Part shown: positions 1 through 42,091 of the stretch, in pieces
How the letters are laid out: every line of letters starts with the position of its first letter
Position numbering within the stretch: position 1 is the first letter of the stretch
Source: a virus
DNA: 42,091 nt
Reading direction: 5' to 3' (one strand)
Virus record (IMG/VR): IMGVR_UViG_3300030419_003672
Location: 629-42,719 of that record
Made by a program: the position numbers and the translations under genes
The notes under the pieces: model-generated
Told to the model about the DNA's origin: nothing
Databases searched by the model: none
The model's input: only the letters and a program-made list of their open reading frames with translations

Positions 1-87
1 CCCTTTTTTCTTTTTAGACTTTCTAGGAGAGCCTACCTTGATCATGTTTTGAACATGAGCATTAAATTGTTCTGTTTTCTTTGCCAT
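1..87 (-). CDS. Partial small basic protein, runs off the left edge
   Basis: Starts at the ATG at 87, which overlaps the stop of the next upstream gene as ATGA. The 29 visible codons begin MAKKTEQFNAHVQNMIKVGS and become a lysine-rich tail (RKSKKKKG) at the window edge. The C-terminus lies outside the window. The tight coupling suggests co-translation with the upstream gene. Family not recognised. Confidence 0.6.
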   Translation of the reverse strand, partial: MAKKTEQFNAHVQNMIKVGSPRKSKKKKG

Positions 88-437
88 CAGTCTGTCACCA
101 ACTTAAGGCCACCAGTATCTTCAGCACCACTTGGCGCATTGTTGATAGCGGCAGAAGTCATAGCATCAGGAATAACAAGACCATTACCAAACGAAGTGTT
201 GTATTGATTTGCAAATTCTTCAACAGGACTAACAATAAAAACTACATGACGTTTCTGTAGTTCTAGAGTGGTATTATCAAAATCACAATAAGGCATATAT
301 GGTGCAAGACCAATTTTTCCCTGACCAGCAGGCAAAATAATTGCTACCTTGTCCATGACAATCATATCACCATTGTACTTCACCGAACCAATAAGTTCTT
401 CTCCAGTTTGAAGACGAACAACTTTAATGTTTTTCAT
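87..437 (-). CDS. Conserved phage protein, Sm/LSM-like beta-barrel candidate
   Basis: 116 aa starting MKNIKVVRLQTGEELIG. The start at 437 is preceded by AAGGA; a longer frame to 506 exists but would overlap the upstream gene more and has no better ribosome site. The pattern VVRLQTGEELIGSV, then a GKIGLAPYMPY segment and a C-terminal FIVSPVEEFANQY...GL.IP, matches a small protein I recall from T4-like marine phages and is compatible with an Sm-like fold. No catalytic residues are evident. Function unknown, possibly RNA binding (inference). Confidence 0.75.
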   Translation of the reverse strand: MKNIKVVRLQTGEELIGSVKYNGDMIVMDKVAIILPAGQGKIGLAPYMPYCDFDNTTLELQKRHVVFIVSPVEEFANQYNTSFGNGLVIPDAMTSAAINNAPSGAEDTGGLKLVTD

Positions 438-570
438 TTTTAGATTCCTTATCTTTTGTTTGTTTTTTCTTTTTCTTTTTACCGAAGGCTTTTTCCCAAC
501 CCTCATCCCACTTTTTCATATCAATTGGACGATATTTATCACCCTTACCTGCACCGTGTTGTCCACTCAT
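424..570 (-). CDS. Small conserved Lys-rich phage protein
   Basis: 48 aa, MSGQHGAGKGDKYRPIDMKKW... followed by a Lys-rich tail. Three consecutive ATGs occur at 576, 573 and 570; AGGAG at 578-582 is only 1 nt from the first but 7 nt from the third, so 570 is preferred. A TATAAATA late promoter lies about 30 bp upstream (600-607). The GKGDxYRPxD pattern recurs in small tailed-phage proteins. Overlaps the downstream gene by 14 nt. Function unknown. Confidence 0.7.
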   Translation of the reverse strand: MSGQHGAGKGDKYRPIDMKKWDEGWEKAFGKKKKKKQTKDKESKNEKH

Positions 571-599
571 CATCATACTCCTATAAAACATTTTTCTAT

Positions 600-607
600 T
601 ATTTATA
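600..607 (-). promoter_or_regulatory. T4-type late promoter TATAAATA
   Basis: Exact TATAAATA on the minus strand, about 30 bp before the start at 570. This octamer is the T4 late-promoter core recognised by the gp55 sigma factor. It would drive the leftmost three genes. Confidence 0.65.
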
Positions 608-618
608 TGATGAATCAA

Positions 619-689
619 AGCGGGTAAAGGGAATCGAACCCTTATCACAAGATTGGAAATCTTGGGTAATGCCTTTATACGATACCCGC
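619..689 (-). tRNA. tRNA-Gly (UCC)
   Basis: Cloverleaf on the minus strand: acceptor GCGGGTA/TACCCGC, short D arm, anticodon stem CAAGA/TCTTG with loop TTTCCAA (anticodon UCC), and T arm AAGGG-TTCGATT-CCCTT. About 71 nt including the discriminator; CCA is not encoded. It reads GGA/GGG. Confidence 0.93.
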
Positions 690-696
690 ATAAAAA

Positions 697-745
697 AAGG
701 GGGCTAAGGTGCTTACCCAAGCAAATTAATTCCTTAGCCCCCTTT
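697..745. terminator. Bidirectional intrinsic terminator
   Basis: Inverted repeat AAGGGGGCTAAGG (about 697-709) and CCTTAGCCCCCTTTT (732-745), flanked by an A-run on the left and a T-run on the right, so it can act in both directions. On the minus strand it lies just upstream of tRNA-Gly and insulates it from upstream transcription. Confidence 0.75.
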
Positions 746-795
746 TCAGAAGATCATGGACGGGAAGGATTAACATTTACCTTCAACTTTCGGAG

Positions 796-945
796 TTACC
801 TAGTTTGATAGTTCCTACTCGCACTACGACCGAATCGGTTATATTCTGCTAGACTCATTTGAGCATTCACACCCCACCATAGGGAATCGCATACATTATT
901 TTCAGCAACGAAAAATATTCTGTCACCGTCCTATGCAAGGCTCAT
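796..945 (-). pseudogene. Possible small gene with an in-frame amber codon (TAG) at codon 5
   Basis: Minus-strand frame: ATG at 945, preceded by GAGG at 5 nt, reads MSLA then TAG (931-933), then stays open for 44 codons to TAA at 796. The post-stop peptide looks protein-like (DGDRIFFVAENNVCDSLWWG..., ending MSLAEYNRFGRSASRNYQTR) and its end recalls the LNREYSRSR end of the zinc-finger protein at 5471-5680. It may be a decayed gene, a read-through gene or chance. The rest of 746-1036 holds a GTGTTGG/CCAACAC hairpin near 983-1009 and nothing else I can support. Confidence 0.3.
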
Positions 946-1036
946 GACTTCCTCGCATATGTTTATTCAGTTTTCAAAAGCCTGTGTTGGAAGTCAATTT
1001 CAGCCAACACAAGACGAAGTATAACAGATCAATTAA

Positions 1037-1321
1037 TCAGAGAGAGTAACGTGATCCGTCAGTATCGTAAGCGTAGGTACGCTTGCCAGGGTGGGTATCC
1101 ACCATGAAGTAACGAGTCTTACCCGTTGAAGTTTCTTCATTGACGATTTCCCAGTTACCGAATGTTTCGACCATGTTGCGAATGTCGCTCATGGTTGCAC
1201 GAAGATTTGCAACACCAAACTTAGCACGGGCTTCGTTTGCGGTAATACCATTGTTTACACCACCACCATCATAAAGATAGTTGATAAGACGACGCTTCTT
1301 CGAGAGAGTACTAGTAGCCAT
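1037..1321 (-). CDS. Winged-helix/HTH-like DNA-binding protein
   Basis: 94 aa starting MATSTLSKKRRLINYL. Start at 1321 chosen because GGAGG lies 8 nt upstream; a longer frame to 1336 has none. Basic N-terminus, then ITANEARAKFGVANLRATMSDIRNM (helix-turn-helix-like, residues about 25-55), then a beta-rich end (TGKTRYFMVDTHPGKRTYAY) that could form a wing. Transcribed from a sigma70-like promoter at 1413-1440 with an 85-nt leader. Probably a small phage regulator; target unknown. Confidence 0.7.
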   Translation of the reverse strand: MATSTLSKKRRLINYLYDGGGVNNGITANEARAKFGVANLRATMSDIRNMVETFGNWEIVNEETSTGKTRYFMVDTHPGKRTYAYDTDGSRYSL

Positions 1322-1412
1322 GTGAATGACCTCCATTATATTTGCGGCGGTTTGAGTTAAAAGGAATTGAATGCTTGCCGCTCCGCATCCGTTCCTTAAT
1401 TGTCATACGAGT

Positions 1413-1440
1413 ATTATACTCTATTATCGTCCAATGTCAA
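1413..1440 (-). promoter_or_regulatory. Sigma70-like promoter TTGACA-N16-TATAAT
   Basis: Perfect -35 TTGACA (1435-1440) and perfect -10 TATAAT (1413-1418) with a 16-nt spacer on the minus strand. The predicted start is near 1406, giving an 85-nt leader before the HTH gene. Confidence 0.8.
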
Positions 1441-1476
1441 CCCACATCTTTAACTAAGTTGACCTTTTTTTGAAAG

Positions 1477-1549
1477 TGCCTCCAGTAGGGCTCGAACCTA
1501 CGACTCACGGCTTAAAAGGCCGTTACTCTACCAACTGAGTTATGGAGGC
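1477..1549 (-). tRNA. tRNA-Lys (UUU)
   Basis: Acceptor GCCTCCA/TGGAGGC, D arm with AGTTGGTAGAG, anticodon stem ACGGC/GCCGT with loop CTTTTAA (anticodon UUU), and T arm GTAGG-TTCGAGC-CCTAC. 73 nt, all canonical positions present, CCA not encoded. Confidence 0.96.
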
Positions 1550-1562
1550 GAACTCCTTTTAA

Positions 1563-1792
1563 AATTGATGGTAATAAAGTTTCCCCTATTCCATCTTAAC
1601 GTCGTTCATATGCGTGAGAACGGTGTCAAGCACGGTGACGTTTATCAGTCTTGAAACGAAAGTCCGCAATGGCGGCAATCGTTCCTTTTTTTGCCACATG
1701 ACTTTAATTGATGGTGATGAAATTTCTCCCATCCCACCTTAACATCGTTTGTCTAGCAGTGAAAACTATGTCAAACACTGGTTGACGTTTTA
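1563..1792. repeat. Two imperfect direct repeats of about 84 bp in a gene-free stretch (1550-2007)
   Basis: Copy 1 starts AATTGATGGTAATAAAG at 1563; copy 2 starts AATTGATGGTGATGAAA at 1707. Both contain TTAAC.TCGTT, TGTCAA and end TGACGTTT, so they align over about 84 bp with a period of about 144 bp. Coding is not conserved between them. The rest of the 458-bp gap (1793-2007) contains a hairpin ACCTAC-TGTATC-GGTAGG and short minus-strand frames with ribosome sites, including AGGAG followed by ATG CAA GAA TAG near 1910-1930. No ordinary gene is seen. Confidence 0.55.
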
Positions 1793-2007
1793 AGTCATCT
1801 TCTTTACCTACTGTATCGGTAGGTGGTTCGGGTTTGACGCCTCAGGCCTTATTTCAGCCTTCCCAAGACTTGTCAATGGACTTCTCCTAATATAATATAA
1901 TCTTTTCGTGGCTATTCTTGCATGTCGATTGCTCCTATATGAGACTTCCGTTTGCTTCATGTGTATATTTTACACCAACAGAATCGCCATACAAGAACTA
2001 AGTTAAA

Positions 2008-2388
2008 TTATTCTGGATATATTGGAAGTGGCACTTCGTAATAAATGTCCAAACCGAGTGCTTTTGCCAAATGCCATTCTGCTTTGGCGCCCCTGCTATT
2101 CTCCCAATCAGACATCATATAAATGGCGGTGCATTCTTCACAAATCGCCACCATATCCCGCCGAAGTGCCGAACGCATAAATTCATGATCTTCATAATTG
2201 GTATCTGGAGAAAATGCCATTGGATCGCTCATAGGTTTCCCTTCATTCCGATCCAGTTTGGCGGGATTTACTACAGACCAACCATACTTCTCTAGAATTT
2301 TTGCTCGTTCGTCGAATGCTGGATAATTATAATTCTCATATCCACGCATTGGTCCTGCCACATAAATTGTTGGTTTTCTATTCATCAT
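2008..2388 (-). CDS. DUF4406-like protein (nucleoside 2-deoxyribosyltransferase-like fold)
   Basis: 126 aa. Contains PTIYVAGPMRGYENYNYPAFDE near the N-terminus, an NPAKLDRNEG segment, then RRDMVAI..CTAIYMMSDWENSRGAKAEWHLAKALGL. These are the hallmarks of DUF4406, related to nucleoside deoxyribosyltransferases. Three ATGs (2391, 2388, 2385) follow GGAG; 2388 is 7 nt away and is chosen with mild uncertainty. It overlaps the guaC stop. Beside GMP reductase it may belong to nucleotide salvage or modification (inference); substrate unknown. Confidence 0.8.
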   Translation of the reverse strand: MMNRKPTIYVAGPMRGYENYNYPAFDERAKILEKYGWSVVNPAKLDRNEGKPMSDPMAFSPDTNYEDHEFMRSALRRDMVAICEECTAIYMMSDWENSRGAKAEWHLAKALGLDIYYEVPLPIYPE

Positions 2389-3410
2389 CATGAATCTCCG
2401 AATACTGTATTTAACTGACGATTCACCTGTACAAAGGTAGTGCATTTAGGAAGTTGTTTAATATTTCTTGCGCCAGTATATGTACAGGCACTTCTAACTC
2501 CCCCCAAGATCTCATTGATTGTATCTTGCACATCGCCTTTGTATGGCACCTTCACTGTCTTTCCTTCAGATGCTCTGTAAGTCGCTACACCACCGCTATG
2601 TTTGTCCATTGCAGTTGCACTAGACATACCATAAAAAACCTTGTAGGACGCTCCAGAATCGTCTGTGACGCATTCTCCTGCACATTCTTTATGACCAGCG
2701 AGCATTCCCCCTAGCATAACGAAATCTGCTCCTGCACCGAACGCTTTTGCAACATCACCTGGCGACTGGCACCCTCCATCCGCCATGATATACCCGCCCA
2801 GTCCGTGTGCTGCATCCGCACATTCCACTACTGCTGAGAGTTGAGGATATCCTACTCCTGCTACTTTCCTCGTCGTACATACGCTGCCTGGGCCTATGCC
2901 AATTTTTATAATATCTGCTCCTGCTAACAAAAGTGCTTCCGTCATCTCCGCTGTTACTACGTTCCCTGCAATTATAATCTTCTCTGGCCATATTTCCTTG
3001 ACCTCCTTAACAAAGTCAACAAATTTCTGTGAATATCCGTTTGCAACATCAAGACAAAAGAAGTCATGTTCTAATGTAAATTGATTTTTCGAAAAAAGAA
3101 TTTTATAACTATCTTCTCTCATTCCAAATGTCAATGCCATGTTTTTAGTTTCTTCAATTGTAGCATCTACATTTTTTGTATGTTTACATAAACAAGTTAA
3201 CATATTATTGTGCGAAAGAACTTTTCCCATTTCTACTGTACCAATAGTATCCATGTTTGCAGCAGCAATGGGAATACCAGACCAAACTTTCCCATTCTTA
3301 AATGTAAAGGTTCTTTCTAGGTTAACTTCTTTTCTTGATGTTAGGACAGATCTCTTTGGTCGAATTAAAACATCAGAATAATCAAGTTTAATATCATTGA
3401 TTATATTCAT
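2388..3410 (-). CDS. guaC: GMP reductase (NADPH: GMP to IMP + NH3)
   Basis: 340 aa, full length for the family (about 345). A TIM barrel of the IMPDH/GMPR family with N-terminal [13 protein letters not shown], catalytic loop [11 protein letters not shown] (Cys178), and [53 protein letters not shown], all characteristic of GuaC rather than GuaB. No CBS domains are present, which also favours GMPR. GGAG lies 9 nt before the ATG at 3410. It overlaps the upstream gene by 17 nt and the DUF4406-like gene at its end. Role: cytosolic recycling of guanine nucleotides to the IMP pool, probably to rebalance purines during phage DNA synthesis (inference). Confidence 0.93.
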
Positions 3411-3651
3411 CTGTTGTTTCTCCGATGGAAATAGATTTTACATTTTCTAAACGAAAACTTCTCCAAGCACCCTTTTCTATATCCCAAACAGGAAGAACTT
3501 CATCGTTCTTTTTCCTGTTGGTAATATTTGTTGGTGGTACAATTTTACTGTCCAACGTACAAGACATAACTCGGATTGATCCATCCTTTTTAGAAAATAT
3601 AACTTGTACAATATTTGATTGTAGTTTTTCGATTAATTCTTTTCTATTCAT
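3394..3651 (-). CDS. Small SH3-like barrel protein (DUF2693-like)
   Basis: 85 aa starting [19 protein letters not shown]. Start at 3651 has GGAGG 7-8 nt upstream. The core [18 protein letters not shown] followed by [20 protein letters not shown] matches small phage proteins with a KKDG(S/T)xRxMxCT signature that I associate with DUF2693. It has a diverged relative two genes upstream (3972-4319). Function unknown. Confidence 0.7.
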
Positions 3652-3666
3652 TATATAAACCTCCAA

Positions 3667-3739
3667 TAGGCCAGGCAGGACTCGAACCTGCGAGTACATC
3701 GTTATAAGCGATGCTGCTAATGCCATCCGCGTCTGGCCC
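3667..3739 (-). tRNA. tRNA-Ile (UAU)
   Basis: Acceptor GGGCCAG/CTGGCCT (terminal G.U), anticodon stem CATCG/CGATG with loop CTTATAA (anticodon UAU), and T arm GCAGG-TTCGAGT-CCTGC. The D arm (GCGGATGGCATTAGC) pairs over only 2-3 bp, which is weak but seen in phage tRNAs. About 73 nt, CCA not encoded. Reads the rare AUA codon. Confidence 0.85.
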
Positions 3740-3745
3740 AGCGAA

Positions 3746-3982
3746 CTATAAAGTAACTTTACTTTTTTTGTTTGTTACATGACCATTTTCATTTTTTTGT
3801 AGATAGTTTGATTTCTGTCTATCTTCATCATGACCAAGCCTATAATTAATTTTTTCTATTCCATTTGCTTTAAAGAAACCTGTTTTTTCTTCAAGTATAG
3901 CAACAACAGTTTCTGTTAAACGTGCGGATTTTTCCTCATCGGTGTCGGGTAGAGGAATGTCAATATGAATTCTATAGTCCAT
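3746..3982 (-). CDS. Hypothetical protein, 78 aa
   Basis: Begins MDYRIHIDIPLPDTDEEKS and overlaps the end of the upstream gene (stop at 3972). The start at 3982 is chosen because it follows a GAGG and gives the smaller overlap; an upstream ATG at 4012 is possible. Alternating beta-like start followed by a helix (ARLTETVVAILEEKTGFFKANG) resembles a small alpha/beta protein. No motif recognised. Confidence 0.55.
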   Translation of the reverse strand: MDYRIHIDIPLPDTDEEKSARLTETVVAILEEKTGFFKANGIEKINYRLGHDEDRQKSNYLQKNENGHVTNKKSKVTL

Positions 3983-4319
3983 TATTTGTTTTAACCTCGT
4001 CAATAAGTTCATAGTGAATTATTTCAGACAATGGTATTCTAACCCATCCAGATTTTGGTTCAATGTTTTTGTTTGGATTTTTATTAAATGCCCAAACTAA
4101 TATGTCATTATTTCTGTGTTGTTGGTTTATGTTTCTATAATTTTTGGAATTTTTAGATGGTAATGATTCTTCGTAGTGTGTGCATAGAAAGGTAGAATTC
4201 TGATTATTTTTTTGAGAAATAATTTTAACAACACCCTTCCTCAATTTTACTAAAATATCAGAATGGTTAACGGTGTTATGTTTAACTCTGTTTCTTTTCT
4301 TATTGCAGCCACAACTCAT
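3972..4319 (-). CDS. SH3-like barrel protein related to the one at 3394-3651
   Basis: 115 aa. MSCGCNKKRNR gives a Cys/Lys-rich head; the body has LRKGVVKIISQKNNQNSTFLCTHYEESLP and LVWAFNK...GWVRIPLSEI. The order of elements (VV.I..KN..S..CT....P...LVW...GW..) parallels the DUF2693-like neighbour, suggesting an ancient tandem duplication. The ATG at 4319 overlaps the upstream stop as ATGA. Function unknown. Confidence 0.6.
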   Translation of the reverse strand: MSCGCNKKRNRVKHNTVNHSDILVKLRKGVVKIISQKNNQNSTFLCTHYEESLPSKNSKNYRNINQQHRNNDILVWAFNKNPNKNIEPKSGWVRIPLSEIIHYELIDEVKTNNGL

Positions 4320-4795
4320 GATTCAATTTTTTCCTCTTCTTCCTCTGGAACAAATACAGGAACCTTAACCGTTTTCATTGTGTATGTTGCTTCTTTCTTA
4401 ATATTACCTAATTCTTTCTTCCACGTTTCTAGTAATTCTTTAGGCTCAACTTCATCTAATTCATAAGCAAAAACAGCAGTCCTTGATTCTTGATCGTATC
4501 TTTTATCCCTACAATTAAATGGTAAAACTAAATCAATCTTAATAAGATTTGGATATTCAAATAGTTCACAATTCATTTGAACCAGAATAAACCTCTTATC
4601 TTGAAGTACGGTCTTTCCTTTTCTAAGGGTATTGTTGGTATTTCTACTTTCAATAACAGATTTACCAGAATCTACAACACTGCTGACATCAGTTACTTTG
4701 GTAGGCTTTGGTCCTCCTTGAGATGATGCTGGTGCTGGTGCTGGTGCTTTTGATACTGGTGGTTTTCTTACAATTTCTCGTTTTTTAAATTCCAT
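4316..4795 (-). CDS. Hypothetical protein with Pro/Ala-rich N-terminus
   Basis: 159 aa. Residues 10-35 form a flexible Pro/Ala/Ser linker (KPPVSKAPAPAPASSQGG). The middle (DKRFILVQMNCELFEYPNLIKIDLVLPFNC) is beta-rich, and the end is acidic (PEEEEEKIES). AGG lies about 8 nt before the ATG. First gene of the cluster running down to guaC. Family not recognised. Confidence 0.65.
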   Translation of the reverse strand: MEFKKREIVRKPPVSKAPAPAPASSQGGPKPTKVTDVSSVVDSGKSVIESRNTNNTLRKGKTVLQDKRFILVQMNCELFEYPNLIKIDLVLPFNCRDKRYDQESRTAVFAYELDEVEPKELLETWKKELGNIKKEATYTMKTVKVPVFVPEEEEEKIES

Positions 4796-4820
4796 AATTT
4801 ACCTCCAGATTATATATCAT

Positions 4821-4849
4821 GGGAAGGTGGGGAAACCCCCCACCTTCCC
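4821..4849. other. Strong 12-bp GC-rich hairpin between genes
   Basis: Perfect inverted repeat GGGAAGGTGGGG-AAACC-CCCCACCTTCCC. There is no T-run on the minus strand, where the flanking genes lie; the T-run on the plus side is just the complement of the upstream gene's last codons. It may be an RNA-processing or stability stem rather than a classical terminator. Confidence 0.6.
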
Positions 4850-4856
4850 AATCTTT

Positions 4857-5066
4857 TTAAGAAGCAGTATTGATTTTTTTAAGCATCAACCCACCATTAC
4901 GACCTCTCATGAATGTAACTTCATCTTGGCCATAAAATTTAACAATTTCATTCCGAATCAATAGAGGAGAAATTCCCATTTCTTCGGACAGTTGCTTTAC
5001 GGTAACACGATTACCGTTCTTAAGATCGTCCTCAATCTTTGTGAAATTAATCTTAAATGTTCTCAT
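4857..5066 (-). CDS. Small HTH protein, 69 aa
   Basis: Starts MRTFKINFTKIEDDLKNG; AAAGG lies 7 nt before the ATG at 5066. The segment RVTVKQLSEEMGISPLLIRNEIVKFYG (residues about 20-46) reads as a helix-turn-helix, followed by a short beta wing (EVTFMRGRNGGLMLKK). Probably a DNA-binding regulator. It overlaps the end of the upstream gene by 14 nt. Confidence 0.65.
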   Translation of the reverse strand: MRTFKINFTKIEDDLKNGNRVTVKQLSEEMGISPLLIRNEIVKFYGQDEVTFMRGRNGGLMLKKINTAS

Positions 5067-5469
5067 TTTCAAACCTTTCTTCTTTGGCATCATCAGTCCA
5101 CTGTGGATCAAATTCCGCACTGTTTAAATAAGAATCTTCTTCATCATGAAACATCATGAAGAAATTACAACTTTTGAGTTCGTTATATGCCAGATCCCAT
5201 TCATCTTCACTCATAGACAATTGAGAATGACACTTCAATTTAACCTCACCACCAATAATACTTTCATACATTTCCTCTCTCTGTTCAATAACTTCTTCGA
5301 GAGTAGTATCTTCGGTGACTGCAATATTTGAACCTGTATCAAATACAATCTTGGGAATTTGATTTTTATCAAAAGATTCCCACCACTCTTTTAGTTCATC
5401 TTTTGATTTAAATGGACTTTCCCAGATATAATCTGCATATCCGTATTCTTCTTCTATCCATACCTTCAT
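5053..5469 (-). CDS. Acidic hypothetical protein, 138 aa
   Basis: Starts MKVWIEEEYGYADYIWESPF. Rich in Glu/Asp and Trp/Tyr/Phe, with no cysteine motif or signal peptide. The start lies directly after the upstream gene. Acidic small proteins of this type are often inhibitors or DNA mimics, but nothing specific supports that here. Confidence 0.6.
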   Translation of the reverse strand: MKVWIEEEYGYADYIWESPFKSKDELKEWWESFDKNQIPKIVFDTGSNIAVTEDTTLEEVIEQREEMYESIIGGEVKLKCHSQLSMSEDEWDLAYNELKSCNFFMMFHDEEDSYLNSAEFDPQWTDDAKEERFENENI

Positions 5470-5470
5470 A

Positions 5471-5680
5471 TTATCTACTCCTTGAATATTCTCTATTCAA
5501 CCGACGAACATTCTCTTTGCCTTTTGCAATGAAAACCTCACCAGCAGTTTTATGACTATAAACCATTCGAGCAACGAAAGGCTGTGCGTGCTTATCTGCA
5601 CAATTCACACAGTACTCTGCATCTGGAATCGCTTGCAATCGTGCTTCTGGAATTTCATTATTACAATCAAGACAGTTCAT
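5471..5680 (-). CDS. DksA/TraR-type zinc-finger protein, 69 aa
   Basis: Four cysteines as CLDC near the N-terminus and CVNC at about 24-27, with the intervening NEIPEARLQAIPDAEY; this C-x2-C...C-x2-C with IP..RL.A.P is the DksA/TraR C4 zinc-finger signature. The long coiled-coil of full DksA is missing, so it resembles short phage TraR-like proteins. Such proteins may bind RNA polymerase (family knowledge). Overlaps its upstream neighbour as ATGA. Confidence 0.8.
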   Translation of the reverse strand: MNCLDCNNEIPEARLQAIPDAEYCVNCADKHAQPFVARMVYSHKTAGEVFIAKGKENVRRLNREYSRSR

Positions 5681-5859
5681 TTATAAGTTCCCAATCGCTT
5701 TACCACACGATTTGTAAGAATCTCACCACCACGCTTATGCATGTTTCGTTGTTTAGTAATACTCTTACCCCAACCGCGACGTATCACAGTATGATTGTTG
5801 ATAGCGGCACCCTCACGCTCTGCTTCAATATCGAATTGATCGATGACTCTTTTTGGCAT
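5677..5859 (-). CDS. Small basic hypothetical protein, 60 aa
   Basis: Starts MPKRVIDQFDIEAEREGAAI; the ATG at 5859 is just past the stop of the preceding gene (5861), with GGAAG about 11 nt upstream. The C-terminal half is Arg/Lys-rich (VIRRGWGKSITKQRNMHKRGG), compatible with nucleic-acid binding. Family not recognised. Confidence 0.55.
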   Translation of the reverse strand: MPKRVIDQFDIEAEREGAAINNHTVIRRGWGKSITKQRNMHKRGGEILTNRVVKRLGTYK

Positions 5860-5860
5860 A

Positions 5861-6142
5861 TCAATACCTACTTCCTGTAATACGAAACTGTCCAGGCATT
5901 CCGATCTGGACATCATACTTCACACCCCTACAGAGTGATTCCATCTGCTTCTTGGTAAGTCTCTGTCCAGGCGTAAACTCAAGAGTATTCTCAGTAGTAA
6001 TAACTTCCCAACAACGAGGATCCTTTACAGGAACCATTTCTCGCTGCATCATGAAACTACCGTTTGGACGCTTCACCTTCTTTTGAATCTGCTTCTGTTT
6101 GCAGCATTCGTCATATTCAATTGTAATTTTTGATTTGTTCAT
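5861..6142 (-). CDS. Hypothetical protein, 93 aa, probably leaderless
   Basis: Starts MNKSKITIEYDECCKQKQIQ. A promoter -10 box (TATACT, 6149-6154) lies only 6 nt upstream and no ribosome site is present, so transcription probably begins at or next to this ATG; the in-frame ATG at 6148 would lie within the promoter spacing. The C-terminal LTPGQRLTKKQMESLCRG-like segment (FTPGQRLTKK...) is helical. Function unknown. First gene of an operon that runs to the left. Confidence 0.6.
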   Translation of the reverse strand: MNKSKITIEYDECCKQKQIQKKVKRPNGSFMMQREMVPVKDPRCWEVITTENTLEFTPGQRLTKKQMESLCRGVKYDVQIGMPGQFRITGSRY

Positions 6143-6148
6143 GCTCAT

Positions 6149-6176
6149 AGTATAACACAATTTCACATCATGTCAA
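6149..6176 (-). promoter_or_regulatory. Sigma70-like promoter TTGACA-N16-TATACT
   Basis: -35 TTGACA at 6171-6176 and -10 TATACT at 6149-6154, with a 16-nt spacer. The -10 box is immediately before the downstream start codon. Confidence 0.8.
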
Positions 6177-6185
6177 ATATTTTAT

Positions 6186-6794
6186 TCACACATCGATATC
6201 TTGCCATTCCTTTTCGGCGAGGCGATGCATATACCAAACACCCATACCACTGGCAGGATTCGTAACTTCATTTCCAATTTCTTCAAAGATGAACGGTCTG
6301 CCATTTACTTTCGAAGTATAGATTGGCGAATCATAACCCATTCGACCTTTGTTGAAAACTTCTTTCTTACCAAAACCCAACCAATTGTTTTCGCACCTAT
6401 TTGTGCCAATTAGTTGCGCCTTTGATTCTCCCTTGATTGCACCCTTGGGAACAAACAGAATACTATCTTGATCAAACTGCTGTCCAAGTTTTCGAAGATC
6501 CTTTTCAAGAGTTCCTTTGTCTTCAAGATCGACAACATAGTAACTGATCTCTTTTGCGGTCTTTCCACCTTCTGGATAAGAACCGTGAAGTTTTGTCACG
6601 CCATATCCCTTACTCTTCAGTTTTGCCAAGAGACTCTTATTTCTCTGTGCATTCTGTTTGCTGGTGTATGGAGTTCCTTCACCGCAATCTTCGCCTTTTC
6701 GAAAAGCGGTCAATGCTCCAGTATCATGCTGTTCATTGTGACGCCATATACGAGAGAGTGACGATTCATTTAGATGTGTTTTAAAATCTTTCAT
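6186..6794 (-). CDS. Conserved phage virion-internal candidate with capsid-targeting leader
   Basis: 202 aa. The N-terminus MKDFKTHLNE-S matches the MKSFKTHLRE leader at 16683 and resembles T4 internal-protein capsid-targeting sequences, which gp21 cuts after L/I-x-E (here L-N-E). The body has SRIWRHNEQHDTGALTAFR, RNKSLLAKLKSKGYGVTKLHGSYPEG, then SYYVVD and QDSILFVPKGA. I recall this SRIWxH...GYGVxxLxGxYxE...QDSILF family from many tailed phages, without a known function. Probably packaged in the head (inference). Confidence 0.75.
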   Translation of the reverse strand: MKDFKTHLNESSLSRIWRHNEQHDTGALTAFRKGEDCGEGTPYTSKQNAQRNKSLLAKLKSKGYGVTKLHGSYPEGGKTAKEISYYVVDLEDKGTLEKDLRKLGQQFDQDSILFVPKGAIKGESKAQLIGTNRCENNWLGFGKKEVFNKGRMGYDSPIYTSKVNGRPFIFEEIGNEVTNPASGMGVWYMHRLAEKEWQDIDV

Positions 6795-7233
6795 GTAGAT
6801 TCTTCTCCAGATCTTTTCTTGTCATTCTTGCTTCCATAAGTTCAGAAGGATGAATGTCTTTATAATTACTTGGATCGTCCCAACCTTCCCATGCTTCTTC
6901 TTCCTTTTCTACACTTTTTATAGATTCCAGATAGTATGGTCCTGTCCAACTAATAAATTTCATTCCACCATATTTATCAAATATGTTTCCTCTTACACCC
7001 TTTGCTGGTGCTTTCCAACTAGCGGGTTTTAGAATGTTTCCTGTTTCCATTTCCACAAAAGCCCAAGCACCATGTTGGTTTCCCGTGAAACTAATAATCT
7101 TAATATACTTTCGTCCAAATTTATAGGACAATGTATAATTAAGTTTATCTCTTCCGCCACTTCGATAAAGTGCTTTACACTTTTCGAACCATTTATCAAA
7201 CGCTTCTGAAAATAAAACGGGATCATACGTCAT
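6781..7233 (-). CDS. Hypothetical protein, 150 aa
   Basis: Starts MTYDPVLFSEAFDKWFEKCKAL; GGAG lies 9 nt before the ATG at 7233, while ATGs further upstream fall inside the small basic gene at 7223-7378. Middle is beta-rich (RKYIKIISFTGNQHGAWAFVEMETGNILKP and GNIFDKYGGMKFISWTGPYYL), which looks like a small phage metabolic or modification protein, but I cannot place it. Overlaps the next gene by 14 nt. Confidence 0.65.
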   Translation of the reverse strand: MTYDPVLFSEAFDKWFEKCKALYRSGGRDKLNYTLSYKFGRKYIKIISFTGNQHGAWAFVEMETGNILKPASWKAPAKGVRGNIFDKYGGMKFISWTGPYYLESIKSVEKEEEAWEGWDDPSNYKDIHPSELMEARMTRKDLEKNLHERF

Positions 7234-7378
7234 GTGTTTTTTCTCCAATACTTCGCCAAGTCTTTCGACTCTTTCGAGCATCCTTGGTTTTTCTTTCACC
7301 CCAAGTCTTTGCTCGATTTACTGGACGACCATTCATGTCGCGTTCCCAATTCGAATTTCGTTTTTGTTTTGGTTTCAT
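7223..7378 (-). CDS. Small very basic protein, 51 aa
   Basis: MKPKQKRNSNWERDMNGRPVNRAKTW..., ending SIGEKTHDV. About one third Lys/Arg. It starts right after the stop of the upstream gene (7380) and overlaps the next start by 11 nt, so it fits the compact layout although its ribosome site is weak. Likely nucleic-acid binding (inference from charge). Confidence 0.5.
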   Translation of the reverse strand: MKPKQKRNSNWERDMNGRPVNRAKTWGERKTKDARKSRKTWRSIGEKTHDV

Positions 7379-7379
7379 T

Positions 7380-7562
7380 TCAAACCCATTGAGTTGGATC
7401 AAAGTCTATTGATTCTACAGTAATGTGAGTTACGTTCTCTTGATTCTTGTCGCTCCAATATTCTCTTCTCTCTTCCGCTAAAAGTGCTTCATCCACTCGT
7501 TCCAGAACCTTTGGCGGATCTCCATTCTCTTTCCATGCTACGATAGTATAGTTGAATTTCAT
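7380..7562 (-). CDS. Hypothetical protein, 60 aa
   Basis: Starts MKFNYTIVAWKENGDPPKVL; GGAG with an A-rich spacer precedes the ATG at 7562. Short beta-alpha-beta pattern (NYTIVAWKENG / helix / ENVTHITVESIDF). No family recognised. Confidence 0.55.
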   Translation of the reverse strand: MKFNYTIVAWKENGDPPKVLERVDEALLAEERREYWSDKNQENVTHITVESIDFDPTQWV

Positions 7563-7585
7563 TGCTTTTTCTCCGCGTTTTTTTC

Positions 7586-7738
7586 TCAATCAAATTCATC
7601 TTCATCGTCATATCTATAAGTATCTCGAAGAGTCCATCGTGCATTTTCAAGCATCGTTTCGAGTTCTTCAATAATTTCTTCCAATCGATCAATTCTTGCT
7701 TCGCCTTCTTCGGGTACTTCGTATTTTAAAATATCCAT
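7586..7738 (-). CDS. Small acidic coiled-coil protein, 50 aa
   Basis: MDILKYEVPEEGEARIDRLE... with heptad-like EEIIEELETMLENARW and an acidic end DDEDEFD. AAGGAG lies 9 nt before the ATG. A GATAAATA sequence, one base off the late-promoter core, lies about 20 bp upstream (7759-7766). Function unknown. Confidence 0.55.
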   Translation of the reverse strand: MDILKYEVPEEGEARIDRLEEIIEELETMLENARWTLRDTYRYDDEDEFD

Positions 7739-7770
7739 TTTTTAATTCTCCTTCGCGGTATTTATCTATA

Positions 7771-8103
7771 TTATGCATACAGCGAATAAGAAGAAATGTT
7801 CTCTGAAATATAGCGTTTTTTATCGATTTTTTTATAGATGTTCTTCGATTCACTCAGACGATACGCATCATGAAAGTCTTTCATGTTCGTCACCACACAC
7901 TCATTCACACACTTATATCCCGAAGATAGCAGACGTTGCCAAACCTGTCTCGCATCCTCAATTGAATGAACAATGCTTTCTTTTCCACACTCTACAATTA
8001 TCAAATTTGATTCTGTAGTACTTCGAACAAATGTGTAAGTTCGAGTGCCGTCTGTGACCGTCCAACGCTTCTTCGAAGATTTCTCATACTCGTATGGTGG
8101 CAT
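7771..8103 (-). CDS. Hypothetical protein, 110 aa
   Basis: Starts MPPYEYEKSSKKRWTVTDGT. Contains a beta-rich front (RTYTFVRSTTESNLIIVECG) and a helix SIEDARQVWQRLLSSGYKCV that resembles a small DUF-like domain handling residue substitutions between strands and helix. No motif recognised. Adjacent to the tiny hydrophobic frame upstream. Confidence 0.55.
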   Translation of the reverse strand: MPPYEYEKSSKKRWTVTDGTRTYTFVRSTTESNLIIVECGKESIVHSIEDARQVWQRLLSSGYKCVNECVVTNMKDFHDAYRLSESKNIYKKIDKKRYISENISSYSLYA

Positions 8104-8199
8104 TTACGCCTCTCTTGTTAACCAATTCCAAACAACAATGCAGAAGTCTTCCCACATTATAAAGAATTCCCAGTATAAGTCAATGATCATCTGTAACAT
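8104..8199 (-). CDS. Tiny hydrophobic membrane peptide, 31 aa
   Basis: MLQMIIDLYWEFFIMWEDFC... with a single hydrophobic, Trp/Ile/Phe-rich helix. The ATG at 8199 abuts the lysozyme stop (8200-8202), and AAGGAA lies at 5-6 nt; its TAA directly precedes the next ATG (8103). Position next to a lysozyme raises a lysis accessory role (inference only). Confidence 0.45.
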   Translation of the reverse strand: MLQMIIDLYWEFFIMWEDFCIVVWNWLTREA

Positions 8200-8652
8200 T
8201 TAAAGTTCCTTCTGTACCTTTTTCCAGTACTTGAGAGTGGCTTTCTTTTTATAGCCATTCGGTCCGCCATTGTGAATTCTTGCACGGTCTTCATCTGTGA
8301 CTGGGCGACCGATACGTTTCTCTGTTGCGTATCGTTGCCAGTATGCAAGAACGATTTTCTCTGCGTATTCCTTATTCGTGCAGTCTTCGTATGTATGATT
8401 CTTTCTCAGTGAAGGATTGAATTCGACTGCATCCTTCCAGTAAATCTCCCATATTTGATAAGGACCAATCGCGTTTCCATTATCCCCGACTGCATCTTCT
8501 TCGCAGTTCGATTCGACCTTACAGATTGCAGAGAGAAGATTCGAGGAAACTGTATTTGCCATTGTCACCATTGAGAGTGAGAGAATGACCAGAAGAATCA
8601 CCACCATTGTCAGAATGTCGAATGTAAAGTTGTTGTTTTCTTTGTTGTTCAT
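8200..8652 (-). CDS. Membrane-anchored lysozyme / transglycosylase-like endolysin
   Basis: 150 aa. A hydrophobic helix at residues about 12-31 is followed by SAICKVESNCEEDAVGDNGN..IGPYQI, with Glu47 in the position of the catalytic glutamate of SLT/lysozyme domains, then YW.DAVEFNP and a C-terminal RARIHNGGPNGYKKK. The HNGGP motif and paired cysteines recall invertebrate-type (destabilase) lysozymes. Acts on peptidoglycan in the periplasm; the N-terminal helix suggests a signal-anchor exported by Sec, as in SAR endolysins (inference). Overlaps the upstream gene as ATGA. Confidence 0.8.
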   Translation of the reverse strand: MNNKENNNFTFDILTMVVILLVILSLSMVTMANTVSSNLLSAICKVESNCEEDAVGDNGNAIGPYQIWEIYWKDAVEFNPSLRKNHTYEDCTNKEYAEKIVLAYWQRYATEKRIGRPVTDEDRARIHNGGPNGYKKKATLKYWKKVQKEL

Positions 8653-8822
8653 TTATAAGTCTCCATCCATTTGATAAGAAATCTCTGTGCGTCATACTTC
8701 GTTATCGAGAAGTGCTTTGTGATGTATGGTACTGCACCATGCATGTTTGTCTTTCCTGATAGGCGAAGCCCTTCTAGGAAGGAGTTTACTTGTTGCTGTG
8801 ATGGAAGATTAGAGTTTGCCAT
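8649..8822 (-). CDS. Small hypothetical protein, 57 aa
   Basis: MANSNLPSQQQVNSFLEGLR..., ending TKYDAQRFLIRWMETYK or close to it. The helix-turn-helix-like VPYITKHFSITKYDAQRFL suggests a DNA-binding fold, weakly. Its stop overlaps the lysozyme start as ATGA. It is the first gene after the TAGGAGTCCCT repeat array. Confidence 0.55.
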   Translation of the reverse strand: MANSNLPSQQQVNSFLEGLRLSGKTNMHGAVPYITKHFSITKYDAQRFLIKWMETYK

Positions 8823-8835
8823 TTGAGTGTCTTTC

Positions 8836-8937
8836 TAGGAGTCCCTGTTTTCTTTTCTGGGAGTCTCAGAAGGTAGGAGTCCCATTTGTGTTTTTAGGAT
8901 CCCTATTGCTAGGGCGGTTACTTTTTTAGGAGTCCCT
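8836..8937. repeat. Five degenerate copies of TAGGAGTCCCT
   Basis: Copies begin at 8836 (TAGGAGTCCCT), 8858 (TGGGAGTCTC), 8874 (TAGGAGTCCC), 8895 (TAGGATCCCT) and 8927 (TAGGAGTCCCT), separated by 16-32 bp of unrelated, T-rich sequence on the plus strand. Situated between the genes at 8649-8822 and 9022-9306 with no clear coding. Could be an operator array or RNA motif. Confidence 0.6.
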
Positions 8938-8963
8938 ACTTCGTGGCACTGTTCCGTCCGAAT

Positions 8964-9008
8964 GTGGGGTAGGGGTGGAAGGCACACTACCAAACCTCCC
9001 ACCCCCAC
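8964..9008 (-). terminator. GC-rich hairpin after the 9022-9306 gene
   Basis: GTGGGG.TGG / CCA.CCCCAC type stem with an 11-20 nt loop just past the stop codon at 9022. No T-run follows on the minus strand, so termination is possible but unproven. Confidence 0.4.
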
Positions 9009-9021
9009 GCGGCTGCTACCG

Positions 9022-9306
9022 TTACGCCGTTACGAGTTCGGGCGTTGCGATGCTCGAATCTGCATCGCTTGAAACAACGGGAACCTCGGTGATGCGGAAC
9101 ACACCCCGATCCACACGACGCGCCTTATCATGCGTGATCCAGTTGGGGATCCAGATCTTTCCCTTCTCCTGAAGAGAAATTTGACGCAGTTCGGCGCGAG
9201 AGAATGTATCCTTCTCGGTATCGATACCAAGAGTAGGACCATGAGTTCGAATGGCATCAACGTATGCCTTCTGTGCCTTTGTCAGATTGTCGTAAGAGTT
9301 ATTCAT
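9022..9306 (-). CDS. Stand-alone paralogue of the N-terminal domain of the adjacent AAA+ ATPase
   Basis: 94 aa. LTKAQKAYVDAIRTHG...FSRAELRQI...IPNWITHDKARRVDRGVFRITEV aligns with residues 6-66 of the ATPase at 9785-11176 (LSKRQTRFVDAL...YSRQDLIEV...PPSWITQDSRRKVSRGVYAVPEV). The shared WITxDxxRxVxRGV motif suggests a small helical recognition domain. It may compete with or bridge the ATPase (inference). Overlaps the upstream gene as ATGA. Confidence 0.7.
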   Translation of the reverse strand: MNNSYDNLTKAQKAYVDAIRTHGPTLGIDTEKDTFSRAELRQISLQEKGKIWIPNWITHDKARRVDRGVFRITEVPVVSSDADSSIATPELVTA

Positions 9307-9532
9307 TGATTGTTTCTCCGTTTGTGAGAGCGTTTGCCATGCTCTCGATGAATTCGATTTCGTCGTCAGTGTAGTACTCTTGTCCGTAGTTCATGAGTTC
9401 ACCGATAATTGCCAGGCAACTGATTCGAATGATCACATGAGCGGACGGGTCGCTGGTGAGCAGGTCTTCCATTTGCCACCATGCATTTCTCAGGGTGGAG
9501 ATGGAGTCGCTCAGTTCGCAGCGTCGATTCAT
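9299..9532 (-). CDS. Small helical hypothetical protein, 77 aa
   Basis: MNRRCELSDSISTLRNAWWQ..., predominantly helical with a hydrophobic stretch VIIRISCLAIIGELMN and an acidic end. Overlaps both neighbours by a few nucleotides, in the same operon as the acidic 70-aa protein upstream. Not recognised. Confidence 0.6.
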   Translation of the reverse strand: MNRRCELSDSISTLRNAWWQMEDLLTSDPSAHVIIRISCLAIIGELMNYGQEYYTDDEIEFIESMANALTNGETINE

Positions 9533-9741
9533 ACAAATTCCCCCTCTTCGTCAAGTTCGTGCAGGTAGGTCTGGGCGTCTGCGGTCAGTCCACCATCGGC
9601 GGTGAACCACCAGTCCTCCCCCTCCTGCGGCAGATCGTCTTCTGCCATTTCAAATTCCAGTTCGGTGTCATCGAAGTCGTCCATTGGTTCAGTGTAAACC
9701 TCTTCGCAGGTGATCGATGTGTCAAAGTCGTCGTAAATCAT
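9529..9741 (-). CDS. Strongly acidic small protein, 70 aa, probably leaderless
   Basis: MIYDDFDTSITCEEVYTEPM..., about one third Asp/Glu. The promoter -10 box (TAGAAT) ends 6 nt before the ATG at 9741, and no ribosome site is visible, so the mRNA is probably leaderless. High acidity and early-type promoter fit a DNA-mimic or host-takeover protein, but this is conjecture. Confidence 0.6.
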   Translation of the reverse strand: MIYDDFDTSITCEEVYTEPMDDFDDTELEFEMAEDDLPQEGEDWWFTADGGLTADAQTYLHELDEEGEFV

Positions 9742-9747
9742 GATCTT

Positions 9748-9775
9748 ATTCTACCTTATGTAAGGAGTTCGTCAA
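9748..9775 (-). promoter_or_regulatory. Sigma70-like promoter TTGACG-N16-TAGAAT
   Basis: -35 TTGACG (9770-9775) and -10 TAGAAT (9748-9753) with a 16-nt spacer, directly before the ATG at 9741. Confidence 0.7.
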
Positions 9776-9784
9776 GCGAGAATA

Positions 9785-11176
9785 TCAGAATGGGCAGGGA
9801 ATTTCTTCGGCGATGACGGTGGGTTGCCATTGTCCCCAGAAGTCCTCATCCGAAGCGTATTGTTCGCCAGTGATGTGCCACTTCTTATTCAGTTTGTCCC
9901 ATTTGGCGCCACGATCCCTGACCATATTCTTGTCATTGAAGGATACAACCAAGTCGATTCGTGACGCTTCGCTAAAATTTACGGGGGCTTCCTCCTCTTC
10001 CACCTCGGAGGATGCGTCGGCATCGACCTTCGTGTAGAGATTCAGGAAACCTTCCTTCGTATCATCGTCGAAGCGAGAGATGGCCATGTTGATGGCGGTC
10101 ATCTTATCGTCGAAGATGGCGTATGCCTTCGTGATGTCCACCAGGCGACGAGTCGAGATAATCTCGTCAATCGCACCCTCGGCGAACGACTTGCGAATGA
10201 TCTCCGCCCACTTCACCAGATGGTCGGCGAAGTCGGCATCATCGACACCGACGGCGGTCATCGCCTTCTTGAGAATCTTCTTCTCGATGGAGCGAGAAGC
10301 GTACTCCTGCTCCAGAGTGATCGGAAAGCGGTCGAGGAATGCCTCGTTCATGACACCCGTACCGATGAATCGACCATCGTCGCTGCCCTTGCCCTTGGTG
10401 TTGGCAGTAGCGAGAACGGTGAAACCAGGCGCAGGCGTGACCCACTCGTTGATCTTCTTGAGATAGACACCCTTACCTTCCAGCACGGGCTGGAGGCACA
10501 TGATGTTGAACGATGCGAGATCGATCTCATCGAGCAGCAGAACGCCACCCTGGCGCATGGCGGAGACAACGGGGCCGTCCTGCCATACGGTGTTTCCATC
10601 GATGAGTCGGAATCCACCCAGCAGATCGTCTTCATCGGTCTGCTTCGTGATGTTGACGCGGAAACATTCCCGCTTCAACTTGGCACAGACCTGTTCGATC
10701 ATCGTGGTCTTGCCGTTACCCGACAGACCAGTGATGAACACAGGGTAGAAGATTTTCGCCTTGAGGATCTTCTCAACAGAGGAGAAGTGGCCCCAGGCAA
10801 CGTAAGTAGACAGGCGATCAGGGATGAGGGAGGCACGATCGCCACCCGTCATGCCCATGACCGACGCTGCGAGATTCACTGATGGGACGGAGGGAACCGT
10901 CTGCACCGAAGCCGAAACGGCCGCGGGAGCAATCGCGGCGGGCGCTGGTGCTGATTCAGTGATCTCTGCACCATCCACCTCAGGCACTGCATAGACGCCG
11001 CGGCTTACCTTGCGGCGGCTGTCCTGCGTGATCCAAGAAGGCGGACATGTGTAGATACCAGACTCCTCGCAGACCTCGATGAGATCCTGGCGAGAGTACT
11101 CGCCGCTGGTGCCGCACGCAGTTGCGAGGGCATCAACAAAACGAGTCTGGCGCTTGGAAAGTTCGTTGTAGTTCAT
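9785..11176 (-). CDS. MoxR/CobS-like AAA+ ATPase with DUF5710-like tail
   Basis: 463 aa; the ATG at 11176 has GGAG 6 nt upstream, and the longer frame to 11548 would overlap the divergent gene. N-terminal helical domain (1-66, shared with the gene at 9022), Pro/Ala linker (67-100), AAA+ core with Walker A GLSGNGKT (150-157), Walker B VLLLDEID (212-219) and sensor TVLATANTKGKG, then a C-terminal SFNDKNMVRDRGAKWDKLNKKWHI resembling DUF5710. Family: CobS/MoxR ATPases that remodel partners together with VWA proteins. The divergent VWA/HExxH gene is its likely partner. Annotated CobS in many T4-like phages, but no CobN or B12 pathway gene is here. G+C-richer than its surroundings. Confidence 0.87.
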   Translation of the reverse strand: MNYNELSKRQTRFVDALATACGTSGEYSRQDLIEVCEESGIYTCPPSWITQDSRRKVSRGVYAVPEVDGAEITESAPAPAAIAPAAVSASVQTVPSVPSVNLAASVMGMTGGDRASLIPDRLSTYVAWGHFSSVEKILKAKIFYPVFITGLSGNGKTTMIEQVCAKLKRECFRVNITKQTDEDDLLGGFRLIDGNTVWQDGPVVSAMRQGGVLLLDEIDLASFNIMCLQPVLEGKGVYLKKINEWVTPAPGFTVLATANTKGKGSDDGRFIGTGVMNEAFLDRFPITLEQEYASRSIEKKILKKAMTAVGVDDADFADHLVKWAEIIRKSFAEGAIDEIISTRRLVDITKAYAIFDDKMTAINMAISRFDDDTKEGFLNLYTKVDADASSEVEEEEAPVNFSEASRIDLVVSFNDKNMVRDRGAKWDKLNKKWHITGEQYASDEDFWGQWQPTVIAEEIPCPF

Positions 11177-11224
11177 TGGTTGCTCCATGAAAAAGGTCGT
11201 TCTCGTCCCCGCTGGGACATGGTA

Positions 11225-11233
11225 ATTGTACCA
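11225..11233 (-). promoter_or_regulatory. Extended -10 promoter TGGTACAAT for the AAA+ gene
   Basis: TGG-TACAAT on the minus strand about 50 bp before the start at 11176. The same TGGTACAAT occurs on the plus strand before the divergent gene, suggesting matched control. No clear -35 box. The remainder of 11234-11432 shows no gene on either strand. Confidence 0.5.
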
Positions 11234-11432
11234 TAAAAATGCCCCTCTGGGGGGATTATGTCCACAAAATGGTCGATATTTCTGATTTTGCTGAAAATTG
11301 ATATAAATCCTTGATTTTACTTGACTTACGGCACATTTTGTTGATAGCGCCCAGACCCCCAATTGAGACTGGTTCTCAATTGAGAAATAACGGTCAGAAT
11401 CCCATATAAACCCCCATCTGGCCCCATATTTG

Positions 11433-11446
11433 TGGTACAATATACT
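11433..11446 (+). promoter_or_regulatory. Extended -10 promoter for the VWA/HExxH gene
   Basis: TGGTACAAT (11433-11441) overlapping TATACT (11441-11446), directly followed by the ATG at 11449. No ribosome site lies between, so the transcript may be leaderless. Confidence 0.5.
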
Positions 11447-11448
11447 CG

Positions 11449-13686
11449 ATGAATGACCCAAAAACCAACGTAAAAACCGCTTCCAAGGACATCCTCGCTC
11501 GCCTGATGGCATCCGAGGATATTGCAGTCGAGCATCGTGCAGACGCACAGACCGCTTCGTTCAATACGCAGTCCCGCGTCCTGACTCTCCCGATCTGGCA
11601 GGACATGGATGACTCCCTGTACGATATGCTGGTCGGTCACGAAGTCGCCCATGCCCTCTGGACACCCACCGACGAGTGGGGCCAGGAGATGGGTCGATTC
11701 GGCGATCAGAACATCGGTCGATACCTGACGTTCGTCAACATCGTCGAGGATGCACGCATCGAACGCAAGATCAAGGCAAAGTTTCCTGGCATTCGTCGGG
11801 ATTTCTACGCTGCCTATCAGGATCTCGCCGCCCGCGATCTCTTCGAGATCGGCGACAAGAATCTTTCCGATCTTCCCCTGATCGACCGCTTGAATCTTCA
11901 ATTCAAGATCGGTTCATTCGTCGATGTACCCTTCTCTGCCGATGAGCAGAAGTGGATCGACGCCCTCGAAAATACGAACACGTTCGGCGATGTCTGCGAC
12001 GTTGCTGCGGAACTCTTCGAGGATCACGCTCAGAATGAACAGCAGCAGGAAGCCCCAGTCGAAAATGCAGACGAAGGCGATGCTGGTGTGCCCGATGGAG
12101 CAGACGGCGAAGAGTCTGACGAATCTGGTGCTGCCGCACCTTCGCCTGGTGAATCCTCCGAAAGTACTGGCGCTGGTGGATCTGATACTCCCACTGAGGA
12201 ATCGTCTGACGATGCCAACAGTGGCGCAGGTCAGTCCGAGATCGCTGGTGACGATGGTGCCGATTGCGGCGCATCGATGACCGACGATACTGATGACGGT
12301 TCTTCGGCGGATTCAATCGCTTCAAGTACCACCGATGGCGAGAATGCTGCTGGTGATCCTATGGACAGCGTAGGATCCACGCAAAATGCATTCGACCGTG
12401 CGGTTCGAAACCTGAACGATACAAGTGCCTCTGATCGAGAGTACTTTCCTCTCCCGAAGTCCAATCTCAAGAATACGGTTATCGATTTCACTCGATGCCA
12501 TACTGAGATTTCCGATTTCATCAACAGCGCCCCAAGCCGAGTAGATGCACTGGCATCTGCCCAGCGTCAACTGAAGACATTCGAGAACGAATCCAAGAAA
12601 ACCGTTAACATGATGGCACAGCAGTTCATGCGCCGCCAGAGTGCCGACGAACAACATCGTACCAGCATCTCGAAGACTGGTATTCTGGACATGAACAAAG
12701 CGATCTCATACAAGTGGAACGAGGATCTGTTCCTGCGTAACGAAGAGATCGCCGATGGTAAGAACCACGGCCTGGTTCTCTTCATCGATTGGTCTGGTAG
12801 CATGTGTGAGATCATGGAAGATACCATCAAGCAGATGCTTCAACTGGTTTTCTTCTGCCGCAAGGTTGGCATTCCGTTCGAAGTTTACTCGTTCACTAGC
12901 AACTATCGCGGTTATCCCAAGGGATGGGCTGAGATGACTGCTGATCAGCGGGACGAATGGCACGAAGCCAATCGTAGGTTCGATTCTGACTGGACGAATG
13001 AAGATTTCAATCTGGTCAACTATCTCTCCTCTCGCATGAACGCTCGCCAGATGAAAACCGCCCTGGCTCACATGATGTACCTCTGCAACAGCCTGAGCAA
13101 TGGTTACTGGGACGGTGGATTCGAAATGCCGAAAGGTCACGGTCTTGGATGCACTCCTCTCAATGAAGCGATCATCGCTGCTACGGAAATCGTTCCTGAA
13201 TTCCAAACCAGCAACAATCTCCAGATCGTGAACACGATTTTCCTCACGGACGGCGAATCATCAGGTCGCCTTCGTGCCAAGAAGTGGGAAGCAACTCCTT
13301 TCCTTCGTGACGAGAAGACCAAGAAGACATACGATGCCACCAACACCACTGCGGCACTGCTCTCGATGCTGAAAGATCGAACTGGTGCCAACACCGTGGG
13401 TATCTACCTGAACGCTGCACGCAGTCTTCGAAGTAACTACTACCACACTTACACCGAAACCCAGATCCTGTCCTACAAGAAGGACGGATTCGTTTCCACC
13501 ACCTCTGCTGGTTACACCGAGTACTTCGTCGTGAAAGCAGACAGGAAGGTCGAGAATGATTACCTCGACAACATCTCTTCTGACGCCTCTTACACTCGCA
13601 TTAAGAACGCATTCATCAAAGCCAGTTCCAGTCGAGTCAACTCCCGCGTCCTGCTCAACCGAGTGATCGACCTGATCGCCGCGTAA
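11449..13686 (+). CDS. VWA-domain protein with HExxH metallopeptidase motif (CobT-like)
   Basis: 745 aa. An N-terminal zinc-peptidase-like region contains VGHEVAHALW (HExxH at 64-68) followed by IVEDARIERKI, a possible third-ligand helix. An acidic Ser/Gly/Asp linker spans about 196-300. The C-terminal VWA domain has MIDAS DWSGS (447-451) and FLTDGESSG. This layout (acidic linker, C-terminal VWA) is that of CobT, and it faces a CobS/MoxR-like ATPase, so the two probably work as a metal-dependent remodelling complex. The HExxH adds a possible protease activity. Known in T4-like marine phages as a 'peptidase' or CobT-like protein; target unknown. G+C-rich; the stop is followed by a terminator. 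Confidence 0.87.
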   Translation: MNDPKTNVKTASKDILARLMASEDIAVEHRADAQTASFNTQSRVLTLPIWQDMDDSLYDMLVGHEVAHALWTPTDEWGQEMGRFGDQNIGRYLTFVNIVEDARIERKIKAKFPGIRRDFYAAYQDLAARDLFEIGDKNLSDLPLIDRLNLQFKIGSFVDVPFSADEQKWIDALENTNTFGDVCDVAAELFEDHAQNEQQQEAPVENADEGDAGVPDGADGEESDESGAAAPSPGESSESTGAGGSDTPTEESSDDANSGAGQSEIAGDDGADCGASMTDDTDDGSSADSIASSTTDGENAAGDPMDSVGSTQNAFDRAVRNLNDTSASDREYFPLPKSNLKNTVIDFTRCHTEISDFINSAPSRVDALASAQRQLKTFENESKKTVNMMAQQFMRRQSADEQHRTSISKTGILDMNKAISYKWNEDLFLRNEEIADGKNHGLVLFIDWSGSMCEIMEDTIKQMLQLVFFCRKVGIPFEVYSFTSNYRGYPKGWAEMTADQRDEWHEANRRFDSDWTNEDFNLVNYLSSRMNARQMKTALAHMMYLCNSLSNGYWDGGFEMPKGHGLGCTPLNEAIIAATEIVPEFQTSNNLQIVNTIFLTDGESSGRLRAKKWEATPFLRDEKTKKTYDATNTTAALLSMLKDRTGANTVGIYLNAARSLRSNYYHTYTETQILSYKKDGFVSTTSAGYTEYFVVKADRKVENDYLDNISSDASYTRIKNAFIKASSSRVNSRVLLNRVIDLIAA

Positions 13687-13710
13687 ACAATCGAACATTC
13701 ATCAAGATTT

Positions 13711-13744
13711 CCCTCACCTTTTCAAATGGGTGGGGGATTTCTTT
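13711..13744 (+). terminator. Intrinsic terminator after the VWA gene
   Basis: CCCTCACC (13711-13718) pairs with GGTGGGGG-type sequence (13729-13736), followed by ATTTCTTT. Confidence 0.65.
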
Positions 13745-13778
13745 ATAATGTATACTATATAATACAGGGGTATTGTAT

Positions 13779-14069
13779 ATGATCGATTATATGTTAGTAG
13801 AAGTGATATGGATAGACGCCGAAGAGTATGGCGATACAGGATGGAATGACCTCAAAGCAATGAAACGATATGCAAAGAAACCATGTCCCGTAATGCATAG
13901 TGTTGGTTATGTATTGCATAATGATAAACACCACATTACTTTGGCAAGTACAATCGGACCAAAAGAATGTAGCACAATTGAAAAAATACCAACTGGTTTT
14001 ATACAAAGCATTTCAAAACTTAGTCCCGAGATCCAGGAAGAACAATCAATCAAGAAAAAAGGAAAGTGA
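13779..14069 (+). CDS. Conserved small phage protein, 96 aa
   Basis: Starts MIDYMLVEVIWIDAEEYGDTGW; AGGGG is 8 nt upstream of the ATG at 13779 (a TTG at 13773 is less likely). VEVIWIDAEE..GW, PVMHSVGYVLHNDKHHITLASTIGP and IPTGFIQSISKL match a widespread phage small-protein pattern (V.V.W.D....W...SVGY....D..I.LA.......IP...I..I..L). Function unknown. Confidence 0.7.
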   Translation: MIDYMLVEVIWIDAEEYGDTGWNDLKAMKRYAKKPCPVMHSVGYVLHNDKHHITLASTIGPKECSTIEKIPTGFIQSISKLSPEIQEEQSIKKKGK

Positions 14070-14073
14070 AGCC

Positions 14074-14370
14074 ATGCCAATATATGAATATAATTGTAGT
14101 AGTTGCAACTGTCAGTTTGACAGATATCTCTCAGTAACTGAAAGAGAAACTCCCGTTTCCGAACCATGTCCAGAGTGCGGTGAGACAACGGTGCGTAAGG
14201 GTATATCAGCAACTACAATGGGCGTTGATATGAATTGCACACCAGACAAGAAGACTAACGGCGACTGGAGTAGGCTAATGGGCAAATTGAAACACGGAAC
14301 ACCAGAGAGATATCACAACGCTCTTGACGTATCTTCATCACGTTCAGGGGGTAAACTTGGCCCTCAATAA
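14074..14370 (+). CDS. FmdB-like zinc-ribbon protein
   Basis: 98 aa. MPIYEYNCSSCNCQFDRYLSVTE...CPECGETTVRK: two CxxC knuckles (residues 8-11 and about 34-37) and the MPxYEYxC start are the signature of the FmdB regulatory/zinc-ribbon family. AAAGGA lies upstream of the ATG, 4 nt after the previous stop. The tail (DWSRLMGKLKHGTPERYHNAL) is phage-specific. Likely nucleic-acid or protein binding. Confidence 0.85.
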   Translation: MPIYEYNCSSCNCQFDRYLSVTERETPVSEPCPECGETTVRKGISATTMGVDMNCTPDKKTNGDWSRLMGKLKHGTPERYHNALDVSSSRSGGKLGPQ

Positions 14371-14460
14371 CCCTCCGCTATGCCGAACCAACCCCCATAA
14401 ATGGCACCTTTTAATTGTTTCCCACTCTCTCCCACATCACCCCACAATAACACAATAAAA

Positions 14461-14486
14461 CCCCACTGGCAATACAACCAATGGGG
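14461..14486. terminator. Terminator between convergent operons
   Basis: CCCCACTGG / CCAATGGGG stem with 8-nt loop. On the minus strand it is followed by TTTTATTG and ends the membrane-protein operon; on the plus strand by CTTTCTC. Serves convergent genes. Confidence 0.65.
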
Positions 14487-14510
14487 CTTTCTCGTACACA
14501 AAATGTTGCT

Positions 14511-14660
14511 CTAATCTACCTTATATTCCCATAGTTCATTCAGTCTATTTCGTAGTTTGTTTAGTAATTTACTCCTACAACGAAACAGTTTACAAAAAGT
14601 ATCTCCGAATCCTTTACTCGCATGTATGCTTCGTCGAAAACGTCCTGGCTCAGTGTTCAT
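14511..14660 (-). CDS. Small basic protein, 49 aa
   Basis: MNTEPGRFRRSIHASKGFGD..., ending LNKLRNRLNELWEYKVD. ATG overlaps the stop of the PEP-CTERM-like gene as ATGA. Arg/Lys-rich, two cysteines, C-terminal helix. Last gene of the late operon before the terminator at 14461-14486. Function unknown. Confidence 0.55.
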   Translation of the reverse strand: MNTEPGRFRRSIHASKGFGDTFCKLFRCRSKLLNKLRNRLNELWEYKVD

Positions 14661-15367
14661 GGTCTTCTCTTTCTGTATCGAAACAATGAAAATGCAAAGA
14701 TGCCAAGAGTGCTAGTCTCTGGTACAATAAGTTCAACGTCATCATTCCAGTTCGTGTATCTAGGAGTAGAGTATATATTCCCATACGAATCGGGTGCATC
14801 ATATAAATTTGGCATAAATGTTGTTAGATCATATATGTCAAAAGCAGTAATCATAGAAAAGTTATCGTTATGAAAGAGAGTAGGATTTAGTAAAGTATCA
14901 TTATAATATACACTTCTCTTATCTGTGAGTATGTCAACGATAGAAAAAAACGAATCATCAGCAGGCCATTTTATATCACTACTTCTTCTTGGTGCAGGAT
15001 ATATGGCATATGAATCATTCATTATGCTTTCATCATCAGAGAGTATTATATTTTCATCCTCTGATTGTTCTTTCTTTGGCGGTGTTGCTTGTGTGGTAAG
15101 AGATGTGGCAGCATCCTTTACCTTATTCAAACTATTCATGTAGTCAGAGACTTTATCGATAAACTCCTTACCGAAGAGTGTAAGAATAACGATGACAAGA
15201 ATTCCTACGGTTACAAGTCTTTTCTCTAGATGTTTTCGTTTTGATTCGCATTCGGCGAGTGCATCTCTTGTCTCTTGCTCTCTCTGTTTCTGTTCATTCT
15301 TCAACTCATCAAGTACTTCATCGTAATCATCACAACGAGGGCATCCCTTCGTTGGTGCGTTACTCAT
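14657..15367 (-). CDS. Membrane protein with PEP-CTERM-like C-terminal sorting signal
   Basis: 236 aa. N-terminal CPRCDDYD (residues 9-16), a charged coiled coil (20-50), a membrane helix (about 51-66), a disordered acidic stretch, then a beta-rich segment. It ends VPETSTLGIFAFSLFRYRKR: a VPExSTLG box, a hydrophobic helix and an Arg/Lys cluster, the tripartite pattern of PEP-CTERM sorting signals handled by exosortases (canonical box is VPEP; here VPET). Starts one base after the upstream stop and is under a late promoter. Suggests host-envelope targeting; host exosortase is required (inference). May be a lysis or host-surface protein. Confidence 0.6.
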   Translation of the reverse strand: MSNAPTKGCPRCDDYDEVLDELKNEQKQREQETRDALAECESKRKHLEKRLVTVGILVIVILTLFGKEFIDKVSDYMNSLNKVKDAATSLTTQATPPKKEQSEDENIILSDDESIMNDSYAIYPAPRRSSDIKWPADDSFFSIVDILTDKRSVYYNDTLLNPTLFHNDNFSMITAFDIYDLTTFMPNLYDAPDSYGNIYSTPRYTNWNDDVELIVPETSTLGIFAFSLFRYRKRRP

Positions 15368-15676
15368 TTATTTCTCCTTTGTATTTCTTTCGGCTTCGTA
15401 TTGTGCCATGGCAATCATGCGTGACATCTCTTTACTATCTTCTATGTTTTGATACGATTCTCTTGTTAGAAACTTTGCTCTATCTTTTGCAATTGAGTAC
15501 ATACGATCCATGACCTTATCATGATCCTCTTCCATCTTTTGTATACGTTTCTTGTGTTCGATAACGTCCTTCTCAATTGAAGTGACTTTATGTGACCATC
15601 GCCACACAAATCCTATCAGTGCAAATATTCCAGTAGTCGATATCGTTACAGCGATATCCATCCAGTCAATTGTCAT
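15368..15676 (-). CDS. Small membrane protein with coiled coil, holin/spanin-like architecture
   Basis: 102 aa. A single membrane helix at about residues 8-25 (AVTISTTGIFALIGFVWRW) followed by a long charged coiled coil (VTSIEKDVIEHKKRIQKMEED...). This resembles XhlA-like holin accessory or inner-membrane spanin layouts. TATAAATA lies about 20 bp upstream and GGAGGG precedes the ATG. First gene of a three-gene late operon; lysis role is inference. Confidence 0.6.
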   Translation of the reverse strand: MTIDWMDIAVTISTTGIFALIGFVWRWSHKVTSIEKDVIEHKKRIQKMEEDHDKVMDRMYSIAKDRAKFLTRESYQNIEDSKEMSRMIAMAQYEAERNTKEK

Positions 15677-15694
15677 GTGGTTCCCTCCAAATAT

Positions 15695-15702
15695 TATTTA
15701 TA
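15695..15702 (-). promoter_or_regulatory. T4-type late promoter TATAAATA
   Basis: Exact TATAAATA on the minus strand, 19 bp before the start at 15676. Confidence 0.7.
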
Positions 15703-15758
15703 AAAACAGTAGAGAGTGCGTATCAGTAGAATGTATATATACAGTACTGGAGAGAACC

Positions 15759-15956
15759 ATGCGATCAAGAAAATATAACTATATTCTTATACCTACCGTA
15801 CTATGTTTCTTATGTGGTTCTACCTCATCAAAAGATATACACACCGAAACAAAACCAGTGAAACTTATAATGTCAAACGAAAAAGACAACCTTCACATCT
15901 CAAAACCAAAATGGGTGCCAACCGTATTAAAGACTGGCACTCATTTTTCAAAATAA
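15759..15956 (+). CDS. Small exported protein, 65 aa
   Basis: MRSRKYNYILIPTVLCFLCG is a basic start plus hydrophobic segment typical of a signal peptide, with two cysteines that might serve as a non-canonical lipobox. The mature part (TSSKDIHTETKPVKLIMSNEKD...) is short and polar. GGAGAG lies 5 nt upstream. Ends in a terminator. Function unknown. Confidence 0.55.
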   Translation: MRSRKYNYILIPTVLCFLCGSTSSKDIHTETKPVKLIMSNEKDNLHISKPKWVPTVLKTGTHFSK

Positions 15957-15985
15957 AGAAGGCCACTTTTAAGTGACCTTCTTTT
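15956..15985. terminator. Bidirectional terminator between convergent genes
   Basis: AAGAAGGCCACTT-TT-AAGTGACCTTCTT, flanked by TTTT on the right and, on the minus strand, TTTATTTT. Separates the genes at 15759-15956 and 16041-16391. Confidence 0.75.
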
Positions 15986-16040
15986 GTGTATACCACAGAT
16001 AAAAAAATATGAAATTATAATACTGCTTAGTTTTGTGGTA

Positions 16041-16391
16041 TCAATATCTAAGTCCGTATAGATTTGCTCCTGTGAAACCAAGAGTCGATTTGATTTGGAA
16101 GGGGAAAATGATTTGTGCATCATGATCTGATTCATGATTTGAACTTCCTCGAAGAATTTGATTCGGTCCAGTGGTTGATGGATTATCAGGTGGTGAACCT
16201 CCAGCGGTTCCTACTACCATTGGTTTTCCGTTTACGCCTCTCCTTGTGTTTTCTGCATAAAAATATACTTCGGCAGAAAAGGATGTACCAACACCTGCAT
16301 TAATTGAACTAGATGTCATCATAATCGCATCATGTTGTTTCACGTTATGTGTGTTTTCTGCAATACTAAATACTGTTCGAAATGAATTCAT
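16041..16391 (-). CDS. Hypothetical protein, possible virion component, 116 aa
   Basis: MNSFRTVFSIAENTHNVKQH... AGGAG is 7 nt upstream. Gly/Ser/Asn/Thr-rich with beta-like stretches (AEVYFYAENTRRGVNG, QIIFPFQIKSTLGFTG), typical of structural or fibre-associated proteins. The N-terminus (FSIAE-N) superficially resembles an L/I-x-E cleavage leader. Shares an AT-rich divergent promoter region with the gene at 16453. Confidence 0.55.
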   Translation of the reverse strand: MNSFRTVFSIAENTHNVKQHDAIMMTSSSINAGVGTSFSAEVYFYAENTRRGVNGKPMVVGTAGGSPPDNPSTTGPNQILRGSSNHESDHDAQIIFPFQIKSTLGFTGANLYGLRY

Positions 16392-16414
16392 TCGGAATCT
16401 CCTGTTGGTTTCTA

Positions 16415-16428
16415 ATTATATATATAAT
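16415..16428. promoter_or_regulatory. Symmetric AT-rich divergent promoter region
   Basis: ATTATATATATAAT gives TATAAT on both strands (minus 16415-16420, plus 16423-16428), between divergent genes. No strong -35 boxes; could serve either a vegetative or a late-type promoter. Confidence 0.4.
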
Positions 16429-16452
16429 GTAACCAATCAACGGAGAAAATTT

Positions 16453-16686
16453 ATGAATGCATTCAACCCTGCAAATTATGATTATAACAAGGCACCTCAC
16501 ACAAAACAATACGCTTTTGAAGATCCAACCATGATGGCAAAGTTTACACATGGAAACAAAAGCAATCCATTTATTACAAAGATAGAAATGGCAGACAAAC
16601 AAACTCTTTCTGTTGAGTACCGAGATGAATCTGGTATCTCACATAGCGATAAAATATACAACGATATCACTGGAGAAGCCGAATGA
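16453..16686 (+). CDS. Hypothetical protein, 77 aa
   Basis: MNAFNPANYDYNKAPHTKQY...; GGAG is 7 nt before the ATG at 16453. C-terminal half is beta-rich (NPFITKIEMADKQTLSVEYRDESG). Its stop overlaps the start of the polyprotein gene as ATGA, so the two are likely co-translated. Function unknown. Confidence 0.65.
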   Translation: MNAFNPANYDYNKAPHTKQYAFEDPTMMAKFTHGNKSNPFITKIEMADKQTLSVEYRDESGISHSDKIYNDITGEAE

Positions 16687-18587
16687 AATCCTTTAAGACA
16701 CATCTGAGAGAAATGTACGACACAAGCCCTGTTGATACAAAGAAAAAAATGAAAGACGTAGAAGAACCTCTCAAGGGAAAAGGTTATCCCTACAACGAGG
16801 ATGATGAGAAGAACTTCAAACCTCATATGATGTACGACCCCAAGACGGGTAAAGGATATAAGGCAAAGACATACAAAGATCACTTACGAATGGATAAGAT
16901 GGGTTATGTTCACGATAAACCAGAAGTCAAAGAAGTAAAGAAAAAAGGAAAGCATGATTGTGCTACTCATGTAGAACACGCTGAATTTGGTGAAGGTCAG
17001 TGCATTCATTCTCAACATGCTACTCCAGACGAAGATGGAAATATCGCATGGTATGATGTAATGTTTGAGCATGGCATTGAAAAGGGCGTTTCAATTAATG
17101 AACTCAAAGTTGTAGCAAGCGAAATGCACGAAGATCATCATCACGATGTTAAAGAAGCAACAAGGTTAATGAGTCAGGGTATGACTTCGATTTATCAAGC
17201 AGACACTAGAGCAGAATATCAAAAACTATATGGTGCGGCATCGCAGGCGATGGATGACAAGATGGTTGGTCGTGGTGGAATGGTTGGCGACAGAAGTAAA
17301 CTAACCGTGAAGATTGCGTTCAAAGACGAAAAGAGTCGTAAGAAGTTTGAGAAGATGAACAACATCAAAGAATCCGTTGAACTGGATGAATCGGGTGACC
17401 CACGCATCGCAAAGTTGAGTTTCAAAGCAAAAGAAATTCTTGCAAATATGGCAAACTCTTTAGACACCACTGGTGGTCCTTACTTAGACAACAGGAATGT
17501 CAAGTTTCTAACTAGAAGAGGTGTGGAGAACACACTCAAAGCGGCAAGTAGAATCCCTAAAGGTAACAAGAGAGCGGCACAGGACCTTGCAATTCTCAAG
17601 AAGGAACTTGGAGAGTCCGTTGAACTGGGTGAACAGACCAAAGAATTCTACAATGAAGTCCACGCTGAACTAAAAAAGGTAATGGACAGCAAGTATTATC
17701 GTGAATTCCGTGCTTCAAATGGTGGAAGAGCATTAGAGAATGTTATCAATCACATGGGCAAATCACGGGGATGGCGTGTAGACAAAACTGTTAAGTCTAT
17801 CATTGACAAGTATGGGAAAAACCGAGATGAGTATGTCAAGTTATCATTCCAGTCGGCAGCGAAAGGTAGGATGCGTGAATCCGTTGAACTGGATGAAGCA
17901 AAGACTATTACTCTTGTTGCAAAGAAGGGTAAAAAGACTGTAGAAACCGTAAAGAAAGTTACTCCTAAAGAACAAAAGACAGTAGAGATGCTTCTGAAGA
18001 CGGCACACGGTAAGGACATCACGATTGAAGTTGTAAAAGAATCCGTTGAACTGGATGAAGCATCCGAGAAGCAAATGATTGATATGCTTCGCAAGGAGTA
18101 TGGAAAGATCTCAAAGGTTGATCCATCAAGTCCTACCTACAAGAAACTCACAGGACTCCTCGATAACCTTGCAAAGAACAACCCTAGTCTATTGAAGAAA
18201 CTCTCAAAGGCAAAGATCAAGTTTGTTTCTCCTCTTGCATTGAATCGCGTCAACCGCAAGAAGATGGATGAAAAAGTGATGGGTGCTTTGCCTGGTGGGT
18301 CGCCAACTCGTAAATTTGAAGTACCCCCAAGTCCAGATGTAAAGAGTCACATTCTACAAACAAAAAAATCAGAGTTTCTATACTCTGCCGATTCGGTGCT
18401 TGGTGGTAACAGTAAGTTTGTTGTTATATCAACAAAACGCCATAAGATAGCAGGCGAAGATGGTGTCATGATGGCAATCATTAGTAATCCTGATCGTGGT
18501 TCTAGAAAAATCTTTAGTTATTTTGGAACACATAGGAATGTTGCTGGTGCAAAGAAGTTTGCAAAGAACAATAAACTTATATCTTGA
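16683..18587 (+). CDS. Virion-internal polyprotein candidate with capsid-targeting leader and four SVELxE sites
   Basis: 634 aa. Leader MKSFKTHLRE, then a His/Lys-rich domain (HVEHAEFGEGQCIHSQHATPDEDG, EDHHHDVKEATRLMSQGMTSIYQ). The motif ESVEL(D/G)E occurs at residues 230, 311, 399 and 453, separating compact modules; LDE followed by S/A fits the T4 gp21 prohead-protease rule of cutting after L/I-x-E. The last module (KSEFLYSADSVLGGNSKFVVISTKRH) is beta-rich. Very high Lys content suits contact with packaged DNA. Similar ESVELDEA mosaics occur in other marine T4-like phages (recollection). No enzymatic motif. Probably packaged and cleaved in the prohead (inference). Confidence 0.75.
   Translation: MKSFKTHLREMYDTSPVDTKKKMKDVEEPLKGKGYPYNEDDEKNFKPHMMYDPKTGKGYKAKTYKDHLRMDKMGYVHDKPEVKEVKKKGKHDCATHVEHAEFGEGQCIHSQHATPDEDGNIAWYDVMFEHGIEKGVSINELKVVASEMHEDHHHDVKEATRLMSQGMTSIYQADTRAEYQKLYGAASQAMDDKMVGRGGMVGDRSKLTVKIAFKDEKSRKKFEKMNNIKESVELDESGDPRIAKLSFKAKEILANMANSLDTTGGPYLDNRNVKFLTRRGVENTLKAASRIPKGNKRAAQDLAILKKELGESVELGEQTKEFYNEVHAELKKVMDSKYYREFRASNGGRALENVINHMGKSRGWRVDKTVKSIIDKYGKNRDEYVKLSFQSAAKGRMRESVELDEAKTITLVAKKGKKTVETVKKVTPKEQKTVEMLLKTAHGKDITIEVVKESVELDEASEKQMIDMLRKEYGKISKVDPSSPTYKKLTGLLDNLAKNNPSLLKKLSKAKIKFVSPLALNRVNRKKMDEKVMGALPGGSPTRKFEVPPSPDVKSHILQTKKSEFLYSADSVLGGNSKFVVISTKRHKIAGEDGVMMAIISNPDRGSRKIFSYFGTHRNVAGAKKFAKNNKLIS
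17370..18062 (+). repeat. Four in-frame copies of a 21-nt SVELDE-coding repeat
   Basis: The core GTTGAACTGGATGAA with a preceding GAATCC is identical at 17370-17390, 17877-17897 and 18039-18059; the copy at 17613-17633 differs slightly (GAGTCC, GGT for GAT). A fifth identical copy is at 27313-27333 and a diverged one at 27532-27552 in another gene. Nucleotide identity beyond what the peptide requires suggests recent copying or recombination. Confidence 0.85.
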
Positions 18588-18611
18588 CATACATTTAATG
18601 TGAGGTATACT
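18584..18611 (+). promoter_or_regulatory. Sigma70-like promoter TTGACA-N16-TATACT
   Basis: -35 TTGACA (18584-18589) overlaps the stop codon of the polyprotein gene; -10 TATACT (18606-18611), 16-nt spacer. The downstream ATG (18619) is 7 nt away. Confidence 0.8.
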
Positions 18612-18618
18612 ATTAATT

Positions 18619-19278
18619 ATGAAGTACAAACAATTCACACACATTTTACACGACCACACCTTTGAGTCTCTAAAGGCTGAAACAGCAGAGGGTGGTCGGT
18701 TTTATTCTTCGCCTGTTGGTAACATGCCGAGTGTCACCACAGTAACAGGCTGGGAGAAGAGTAAATTCTTTGCAAAGTGGCGAAGAGAAAATCCACAAGA
18801 GTCAAGGCGAGTCACATCAAGAGGAAACGCCTTTCACTCATTGATTGAAGACTACCTAAACAATGAATTAGATATATCTAAGTGGACACCAGAAACCGTT
18901 GAACTATTTCATCAGTTGAAACCAGAACTCGATAAGATAGACAACATATACGCCTTAGAAGTGCCGTTATGGAGCGAAGCAATGATGCTCGCTGGTCGTG
19001 TGGATTGTGTAGCAGAATATAATGGCAAACTATCCATCATTGACTTCAAGGGTTCAACAAGAGCAAAGAGAAAAGAAGATATTCAAAACTATTTCCTACA
19101 GGCAACGGCATATGCCATTGCATGGCAAGAGAGAACAGGACAAGCAATCGAAAACTTTGCCATTCTTATGTCATGTGAAGATGGTATCACTCAAGTATTT
19201 GAGGGTAAGCCAATAAAATACGCAAAACCATTACTTGAAGCAATAGAAAATTATCATGCATCCGTTGAATTAGTTTAG
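18619..19278 (+). CDS. PD-(D/E)XK exonuclease (MGME1/RecB-like)
   Basis: 219 aa. N-terminal SVTTVTGWE and RGNAFHSLIEDYL, then LAGRVDCVAEYNGKLSIIDFKG with Asp129, Asp142 and Lys144 as the PD-(D/E)XK core, and QATAYAIAW (Gln161) as the motif after it. This is the pattern of phage homologues of mitochondrial genome maintenance exonuclease 1 and Cas4/RecB nucleases. Probably degrades DNA ends for recombination or host DNA recycling. Apparently leaderless: no ribosome site and the -10 box ends 7 nt before the ATG. It has its own early promoter inside a late region. Confidence 0.87.
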   Translation: MKYKQFTHILHDHTFESLKAETAEGGRFYSSPVGNMPSVTTVTGWEKSKFFAKWRRENPQESRRVTSRGNAFHSLIEDYLNNELDISKWTPETVELFHQLKPELDKIDNIYALEVPLWSEAMMLAGRVDCVAEYNGKLSIIDFKGSTRAKRKEDIQNYFLQATAYAIAWQERTGQAIENFAILMSCEDGITQVFEGKPIKYAKPLLEAIENYHASVELV

Positions 19279-19288
19279 GAAAAGTGAT

Positions 19289-20017
19289 ATGCATTATGAT
19301 TTTGTTGAAATAGGGACATGCGATTTTGATACTGAAATAGAAAAAGCCAATAACAACACCATCGGTCTTAGTGTTGAACCTGTTCCTTTTTATTTCAATA
19401 ATCTTCCAGATAGAAAAAAATGTAAGAAGGTTAACGCCGCAGTAAGCAACAAAAATACAACTGTGGAAGTTTACTACATTAAACCTCACTTAATAGATGA
19501 GATGATGTTACCAAAATGGTGGAGAGGGTGTTCCACCATTAATGAAGAACCAGAATGTATTGTAAGTGAATTAAAAAAAGGAATATTTCAATCTCACCAG
19601 TTGAATATATTGGGACCTGATTTTGTTACTAAAAATAACAACCCAATTCATGATTATGTTGCACAATGTAACTCTACAAGTATTAAATATGTCATGGACA
19701 AAACTATAGAAAATTTTATTACTAAAGAAACGGTTCCATGTTTCACGCCAGAAATGTTATTTTTAGAACATGAAGTATCGTCTATAGATTTTTTAAAGAT
19801 AGACACAGAGGGTCATGACATTATTATAATGAATGAAATTATACAATTAATTAAAGATCTCCGAGGTTGGGATGATTTAATTATACAGAAAATTCAGTTT
19901 GAAATAATGAATCAAGAAGAAGACAAACTTCTGAATATTCATGAATCTCTTATAGAACTTGGATATACTTGTGTTGATTTAAATGATACAACAAATAGGA
20001 CATATGAACTAGTTTAA
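19289..20017 (+). CDS. FkbM-family methyltransferase
   Basis: 242 aa. N-terminal FVEIGTCDFDTEI (SAM-binding loop), GLSVEPVPFYFNNLPD, NAAVSNKNTTVEVYYI, and C-terminal SIDFLKIDTEGHDIIIMNEI: the KIDTEGxD motif and ExxPxxF order are typical of FkbM SAM-dependent O-methyltransferases. AT-rich compared with neighbours. Likely modifies a glycan or small molecule, for example host surface sugars or a glycosylated virion protein (inference). Converges on the next gene with a 5-bp gap. Confidence 0.88.
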   Translation: MHYDFVEIGTCDFDTEIEKANNNTIGLSVEPVPFYFNNLPDRKKCKKVNAAVSNKNTTVEVYYIKPHLIDEMMLPKWWRGCSTINEEPECIVSELKKGIFQSHQLNILGPDFVTKNNNPIHDYVAQCNSTSIKYVMDKTIENFITKETVPCFTPEMLFLEHEVSSIDFLKIDTEGHDIIIMNEIIQLIKDLRGWDDLIIQKIQFEIMNQEEDKLLNIHESLIELGYTCVDLNDTTNRTYELV

Positions 20018-20022
20018 TTTCA

Positions 20023-21303
20023 TTAGGGTTGAACACCCATTCTATCACCTGCTCTAGTATAACCATTCTTTGTTCTTAGACATGCTTTATCTGCATTTCT
20101 AAAATTCTTATCTGTTGCTATGTCCCATTCTGGCATACCAACATTGTTTATTGTAAACTTTACATAAAACACTCTACCTGCAATCGCATCTGCAAATATT
20201 TCTCTCATGTCTGCTGCATTACCATGATGACATTCTGATTGTAATATTTTTTCACACGCATAACGAATAACCTTCTGGTCTACCTTACCCCTCTTGTTTG
20301 GTCGCTTTTGTACAGTTTCATTTTTTTGTATAAACGTAGACCACAACTTTACATCATAATTATTACCTTTTCTTGCCATGTCTTGTGCTGCTTTTTTAGT
20401 AAGGCCTGGATACTTCTTTTTTAATGCTGCACTCGTTTCGACAAGTTCTGCTGCTGCGAGAGGAGGACCGTTTGCTATGTTATTCTCATTAAGTATTGTG
20501 AGTATCTTATACTGAATCGTCCTCTGCCATTTTAGTTTTGCTTTTGACCCACCATCTTTCTTGTCAATTAGATCTAATATATCTTTTGGTTTTACAACAT
20601 TTGTTGTTTTGGATAATGCTTTTGCAGATATTGTTATAAGTTTTCTATTCTTTCCTGTACCCACATACATTCCATAATCCATTAGGGGTTCGTTTGGTCT
20701 TGCTGGAAACCAAGACTTCGCATTCGCTGGTATTTTTATTTTATTGTTTGTTGCTTTATCTATGAGAGAGTGTGCATATACTCCAAACGGACCTAATAAC
20801 TCACCAAAATCATTAATGATTGCTCTCTTAATGGATGCATTTGTTTTTATTGGTTCATATGCTTCTTTTAATTGTGCATCTGTGACTAAAGATCCTTCTG
20901 AATGATATAACAATAGTAACTCTAAATAACCCTTCACTTCTCCGCTTAGATCTTGTCTCTCTGACATTGTATCTAATGCAATATCTCTTATCTGATCAAA
21001 ACTATACTCTCTTTCCTTGATTCCGAATGCTTGAGGTTTTAGATCTGCTCTGCTTGACGCTTTGTTGCCAGGTTTTGCTAGGTTATTGAATGGAACTCTG
21101 TAAATTTCGTTGCCTTCTTTTACAAGAGCCTTTGATTGATACTCGCCCTCATTTATAAAGATCAGAGAAACTCCTTTCTTCACAACACCTTCTGTGAGTG
21201 TAGTTTCTGCATTATATCTTGATGAGTCTTTTCGAAGTATTGTTGGTATCTCTGAGGCGGAATTAAAATACTTCGCCCATGCTGTTCTTCCTGTAGTTGC
21301 CAT
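20023..21303 (-). CDS. Large conserved phage protein of unknown function, 426 aa
   Basis: Starts MATTGRTAWAKYFNSASEIP at 21303, with GGAGGG upstream; ATGs further upstream would overlap the divergent late promoter. Contains a GVSLIFINEGEYQSKALVKEGNEIYRVPFNNLAKP segment, SARMAY-like helical parts and a C-terminal VFYVKFTINNVGMPEWDI. I recall similar proteins in T4-like phages without a function. Transcribed from TATAAATA, so it is a late, possibly virion or DNA-processing protein. No nuclease motif convincingly seen. Confidence 0.65.
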   Translation of the reverse strand: MATTGRTAWAKYFNSASEIPTILRKDSSRYNAETTLTEGVVKKGVSLIFINEGEYQSKALVKEGNEIYRVPFNNLAKPGNKASSRADLKPQAFGIKEREYSFDQIRDIALDTMSERQDLSGEVKGYLELLLLYHSEGSLVTDAQLKEAYEPIKTNASIKRAIINDFGELLGPFGVYAHSLIDKATNNKIKIPANAKSWFPARPNEPLMDYGMYVGTGKNRKLITISAKALSKTTNVVKPKDILDLIDKKDGGSKAKLKWQRTIQYKILTILNENNIANGPPLAAAELVETSAALKKKYPGLTKKAAQDMARKGNNYDVKLWSTFIQKNETVQKRPNKRGKVDQKVIRYACEKILQSECHHGNAADMREIFADAIAGRVFYVKFTINNVGMPEWDIATDKNFRNADKACLRTKNGYTRAGDRMGVQP

Positions 21304-21319
21304 AATATGCCCTCCATGA

Positions 21320-21331
21320 TATTTATAAATA
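21320..21331. promoter_or_regulatory. Overlapping divergent late promoters
   Basis: The palindromic stretch TATTTATAAATA contains TATAAATA on the minus strand (21320-21327) and on the plus strand (21324-21331), sharing 4 bp. They face the genes at 21303 (minus) and 21352 (plus). Confidence 0.75.
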
Positions 21332-21351
21332 GAATATACAAGGAGATTTAT

Positions 21352-21714
21352 ATGGTAAACCACGAAGATTATTCAGATTTTGATTTTGGTTTTACAGCAG
21401 CAGATGAGGATGAACTTAATAGCCTGATGGGTGCTGACACCGAAGATGTGACATCGGAAGAAATCACAGAGATGAAAGAGAAGTTAGATTTAATTCTTCA
21501 GATGAATTCAACTTGTGATGGTGCAAATCAAGTAAAAGAACAATACGACGAACTCATGACAGCAAAAATGCATGAGGTAGAACAGGTTGTCCTCCCATTA
21601 CTTGTAAATCTAAAAAAGAACAAAGCAAAAGATTACCTGTACTGGCCAGGCACACAAAGAGAAACACAATGCGAGTTACAAATACAAAAATTACTTAACA
21701 TCACAAGGAATTAA
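21352..21714 (+). CDS. Conserved small phage protein, 120 aa
   Basis: MVNHEDYSDFDFGFTAADED...; AAGGAG is 7 nt before the ATG at 21352. Acidic N-terminus with DFDFGF, a helical middle, and YLYWPGTQRETQCELQIQKLL at the end. The FDFGF start and YLYWP..R...C..QI...L end recur in many T4-like phages. Function unknown, under a late promoter. Confidence 0.75.
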   Translation: MVNHEDYSDFDFGFTAADEDELNSLMGADTEDVTSEEITEMKEKLDLILQMNSTCDGANQVKEQYDELMTAKMHEVEQVVLPLLVNLKKNKAKDYLYWPGTQRETQCELQIQKLLNITRN

Positions 21715-21720
21715 TACCAT

Positions 21721-22251
21721 ATGAGCAGAAATGTTCTACTATTAAACGCGAGTGAAGAAATACTAAAAATCATAAATTGGAAAAAGGCTGTTCAGTTACT
21801 AGAAACTGGAAAAGCAAGAAAGCCTTTTGGTTATAAAGAGAAACACAAAATAAGGACGGTTCGTGGGATATATGAACTACCCGCTGCAATCGTCCTTGTT
21901 CGTTATACTAGAATACCTTGGAAAGATACCAAAATTCAACCCACAAGAAAAAATATATTCAGAAGAGATAATTGGACATGTCAGTATTGTGGTTATAAGT
22001 CTAAAGATCCAAAGAAATTAACAATTGATCATGTTCATCCTAAATGCTTAGGTGGTGGTCATCAGTGGACAAATTTAGTTACTGCTTGTCCTAAATGTAA
22101 TAGTAAAAAATCAAATAAACCTCTGAAAAAATGTGGAATGAAACTTATCACCAAACCAAAGAAACCTACTGTCTATGGATTAGAATTAGTTGGCATCGAT
22201 GAGAATGGTAAAGAGTTATGGAAACGATGGTTGGATATACATATACGGTAG
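21721..22251 (+). CDS. HNH endonuclease
   Basis: 176 aa. N-terminal NASEEILKIINWKKAVQLLETGKA is the usual start of this free-standing HNH family. HNH core: CQYC (87-90), TIDHVHP (101-107), NLVTACPKCNSKKSN (118-132), giving a zinc-bound beta-beta-alpha-metal nuclease. May be a homing-type or DNA-processing endonuclease. No intron is seen nearby, so it is free-standing between late genes. Confidence 0.9.
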   Translation: MSRNVLLLNASEEILKIINWKKAVQLLETGKARKPFGYKEKHKIRTVRGIYELPAAIVLVRYTRIPWKDTKIQPTRKNIFRRDNWTCQYCGYKSKDPKKLTIDHVHPKCLGGGHQWTNLVTACPKCNSKKSNKPLKKCGMKLITKPKKPTVYGLELVGIDENGKELWKRWLDIHIR

Positions 22252-22260
22252 GAGATTTAT

Positions 22261-23079
22261 ATGAAAGAAGTATATAAAGATTCAGGATTAGGAAAATGGT
22301 TCGGTGCTGGTGGTAAGGGTGGAACCTCAAAGGGGGGTTGGGATCGCTATAACACCAAGGGTGAAAAGATTGGTAAATGTGGGGACTCTAAACCAGGCGA
22401 AGGTAAACCTAAGTGTTTGTCTGCAACTAAAGCAAGAAAGTTAAGGGCGCAGGGAGGTAAGAAGGCAATCGCAAATGCAGTGAAGAGGAAAAAAGCACAA
22501 GACCCACAGACTGACAGACCAGGCACTGGTAATAAACCTATTAATGTTTCAAATCGTATCGACAAAGACCCAAAGAAAAAAGGCATACAGGATAATCATA
22601 TGAAATCATTTAAACAATTTATAGAAGAGAAAAATAAACCAACAAATCCCTCTGCTTGGTCTGCATGTATATCACAAGCAAAGCAAAAGTTTGATGTTTA
22701 TCCATCTGCATATGCAAATGCTTGGGCTTCAAAATGCTACAAGAAAAAGGGTGGCGGTTGGAAAAAAGTTTCAGATTCTGTCGAACATGATTGTGGTTGT
22801 GTGGATGAAAAATCTGCTGCGTGGCAGCGTAAAGCAGGAAAGAATCCAGAGGGTGGACTTAATGCTAAGGGTCGCAAGTCATATGAACGAGAAAATCCTG
22901 GCAGTGACTTGAAAGCACCAGTGTCTGCCAAGACTGCAAAGAAAAACCCAAAGGGAAAGGCAGCGAAACGACGAAAATCATTCTGTGCAAGAATGGGTGG
23001 AATGCCAGGACCAATGAAAGACCCAAAGACAGGTAAACCTACAAGGAAAGCATTAGCACTTCGTAAATGGGATTGTTAA
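22261..23079 (+). CDS. Three-module Lys-rich virion-internal candidate with an internal capsid-targeting start
   Basis: 272 aa. Module 1 (1-110): KDSGLGKWFGAGG...GWDRYNTKGEKIGKCGD...CLSATKARKL, a small Gly/Lys/Cys domain common in phages (DUF5872-like by recollection). Residue 114 begins MKSFKQFIEE, a capsid-targeting leader in the middle of the frame, with AGGA 7-8 nt before its ATG (22600). Module 2: PSAWSACISQAKQKFDVYPSAYANAWASKCYKKKGG. Module 3: SAAWQRKAGKNPEGGLN...FCARMGGMPGPMKD...ALALRKW (DUF6321-like). Either a fusion of two genes or a dual-start gene. GGAG lies upstream of the first ATG. Confidence 0.75.
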   Translation: MKEVYKDSGLGKWFGAGGKGGTSKGGWDRYNTKGEKIGKCGDSKPGEGKPKCLSATKARKLRAQGGKKAIANAVKRKKAQDPQTDRPGTGNKPINVSNRIDKDPKKKGIQDNHMKSFKQFIEEKNKPTNPSAWSACISQAKQKFDVYPSAYANAWASKCYKKKGGGWKKVSDSVEHDCGCVDEKSAAWQRKAGKNPEGGLNAKGRKSYERENPGSDLKAPVSAKTAKKNPKGKAAKRRKSFCARMGGMPGPMKDPKTGKPTRKALALRKWDC

Positions 23080-24078
23080 GTGAAATCATTCAAGCAATAC
23101 ATCACAGAAGGAAAGTATCCTCCTCGCGTAAAGGGTTGGGGGAACGCAAAGACAGGCAAACTTGTATTGACTCCCATCAAAGGCAAGTATAAACCATATC
23201 ACCAAGAGTTTGCTTCGAATAACTTGCGTAAGTTAGGACTCAAAGAGAAAGATGCAATCAAGTATATTGATGATGTACACACTCCACCGACTGATAATCA
23301 CACGAAAAGAATGTGGAAGAATATACAGGATGGTATACTAGATCGAGACAAGGCCTTCCAACAATTCCTGAACAAGAATGGGTGGTATTCGATTGTAATT
23401 GATAATGGCACAAGTAGTATCGGTGATTACAAAGGTAGTCTAAACAAGTATCATAAGATTGCTGTTGCAATCGACAAGAAATATGGCGACTCAATGTTTC
23501 AGTCCTCATCAGACTACTTTGAAGTCGGTACAGAGGACATCGATAACAAGTACGACTGGAACAATTATATCAAAACCAAGAAGGTTGGAGGTCGAACGGA
23601 AATCGGCAGAACAATGGCACAGTTCAGAGAGAGTTACCTCGCAGAAAAAGCCACTAAACTATCTGCAACCTACCCATATAAAGGTGCCAAATGGGAAGAC
23701 TTTCGTGGTCTAGAGAATCCTACTGAACGAGAGATAAAAGCATTGTTGAAAAAGTCAAGTTTCAATGAGTTAAGATTCGTTGTAGATTCTAAAGGCAAAA
23801 TGTGGGCGTGGGATACAGACGATGCACTCCACGAACCAGTGGTGTATGCGATGACTGGTAAGAAATATGATGGAGACTATGCAAAAGGAATGATTAACTT
23901 TATAGATCCAGACGATCCAGACGATATGGGGTGGGATCTATCTGATGGTAATTTACATGTATTAATTCTCAATAGTCGCATCGGAACAAAGTTTGCACTA
24001 AAAAACAAAACCATGAAAGCACTCGCCAAGCGTATCAATTCAAAGGGTAAAGATAGAATCTGGTGGAAGGATACATGA
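23080..24078 (+). CDS. Capsid-targeted protein, 332 aa, GTG start
   Basis: Begins at GTG directly after the preceding TAA. Leader MKSFKQYITE-G fits an I-x-E prohead cleavage site (I-T-E). The body contains KGWGNAKTGKLVLTPIKGKYKPYHQEF, WYSIVIDNGTSS, a central helix and a C-terminal FVVDSKGKMWAWDTDDALHEPV. I cannot assign a function. Ends ATGA into the ligase-like gene. Placement among leader-bearing genes supports an internal head protein. Confidence 0.7.
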   Translation: MKSFKQYITEGKYPPRVKGWGNAKTGKLVLTPIKGKYKPYHQEFASNNLRKLGLKEKDAIKYIDDVHTPPTDNHTKRMWKNIQDGILDRDKAFQQFLNKNGWYSIVIDNGTSSIGDYKGSLNKYHKIAVAIDKKYGDSMFQSSSDYFEVGTEDIDNKYDWNNYIKTKKVGGRTEIGRTMAQFRESYLAEKATKLSATYPYKGAKWEDFRGLENPTEREIKALLKKSSFNELRFVVDSKGKMWAWDTDDALHEPVVYAMTGKKYDGDYAKGMINFIDPDDPDDMGWDLSDGNLHVLILNSRIGTKFALKNKTMKALAKRINSKGKDRIWWKDT

Positions 24079-25274
24079 AATCATTTAAGCAATACATCCT
24101 ATCAGAAGCAAAGAACACGCACTTAACCCATGCGGCAGATTTATCTTTTGAAGGTTACTCTAGAACACAAGAAGCAATTCGTTTCTTGGAGTCTCTTGTT
24201 GACATGCTTAGAGGAAGTGGTGATAGTAAATTAAACCTAACAAGAAAATGGGACGGTGCGCCTGCAATTATATGCGGCACAAATCCAGAGAATGGAAAAT
24301 TCTTTGTTGGTACGAAGAGCATTTTTAATAAGATACCAAAGATAAACTACACCAATGCAGATATTAATAAAAATCATGGTGGTGGATTAGCAGATAAATT
24401 AAAAGTGGCACTCAAACATTTATCTAGACTTGGAATAAAGGGTATATTGCAAGGTGATTTTCTCTTTGACTCTAGTGACTTGTCATTCAAAAAGATGGAC
24501 GGAGAGAAATATCTAACCTTCACACCAAACACCATAACTTATGCAGTCGGTGAGGGAAAACTACAAGACAGAATTAAAAAGGCGAAGATGGGAATAGTTT
24601 TCCATACCAAATATACAGGTAAAGAATTAAATAACATGAAAGTATCTTTCAACGTAAGTGAATCAGACTTTGGTAAGTCCTCATCTGTATGGGCGATTGA
24701 TGCAGGATATAAGGATGTATCTGGTAAAGCATCATTTACTGAAAAAGAATATACAAAGATAACAAATCTAATTAAGAAAGCAAAAACAAGTGCAAATAAA
24801 GCGAAGAGAGGTTCAAACCTAATTGCAAAAACGCCTGCAATATCTTCGATGATAAACATATACACAAATGCAAAGGTAAAACAGGGTCAATATTCATTTT
24901 CACCAAGAGAGTTTATTGGTTTCGTTGATGATAAGTTGGAGGCAGACGTTGAAAAACTCAAGAGCGAAAAGGGTAAGGTTAGAAAAAGAAAAGCAAAAGA
25001 TGATATGATAAGAAGCATTAGAAGTGTTTCAAAGGATCTTGCCGATGTCTTTCGTTTAAACTCAGATTTACAAAAGTGTGTATTGTTTATTATAAGAAAA
25101 CTCGAAGAAGTACAGTCCCTAAGAACATTCATTAAGACAGCAAATGGATATAAGGTAACAAGAGATGAAGGTTTTGTTGCAAGTGATAGAGTCGGTTCTG
25201 CTGTGAAGTTAGTGGATAGATTAGAATTTTCAAGAGCCAATTTTACAGTTGATAAAAATTGGGTGAAAGGATAA
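24075..25274 (+). CDS. Capsid-targeted nucleotidyltransferase/ligase-like protein (DUF6267-like)
   Basis: 399 aa starting MKSFKQYILSE-A at 24075 (GGAAGG 4 nt upstream; ATGA overlap). After the leader comes NTHLTHAADLSFEG, then LTRKWDGAPAI with Lys58-x-Asp60-Gly61, which matches motif I (KxDG) of the ATP/NAD ligase and capping superfamily. Later GILQGDFLFDSSDL and GIVFHTKYTG could be motifs III and IV. A Lys-rich C-terminus follows. Such proteins are widespread in T4-like cyanophages (recollection). The leader implies packaging in the capsid, so a ligase-like protein may be injected with the DNA (inference). Confidence 0.75.
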   Translation: MKSFKQYILSEAKNTHLTHAADLSFEGYSRTQEAIRFLESLVDMLRGSGDSKLNLTRKWDGAPAIICGTNPENGKFFVGTKSIFNKIPKINYTNADINKNHGGGLADKLKVALKHLSRLGIKGILQGDFLFDSSDLSFKKMDGEKYLTFTPNTITYAVGEGKLQDRIKKAKMGIVFHTKYTGKELNNMKVSFNVSESDFGKSSSVWAIDAGYKDVSGKASFTEKEYTKITNLIKKAKTSANKAKRGSNLIAKTPAISSMINIYTNAKVKQGQYSFSPREFIGFVDDKLEADVEKLKSEKGKVRKRKAKDDMIRSIRSVSKDLADVFRLNSDLQKCVLFIIRKLEEVQSLRTFIKTANGYKVTRDEGFVASDRVGSAVKLVDRLEFSRANFTVDKNWVKG

Positions 25275-25277
25275 AAT

Positions 25278-25622
25278 ATGAAAAAAGAAGAAGTGAATAA
25301 AAAAAATAGTAACACATGGACAAGAATAAATGATGACTCCAAGAAAAAACAATGGAGAAAGAAATTCATAGAGAAATTTGGTGGATCATTCAAACAAGTG
25401 AGTAGATTATATGTTGAATGGCAAGAAGATACACCAAAAACAGAGGAAAAACCTAAAGAAAGAATAATTTCTTTAATAAATCCTCAAGGAGAGGTAGTTG
25501 AAATACAAAACTTTACTAAATACTGTAGAGAAAACGATCTAAGCAGATCTGCACTATATGAAGTTATGCGAGGATCAAGAAAACAACACAAAGGCTACAC
25601 AGCCAAACTAAAAGGAGAATGA
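25278..25622 (+). CDS. Small protein with NUMOD/IENR-like DNA-binding repeat, 114 aa
   Basis: Lys-rich N-terminus with WRKKFIEKFGGSFKQVSRLY, then ISLINPQGEVVEIQNFTKYCRENDLSRSALYEVMRGSRKQHKGY, the pattern of a nuclease-associated modular HTH (NUMOD1/IENR1: NPxGE...F..F..CREN.L....L..V..G....HKG). No catalytic domain is attached, so it may be a remnant of a homing endonuclease or a DNA-binding accessory. Confidence 0.7.
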   Translation: MKKEEVNKKNSNTWTRINDDSKKKQWRKKFIEKFGGSFKQVSRLYVEWQEDTPKTEEKPKERIISLINPQGEVVEIQNFTKYCRENDLSRSALYEVMRGSRKQHKGYTAKLKGE

Positions 25623-25623
25623 C

Positions 25624-25758
25624 ATGACGACTTTAGCGGTTTTAGATTCATTTTTAGGTACACTTTGGTTCTCGATTTTAGTTTTTATAGCAGGGGCATT
25701 TCTCGGCGCACCACTTTGGAAGTATCTTAGTAAACATCTTCCTTGGAATAAACAGTAG
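25624..25758 (+). CDS. Tiny membrane protein, 44 aa
   Basis: MTTLAVLDSFLGTLWFSILV... One membrane helix (about 10-32, ending GAFLGAPLW), then a short basic end. AAAGGAG is 7 nt upstream. Its stop codon lies in the stem of the structured RNA that follows. Function unknown. Confidence 0.55.
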   Translation: MTTLAVLDSFLGTLWFSILVFIAGAFLGAPLWKYLSKHLPWNKQ

Positions 25759-25883
25759 ATAATAGTCTACTGCTCTTCCATTGAATTGAGTATCAATTAC
25801 TAGGAGGAGGTGATCCGAAAACTTAAAAAATACAGGAAAGCAGTAGGCTTAAAGAAGGCTCGGAAACGGGCCTTCTTCTTTTT
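25753..25883 (+). ncRNA. Candidate structured RNA with a 12-nt complement of the 16S rRNA 3' end
   Basis: A gene-free 155-bp stretch. CAGTAGA (25753-25759) can pair with TCTACTG (25766-25772); alternatively TCTACTGC (25766-25773) pairs with GCAGTAGG (25840-25847), a mutually exclusive fold. Between lie the hairpin AATTGAGTATCAATT, then AGGAGGTGATCC at 25805-25816, an exact complement of the conserved bacterial 16S tail GGATCACCTCCT. The end is an intrinsic terminator. The only frame is a 25-codon GTG frame with no proper ribosome spacing. RNA nature is inference. Confidence 0.45.
25852..25883 (+). terminator. Intrinsic terminator
   Basis: AAGAAGGC (25852-25859) pairs with GCCTTCTT (25870-25877), with a short inner loop, followed by CTTTTT. 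Ends upstream transcripts just before the late promoter at 25883. Confidence 0.8.
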
Positions 25884-25890
25884 ATAAATA
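25883..25890 (+). promoter_or_regulatory. T4-type late promoter TATAAATA
   Basis: Exact TATAAATA, 25 bp before the ATG at 25915, directly following the terminator; it isolates expression of the large mosaic gene from upstream transcription. Confidence 0.75.
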
Positions 25891-25914
25891 TAATGTACTA
25901 AAAAGGAACTTATT

Positions 25915-28236
25915 ATGTCAGTAGCAGTATTTACATTTGGAAGGTTCAATCCCCCCACAAATGGTCATGGGGTATTAGCAGATAAAATTAAATCTGTTGC
26001 AAGAAGATCTGGTGGGAAACCTTTTATTTTTACTGGTCATAGTAAAGATGCAAAAAAGAATCCACTCGACTATAAATCAAAAATAAAATATATGTCAAAA
26101 GCATTTCGTGGTGTGGATGTGGTAAACGATGCATCTATACGAACTATATTTGATGCTTTGAAGTATCTCGACAAGAAGAACTACGAAGAGGTGAAATTAG
26201 TCGTGGGTTCGGATAGGGTTCCTGAATTTAGAAAACTATTAAAAAAATACCTCAAGGACTACGGATTCACTGAGTTTGAAGTAGTTTCTGCTGGCGAAAG
26301 AGATCCCGATGCAGAGGGCGTCAAGGGAATGTCTGCATCAAAGATGAGAGCAGCGGTTGCACGAAACGATTATGATTCTTTTCTTCTAGGTTGTCCCAAA
26401 GGTCTTTCAAAGAAAGACTGCTTACAGATGTTCAATGATGTGAAAAAGGGTATGGGTGTAAGTGAATCTATTAATGAAGAGTTGTGGTTTAATTATGAGG
26501 AATTTGAACAATTCTGTGAAAGAACCATGAGTCTTGCTGCCAGAAAAAAGATGGCAAGAGTTGCGAGAAGAACAGCAAAGAAAAGAGCAAGAACTCGAAA
26601 GAGAAAAGAGAAGTTTAGAAAGACGGATGATAAACTAAAGACATTAGCAAAAAAACAGGCGAAGATGAAACTTCGTCAAAAGATGTTAGGTGACAAGCAT
26701 TGGGGTGATCTTTCTATCGGTGCAAGACAAAAGATTGATAATATGCTTCAGAAGAAAGCAAAGAAAATAGAAAAAATGTCTAAGAAACTATACCCAGCCG
26801 TCAAAAAACAAGAACGAGAAAGAATTCAAAATCTTAGAAATCCAGGACCATCTGATCAAAAAGAAGGAAAAGAACTTCTACGAGAACCAGAGATCTACGA
26901 CAGATTAGTATCACAGTTAAAAGCAAAAGGAAAAAGCGACGATGCTGCTCATGCTATTGCTACATCTCAACTACAAAAGCACGGAATTCTTAAAAAGGGT
27001 ACTAGAGAATTGACTGATAAAGGTAGAGAACGAAACTCAATGTCTGCCTCTGAAAGAGCAAAAGACAGAGCAGCCAAGAAGGATGGAAAATCTCCCGAAG
27101 ACTATGAATATAACAAGAAAACAAACATTGCAACTCAAAAGGAAGAACTAATGAAAGAGTATTCTGAAGAAAAACCACTCTTAAAGTGGATGGAAGTTTT
27201 TAGATCTGAACTCAAGAAGGGTGGTTCGTCTTACAAGAAGGTAGATCCAGTGGATGCTCTTAAACTATATTATAAGGGTGTTGATCCAAAAAAAGCAGCA
27301 GCCCAACTCAAAGAATCCGTTGAACTGGATGAAGGACTACCTTCATATAGTTATCCAACCTTCAAAGAAATACAATCAAAAGGCAAGAAACTTGGCGATT
27401 GGATGGGTAAATCCTACTATGAATATGATGGTAGTGTGTGGATGCTCAAGAATGGTAGAGCATCGAACCAAGGATCAGTTGCACAAGCAAAGAAGAAATT
27501 CAACAAATCTCTTCTCAAGAATCTAAATTTTGAATCCGTTGAAGTAGATGAAGCATGTTGGGATACACATGTACAAAAAGGAATGAAGAAAAAAGGCGGT
27601 AAGATGGTTCCGAATTGTGTTCCTAAAAGCGTTACAGATGCAGTTGAAGAAGATACTTTCAAGAAGAAAGCAGTTAGAGATGTGGAAGCAAAATTTAAAC
27701 CACAGGCTGACGCTCTAAAGAAAAAACTTGAAACAGAAAGAAAGAAACGAGATTCGATAAAAGTTATATCAAAGCATACTTCAGCAAGAGATGCTGCTCG
27801 TAAGAAAAAAGAAGAGGCTGATAAAAAATTAGCAGCGATAAGAGCGAAATTAGCAGCCGCCCGTGCTAATTCTATAAGGGGCAGAAGTCAAAATACGGAT
27901 AAACCTAGTGATGTAGAAGAAAATCATGCATCTTTGAAGGATCGTCGTGCTTATTTGAAAAAAACTGTTGCAGATAGAACTGCAAGAGTTCTTGCAAGAA
28001 GAGAAATGATCAAAAAAGGAAAAGCAAAAGTTGGTGATGGTAAAGATGTAGATCATAGGGATGGAAATCCTCAAAACAATTCGAATGGAAACCTTCGGAT
28101 GATGGATGTTAACACCAATAGAAGCAGAAACAATAACAAACAACACGAAGAACACGGCGCGGGAGATGAAGGTACAGACAAACTTCTTAAAAAATATCGT
28201 AAAGACACTCCGTACTCACAGGATAATAAAGGTTGA
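25915..28236 (+). CDS. Mosaic virion-internal candidate: nucleotidyltransferase head, SVELDE sites, HNH-like tail
   Basis: 773 aa. Residues 1-150 are a cytidylyltransferase/NMNAT-like domain: FGRFNPPTNGH (T/HxGH at 15-18), VGSDRVPEF and GMSASKMRAAV, the equivalent of the ISSTxxR motif. Then a long Arg/Lys helix region (AARKKMARVARRTAKKRARTRKRK), YDRLVSQLKAKGKSDDAAHAIA and MSASERAKDRAAK (modules seen in other phages), ESVELDE at 467, YYEYDGSVWML, ESVEVDE at 540, CWDTHVQKGMKKKGGKMVPNC, and a C-terminal HNH-like DVDHRDGNPQNNSNGNLRMM. LDE/VDE sites fit gp21-type processing. Likely packaged; catalytic roles of the ends unproven. Confidence 0.78.
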   Translation: MSVAVFTFGRFNPPTNGHGVLADKIKSVARRSGGKPFIFTGHSKDAKKNPLDYKSKIKYMSKAFRGVDVVNDASIRTIFDALKYLDKKNYEEVKLVVGSDRVPEFRKLLKKYLKDYGFTEFEVVSAGERDPDAEGVKGMSASKMRAAVARNDYDSFLLGCPKGLSKKDCLQMFNDVKKGMGVSESINEELWFNYEEFEQFCERTMSLAARKKMARVARRTAKKRARTRKRKEKFRKTDDKLKTLAKKQAKMKLRQKMLGDKHWGDLSIGARQKIDNMLQKKAKKIEKMSKKLYPAVKKQERERIQNLRNPGPSDQKEGKELLREPEIYDRLVSQLKAKGKSDDAAHAIATSQLQKHGILKKGTRELTDKGRERNSMSASERAKDRAAKKDGKSPEDYEYNKKTNIATQKEELMKEYSEEKPLLKWMEVFRSELKKGGSSYKKVDPVDALKLYYKGVDPKKAAAQLKESVELDEGLPSYSYPTFKEIQSKGKKLGDWMGKSYYEYDGSVWMLKNGRASNQGSVAQAKKKFNKSLLKNLNFESVEVDEACWDTHVQKGMKKKGGKMVPNCVPKSVTDAVEEDTFKKKAVRDVEAKFKPQADALKKKLETERKKRDSIKVISKHTSARDAARKKKEEADKKLAAIRAKLAAARANSIRGRSQNTDKPSDVEENHASLKDRRAYLKKTVADRTARVLARREMIKKGKAKVGDGKDVDHRDGNPQNNSNGNLRMMDVNTNRSRNNNKQHEEHGAGDEGTDKLLKKYRKDTPYSQDNKG
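27313..27555 (+). repeat. Two further SVELDE/SVEVDE repeats
   Basis: The copy at 27313-27333 is identical to those in the gene at 16683; the copy at 27532-27552 encodes SVEVDE with base changes. Each is followed by a Gly or Ala codon. Confidence 0.8.
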
Positions 28237-28892
28237 ATGGGGTAAATAATATAGATCTCTTTGGTTCATGGGTAGAACTTGGTATGGTAATCGCTGCGAT
28301 TGCTTGTGGTTTTCTAATATCATTACCCTCCATTATTAGGTGGAGAAAAAACATATCAAGTAGAAAAAAGGATCTACATTATCCTTCAAGTTTTAATTGG
28401 GACATTCATACAACGGTACATGAAATACTTACCGAGTTAAGAGTTCAAACTGACTCTGCCAGAAGTCAAATAATACAATTTCATAATGGTGGTCATTTTC
28501 TGGATGGAATATCCATGAAAAAAATGACATGTACTCATGAGTCAATCAATATTGGGGTTTCTGGTGAAGGAGACAGAAAAAAAGACCTAGCGATCACCAT
28601 GTTTTTACCTTTATTAAATCTGGTCAAAGAAAACACAGCAAAAATTCATATAACAAGTTCTTTCCCTGATACATATTGTAAAAAATTTATGGAAACATCA
28701 TCTGTTATAGCATTTTCTACCCTACCAATCAGAAATAATAACAATATAGTTGGTTATCTAATGTGTCAGTGGTGTAGTTGGAATAAAGCAGACGCCATAG
28801 ATGAAATTTCGATTGAAAATGAGATGGAATCTGCAAGAAATCGAATAGAAATATATCTAGGACAGCAACTTAAAAAAAACATAAATATATAA
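28233..28892 (+). CDS. Membrane-anchored protein with possible GAF-like domain, 219 aa
   Basis: Starts at TTG overlapping the previous stop (TTGA); the only in-frame ATG downstream would cut into the membrane helix. One membrane segment at about residues 14-33 (VELGMVIAAIACGFLISLPS). Cytoplasmic part: ELRVQTDSARSQIIQFHNGGHFLDGISMKKMTCTHESINIGVSGEG, then FSTLPIRNNNNIVGYLMCQW, a layout like GAF sensor domains. I recall the QFHNGGxFLDGxSMKKxxxTHES pattern in other marine phages. Function unknown. Confidence 0.65.
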   Translation: MNGVNNIDLFGSWVELGMVIAAIACGFLISLPSIIRWRKNISSRKKDLHYPSSFNWDIHTTVHEILTELRVQTDSARSQIIQFHNGGHFLDGISMKKMTCTHESINIGVSGEGDRKKDLAITMFLPLLNLVKENTAKIHITSSFPDTYCKKFMETSSVIAFSTLPIRNNNNIVGYLMCQWCSWNKADAIDEISIENEMESARNRIEIYLGQQLKKNINI

Positions 28893-28905
28893 AAAGGAGA
28901 TAAAC

Positions 28906-29118
28906 ATGCCTAATTTTAATAACTCAACACTAAATGACCAGACATTTCAAAGGAATGATAGAGTAGGAAGATCATGGAGAAAAAGATACGTCAAGGAAAA
29001 TGGCGGAAAGTTTGTTAGATCTGGAGATACTTGGTCGTGGGGTGACGGAACCACAAAAAAGGTTTCTGCTCCAAAAAAGGTATCCTCAAGAAAGGTATCC
29101 AAAAATGAAGACGTTTAA
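28906..29118 (+). CDS. Small basic protein, 70 aa
   Basis: MPNFNNSTLNDQTFQRNDRV...; AAGGAG is 6 nt upstream. Lys/Ser-rich repeat-like end (KKVSAPKKVSSRKVSK). Compact WRKRYVKENGGKFVRSGDTWSWGDG segment may be a small domain. Overlaps the next gene by 14 nt. Possibly a DNA-contacting internal protein. Confidence 0.6.
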   Translation: MPNFNNSTLNDQTFQRNDRVGRSWRKRYVKENGGKFVRSGDTWSWGDGTTKKVSAPKKVSSRKVSKNEDV

Positions 29119-29587
29119 TGAAATTAAAAAGAATGTATTAGAAGATTATAATGCATGGGGAAGCAGAAATCGTTCTGCGTTGAGTGACTTTGGAACCCAT
29201 AGAGTAGAATTTGATGAACAGGTTTTTCGTATTAATATCTTTCTAGAAAACTACTTTGATAGACCTATATTAGATTCTGTGAGTGCATTTAATCAATTAA
29301 GAGCAAAATTGAATATTGTGGCACTCGATTTCAAGGTTGATCCTGAAGCAGTAAAGACAGAAGGAAAATTTGAATTCCCAGTAACCAGACATGGTGGTTC
29401 ATTTGGCACAACACCAGATCATGATCTCTCTACGGGATTTTATAAAGATGATGGAATTCGTGGAATGTCCATGTCTATCGTGGGTGAGGTAAAAATGGAA
29501 GACACAGGATATTCAATCAAAGCAAAATTAACTCAGGTTGCAGACAAAACAGACGAATATAAACCAGAGCCTGTAGACAGAGAATAA
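29105..29587 (+). CDS. Hypothetical late protein with leader-like N-terminus, 160 aa
   Basis: Start at 29105, MKTFNEIKKNVLE-D, weakly similar to the capsid-targeting leaders (V-L-E rather than L/I-x-E). Body beta-rich: THRVEFDEQVFRINIFLENYFD, LNIVALDFKVDPEAVKTEG, MSMSIVGEVKMEDTGYSIKAKL. A longer frame to 29000 overlaps the upstream gene and has no ribosome site. Probably virion-associated. Confidence 0.6.
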   Translation: MKTFNEIKKNVLEDYNAWGSRNRSALSDFGTHRVEFDEQVFRINIFLENYFDRPILDSVSAFNQLRAKLNIVALDFKVDPEAVKTEGKFEFPVTRHGGSFGTTPDHDLSTGFYKDDGIRGMSMSIVGEVKMEDTGYSIKAKLTQVADKTDEYKPEPVDRE

Positions 29588-29592
29588 GGAAA

Positions 29593-30003
29593 ATGAAAGT
29601 GTTGTGTATGGGTTCCAGTGATTTAAATTCTAAAACATTTATAATATATGCTATGCAAAATTATAAAAATCCCAAATGCTCAAGCATGGAGGAATTTTAT
29701 GAAGATTTGAATAGGATAAAATATATTAAAAGATTGCTAGGCAGATACCATCAAAAAAACATATTAAAAGAAAGACTTATATTAAATCATATAATAATAT
29801 TAGGAAATTTATTCGGAACAATACCAACATCTAGAATACTCTTTTTCAAATTAAATGAAAACTTACATCCATACCTAAAAACATTTTTAGATTTTCTAAA
29901 TTATTTACCTGAAATACAAGAAGAGATACCAGAAGTTAAATTGAATGATATTCCAGTTGACTTGAAAATAGTAAAAACTTTAAGGGGATTAGGAAATGAA
30001 TAG
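29593..30003 (+). CDS. Conserved hypothetical phage protein, 136 aa
   Basis: MKVLCMGSSDLNSKTFIIYA...; AAGGA upstream. KNPKCSSMEEFYEDLNRIKYIKRLLGRYHQ...LKERLILNHIIILGNLFGT is a motif I recall from T4-like phages (EEFYxDLxRxKYxKRLxxxY...LKERLxLNHxIxLxNxFG). Mostly helical. Overlaps the next gene by 8 nt. Function unknown. Confidence 0.7.
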   Translation: MKVLCMGSSDLNSKTFIIYAMQNYKNPKCSSMEEFYEDLNRIKYIKRLLGRYHQKNILKERLILNHIIILGNLFGTIPTSRILFFKLNENLHPYLKTFLDFLNYLPEIQEEIPEVKLNDIPVDLKIVKTLRGLGNE

Positions 30004-30406
30004 ATTAGTAAACGCTTTCGTGATATATAAGTTTCTAAAACTTCTAGTCCTTCCTTTTGAAAAAACTGATGCTTACAAATTGGGAATAATTGACAAAGAT
30101 GGTAATTATCTCAAAAAACAAAAAGACTTAAAAACGTCAAAAGAGAAACTAGCAAGTAATATATTTACTAGATTGGTATGGAACATAAAGAAAATATTAA
30201 GAAAGATTCCTCTTGGTAAAACCACAATCGCTTCTTTAGCAACTGCTCTTTATCTCATAAGAGAAGAGGCTGAAAAAGTTGGTGTTGATGGAGAATTGTT
30301 AGAAATGGCATTTATTGATCATGTTAATGAAACTTACGACATAGATATTAAGGAAGAGTTATTAACAGAAATGTCTTTAATAGGAGAAAAAAATGGGTTG
30401 CTCTAG
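29996..30406 (+). CDS. Conserved hypothetical phage protein, 136 aa
   Basis: MNRLVNAFVIYKFLKLLVLP..., with FEKTDAYKLGIIDKDGNYLKK and LVWNIKKILRKIPLGKTTIASLATALYLIREEA. This pattern (FKTxAYxxGIIDxxGxxLKK...FHRLVWNxKRLLxKxPxGK) is widely conserved in T4-like marine phages, function unknown. A virion or core role is plausible from its position. Confidence 0.75.
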   Translation: MNRLVNAFVIYKFLKLLVLPFEKTDAYKLGIIDKDGNYLKKQKDLKTSKEKLASNIFTRLVWNIKKILRKIPLGKTTIASLATALYLIREEAEKVGVDGELLEMAFIDHVNETYDIDIKEELLTEMSLIGEKNGLL

Positions 30407-30548
30407 TTGCGGTAGAAACAAATTTAATGCATATAAAGCGGCAAGATCTAATGCAAGAAAATCTAGCACAGGAAAACGATTTAGAAGTGTAGATTTAAAA
30501 GCACAAAGAACTGCAAAATTAAGAAGGCCTATAAGGAAAGTAAGATGA
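30393..30548 (+). CDS. Small Arg/Lys-rich protein, 51 aa
   Basis: MGCSSCGRNKFNAYKAARSN... with a CxxC pair at residues 3-6; the rest is basic, ending RRPIRKVR. Overlaps both neighbours (14 nt before, 4 nt after as ATGA). TAGGAG lies 9 nt upstream. Likely nucleic-acid binding or a virion component. Confidence 0.6.
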   Translation: MGCSSCGRNKFNAYKAARSNARKSSTGKRFRSVDLKAQRTAKLRRPIRKVR

Positions 30549-30874
30549 AAGCATGGAACGTCCTAAAAGAAGACATAGCAACCACCGCATCTGGTGGTGC
30601 AATAAAGGGTTTGGGTAAACCCCCAGAAGATGGTCCTCCTGTTTCTAAAAAGAAAAGAAAAAAATTTGCTGGATCTGATGTATTTGAAGTGAGCAATGAC
30701 GAGTACATGAGTCTCATGAAAGGTAGAAAAAAACATGAACGATGGTCACGCAAATTTAATATGGAAGAAATAGAAAATAAAGAAATTAGACAATACTCAC
30801 ATAGAAATCCTAGTAAATCAATAATATTACAAAATAAAATGACGGGTGATATGATGTACTTGAGGAGATTTTAA
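30545..30874 (+). CDS. Conserved phage protein with leader-like N-terminus, 109 aa
   Basis: MKAWNVLKED..., then GGAIKGLGKPPEDGPPVSKKKRKKFAGSDVFEVSNDEYMSLMKGRKKHERWSRKFNMEE and YSHRNPSKSIILQNKMTGDMMYL. I recall the KKxxKKxAGxxVFEVxxxEYxxxMxGRxKxERWxxxLNMEE and YxHRNPxKxxIxQ patterns from many T4-like phages. Probably virion-associated; not enzymatically interpretable. Confidence 0.7.
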   Translation: MKAWNVLKEDIATTASGGAIKGLGKPPEDGPPVSKKKRKKFAGSDVFEVSNDEYMSLMKGRKKHERWSRKFNMEEIENKEIRQYSHRNPSKSIILQNKMTGDMMYLRRF

Positions 30875-30892
30875 TCAAGATGGAAATGAATA

Positions 30893-31777
30893 ATGAAAAG
30901 CCTAATACCAGCAATAATAGTCATATTAACCTCTATGGGATGCGAATCATTCCAAGAAACTAAGGGTATTCCTACAAATACTTCAAGTACCGTAGTAGAT
31001 TCCGTCCGTGAGCAAAAAGAGCAGTTTGAAGAGATCACAGACGCTTCTAGAGCGATACAGAGCAATTTAGATCTCATTGATAACTCCGCAAATTCGATTC
31101 TAAACGACATAGCGGTTGCTCCCAATCAAGACAGCCCAACACTTAATAAAATCGAAGATTCGGCTGAATTGATAAAAGAACATGTCGATGAAGCAGAAAA
31201 AGAATATATTCGTGTCGAAGAGGCTCTGGAGGATTTAGACCAAGCAAACAAAAGAGTTTCGGCAGCAGTTGGTCAAATAGAAAATCTAGAAGATCTCGTA
31301 AAGGAATATGAGCAGTCGGACAGAGAAATTCGAAAAGAGGCTTTAGAAAATCTACACAGTTATATCACCCTATTCTTTGTAATAGGATTTGGTATGCTCA
31401 TTGGTGGCGCATTCTTAACATTCTGGGTGAGTGGTAAACTCGGTGGAGTCGTACTCGCTATCGGTGTACTTACCGTTGGGTTTGCAGCAGCATCACAATA
31501 TTATTTGGAACAAATTGCTATTGTTGGTCTTGTTGTTTTGATTGTAGGATTCTTCGCAACTCTAGGAGTGGTCGCTTGGTTATTAGTTCAAGGAAAAAAC
31601 GACAAGAAAGCCGTGATGGAAATTGTCCACTTAATAGAAGAAATGAAAAATCATCTAACAAAAGAAGAACGAGGACGAATATTTGGTCAAGGTGGTACTG
31701 CATCTAAGTTAACTAGTTCTATGACAAAAGAAATTATTGCTAAGATAAAAATTAAAAATGGATTTAAAAAGATTTAA
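30893..31777 (+). CDS. Membrane protein with lipoprotein-like start, coiled coil and three C-terminal helices
   Basis: 294 aa. Signal-like MKSLIPAIIVILTSMGCESF with a lipobox-like Cys17, a long helical coiled coil (residues about 35-150, EEALEDLDQANKRVSAAVGQIENLEDL), then three hydrophobic helices (ITLFFVIGFGMLIGGAF, GGVVLAIGVLTVGFAA, IAIVGLVVLIVGFFATLGVVAWLL) and a charged tail. Could be a spanin- or holin-like envelope protein. Its end overlaps the convergent RuvC-like gene by 14 bp. Confidence 0.6.
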   Translation: MKSLIPAIIVILTSMGCESFQETKGIPTNTSSTVVDSVREQKEQFEEITDASRAIQSNLDLIDNSANSILNDIAVAPNQDSPTLNKIEDSAELIKEHVDEAEKEYIRVEEALEDLDQANKRVSAAVGQIENLEDLVKEYEQSDREIRKEALENLHSYITLFFVIGFGMLIGGAFLTFWVSGKLGGVVLAIGVLTVGFAAASQYYLEQIAIVGLVVLIVGFFATLGVVAWLLVQGKNDKKAVMEIVHLIEEMKNHLTKEERGRIFGQGGTASKLTSSMTKEIIAKIKIKNGFKKI

Positions 31778-32348
31778 CCTTTAATTTAGAATATAGTAAT
31801 TTACAAATATAATAAGAATCAACAATATCGGATACTGGATTTCCGATATCTTTCCTCTTTGGTGAAATCTTTTCCTTCAGTTTAACTTTGGTTTCTTTCA
31901 CAAAAGCATCATACATGTCTTTTTTATTTGCGTTTCCTTTTCCAGTGGCAAATTTCTTAACTTCACTGGGAGTAAATACACTCAGAGGAATGCTGTTTTG
32001 ATATATCTTATATTTCAAAACTCCAGTATGTTCTGCTATTTGAAATAACCTATTACTTTTTGAACCAAACGCATAACCCTCTAAAGAAATTTCATCTATA
32101 GGTCCTAGTTTTTCCATAACCCAATCAGAGATGGAATCATATCTCTCTGGATCAGATTCGAATATATCAAAACTTTGTCCTACGATATTACTACCAAAAT
32201 TTTTTGCATATTTATTAGTATCTGTCAAAAAATGAAACATACAATTATTAAAAGAAAATTCTTCATAGTAATCACCAATAAATAAACAAATTGCTGGCGC
32301 ACATAAACTGTAATCTATACCTGCTATGTTCATAAACAACTTCTCCAT
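31764..32348 (-). CDS. RuvC-like Holliday-junction resolvase / RNase H-fold nuclease
   Basis: 194 aa; AAGGAG lies 6 nt before the ATG at 32348. RNase H-fold acidic residues: GIDYSLC (Asp12), ISLEGYAFG (Glu90), DIVDSYY (Asp174/Asp177). TPSEVKKFATGKGNANKKDMYDAF is the typical RuvC-like segment before the last acidic helix. Likely processes branched DNA in recombination-dependent replication, replacing T4 gp49 in function (inference). Confidence 0.82.
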   Translation of the reverse strand: MEKLFMNIAGIDYSLCAPAICLFIGDYYEEFSFNNCMFHFLTDTNKYAKNFGSNIVGQSFDIFESDPERYDSISDWVMEKLGPIDEISLEGYAFGSKSNRLFQIAEHTGVLKYKIYQNSIPLSVFTPSEVKKFATGKGNANKKDMYDAFVKETKVKLKEKISPKRKDIGNPVSDIVDSYYICKLLYSKLKVKSF

Positions 32349-32361
32349 TCACTGCTCCTTA

Positions 32362-32442
32362 CTATTTATTGTCGTCTTTGGGGGTGGGAAATAGAATAAA
32401 CATTGTTGCAATAAGTAATATTAAAAATTCTTGCTCTAACAT
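32362..32442 (-). CDS. Tiny hydrophobic peptide, 26 aa
   Basis: MLEQEFLILLIATMFILFPT..., one membrane helix followed by a charged tail. The ATG abuts the protease stop, with AAGGG 8 nt upstream; sits between the protease and the resolvase. May be translationally coupled; significance uncertain. Confidence 0.4.
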   Translation of the reverse strand: MLEQEFLILLIATMFILFPTPKDDNK

Positions 32443-33165
32443 CTATTCTACCCTTTTAATCGTTTTCCTTATCCAATTTAAATACTGTTTAACCTTTGTT
32501 GCTGAATTTTCATAAACCATCCCATCTGGATCTGTGGATAGTGTGCTTATTATTCCAACTAATTTAAATTCATTTCCAAATATAGAATAAACAGCACCAC
32601 CAGAATCACCAAACCATATGGTGTCCTTTAATGGTAAGAATTTTATATAATTTGGTTCCTCTATTAATGTTCCATAATAAAAGAATACTCCAACCTTACT
32701 GTATTTTTTAATATCTCTACTAAACCCCACAGTGATTAAAAACTTACCTTTATATAGAGTGTCATCTTCGGATACAAGAATTGCGGGAACAATTCCTTCA
32801 ACATCTTTATTTAATACAACTAAAGCGATATCATTCCATATGAGATGTTCATTATATTCTTCATGAATTATAATTTCTTTTAGTAGGTAATACTTGTTAG
32901 ATATTACAAAAAACGCTGGAGGATCATCAACAACATGACCAGCGGTAAGTACAACATTTTTTTCTATGAGAACACCTGATCCTATTAAAGAATTGTTAGT
33001 GTTTCTAAAACAACCAACCGCAGGAAAAGGATCTGAATTAGGTAAAATTTCTTGAAAGAAATTCTCTACTGCCGTAGAATTTTCTAATTGAGGAATATCT
33101 ACAGTTGTTTTACAAGCACATACACATGACAAAGATATGAGTAATGTGAATATTAACTTATACAT
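32443..33165 (-). CDS. Trypsin-like serine protease, exported (lipoprotein-like)
   Basis: 240 aa. MYKLIFTLLISLSCVCACKT is a signal peptide with Cys-rich end, compatible with a lipoprotein. Catalytic triad: His77 (LTAGHVV), Asp112 (NDIALVVL) and Ser188 (GDSGGAV), all in the S1 order. No PDZ domain, so not DegP-like. Upstream the -10-like TATAGT is 4 nt before the ATG without a ribosome site. It would act in the periplasm or on the cell surface; role could be processing of host envelope or phage proteins (inference). Confidence 0.85.
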   Translation of the reverse strand: MYKLIFTLLISLSCVCACKTTVDIPQLENSTAVENFFQEILPNSDPFPAVGCFRNTNNSLIGSGVLIEKNVVLTAGHVVDDPPAFFVISNKYYLLKEIIIHEEYNEHLIWNDIALVVLNKDVEGIVPAILVSEDDTLYKGKFLITVGFSRDIKKYSKVGVFFYYGTLIEEPNYIKFLPLKDTIWFGDSGGAVYSIFGNEFKLVGIISTLSTDPDGMVYENSATKVKQYLNWIRKTIKRVE

Positions 33166-33199
33166 CCATACTATATATGTCTTTTAATATAATAAAGTG

Positions 33200-33238
33200 T
33201 AAAAAAAAGAACACCCCCGTTAAAAACGAGGGTGTTCA
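33200..33238 (-). terminator. Strong intrinsic terminator after the porin
   Basis: On the minus strand GAACACCC(T)CG-TTTTTA-ACGGGGGTGTTC, about 11 bp, followed by eight T residues (down to about 33201). Ends the porin transcript. Confidence 0.9.
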
Positions 33239-33239
33239 G

Positions 33240-33267
33240 AGGAGGTGATCCTATATTATTATAGGAT
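33240..33267 (-). promoter_or_regulatory. Porin 3' UTR with 16S-tail-like GGATCACCTCCT and hairpin
   Basis: Between the porin stop and its terminator: a perfect hairpin ATCCTATA-ATAA-TATAGGAT (33267 to 33248) and, directly after, GGATCACCTCCT (33251 to 33240), identical to the conserved 3' end of bacterial 16S rRNA. CACCTCCT is left single-stranded. A C-rich seed beside a terminator resembles a 3'-UTR-derived small RNA that could pair with Shine-Dalgarno sequences (inference). Confidence 0.45.
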
Positions 33268-34439
33268 TAAAATGCAACACTAAGTTGTGTTGTGAGTAGG
33301 TACTGTCCATCAGAATCACCAGTGTTCCAACCAGAACGACCAAGATCCCAACCAGCATCTACACCATCGAATGCATATCCAAGTGTTGTAGTCCAACGAA
33401 CATAATCATTGATACTAACATTTGCACCAACTTCAAGAATATTCAAATCATTGTCGGAAACACCAAGTTTACCGTTCTGATATTGAACAAATCCCTGAAG
33501 ATTATCGGTGCATTGATATGCAACCAATGCATTGAGGCCATAGTTCTTACTATAACCACCTGTTGCATAGTCAGCAGCGACCCATGAAACACCAAGATCC
33601 CAACCACCGTTTGTGTAGCCAAGATCTAAAGTATAAGTTCCATAGTCCTCTAATTCAGACTGATATGCATATGCAGCACCCGCATGGAATCCTGCACCAA
33701 AATCAAAATCTGCACGAACACTAACACCATAATCATCATTATCGATGAATGCGTTGTTAGAATCAAAACCATCATTATAAGATGCAGATAGATTTACGAA
33801 TCCAAAGTCTCTAGAAACTTCAAGACCCTGTGATCGTCCTTGACCGAAAGTAGTTGCAAGAACACTATATTCTCCTGCAACCTGATCTAGTGGTGAATCG
33901 GTATAACCATTATAAAAAGCGGTTACAAATTGACCTACTTGAAGATCAAAACCAGCACCAAGACCTAGTGTAAGATAAGCATCGACAAGTTCAAACTCGC
34001 CATTGTTATAATCACTAAATTCTCCACTCACATAGTATCCAACCTTATCTAGAATTTCTCCAGAAACTTCTAGACGGGCATATGGAATACTAAATTCATT
34101 ATTTTCAGAAACACCACCATCGTTGTTATATTGCCAACGAGTGATTGCAAAACCATGTACGTTTAGTGTAATAGGTTTATCGTCTGACAACATCATTGTG
34201 CGTGCATTCGCATCAGCCATGACACTCTGTACCATAGCCTTTACTTCTTCGCTGCGACGAGTTTCTAACCAAGTTGGTTTTCTTTCTGAATCTAGTTGAG
34301 CAATTCGTGCTTCTGCTGCGTCCAATCTTTCCTGAAGATCTTCATATGAAGGTTCTCCAGCAACAGAAGGAACAGCAAATGCTGCTACTACAATAGCAGC
34401 AATAATTGCTCCATACATTGTCCATTTCTTTTTACTCAT
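33267..34439 (-). CDS. Outer-membrane beta-barrel porin
   Basis: 390 aa. Signal peptide (MSKKKWTMYGAIIAAIVVAA..., cleavage near VAG-EP), a short coiled coil (YEDLQERLDAAEARIAQLDSE, residues about 32-52), a linker WLETRRSEEVKAMVQSVMAD, then about 16 beta strands (for example ITRWQYNNDGG, YARLEVSGEIL, YYVSGEFSDYN) and a terminal VAF ending in Phe, the BAM signal. Resembles OprP/porin O-P type proteins of planctomycete-like bacteria (recollection). AAGGAG precedes the ATG. A full-length porin is unusual in a phage: may alter nutrient uptake or superinfection. Likely host-derived. Confidence 0.8.
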   Translation of the reverse strand: MSKKKWTMYGAIIAAIVVAAFAVPSVAGEPSYEDLQERLDAAEARIAQLDSERKPTWLETRRSEEVKAMVQSVMADANARTMMLSDDKPITLNVHGFAITRWQYNNDGGVSENNEFSIPYARLEVSGEILDKVGYYVSGEFSDYNNGEFELVDAYLTLGLGAGFDLQVGQFVTAFYNGYTDSPLDQVAGEYSVLATTFGQGRSQGLEVSRDFGFVNLSASYNDGFDSNNAFIDNDDYGVSVRADFDFGAGFHAGAAYAYQSELEDYGTYTLDLGYTNGGWDLGVSWVAADYATGGYSKNYGLNALVAYQCTDNLQGFVQYQNGKLGVSDNDLNILEVGANVSINDYVRWTTTLGYAFDGVDAGWDLGRSGWNTGDSDGQYLLTTQLSVAF

Positions 34440-34460
34440 ACTTTCTCTCCTTATAGAGAA

Positions 34461-34492
34461 ACAGGAAGGTGTTTTAACGAATACCTTCCTGT
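34461..34492 (-). terminator. Hairpin between the small membrane gene and the porin
   Basis: ACAGGAAGGT / ACCTTCCTGT, 10 bp with a 12-nt loop, followed on the minus strand by TTTCTCT. Weak T-run, so it may reduce or process porin transcripts rather than stop all. Confidence 0.5.
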
Positions 34493-34505
34493 AAAAAGAA
34501 TAACT

Positions 34506-34694
34506 TTAGTTTACGGCCTTGGTCACAAGACCCCATAGGGATTCAATAGCCTGTCCAACCCATACAACGCCGTTCCAAGCAAAAGGAACAAGAGTAAGCG
34601 TCCATAGCATTGAACGATTAATACCAACCTTCGATAGGCAACGACTTACGACATCATCACCTGCACAACAAACTCCACTTTCGTTCTTAGACAT
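34506..34694 (-). CDS. Small membrane protein, 62 aa
   Basis: MSKNESGVCCAGDDVVSRCL..., with three cysteines in the first 20 residues, then a membrane helix about 29-48 (MLWTLTLVPFAWNGVVWVGQ) and an amphipathic end. AAGGAG is 7 nt upstream. Upstream of the porin in the same operon and behind an attenuator. Function unknown. Confidence 0.6.
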   Translation of the reverse strand: MSKNESGVCCAGDDVVSRCLSKVGINRSMLWTLTLVPFAWNGVVWVGQAIESLWGLVTKAVN

Positions 34695-34748
34695 ATTAGT
34701 TCTCCTTGTGTTCTAAGATTAAATTTTCCTTCTCTGCGGCCACAGTTC

Positions 34749-34778
34749 TGGAAAAAGAATTGGGGCATACTGCCCCAA
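34749..34778 (-). terminator. Terminator in the leader of the porin operon (attenuator)
   Basis: TTGGGGCA-GTA-TGCCCCAA followed on the minus strand by TTCTTTTT. It lies about 17 nt downstream of the predicted transcription start and before any gene, so it would abort a transcript of about 45 nt unless antitermination occurs. Confidence 0.7.
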
Positions 34779-34801
34779 GTTCTTTGTTAATTAAGATGTA
34801 T

Positions 34802-34829
34802 AGTATATAGTAGATACCTATTTTGTCAA
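34802..34829 (-). promoter_or_regulatory. Sigma70-like promoter TTGACA-N16-TATACT for the porin operon
   Basis: -35 TTGACA at 34824-34829, -10 TATACT at 34802-34807, 16-nt spacer. Leader about 100 nt to the first ATG at 34694. The rest of 34830-34905 is AT-rich with no gene. Confidence 0.82.
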
Positions 34830-34905
34830 CCCCTCAAAAAGAGGATATAAAGACATTTTTTAAAAAAAACTATTATTTTTTAAAGTGGTACTGTCCCATT
34901 AATTT

Positions 34906-36837
34906 TTATTCTTTCGTTAAATCCACCATTTCACAGGAGTTACCACTACATGCTAGTGTTTGTGAACTTGTGGTATTATCTGTTTCTTCATATTTTCTTA
35001 GATCAGTCCAATCAATATCTTTTGGCATTTCCTTAACAAGTTCTTTATATTCTTTTTCGTTACATTCTTGATAAGGTGCTTGCTTATAAACATGATCGCT
35101 ATGGGGAAGGAATGAAACTCCACTCACTTCATCAAAGTGCTTGTATACCCATGCACCAACTTCCATCCACTCATCCTCACGAACTGTAACTGTGATACTT
35201 GGTTTATGTTCACACCAATGTCGCTGATAAATTAACCAATGTTCTAATTGTTCAATTGCAGTCATTTCATCTCGTTTTATCGAACTCTTTGGTGAGTGAA
35301 CAGGGAAAGAGAATACTGTAACATGCTCTGGTTTCATTACACATGCTTCGTGTGGGAATCCCTTGTCCTTCATGAACTGACATAGAGGGTCTTTGTTGTC
35401 TGCACGAACGGTACGAATATAATAATCAGAGTGTCGAGCATGAATTCCAGATGCGGCATCTACCAACTGACTCACTGTACCTGATGGTTTCACGCAAGTA
35501 ATGGCAGCAGACTGATTAATTTTTAACTTCTTTGCATATTGTTTATTTGTATCAATTGCAACCTCTTTTAGTTCGTTGAGAATTTTAGCAAGGTTATCGT
35601 GTCCTTTTCTCCCGTTTGTTAAATCATTGTCCATCACACCTGTAAGAGAAACACCAAGAAGTCTTTCTTCCTCACAGTTCTTCTTCCATTCACCCGACAA
35701 GTAACGGAAGTTTGTAAGAGTAGACTGCCATGTTCCTAAAATAGTTGCAAGTCTTACCTTCTCTTTGAGAGTTTCAAGTGTATCATCATTGCGAACAACA
35801 ACCTCAGTAAGATTACAGAACTCTCTGTCTCTTAGAATGATTTCACTGCATGGATTTACACCAAAGTCATAACTTGAATCTCTACGATCTCCAAGTTTTT
35901 CAACACTCTTTTTTGCAGCAGCACGGTTAAAGATACCACGTTCACCACTCTTGGACTTATAGAGTGAAACCCACTCGTCCATGAATGTACCAATTTCTGG
36001 TTTCTCTTTATACGCAACAGAGTTGTTTGCTAACGCTCTCTGTGCATTTTCATACCACCACTGACCAGTCTTCGCTTCCCGCATTCGTTCGTCTGTGAGA
36101 GATGATAACGAGATAAGGGCACTTCTTCGTACTCCCCCGACGACAACAATTTCCGCAATCTTACAGATAATATCATGACACTCAATCGATGTGAGTTTGC
36201 GTCCAGCAGCCTTCTTATAGGTATCCACCGTGTATCTAAATAAATCATCCAGAGGTTCTGGCCCTGAACTTCTACCACCGAAAGTTTTAAGTCTTTCCCC
36301 CGCAGGTCGAACTTTCGATAAGTCCCATTGTGGAATTTGACCACCAATGAGTAGCGATGTAAGTTCTTTGTAGGCTTTCGCCCAACCCAATTTACTATCT
36401 TGGACAATAATCGTAGTATCACTGTCTTCAAACTCCTCGGCAATCGTTGCCAACTTTCCTAGAAAATCCCTTTCTACACTGAATCCAACACCAGTACCAC
36501 ACATTAGAATATAAAGAATCTCATCGAACGAACGAACTCGCCCTGCACTCACATATGCACAATTATAACCCGCAACATGGTCACGCTTCAATGCTTCTCC
36601 TGCTGTCATGAGAGAACGCATTGAAGGCATAATATTTAAATCAACTATAAAAGATTGTAACTCTTCTCTTTCTTTCTTTGTCACTTTATAATTTTGATTC
36701 TCTTCTAGATGTTCGACAAAGAAATCAAAGTAACGGGAAACAGTTTCTTCCCATGTTTCTCTTCTATTATTTTCATCTAACCAACGAGAATATCTACTGA
36801 GATGAATAAAATCTTGATATGGGGTGGGTAATGACAT
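34906..36837 (-). CDS. nrdJ: Monomeric class II (adenosylcobalamin-dependent) ribonucleoside triphosphate reductase
   Basis: 643 aa, slightly shorter than the Lactobacillus enzyme (about 740). N-terminal YQDFIHLSRYSRWL is typical of the RTPR type. Cys93 (YNCAYVS), Cys330 (NPCSE) and Cys341 (REFCNLTEV) are the active-site cysteines, with Glu332 in the NPCxE loop; C-terminal CSGNSC gives the shuttle pair Cys630/Cys635. GGAG precedes the ATG. Reduces NTPs to dNTPs using B12, without a second subunit or oxygen, so it needs host cobalamin. A TATAAATA late box precedes it, which is unexpected for a replication gene. Confidence 0.9.
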   Translation of the reverse strand: MSLPTPYQDFIHLSRYSRWLDENNRRETWEETVSRYFDFFVEHLEENQNYKVTKKEREELQSFIVDLNIMPSMRSLMTAGEALKRDHVAGYNCAYVSAGRVRSFDEILYILMCGTGVGFSVERDFLGKLATIAEEFEDSDTTIIVQDSKLGWAKAYKELTSLLIGGQIPQWDLSKVRPAGERLKTFGGRSSGPEPLDDLFRYTVDTYKKAAGRKLTSIECHDIICKIAEIVVVGGVRRSALISLSSLTDERMREAKTGQWWYENAQRALANNSVAYKEKPEIGTFMDEWVSLYKSKSGERGIFNRAAAKKSVEKLGDRRDSSYDFGVNPCSEIILRDREFCNLTEVVVRNDDTLETLKEKVRLATILGTWQSTLTNFRYLSGEWKKNCEEERLLGVSLTGVMDNDLTNGRKGHDNLAKILNELKEVAIDTNKQYAKKLKINQSAAITCVKPSGTVSQLVDAASGIHARHSDYYIRTVRADNKDPLCQFMKDKGFPHEACVMKPEHVTVFSFPVHSPKSSIKRDEMTAIEQLEHWLIYQRHWCEHKPSITVTVREDEWMEVGAWVYKHFDEVSGVSFLPHSDHVYKQAPYQECNEKEYKELVKEMPKDIDWTDLRKYEETDNTTSSQTLACSGNSCEMVDLTKE

Positions 36838-36868
36838 TTATCACTTCTCCTAATAACAAACATTACAT

Positions 36869-36876
36869 TATTTATA
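36869..36876 (-). promoter_or_regulatory. T4-type late promoter TATAAATA before nrdJ
   Basis: Exact TATAAATA on the minus strand directly after the thyX stop codon, 32 bp before the nrdJ start. Confidence 0.6.
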
Positions 36877-37563
36877 TCACTTGGTTAGTTCTATCCAAGA
36901 AACTGGAAACAATGGTTGAATAATTTTTCCGATTGCATTTGCATACTGTTGAATTTCCCATTGTGCATGTTCATCGGTACGCTGTTTATAAAATCTCGAA
37001 TAAGCAGCAAGCGATCCAGTCCAATACCATTCGGTATACATCGCTTGTGGTAGAACAAATCTTGCTTGTTCGGGTGCAACATTGGAAGCACACAAATCTT
37101 CATATACTTGTCTTGCTCTGAACATTAAATGTTTATATGATTCATAAAGAGGATGTGTTGCAAAACCACCAGAAGTATCCCCCTCTCCAGTACATTCTAA
37201 CAAACCATCACTTCCTTGTTTCATTCCTTTTGTTGGTCTTTTACGAAATGTAGGGTAATAAAAATCTGGAATTTCGTCAACATATCTTCGACTCACTTCA
37301 TTCTCTACAAATCCTTGCTTGTGTTTAAAGAACTGCGTGCGAATAGAGATGGGTGCTTTGATTCTTAAAGTAATCTGTGGGTGTGCGAAAGGAGTCCAAT
37401 GATTGTGCTTTGCAAGATATCGAATAAGTTTTTCATCTTTATCTTCAAACTCTTCTTTATGATTCGAAAAAGAAACTCTAGCAGAATTTACAACAGTCAG
37501 ATCATCCCCCATATGATCAACAAGTTCCACATGTCCATGATCTAAAACTTCAATATTTACCAT
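36877..37563 (-). CDS. thyX: Flavin-dependent thymidylate synthase
   Basis: 228 aa, usual family length. ThyX motif region KHKQGFVENEVSRRYVDE (residues 80-97), a phage variant of RHRxxSxNExSxRY with Lys for the first and third basic positions. Later ASNVAPEQARFVLPQAMYTEWYWTGSLAAYSRF contains the family's RxxLPxxxYTE.YWT. Converts dUMP to dTMP with FAD, NADPH and methylene-THF. Start at 37563 gives a small overlap with the upstream gene; a longer form to 37614 is less likely. With nrdJ it forms a dNTP supply pair. Confidence 0.93.
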   Translation of the reverse strand: MVNIEVLDHGHVELVDHMGDDLTVVNSARVSFSNHKEEFEDKDEKLIRYLAKHNHWTPFAHPQITLRIKAPISIRTQFFKHKQGFVENEVSRRYVDEIPDFYYPTFRKRPTKGMKQGSDGLLECTGEGDTSGGFATHPLYESYKHLMFRARQVYEDLCASNVAPEQARFVLPQAMYTEWYWTGSLAAYSRFYKQRTDEHAQWEIQQYANAIGKIIQPLFPVSWIELTK

Positions 37564-37732
37564 GACTGTTTGTTGCCTTTCTGGTTTTGTCTGGTTCAAA
37601 CTCTTTACCATCATTTAACTCTTCTTTATAATACTCACGAATTGTATCCCAATCCATTCCTCTAGGACTTCCCCACATCCAAGCATATTGTAATATACTT
37701 TCAATCGCTATTTTTATCTTTTCTTTTTTCAT
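37550..37732 (-). CDS. Small hypothetical protein, 60 aa
   Basis: Starts MKKEKIKIAIESILQYAWMW; GGAG lies 6 nt before the ATG at 37732, which overlaps the primase stop as ATGA. Short helical protein with WGSPRGMDWDTIREYYKEEL and a Lys/Asn end. Co-translated between primase and thyX. Function unknown. Confidence 0.6.
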   Translation of the reverse strand: MKKEKIKIAIESILQYAWMWGSPRGMDWDTIREYYKEELNDGKEFEPDKTRKATNSHGKY

Positions 37733-38787
37733 ATTCTTCTCCATTCATGAAACCTTACTCTGGCCTCTAAACCACTGAAGGTATTATCGTCTATCACTTT
37801 TTGTATTTTTCGAGTTGACATTTTGTATGCCATGTCATTGACATCTTTTTCTTTTATATTATCAGGCCAGATACAAACATCTCTTCCTAGTTCAATTAGT
37901 TTTTCAATATACGCACAAATCTGTCGATTTCGTGGTTCATTGTCTAGTATATAAGTCATTTTAGAATTGTCAAACCTAGTAGGAATTTCTTTCAACGCAC
38001 CAGCACCCACCATAGCAACAGAATTTTGTAGAAACAGACTGTCGATAGGACCTTCTACCACATACACTCTCTTCTCTGGATTTACTCTCCAAAGACCATA
38101 CCACAATCGATCAATACTTTTATCACCCTTCACCGTAATATACTTTGCAGTTGTTCTTGCTTCCGCTTCATCTTTCATATTCAATGAACGACCTTGACAA
38201 GCAACAACATCACCATGACTGTTGAAAAAAGGAATGACCAATCTTTCTTCCTTTCCTAGTAAACACATAGGGTCTAAATTTTCAACAAATGATCCAAAAT
38301 CATCTGTATAATATAAAAGTTTCCAGTGTTGTTTTGGAATTAGTCTCATGTTAGCAAATTTAACAGCGGTGTGATCATCTGGTAAATCGTTGAGACATGT
38401 CAATAGACTTAAAAGTTTATCTTTTTTCTTGAACACTGGTTTTTTATCTAAAAAATTAAACAAATCTTTATCCTTTCCTTCAACGAAGGATTCATATTTC
38501 TTAACACCAGTTTTGTCTCGATATTCTTCAAGTGTATACTCTTTACACAGAGAAGGTGAAACATCCTTCAAGAAATTATATAGGTTGTGACCCACCCCAC
38601 AATTATGACATTTGTAGAAATAATTATTTTTCTTAACATAAAAATAACCTCTACATTTGTTTTTGTTTTTATCAGAATCTCCACATATAGGACATCTACA
38701 GTTTGCTAGATTTTCCTTCTTCCAAGAAAATTTTTCTAATTGTCCTGAAATCATGTTTATAAATTTCTTATCTATGTACAACGACAC
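37729..38787 (-). CDS. DNA primase, T4 gp61-like
   Basis: 352 aa, similar to gp61. N-terminal zinc ribbon: CPIC (32-35) and CHNC (60-63), with KCRGYFYVKK between. TOPRIM: VYVVEGPIDSLFL (Glu245, Asp249) and TYILDNEPRN, giving the metal-binding acids. Makes RNA primers for lagging-strand synthesis and acts with the gp41-like helicase encoded upstream, with which it shares an ATGA overlap. Confidence 0.88.
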   Translation of the reverse strand: MSLYIDKKFINMISGQLEKFSWKKENLANCRCPICGDSDKNKNKCRGYFYVKKNNYFYKCHNCGVGHNLYNFLKDVSPSLCKEYTLEEYRDKTGVKKYESFVEGKDKDLFNFLDKKPVFKKKDKLLSLLTCLNDLPDDHTAVKFANMRLIPKQHWKLLYYTDDFGSFVENLDPMCLLGKEERLVIPFFNSHGDVVACQGRSLNMKDEAEARTTAKYITVKGDKSIDRLWYGLWRVNPEKRVYVVEGPIDSLFLQNSVAMVGAGALKEIPTRFDNSKMTYILDNEPRNRQICAYIEKLIELGRDVCIWPDNIKEKDVNDMAYKMSTRKIQKVIDDNTFSGLEARVRFHEWRRI

Positions 38788-40202
38788 TAGATGCTCCAGT
38801 CAACAAATTTTTCTTTGTTTGGTGTTTGAAACTTTTCATCGAATCTTTTTCCATCAAAACCAACTCCCATTTTTTCATCTTCTGTTTGATTTGACTCGAT
38901 TAGATTTTGATCTTCTGTCTTAACATCTGTTAATTTCATTTTCGCTCGATTAATTTCCAATAAAAACTTTCTATTAATAGCAGTATCATTATATCGATTC
39001 TTTAATTGTTTAACAAGAACTTGATTATGTTCATCTAAATCTTCCGTAGAAATAAGAGCAAACATAAAATCTGCTGTCGCTGGAAGACCGAAAGATTCTG
39101 ATGTGTCTTCCAATCCAAAATCGCTGCTAGAATAACCAGTTCTATTAACTTGAGTTGCACTGAAAATGGGAACATCCCTCTCAACTGCAAGACCCCTCAA
39201 CTCTTCTGCAATAGATTTTATAAATGTATATGAATTTACATTTGCTCCTTGTTTCATCCTAGAAGATGCACAAATGTTAAGGTAATCAATGAATATGATG
39301 TCGGGTTTAAATTTTTTCTTTAAGTGAAGTTCATCAAGCAATACCCTAAAATGATTACAACTCGCCGTCGCGGTCGGGTATTCTTTAACTATTAATTTTC
39401 CACTAACTCCTTTTGTTGCCGCTTCTATCTTTTGTTGATACATTTTGTAAGGTAAATCTCTCAGATTATCCAAAGTGATATCCATGATATTTGCGTCAAT
39501 TCTTTCTGCAATTCTTTCCTCTGCCATCTCACATGTAATGTATAGAACATTATAATTTTGAAGAAGACAGTTCGCTGCGTGATGACACATAAACAAAGAC
39601 TTACCCACACCAGTTCCTGCCATAATTATATTGAGTGTTTTTGATGGGGTTCCTCCATTTGTGATTTTATTCATAAAGTCCAAATCAAAGGGGATTCGGT
39701 TTTCAACTTGATGATAGAATTCATAGCGAGAGTCATAGTCTTCAATATAGTCATGACCTATATGTGTATCAAAAGAAACTGATAATGCATCTGATAAAAT
39801 ATCAGGTATTGCTGTATTTGTTTTTGTTTTAGATTTACCATCGATTATGTGAATCGATTCCAATATCGCATTATATACTGATCTATCTTTGCAGAATTTT
39901 TCTGTTTCATCCACCAACCAATCAAAATTATTATTGGATTCGTCTTTCATTGTATCAACAAGATTTGAGATATCGTGAAATTCTTGTTGCGTTATTCCAT
40001 CTCTAGAATCCAAAGATATCTTTATTGCTTCTTTGCTTGGTAGACTTTTGTATTTTAATGTATGTGATTTTATCTCTGAAAAAACCAATCTCTCAATTCT
40101 TGATTGAAAGTATTCTTCCTGAATATATGGAATAACTCTACGAGAATATTTTTCATTGTATATTAAATTACAAAGAATAAGTTGTTCAGTCGTTGTCATC
40201 AT
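38787..40202 (-). CDS. Replicative DnaB/gp41-like helicase
   Basis: 471 aa. N-terminal helical domain, then RecA-like ATPase: Walker A AGTGVGKS (195-202), [16 protein letters not shown], Walker [14 protein letters not shown], and [11 protein letters not shown] (motif with the arginine-finger-side Gln). Matches T4 gp41/DnaB SF4 helicases. Two ATGs at 40202 and 40199; GAGG favours either within 3-6 nt. It overlaps uvsX by 17 nt and primase by 1 codon. Confidence 0.9.
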
Positions 40203-41241
40203 TTGCCTCTAGATTATCTTCACTAACAGTTGATCCATATTTAAACTCACCTGCAACAACTTTCTCAAGTTCCCACATAATTTCATCCGTAAAATACTTT
40301 TCGGGTTCCTTATAGATCGATTTTTCATATGCTTTTCTACCATCTGGAAGTTCAATACGAGTAGAAACCTTTTTGAAAATTCCATACTTCACTGCAAGAT
40401 CAACCAAACCATAATAAGGATTTAATCCCTTGTCGTAATCTAACATTACATCAACCATAGAATTTTCTTTGGTAAGTCGAGACTTGTAAAGTTTACAATG
40501 AATGACATTACCAATAACATCTGTTCCTTCCTTCACCTTACGCTTCGATAGATATACAACAGTACTCGCTGCATACTTAAGACCAGATCCACCACCCATT
40601 TCCTTTTGCGGGAACATAGAACCAATCACATCGTATGTGTGGTTTGTCATAATCATAGGAATACCAGCAGCACCCAACTTCAAGGTAAGAGTTCTAAAGG
40701 TTGCCTTAATTACCTGAGCCCGTGTCATATCCTTTGTGGTTTTACCCTCTGCGGTGTCTGTCATTTCTTTCATTGTGGAAAGCATACCAAGAGAATCTAA
40801 AACAATAAGCATTGGTTTCTTTTCTGCTTGAGGGAGTTCCTTATAATTATCCACAACAGAAATTGCTTGATGACGAAATTCTTCAACTGTTGCAACAGGA
40901 AAAACTGCAACTCTAGATGAATCAACTCCACGTTCATCAAACATGGTAGAAGTTACTGCTTGCTCTGTGTCAAAATAAAGAACAACACCGTCAGGGTTAT
41001 CACGCAAAAATTTATGTACAATACCCAACGCAAAGTATGTCTTACCTGTTGCTGATTCCCCAGCCAAAGCAATAATCTTATTGTTAGCCATACCCCCGTA
41101 CAAACTGCCAGAAAGCAAAGCGTTAAAAACATAAGAGCCAGTATCAATGAAAGCATCTACATCTCCCTCTACACCATCTGAGACAACACTAGCGAGATCA
41201 TTCCCAGAACTTTTAATCATATCATAAATTAATTTTGACAT
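40186..41241 (-). CDS. uvsX: UvsX RecA-like recombinase
   Basis: 351 aa. Walker A GESATGKT (61-68), [17 protein letters not shown], Walker [12 protein letters not shown], and [13 protein letters not shown]...[11 protein letters not shown] typical of T4 UvsX. AAAGGGG lies upstream of the ATG at 41241, and a strong sigma70-like promoter sits at 41266-41294. Promotes strand invasion for recombination-dependent replication and repair. Confidence 0.92.
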
Positions 41242-41442
41242 TCAAATCCCCTTTAGTTTCATTAGAGTATACTTCAGGATTGAAATCCTGTCAATCCTTT
41301 CTTCGTAATCTTCTATCTTACTTTTCTTTTCTTTCAAAATAAGATTTGCCGTATCTTGTGTTTCAATAATATCCTTTTCTATAAGTTGCTTTATAATTTT
41401 CATTTCTTCTATACTTAAATTTATTTTTTTATCAATATTCAT
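41242..41442 (-). CDS. Small coiled-coil protein, 66 aa
   Basis: MNIDKKINLSIEEMKIIKQL... almost wholly helical with a heptad-like charged region (KSKIEDYEERIDRISILKYTL). Overlaps the polymerase stop by 4 nt and ends directly before uvsX. Function unknown; may be a replisome adapter by position only. Confidence 0.6.
   Translation of the reverse strand: MNIDKKINLSIEEMKIIKQLIEKDIIETQDTANLILKEKKSKIEDYEERIDRISILKYTLMKLKGI
41266..41294 (-). promoter_or_regulatory. Sigma70-like promoter TTGACA-N17-TATACT for uvsX
   Basis: -35 TTGACA (41289-41294) and -10 TATACT (41266-41271), 17-nt spacer containing an inverted repeat (AGGATTTCAATCCT). Lies within the small coiled-coil gene and would start transcription 18 nt before uvsX. 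Confidence 0.8.
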
Positions 41443-42091
41443 ATAAACAGTCCTTCTAATGTAGTTTTCTTTTCATGTGACCAACCTATAACATTTAATA
41501 TATTTTTCAAAGGATCTAGAAAAGATTTTTCAAACTGAAGGTCATAATCAACAAAACCCTCAAGAGAAAATTCTTCTGGAATTTTACTCACAAAAGAAAC
41601 CACATGATCTTGTCCCGCAACACCACCAAGGGGATTTGGTTTTTTAAGATATAAGAATTTTATCTTATCTCCCTCGTTGATTTTTTGATACTTTTTCTCT
41701 AAATCATATTTTTTAAGATAATGATTATATATCAAAGCACCCTTAACCGCAATAGGTGTTGACTTTCTATAAACATTATTTTTATCTCTATATTTACTTA
41801 GTCCATTTACTCCACGGGGAAATGCGATTTCCTCTGGTTTATATGAATTAAATTTGTTATGAAAATCTTCTATGAATTTAATTACTGTTTCCTCATCTGT
41901 TGTAAGAATTAATTGAATTGCTTCCTTTAAGGAATCTCGAACAACTTGTGGAGTTGAACTTCGAGTCGTTTCAATTCCCATGATTTTTTGCTTAGGTGGA
42001 TCGTAGCGAACACCTTCGGAGTCATGAACACGCATCATGTATCGTTTCTTTGCAGTCCATACTGCTTTATCTGCAATACACTCACGATCCA
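41439..42091 (-). CDS. Family B DNA polymerase, T4 gp43-like, C-terminal part
   Basis: The frame runs open through the window's right edge, so the N-terminus lies outside; about 217 residues are visible. WTAKKRYMMRVHDSEG and KIMGIETTRSSTPQVVRDSL match the gp43 KKRYxxNVxDxEG and KIMGMETQQSSTPKAV motifs, and the end VDYDLQFEKSFLDPLKNILNVIGW...LEGLF matches the gp43 C-terminal tail that binds the sliding clamp. Replicative polymerase. Confidence 0.95.
   Translation of the reverse strand, partial: DRECIADKAVWTAKKRYMMRVHDSEGVRYDPPKQKIMGIETTRSSTPQVVRDSLKEAIQLILTTDEETVIKFIEDFHNKFNSYKPEEIAFPRGVNGLSKYRDKNNVYRKSTPIAVKGALIYNHYLKKYDLEKKYQKINEGDKIKFLYLKKPNPLGGVAGQDHVVSFVSKIPEEFSLEGFVDYDLQFEKSFLDPLKNILNVIGWSHEKKTTLEGLFI

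Follow-up and report, generated by a model that had tools for sequence, protein, structure and literature searches.

Background

To our knowledge, exosortase sorting is known only as a house-keeping system of bacteria and archaea, with a chemistry that is poorly understood. The PEP-CTERM/exosortase system of Gram-negative bacteria (EpsH, TIGR02595, PF07589) is the one that the locus described here resembles most, as both have a Pro motif, a hydrophobic helix, and a basic cluster at the extreme C-terminus. The Pro-Glu-Pro triplet is near-invariant in PEP-CTERM signals, and the canonical proteins that bear them have a cleaved signal peptide and, apart from one small exception, lack any additional helix (PMC1569441). 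The periplasmic face is the presumed site of exosortase action (PMC1569441; PMC11980579). The MYXO-CTERM (TIGR03901/TIGR03382) and GlyGly-CTERM signals share the tripartite layout, and the MYXO-CTERM signature motif requires an invariant Cys (PMC11980579). The LPXTG/sortase system also follows a C-terminal sorting logic, but it uses another enzyme class and another motif in Gram-positive hosts. Among phage proteins, the target resembles Rz/Rz1 two-component spanins and class II holins, which are likewise small envelope proteins whose genes adjoin or overlap one another in the vicinity of tail and terminase genes. The open-access literature yielded no paper on PEP-CTERM proteins of phages. We put the probability at roughly 0.6 that the gene described here encodes a phage inner-membrane protein with a C-terminal PEP-CTERM-like sorting tail.

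The target gene and its C-terminal tail

We analyzed a window of 42,091 nucleotides, which covers most of a 42.7-kb IMG/VR virus record. The record is a fragment of a T4-like phage and encodes UvsX, a DnaB-like helicase, a primase, the end of a DNA polymerase, and RNR. The initial annotation had reported a Pro motif, a hydrophobic helix, and RYRKRR at the C-terminus of one protein of this window, and this layout was confirmed by coordinates and sequence. The 236-aa ORF (Table 1) has its ATG at 15365-15367 and its stop at 14657-14659 and is preceded by the Shine-Dalgarno sequence AAGGAG. The ATG abuts the TAA of an upstream 102-aa gene, referred to below as the partner gene. The C-terminus of the target reads VPETSTLGIFAFSLFRYRKRRP, that is, VPETSTLGIFAFSLF followed by RYRKRRP.

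Table 1. Features of the target gene and its partner (positions are those of the window; A5 and A7 are the short-form and long-form alignments).
Feature	Position	Strand	Basis
Partner gene, 102 aa; N-terminal membrane helix and coiled coil, weakly Rz-like/holin-like; stop abuts target start	15368..15676	-	60-73% identity in 4 relatives, each directly followed by a target homologue
Target gene, 236-aa membrane protein with PEP-CTERM-like C-terminal tail; long form of the 41-member phage family	14657..15367	-	Homologues, alignment A7, Shine-Dalgarno sequence, start/stop junction
CPRC motif, residues 9-12, putative metal-binding CxxC	15332..15343	-	Invariant columns in A5 and A7
Long helix/coiled coil, residues 13-49, predicted cytoplasmic (positive-inside rule)	15221..15331	-	AF2 helix 15-93, pLDDT 80-93 here; family charge bias
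Membrane helix, uncleaved-looking signal anchor, residues 51-66, LVTVGILVIVILTLFG, then conserved GK[ED]..D	15170..15217	-	Hydropathy; GKEFxDK in A7, AIFGKE in A5
Acidic/Pro-rich variable linker, residues 94-214, predicted disordered	14726..15088	-	AF2 pLDDT about 40; poorly conserved among homologues
VPETST motif, residues 215-220; homologue counterpart VP[EAG]xx / [VIL]PAPG[AT]L	14708..14725	-	P216 invariant in 13 long forms (A7); P-x-P invariant in 17 short forms (A5)
Short hydrophobic helix LGIFAFSLF, residues 221-229	14681..14707	-	AF2 tail helix 220-233; short-form equivalent helix 92-104
Basic terminal cluster RYRKRRP, residues 230-236	14660..14680	-	3-6 K/R among last 8 residues in 41/41 members

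Taken alone, the tail of the window protein gave no profile support. Neither the whole protein nor the isolated tail matched TIGR02595 or PF07589 in NCBIfam and Pfam, and a six-frame search of the whole record with TIGR02595 returned no candidate. Additionally, we built a tail HMM from a small training set of eight PEP-CTERM tails, all from outside the family. The window tail scored 0.4 bits against this model, which is background, as 582 of 3,320 control C-termini scored equal or higher. The window fragment contains only one PEP-CTERM-like tail.

A family of 41 phage proteins

As a direct query, the window protein found no homologue in viral contigs or in 50,697 phage genomes. The family was reached via the partner gene, for which four relatives were found in IMG/VR; the next gene was a target homologue in all four. 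Alignment-based scans then raised the family to 41 distinct members, including the window protein (40 further members in IMG/VR). A Vibrio-phage match to the partner (E 0.2) was set aside, as the next gene there encodes a multi-helix protein without such a tail. GenBank phages (50,697 records) and 84,980 genomes of bacteria and archaea (GTDB) yielded no member of the target family. The feature had been called rare in phages, and the GenBank result agrees with this for the target family, which is what the search covered.

The members come from several phage types, with a GC content of 37-62%. The gene is carried by T4-like phages (the window phage, L001-L004, and L012-L014), by contigs with a phrog_38 terminase (L041, L043, and L024) or a phrog_449 head-tail adaptor (L060), and by contigs bearing a giant 2,600-aa ORF. 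Two forms were distinguished, a short form of about 105-125 aa and a long form of about 225-260 aa. All 41 members have the same layout, which comprises a CxxC, a cytoplasmic-type coiled coil, one membrane helix, a linker, and the tripartite C-terminal tail. In both forms, the CxxC is accompanied by a third Cys in nearly all members, a coiled-coil-like helix, and a membrane helix ending in G-K-[ED]. The invariant Cys residues are Cys9, Cys12, and Cys40 in the long form and Cys9, Cys12, and Cys27 in the short form. The linker measures about 25-30 aa in the short form and 120-150 aa in the long form, where the insert is poorly conserved and predicted to be disordered. The AF2 models were of low confidence, and only their helix boundaries were used. 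They placed helices at 15-93 and 220-233 of the window protein, separated by disorder (mean pLDDT 56), and at 10-59, 61-84, and 92-104 of a short form (mean pLDDT 67.5).

The net charge of the family averages +4.2 over the 15 aa preceding the membrane helix and -1.8 over the 25 aa that follow. By the positive-inside rule, this bias predicts a cytoplasmic CxxC-coil and a periplasmic linker. With such a topology, the basic end of the tail would be cytoplasmic, and the Pro motif would lie at the periplasmic face.

Tail conservation and HMM evidence

In every member, the tail combines P-x-P or P-E-x with a hydrophobic stretch of about 9-13 residues and with 3-6 K/R among the final eight positions, and it is kept in all 41 members while the preceding linker diverges from about 25 to 150 aa. 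A tail pattern, composed after the tails had been seen, matched all 31 members then known, one further PEP-CTERM-like phage protein, and none of about 2,590 other ORF C-termini from the same contigs. With the tail HMM, which was trained without the family, no more than three of the 3,320 controls outranked any of 29 of the 41 family tails; the two top-ranking controls are themselves PEP-CTERM-like phage proteins.

The TIGR02595 model has a curated cut-off of 16 bits. L002 passed it in both search modes (17.1 bits by hmmscan and 19.8 bits by six-frame search), and L003 passed in the six-frame search (18.6 bits) and fell below the cut-off by hmmscan (13.9 bits). Ten further members gave sub-threshold matches of 9.9-15.6 bits. 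These matches coincide exactly in position with the family tails. The family profiles also detected unrelated PEP-CTERM-like proteins on the same contigs (E about 0.001-0.009), most plausibly through the tail. In the closest family pairs, pN was lower than pS in the tail, and the tail is thus constrained between close homologues; in most close pairs, it was not more constrained than the body.

Judged from sequence, the observation of a sorting-type tail in the window is correct and beyond chance, and it owes this solely to the homologues. The single tail is not significant by HMM, and we place it above chance because it is conserved across the homologues. The exosortase-substrate layout proposed by the initial annotation accordingly stands for the family, in which every homologue conserves it and L002 passes TIGR02595 in both modes, and lacks HMM support in the window copy. 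That annotation would have given up its proposal if the HMM score was at background and the tail was missing from the homologues. The first was found for the window copy, whereas all homologues keep the tail.

Comparison with described sorting signals

The family differs from PEP-CTERM proteins in several respects. It is phage-encoded, its motif is P-x-P or P-E-x and never P-E-P (P-E-T in the window), and it contains a conserved cytoplasmic-type CxxC-coil domain. Instead of a cleavable signal peptide, it has a predicted signal anchor, a membrane helix located before the tail (residues 51-66 in the window). We do not claim strict canonical PEP-CTERM membership because the full PEP is absent and the architecture is not that of a signal peptide with no other helix. 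L043 passed the MYXO-CTERM model TIGR03382 (19.0 bits against a cut-off of 15.85). Nevertheless, MYXO-CTERM was rejected, as the window tail has no Cys and the family motif has no conserved Cys. The family tail also differs from GlyGly-CTERM in having no GlyGly signature.

Other PEP-CTERM-like proteins in these phages

G001, a 123-kb contig, carries a long-form target as well as a gene for a 136-aa protein. This protein ends in VPAPGAIALMGIAGISATRRRR and scored 19.1 bits against TIGR02595 in the six-frame search and 15.6 bits by hmmscan. Its homologue in L072 scored 21.1 and 19.4 bits, respectively. Another homologue is found in L080 and a similar protein in L086, and both of these contigs also carry a target homologue. 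More than one PEP-CTERM-like protein per contig was found in G001, G017, L080, and L086.

The 55.6-kb L067 contig, whose portal-, terminase-, and tail-like ORFs were called by eye without HMM, encodes a divergent long-form target, and the gene immediately after it encodes a protein with a signal peptide and the C-terminal sequence VPAPSVVALIGIGGLIVRTRRR (L067:4189-4845; TIGR02595 19.8 bits six-frame, 15.7 bits hmmscan). A second signal-peptide protein, convergent to the first and on the minus strand from 4904, ends in VPAPGALALLGLAGIVGRRRR and scored 17.7 bits in the six-frame search and 14.1 bits by hmmscan. The body of the first protein resembles an LPXTG-anchored surface-protein domain in OR846807.1, an unverified record labelled as a Listeria phage.

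Most family members agree in tail length with these other PEP-CTERM-like proteins. Because textbook tails occur on unrelated proteins of related contigs, the phages of this group appear to carry ordinary exosortase cargo besides the target family. Our preferred reading of the target tail is a PEP-CTERM-like sorting signal borne by the phage, because of the layout in 41/41 members, the HMM passes of L002 and L003, and the textbook tails on unrelated proteins of the relatives' contigs. That it would function like a PEP-CTERM signal is well supported by the same comparison of sequences.

The L072, L080, and L086 proteins named above form, together with one in L061, a second protein group of 136-145 aa, with an N-terminus around MIE, no basic N-region, and textbook PEP-CTERM tails (L061:6033-6443(-), L072:3769-4182, L080:1434-1853, and L086:14682-15119). 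The L061, L072, and L080 proteins are clear homologues, and the L086 protein is merely similar.

Gene neighbourhood

A partner homologue lies near 13 of the 41 targets, mostly overlapping or abutting. The window partner weakly matched the Rz-like spanin phrog_739 (E 0.0024) and the holin PF16082 (E 0.0058). Its homologue in L016, which precedes the terminase on its own, matched phrog_739 at E 3.1e-4. These Rz-like matches may reflect the helix plus coil composition only, and the charge pattern indicates that the partner coil may be cytoplasmic. Gene order in L041, which has a T7-type terminase, is ORF, target, partner, and terminase large subunit. L033 has a Destabilase-type lysozyme ORF that overlaps the beginning of the target ORF, and L002 carries the genes for a porin, the partner, the target, and a trypsin-like protease in direct succession. 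From the Rz-like partner, and from the terminase, tail genes, and lysozyme encoded nearby in relatives, we tentatively assign the target a late function in the envelope or in lysis, at somewhat less than even odds.

The window also encodes an outer-membrane porin at 33267-34439(-) (Porin_O_P, PF07396, E 1e-8), the N-terminus of which resembles a signal peptide. The L002 porin (1810-2976), directly upstream of the partner/target pair, is 53% identical to it. A trypsin-like protease with a lipoprotein-type N-terminus is encoded beside the window porin at 32443-33165(-) and directly downstream of the L002 target at L002:3821-4609. Porin and protease form an apparent set of envelope-remodelling genes. 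Destabilase genes (i-type lysozyme, PF05497) were found at 8200-8652(-) of the window and in L033 (5375-6001) and L007 (6352-6804).

Alternative explanations

The alternative that survives best is an ordinary two-helix lysis membrane protein of the class II holin, antiholin, or pinholin type. The tail would then be a second short TM helix with a basic cytoplasmic cap, and its PEP-CTERM likeness would be due to convergence. The short form is as small as such a protein (105-125 aa) and has two hydrophobic segments, a predicted N-in/C-in topology, and a basic C-terminus. Moreover, the target lies near the terminase large subunit or tail/head genes in L041, L043, L024, L040, and L060, the L033 lysozyme ORF overlaps it, and the partner is weakly Rz/holin-like. 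However, the second helix of the predicted topology has just 9-13 residues, has a conserved Pro motif at its start, and gives scores in models of sorting signals, and the conserved CxxC-coil is not a holin hallmark. The same tail type is also found on unrelated signal-peptide proteins in a related phage, which a holin fold cannot explain. We consider a holin-type protein unlikely.

It is still less probable that the family signal is real and only the window tail, a VPETST copy with a 9-residue hydrophobic core, is decayed or due to chance and has lost its function. Its HMM score at background and its unusually short core would fit such a loss, but the tripartite layout, the terminal position, and the K/R cluster are intact, and no acidic residues follow the motif. 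In addition, sister long forms of the PE[ST] type exist, and one of them, L003 (VPESST), passed TIGR02595 in the six-frame search.

The tail could also be a bait, with which a helix-tethered protein would keep the host exosortase occupied or trapped and thereby block the sorting of host surface proteins during infection. An uncleaved-looking anchor combined with an exosortase-type tail is unusual for true cargo, and the short form has no more than about 25-30 aa between helix and tail. Related phages also carry normal-looking cargo and thus seem to use the system rather than block it, and we regard a bait as very improbable.

The target differs from Rz/Rz1 spanins in its sorting-type tail, and the N-terminal lipobox of Rz1-type o-spanins is absent from the sequences of the target and its homologues. 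A u-spanin, with a helix at one end and a surface anchor at the other, was rejected, as the short-form linker is too short to span the periplasm.

Proposed mechanism

For the reading as an inner-membrane protein with a PEP-CTERM-like sorting tail, we regard it as quite likely that the tail is a genuine sorting-type signal. The odds are somewhat better than even that it would be read by a host exosortase. The first helix would insert as a signal anchor (N-in/C-out), and the linker would sit in the periplasm. On re-entry of the tail into the membrane, its Pro motif would lie at the periplasmic face, and there a host transpeptidase of the exosortase family would recognise and cut the tail. The processed protein would stay tethered to the inner membrane, because its first helix is probably uncleaved, and its C-terminus would be released or joined to the exosortase acceptor. 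The initial annotation had proposed anchoring in the host envelope late in infection, and the uncleaved-looking membrane anchor argues for inner-membrane tethering rather than for the outer envelope. The target and its Rz-like partner would have a late role, by which the host envelope is remodelled or opened.

A tag shared by forty related viral proteins suggests that phages may exploit the surface-sorting machinery of their hosts. A broader proposal, speculative and unlikely to hold in full, is that several unrelated phage groups use the host exosortase. Some would encode their own cargo, namely PEP-CTERM surface proteins. In all members found, the inner-membrane protein, once its tail is processed, would physically couple the inner membrane to host surface-sorting and lead to exosortase-dependent envelope remodelling or rupture, distinct from holins and spanins. 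A tail-bearing, widespread phage family would show viruses exploiting exosortase sorting, and its short forms (about 105-125 aa) would offer very small substrates for biochemistry. The tail would also give a host clue for many uncultured phages.

Host and additional observations

The 28 phage records searched contained no exosortase. The GTDB genomes, scanned with the phage porin (a single scan) and with the target family, yielded no bacterial relatives; no host was therefore identified from them, and there was no sign of the family being bacterial or a prophage of those genomes. The Phycisphaera and Singulisphaera plasmids searched had no PEP-CTERM match. A planctomycete host is our guess from the tail style P-A-P-G-A ... 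RRRR.

Several other genes were recorded in the window. The phage protein at 30893-31777(+), with a counterpart at L004:19431-20231, has a lipoprotein-type N-terminus, a coiled coil, and predicted membrane helices. A CobS-like ATPase (phrog_249) at 9785-11548(-) and a large peptidase-annotated protein (phrog_459) at 11449-13686(+) are encoded by overlapping divergent ORFs. An IMP dehydrogenase/GMP reductase-like dehydrogenase gene (phrog_9582) is located at 2388-3410(-). Finally, a 773-aa protein at 25915-28236(+) has a cytidylyltransferase-like domain and a C-terminal HNH-like stretch and is encoded near proteins with repeated 'MKSFK..' leaders.

What the first reader, a model, noticed from the sequence alone, without database searches (positions are those of the whole stretch)
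16683..30874. Shared MKSFKxxI/L..E leader on many genes: a set of capsid-targeted proteins
At least five frames begin, or contain a start, with the same ~10-residue leader (MKSFKTHLRE, MKSFKQFIEE, MKSFKQYITE, MKSFKQYILSE, and MKDFKTHLNE at 6794), and MKAWNVLKED is a weaker relative. T4 internal proteins carry similar 10-residue capsid-targeting sequences that gp21 removes after L/I-x-E. Here the tagged proteins include a ligase-like protein. The first 30 nt are also alike between genes. This predicts a large injected proteome.
Basis: partly seen in the sequence, partly recalled or inferred. Interest (0 to 1): 0.78.

Follow-up and report, generated by a model that had tools for sequence, protein, structure and literature searches.

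The report
Capsid-targeting tags on modular phage cargo
This T4-like phage puts the same short removable address tag on several unrelated proteins, and joins small protein modules through similar cut sites, so it probably packs a set of cargo proteins into its head for delivery into the bacterium; relatives of two of these proteins have already been found in virions.

Summary
Five in-frame starts in the window carry M-K-x-F-x-x-[FYH]-[IL]-x-E (null expectation 0). The leader matches the T4 IPIII capsid-targeting sequence MKTYQEFIAE. It sits on unrelated proteins: a SAM-lyase family member, DUF6267, a DUF6321 protein and others. The mature parts are basic. A relative with eight or nine such leaders encodes a gp21-type protease. 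In Synechococcus phage S-CREM2 the leader pattern occurs on 6 of 219 proteins, and 5 of these are among the 52 found in virions by published mass spectrometry (p=0.003), including homologues of the window's SAM lyase and nucleotidyltransferase. The same module can start right after ESVELDE in one phage and right after an N-terminal leader in another, and the linker DNA is nearly invariant. This suggests cargo polyproteins built by shuffling modules and cut by the prohead protease. The leader is a known kind; the modular cargo polyprotein is a new variant. Cleavage and injection are inferred.

The parts
6765..6794 (-). leader MKDFKTHLNE of the SAM-lyase-family protein (gene 6186-6794)
   Evidence: (PF23780 S-AdoMet_lyase E=2.9e-12), 92: in six phages the stretch before SSLSR[IL] ends [LF]-x-E although leader length varies
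16683..16712 (+). leader MKSFKTHLRE of a 634-residue modular protein (gene 16683-18587)
17370..17390 (+). internal separator ESVELDE|S
   Evidence: module 2 starts after it
17613..17633 (+). internal separator ESVELGE|Q
17877..17897 (+). internal separator ESVELDE|A, DNA identical to 17370-17390
18039..18059 (+). internal separator ESVELDE|A, DNA identical to 17370-17390
22261..22599 (+). first module of ORF 22261-23079; starts MKE|VYKDSGLG where relative L235 has MKSFKRHISE|VYKDSGLG (leader shortened here)
22600..22629 (+). leader MKSFKQFIEE, internal and in frame (AGGA a few bases upstream: possible internal start, or fused leader acting as internal site); DUF6321 domain downstream
   Evidence: L235 MKSFINHLNE and L008 MKSFKDYLQE at the same internal place
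23080..23109 (+). leader MKSFKQYITE (GTG start) of a 332-residue two-module protein
23632..23646 (+). internal site SYLAE|K between the two modules of the 23080 protein
   Evidence: the second module is a separate leader-bearing gene in L264, L009 and L008
24075..24107 (+). leader MKSFKQYILSE of the DUF6267 protein (gene 24075-25274)
   Evidence: E11 conserved in at least 90% of 29 sequences; residues 1-12 disordered in the model
25915..28236 (+). 773-residue protein: nucleotidyltransferase (CTP_transf_like/NMNAT-like) N-terminus, modules, HNH-like C-terminus; no N-terminal leader here
27313..27333 (+). internal separator ESVELDE|G, DNA identical to 17370-17390
27532..27552 (+). internal separator ESVEVDE|A
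30545..30571 (+). variant leader MKAWNVLKE (gene 30545-30874)
   Evidence: homologues MKTYKQLIQE|, MKTFGQLINE|; in L265 the same module follows ESVELDE|

Best explanation
The leader is a T4-type capsid-targeting sequence. About ten residues bind the prohead scaffold core, so the tagged protein is enclosed in the prohead. The phage's gp21-type protease then cuts after [L/I]-x-E and leaves the mature cargo in the head. The same L-x-E rule recurs inside long proteins, as fused leaders and as an almost fixed ESVELDE linker, so one polyprotein would be cut into several small cargo modules, which are exchanged between genes and phages at these sites. On infection the cargo (SAM lyase, NMNAT-like enzyme, DUF6267 enzyme, an HNH domain, many small modules) probably enters the cell with the DNA. 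Shown: leader, sites, conservation, shuffling, virion presence of homologues. Inferred: targeting, cutting and injection in this phage, and the roles of the cargo.
For: Leader pattern above chance and Glu10/Ile-Leu8 constrained. Same form as T4 IPIII, read in the same session. Carried by unrelated families. gp21-family protease in a relative. L-x-E|A at the capsid-protein site of the lineage. Five of six leader proteins of S-CREM2 are in its virion proteome, Fisher p=0.003; S-SCSM1 NMNAT MKSFLQFLKE is annotated as a virion protein; S-CRM01 kinase MISFDQFLSE was reported in virions. Modules begin right after either a leader or an internal L-x-E/ESVELDE in different phages. Homology starts near [LIVM]xE in 46% against 16% at control positions. 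Mature window cargo is basic, median pI 9.5 against 6.6.
Against: No virion data for this phage, and no cut N-terminus seen anywhere. The window record, a fragment, lacks gp21. The nucleotidyltransferase at 25915 has no N-terminal leader, and many ESVELDE proteins lack a canonical one. Cyanophage DUF6267 proteins often start MAKNTHLEH without a leader. A looser motif test in S-CREM2 was not significant. In G001 three of eight tagged proteins are acidic.
Confidence: 0.8

Rival explanations
1. The leaders are capsid-targeting sequences, but ESVELDE is an uncut linker or binding motif, kept because its DNA serves as a recombination joint between modules.
For: More residues are conserved (ESVE-L-D-E) than L-x-E cutting needs, and the DNA is nearly invariant with unusual codons.
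Against: The same module follows ESVELDE in one phage and a leader in another at the same boundary. When ESVE is fixed and the rest left free, Glu at the would-be P1 is kept in 189 of 244 and Leu at P3 in 171. Ala is the commonest next residue, as after leaders.
Confidence: 0.2
2. Tagged proteins are packaged and trimmed but act in head assembly or DNA condensation, and are not injected effectors.
For: The mature parts in the window are basic; T4 IPIII also affects head assembly (PMC9026906).
Against: Enzyme families among the tagged proteins (SAM lyase, kinase, nucleotidyltransferase) make little sense as structural parts. T4 IPI and Alt are injected (PMC3012670, PMC9026906).
Confidence: 0.25
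3. The shared N-terminus reflects recent gene duplication or a translation-initiation preference, not targeting.
For: The first 18 nt are nearly identical between several genes, and G001 holds a true duplicate pair (MKSFKQYLEEN and MKSFKQYLKEN).
Against: The mature parts belong to unrelated families. Glu10 is kept while neighbouring residues vary. The pattern predicts virion proteins in another phage.
Confidence: 0.04

Closest known systems
T4 internal proteins IPI, IPII, IPIII and Alt with capsid-targeting sequence, processed by gp21 (Black and colleagues; PMC3012670, PMC9026906)
   Same: Ten-residue leader with the same key positions (4, 7, 8, 10), the same [LI]-x-E end, placed on diverse proteins, with a gp21-family protease in the lineage
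   Different: More tagged genes, enzyme cargo, and internal copies of the site inside long modular proteins
Virion-associated SAM hydrolase, kinase, cytidylyltransferase and Cas9 of Synechococcus phage S-CREM2 (PMC10665884)
   Same: Homologous SAM lyase and nucleotidyltransferase, with the same kind of leader on them
   Different: The authors left contamination open and did not describe the leader in the text read; the window phage is a distinct lineage
phiKZ / SPN3US head proteins cut by a prohead protease after short x-x-E motifs (PMC9026906, PMC5694885)
   Same: Mass of head-borne proteins released by a prohead protease that cuts after Glu
   Different: Different motif and phage group; there propeptides are removed, here sites also separate exchangeable modules

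Membership tests
T4-type capsid-targeting sequence / internal proteins | N-terminal leader of about 10 residues with key positions 4, 7, 8 and 10 | tested here: met
T4-type capsid-targeting sequence / internal proteins | same leader on otherwise unrelated proteins | tested here: met
T4-type capsid-targeting sequence / internal proteins | gp21-type prohead protease in the same phage | tested here: inconclusive
   absent from the 42.7-kb fragment, present in relatives G001, G002, G003
T4-type capsid-targeting sequence / internal proteins | basic mature proteins | tested here: met
   window pI 8.9-10.1; mixed in G001
T4-type capsid-targeting sequence / internal proteins | presence in the virion | not testable with these tools
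   not testable for this phage; homologues detected in S-CREM2 and S-SCSM1 virions
T4-type capsid-targeting sequence / internal proteins | leader removed at L/I-x-E | not testable with these tools
   needs N-terminal mass spectrometry
T4-type capsid-targeting sequence / internal proteins | injection into the host | not testable with these tools
   needs infection experiments
SAM lyase (PF23780), gene 6186-6794 | profile match over the curated cut-off | tested here: met
   47.1 bits against a cut-off of 28
SAM lyase (PF23780), gene 6186-6794 | SAM-cleaving activity | not testable with these tools
   needs an enzyme assay
Covalent nucleotidyltransferase / ligase superfamily (DUF6267) | KxDG motif I | tested here: met
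   K58, D60 and G61 invariant in 29 sequences
Covalent nucleotidyltransferase / ligase superfamily (DUF6267) | ligase fold | tested here: inconclusive
   T4 RNA ligase 1, capping enzymes and a DNA ligase appear among PDB matches, but all E-values are above 1

The most novel reading that the evidence does not exclude
Marine T4-like phages build a head-borne protein arsenal as shuffled polyproteins: a portable 21-nt element encodes ESVELDE, acts as the joint for recombination between non-homologous modules, and is the site where the prohead protease releases each module inside the head.
Probability: 0.45. Interest if true: 0.86.

Novelty: new variant of a known kind. Interest (0 to 1): 0.72.

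Why it matters
It gives a sequence rule that predicts which proteins of uncultured marine T4-like phages are carried in the virion, a question now answered only by proteomics of a few isolates. It argues that enzymes found in cyanophage virions (SAM hydrolase, kinase, nucleotidyltransferase, Cas9) are genuine cargo and not contaminants. If the polyprotein reading holds, it also reveals a way in which phages assemble and exchange sets of small head-borne proteins.

Tried and rejected
PF03420 in the window's own record found nothing and no control genome rang, so this shows only that the fragment lacks a match. A loose [LI]xE test on all S-CREM2 proteins was not significant (5 of 28 against 13 of 167, p=0.15); the stricter pattern, which uses the T4 targeting positions, gave p=0.003. 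S-SCSM1 gp90 and gp89 are virion proteins at a similar locus but are not homologues of the window's DUF6267 or 23080 proteins. DUF6267 had no significant PDB match by fold or by sequence. Late-promoter-like TATAAATA was not clearly enriched (6 against 2.8 expected), though one copy lies 25 bases before the 25915 gene. The first ESVELDE scan fixed the Ser codon as TCC, so codon statements rest on loci found in other ways and on comparisons within one ORF. A literature search for capsid targeting together with cyanophages found only the T4 review.

Full report
What was checked. The window holds five start codons followed by K-x-F-x-x-[FYH]-[IL]-x(1,2)-E; 60 Markov sequences of equal length with the same first-order base statistics held none. 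Two further genes, 29105 (MKTFNEIKKNVLE|D) and 30545 (MKAWNVLKE|D), carry variants whose homologues show the standard form.

The leader is a real, constrained element. In related viral loci, starts chosen only on positions 2, 3, 4 and 7 have Glu at position 10 in 72% and Ile/Leu at 8 in 69%, against 17% and 25% when the same motif does not follow ATG. The T4 internal proteins, read in the same session as a control, begin MKTYQEFIAE (IPIII) and MKTFKEFTSTTTPVSTITE (IPI) (that these are removed is established knowledge of T4). Mutational work in T4 assigns targeting mainly to residues 4 and 7 and processing to 8 and 10 (PMC9026906), the positions conserved here.

The tagged proteins are unrelated. 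They include a SAM-lyase family member, the DUF6267 family with an invariant KxDG motif, a DUF6321 protein and proteins of no known family. The model of DUF6267 is confident (mean pLDDT 85.8) except for residues 1-12, the leader, which are below 50. The mature parts in the window are basic, as for T4 internal proteins.

A processing enzyme is available in the lineage. The window record is a 42.7-kb fragment without a gp21 match, but the relative G001 has a gp21-family protease (E=1.2e-43) and a cluster of leaders at 89-98 kb. The major capsid proteins of G001, S-CREM2 and S-SCSM1 carry L-x-E|A in the region where T4 gp23 has FLTE|A, so the protease of this lineage very probably cuts by the same rule (inference).

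An independent test with published proteomics. In Synechococcus phage S-CREM2, 52 proteins were detected in virions (PMC10665884 Table 3). The strict leader pattern occurs on 6 of its 219 proteins. Five are in the virion list (SAM hydrolase MKDFDSFLEE, gp13 MKDLHSFLTE, kinase MKRFDAFLTE, gp136 MQTFSMFFSE, cytidylyltransferase MKNFSSFLTE), one-sided Fisher p=0.003. Cas9 gp12, also in the virion, has a longer N-terminus with RFASFMAE|A, and related N-termini in S-CRM01 and MA01 have LDSFIKE|A and FSSFLKE|A. In S-SCSM1 the NMNAT (MKSFLQFLKE) is annotated as a virion protein and one other leader gene is not. The S-CRM01 kinase, reported in virions (PMC10665884), starts MISFDQFLSE. The S-CREM2 authors could not exclude contamination; the shared leader argues against it.

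Window homologues among these. The window's SAM-lyase protein is homologous to S-CREM2 gp6 (E=5e-13). In six phages the sequence before SSLSR[IL] ends in [LF]-x-E although the length of the N-terminal stretch varies. The window's nucleotidyltransferase is 45% identical to S-SCSM1 gp91 over 192 residues.

Internal sites and modules. The 634-residue protein at 16683 and the 773-residue protein at 25915 contain six ESVE[LV][DG]E heptapeptides. A scan of viral contigs found 111 stretches with this coding pattern, up to seven sites per ORF and typically 50-130 residues between sites. Modules between sites are homologous across different proteins and occur in different orders. Homology between such proteins and others starts near an [LIVM]-x-E in 46% of cases, against 16% at control positions.

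The kinds of site are interchangeable. The second module of the window's 23080 protein follows SYLAE| there, but is a separate gene beginning MKSFKQHITE|, MKSFLQYITE| or MKSFGEYITE| elsewhere. The 22261 protein contains MKSFKQFIEE in its middle; in L235 the same place holds MKSFINHLNE, and that protein begins with MKSFKRHISE|. A module preceded by ESVELDE in L219 begins with MKSFNEYIKE| in L207, and the 30545 family shows the same exchange between L265 and L270. The simplest reading is that all these sites do the same thing: they are protease sites that define mature N-termini.

DNA of the linker. In the window and two near relatives (L002, L005) the ESVELDE heptapeptide is coded by GAATCCGTTGAACTGGATGAA in 8 of 9 copies, although TCC and CTG are each only 10% of their codon families. 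Pairs within one ORF are identical over 21 nt in 36%, against 0.2% expected from codon usage. Other lineages use other codons. This points to copying of the linker DNA, perhaps by recombination at the linker; the mechanism is inferred.

Most likely working. The leader carries each protein into the scaffold core, the prohead protease removes it and cuts polyproteins into modules, and the cargo is ejected with the DNA. Targeting is strongly supported, processing is well supported by comparison, and injection and cargo roles are inferences from T4 and from enzyme families.

Limits. There are no virion data for this phage. Many ESVELDE polyproteins lack a canonical leader, cyanophage DUF6267 proteins often lack it, and the S-CREM2 test rests on six proteins. 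The strict pattern was chosen after a looser one had failed to reach significance, so p=0.003 should be read with that in mind.

Noticed in passing
L180 (T4, NC_000866) 18966-19130, gene 61.1: The T4 hypothetical protein 61.1 begins MKTFKEFIKE|D, a perfect leader of the IP type, and may be an unrecognised T4 internal protein.
   Followed up: no
window 6186-6794 (-): The SAM-lyase-family gene lies far from the leader cluster and on the other strand; its closest hits are in Alishewanella, Microcystis and Campylobacter phages and the Prevotella Lak phages.
   Followed up: partly
window 22261: The first module of this ORF starts MKE|VYKDSGLG where a relative has the full leader MKSFKRHISE|VYKDSGLG, as if seven leader residues had been lost.
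   Followed up: partly
S-CREM2 gp12 (L296:7704-10313), S-CRM01 g128 (L410:4702-5253), MA01 (L411:4716 on): A Cas9-annotated protein in a virion proteome and related N-termini in two other cyanophages share a longer N-terminal stretch ending in [LF]xSF[ILM]xE|A.
   Followed up: partly
window 32443-33165 (-) and 33267-34439 (-): A translation that looks like an exported trypsin-like serine protease, next to a porin-like outer-membrane protein (by eye, not searched).
   Followed up: no
window 25883-25890 (+): A TATAAATA late-promoter-like box 25 bases before the nucleotidyltransferase gene; not significant over the whole window.
   Followed up: partly
G001 96148 and 96888 (L170): Two neighbouring tagged genes (MKSFKQYLEEN, MKSFKQYLKEN) are near-duplicates whose mature parts appear acidic (pI 4.1), unlike the usual basic cargo.
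   Followed up: no
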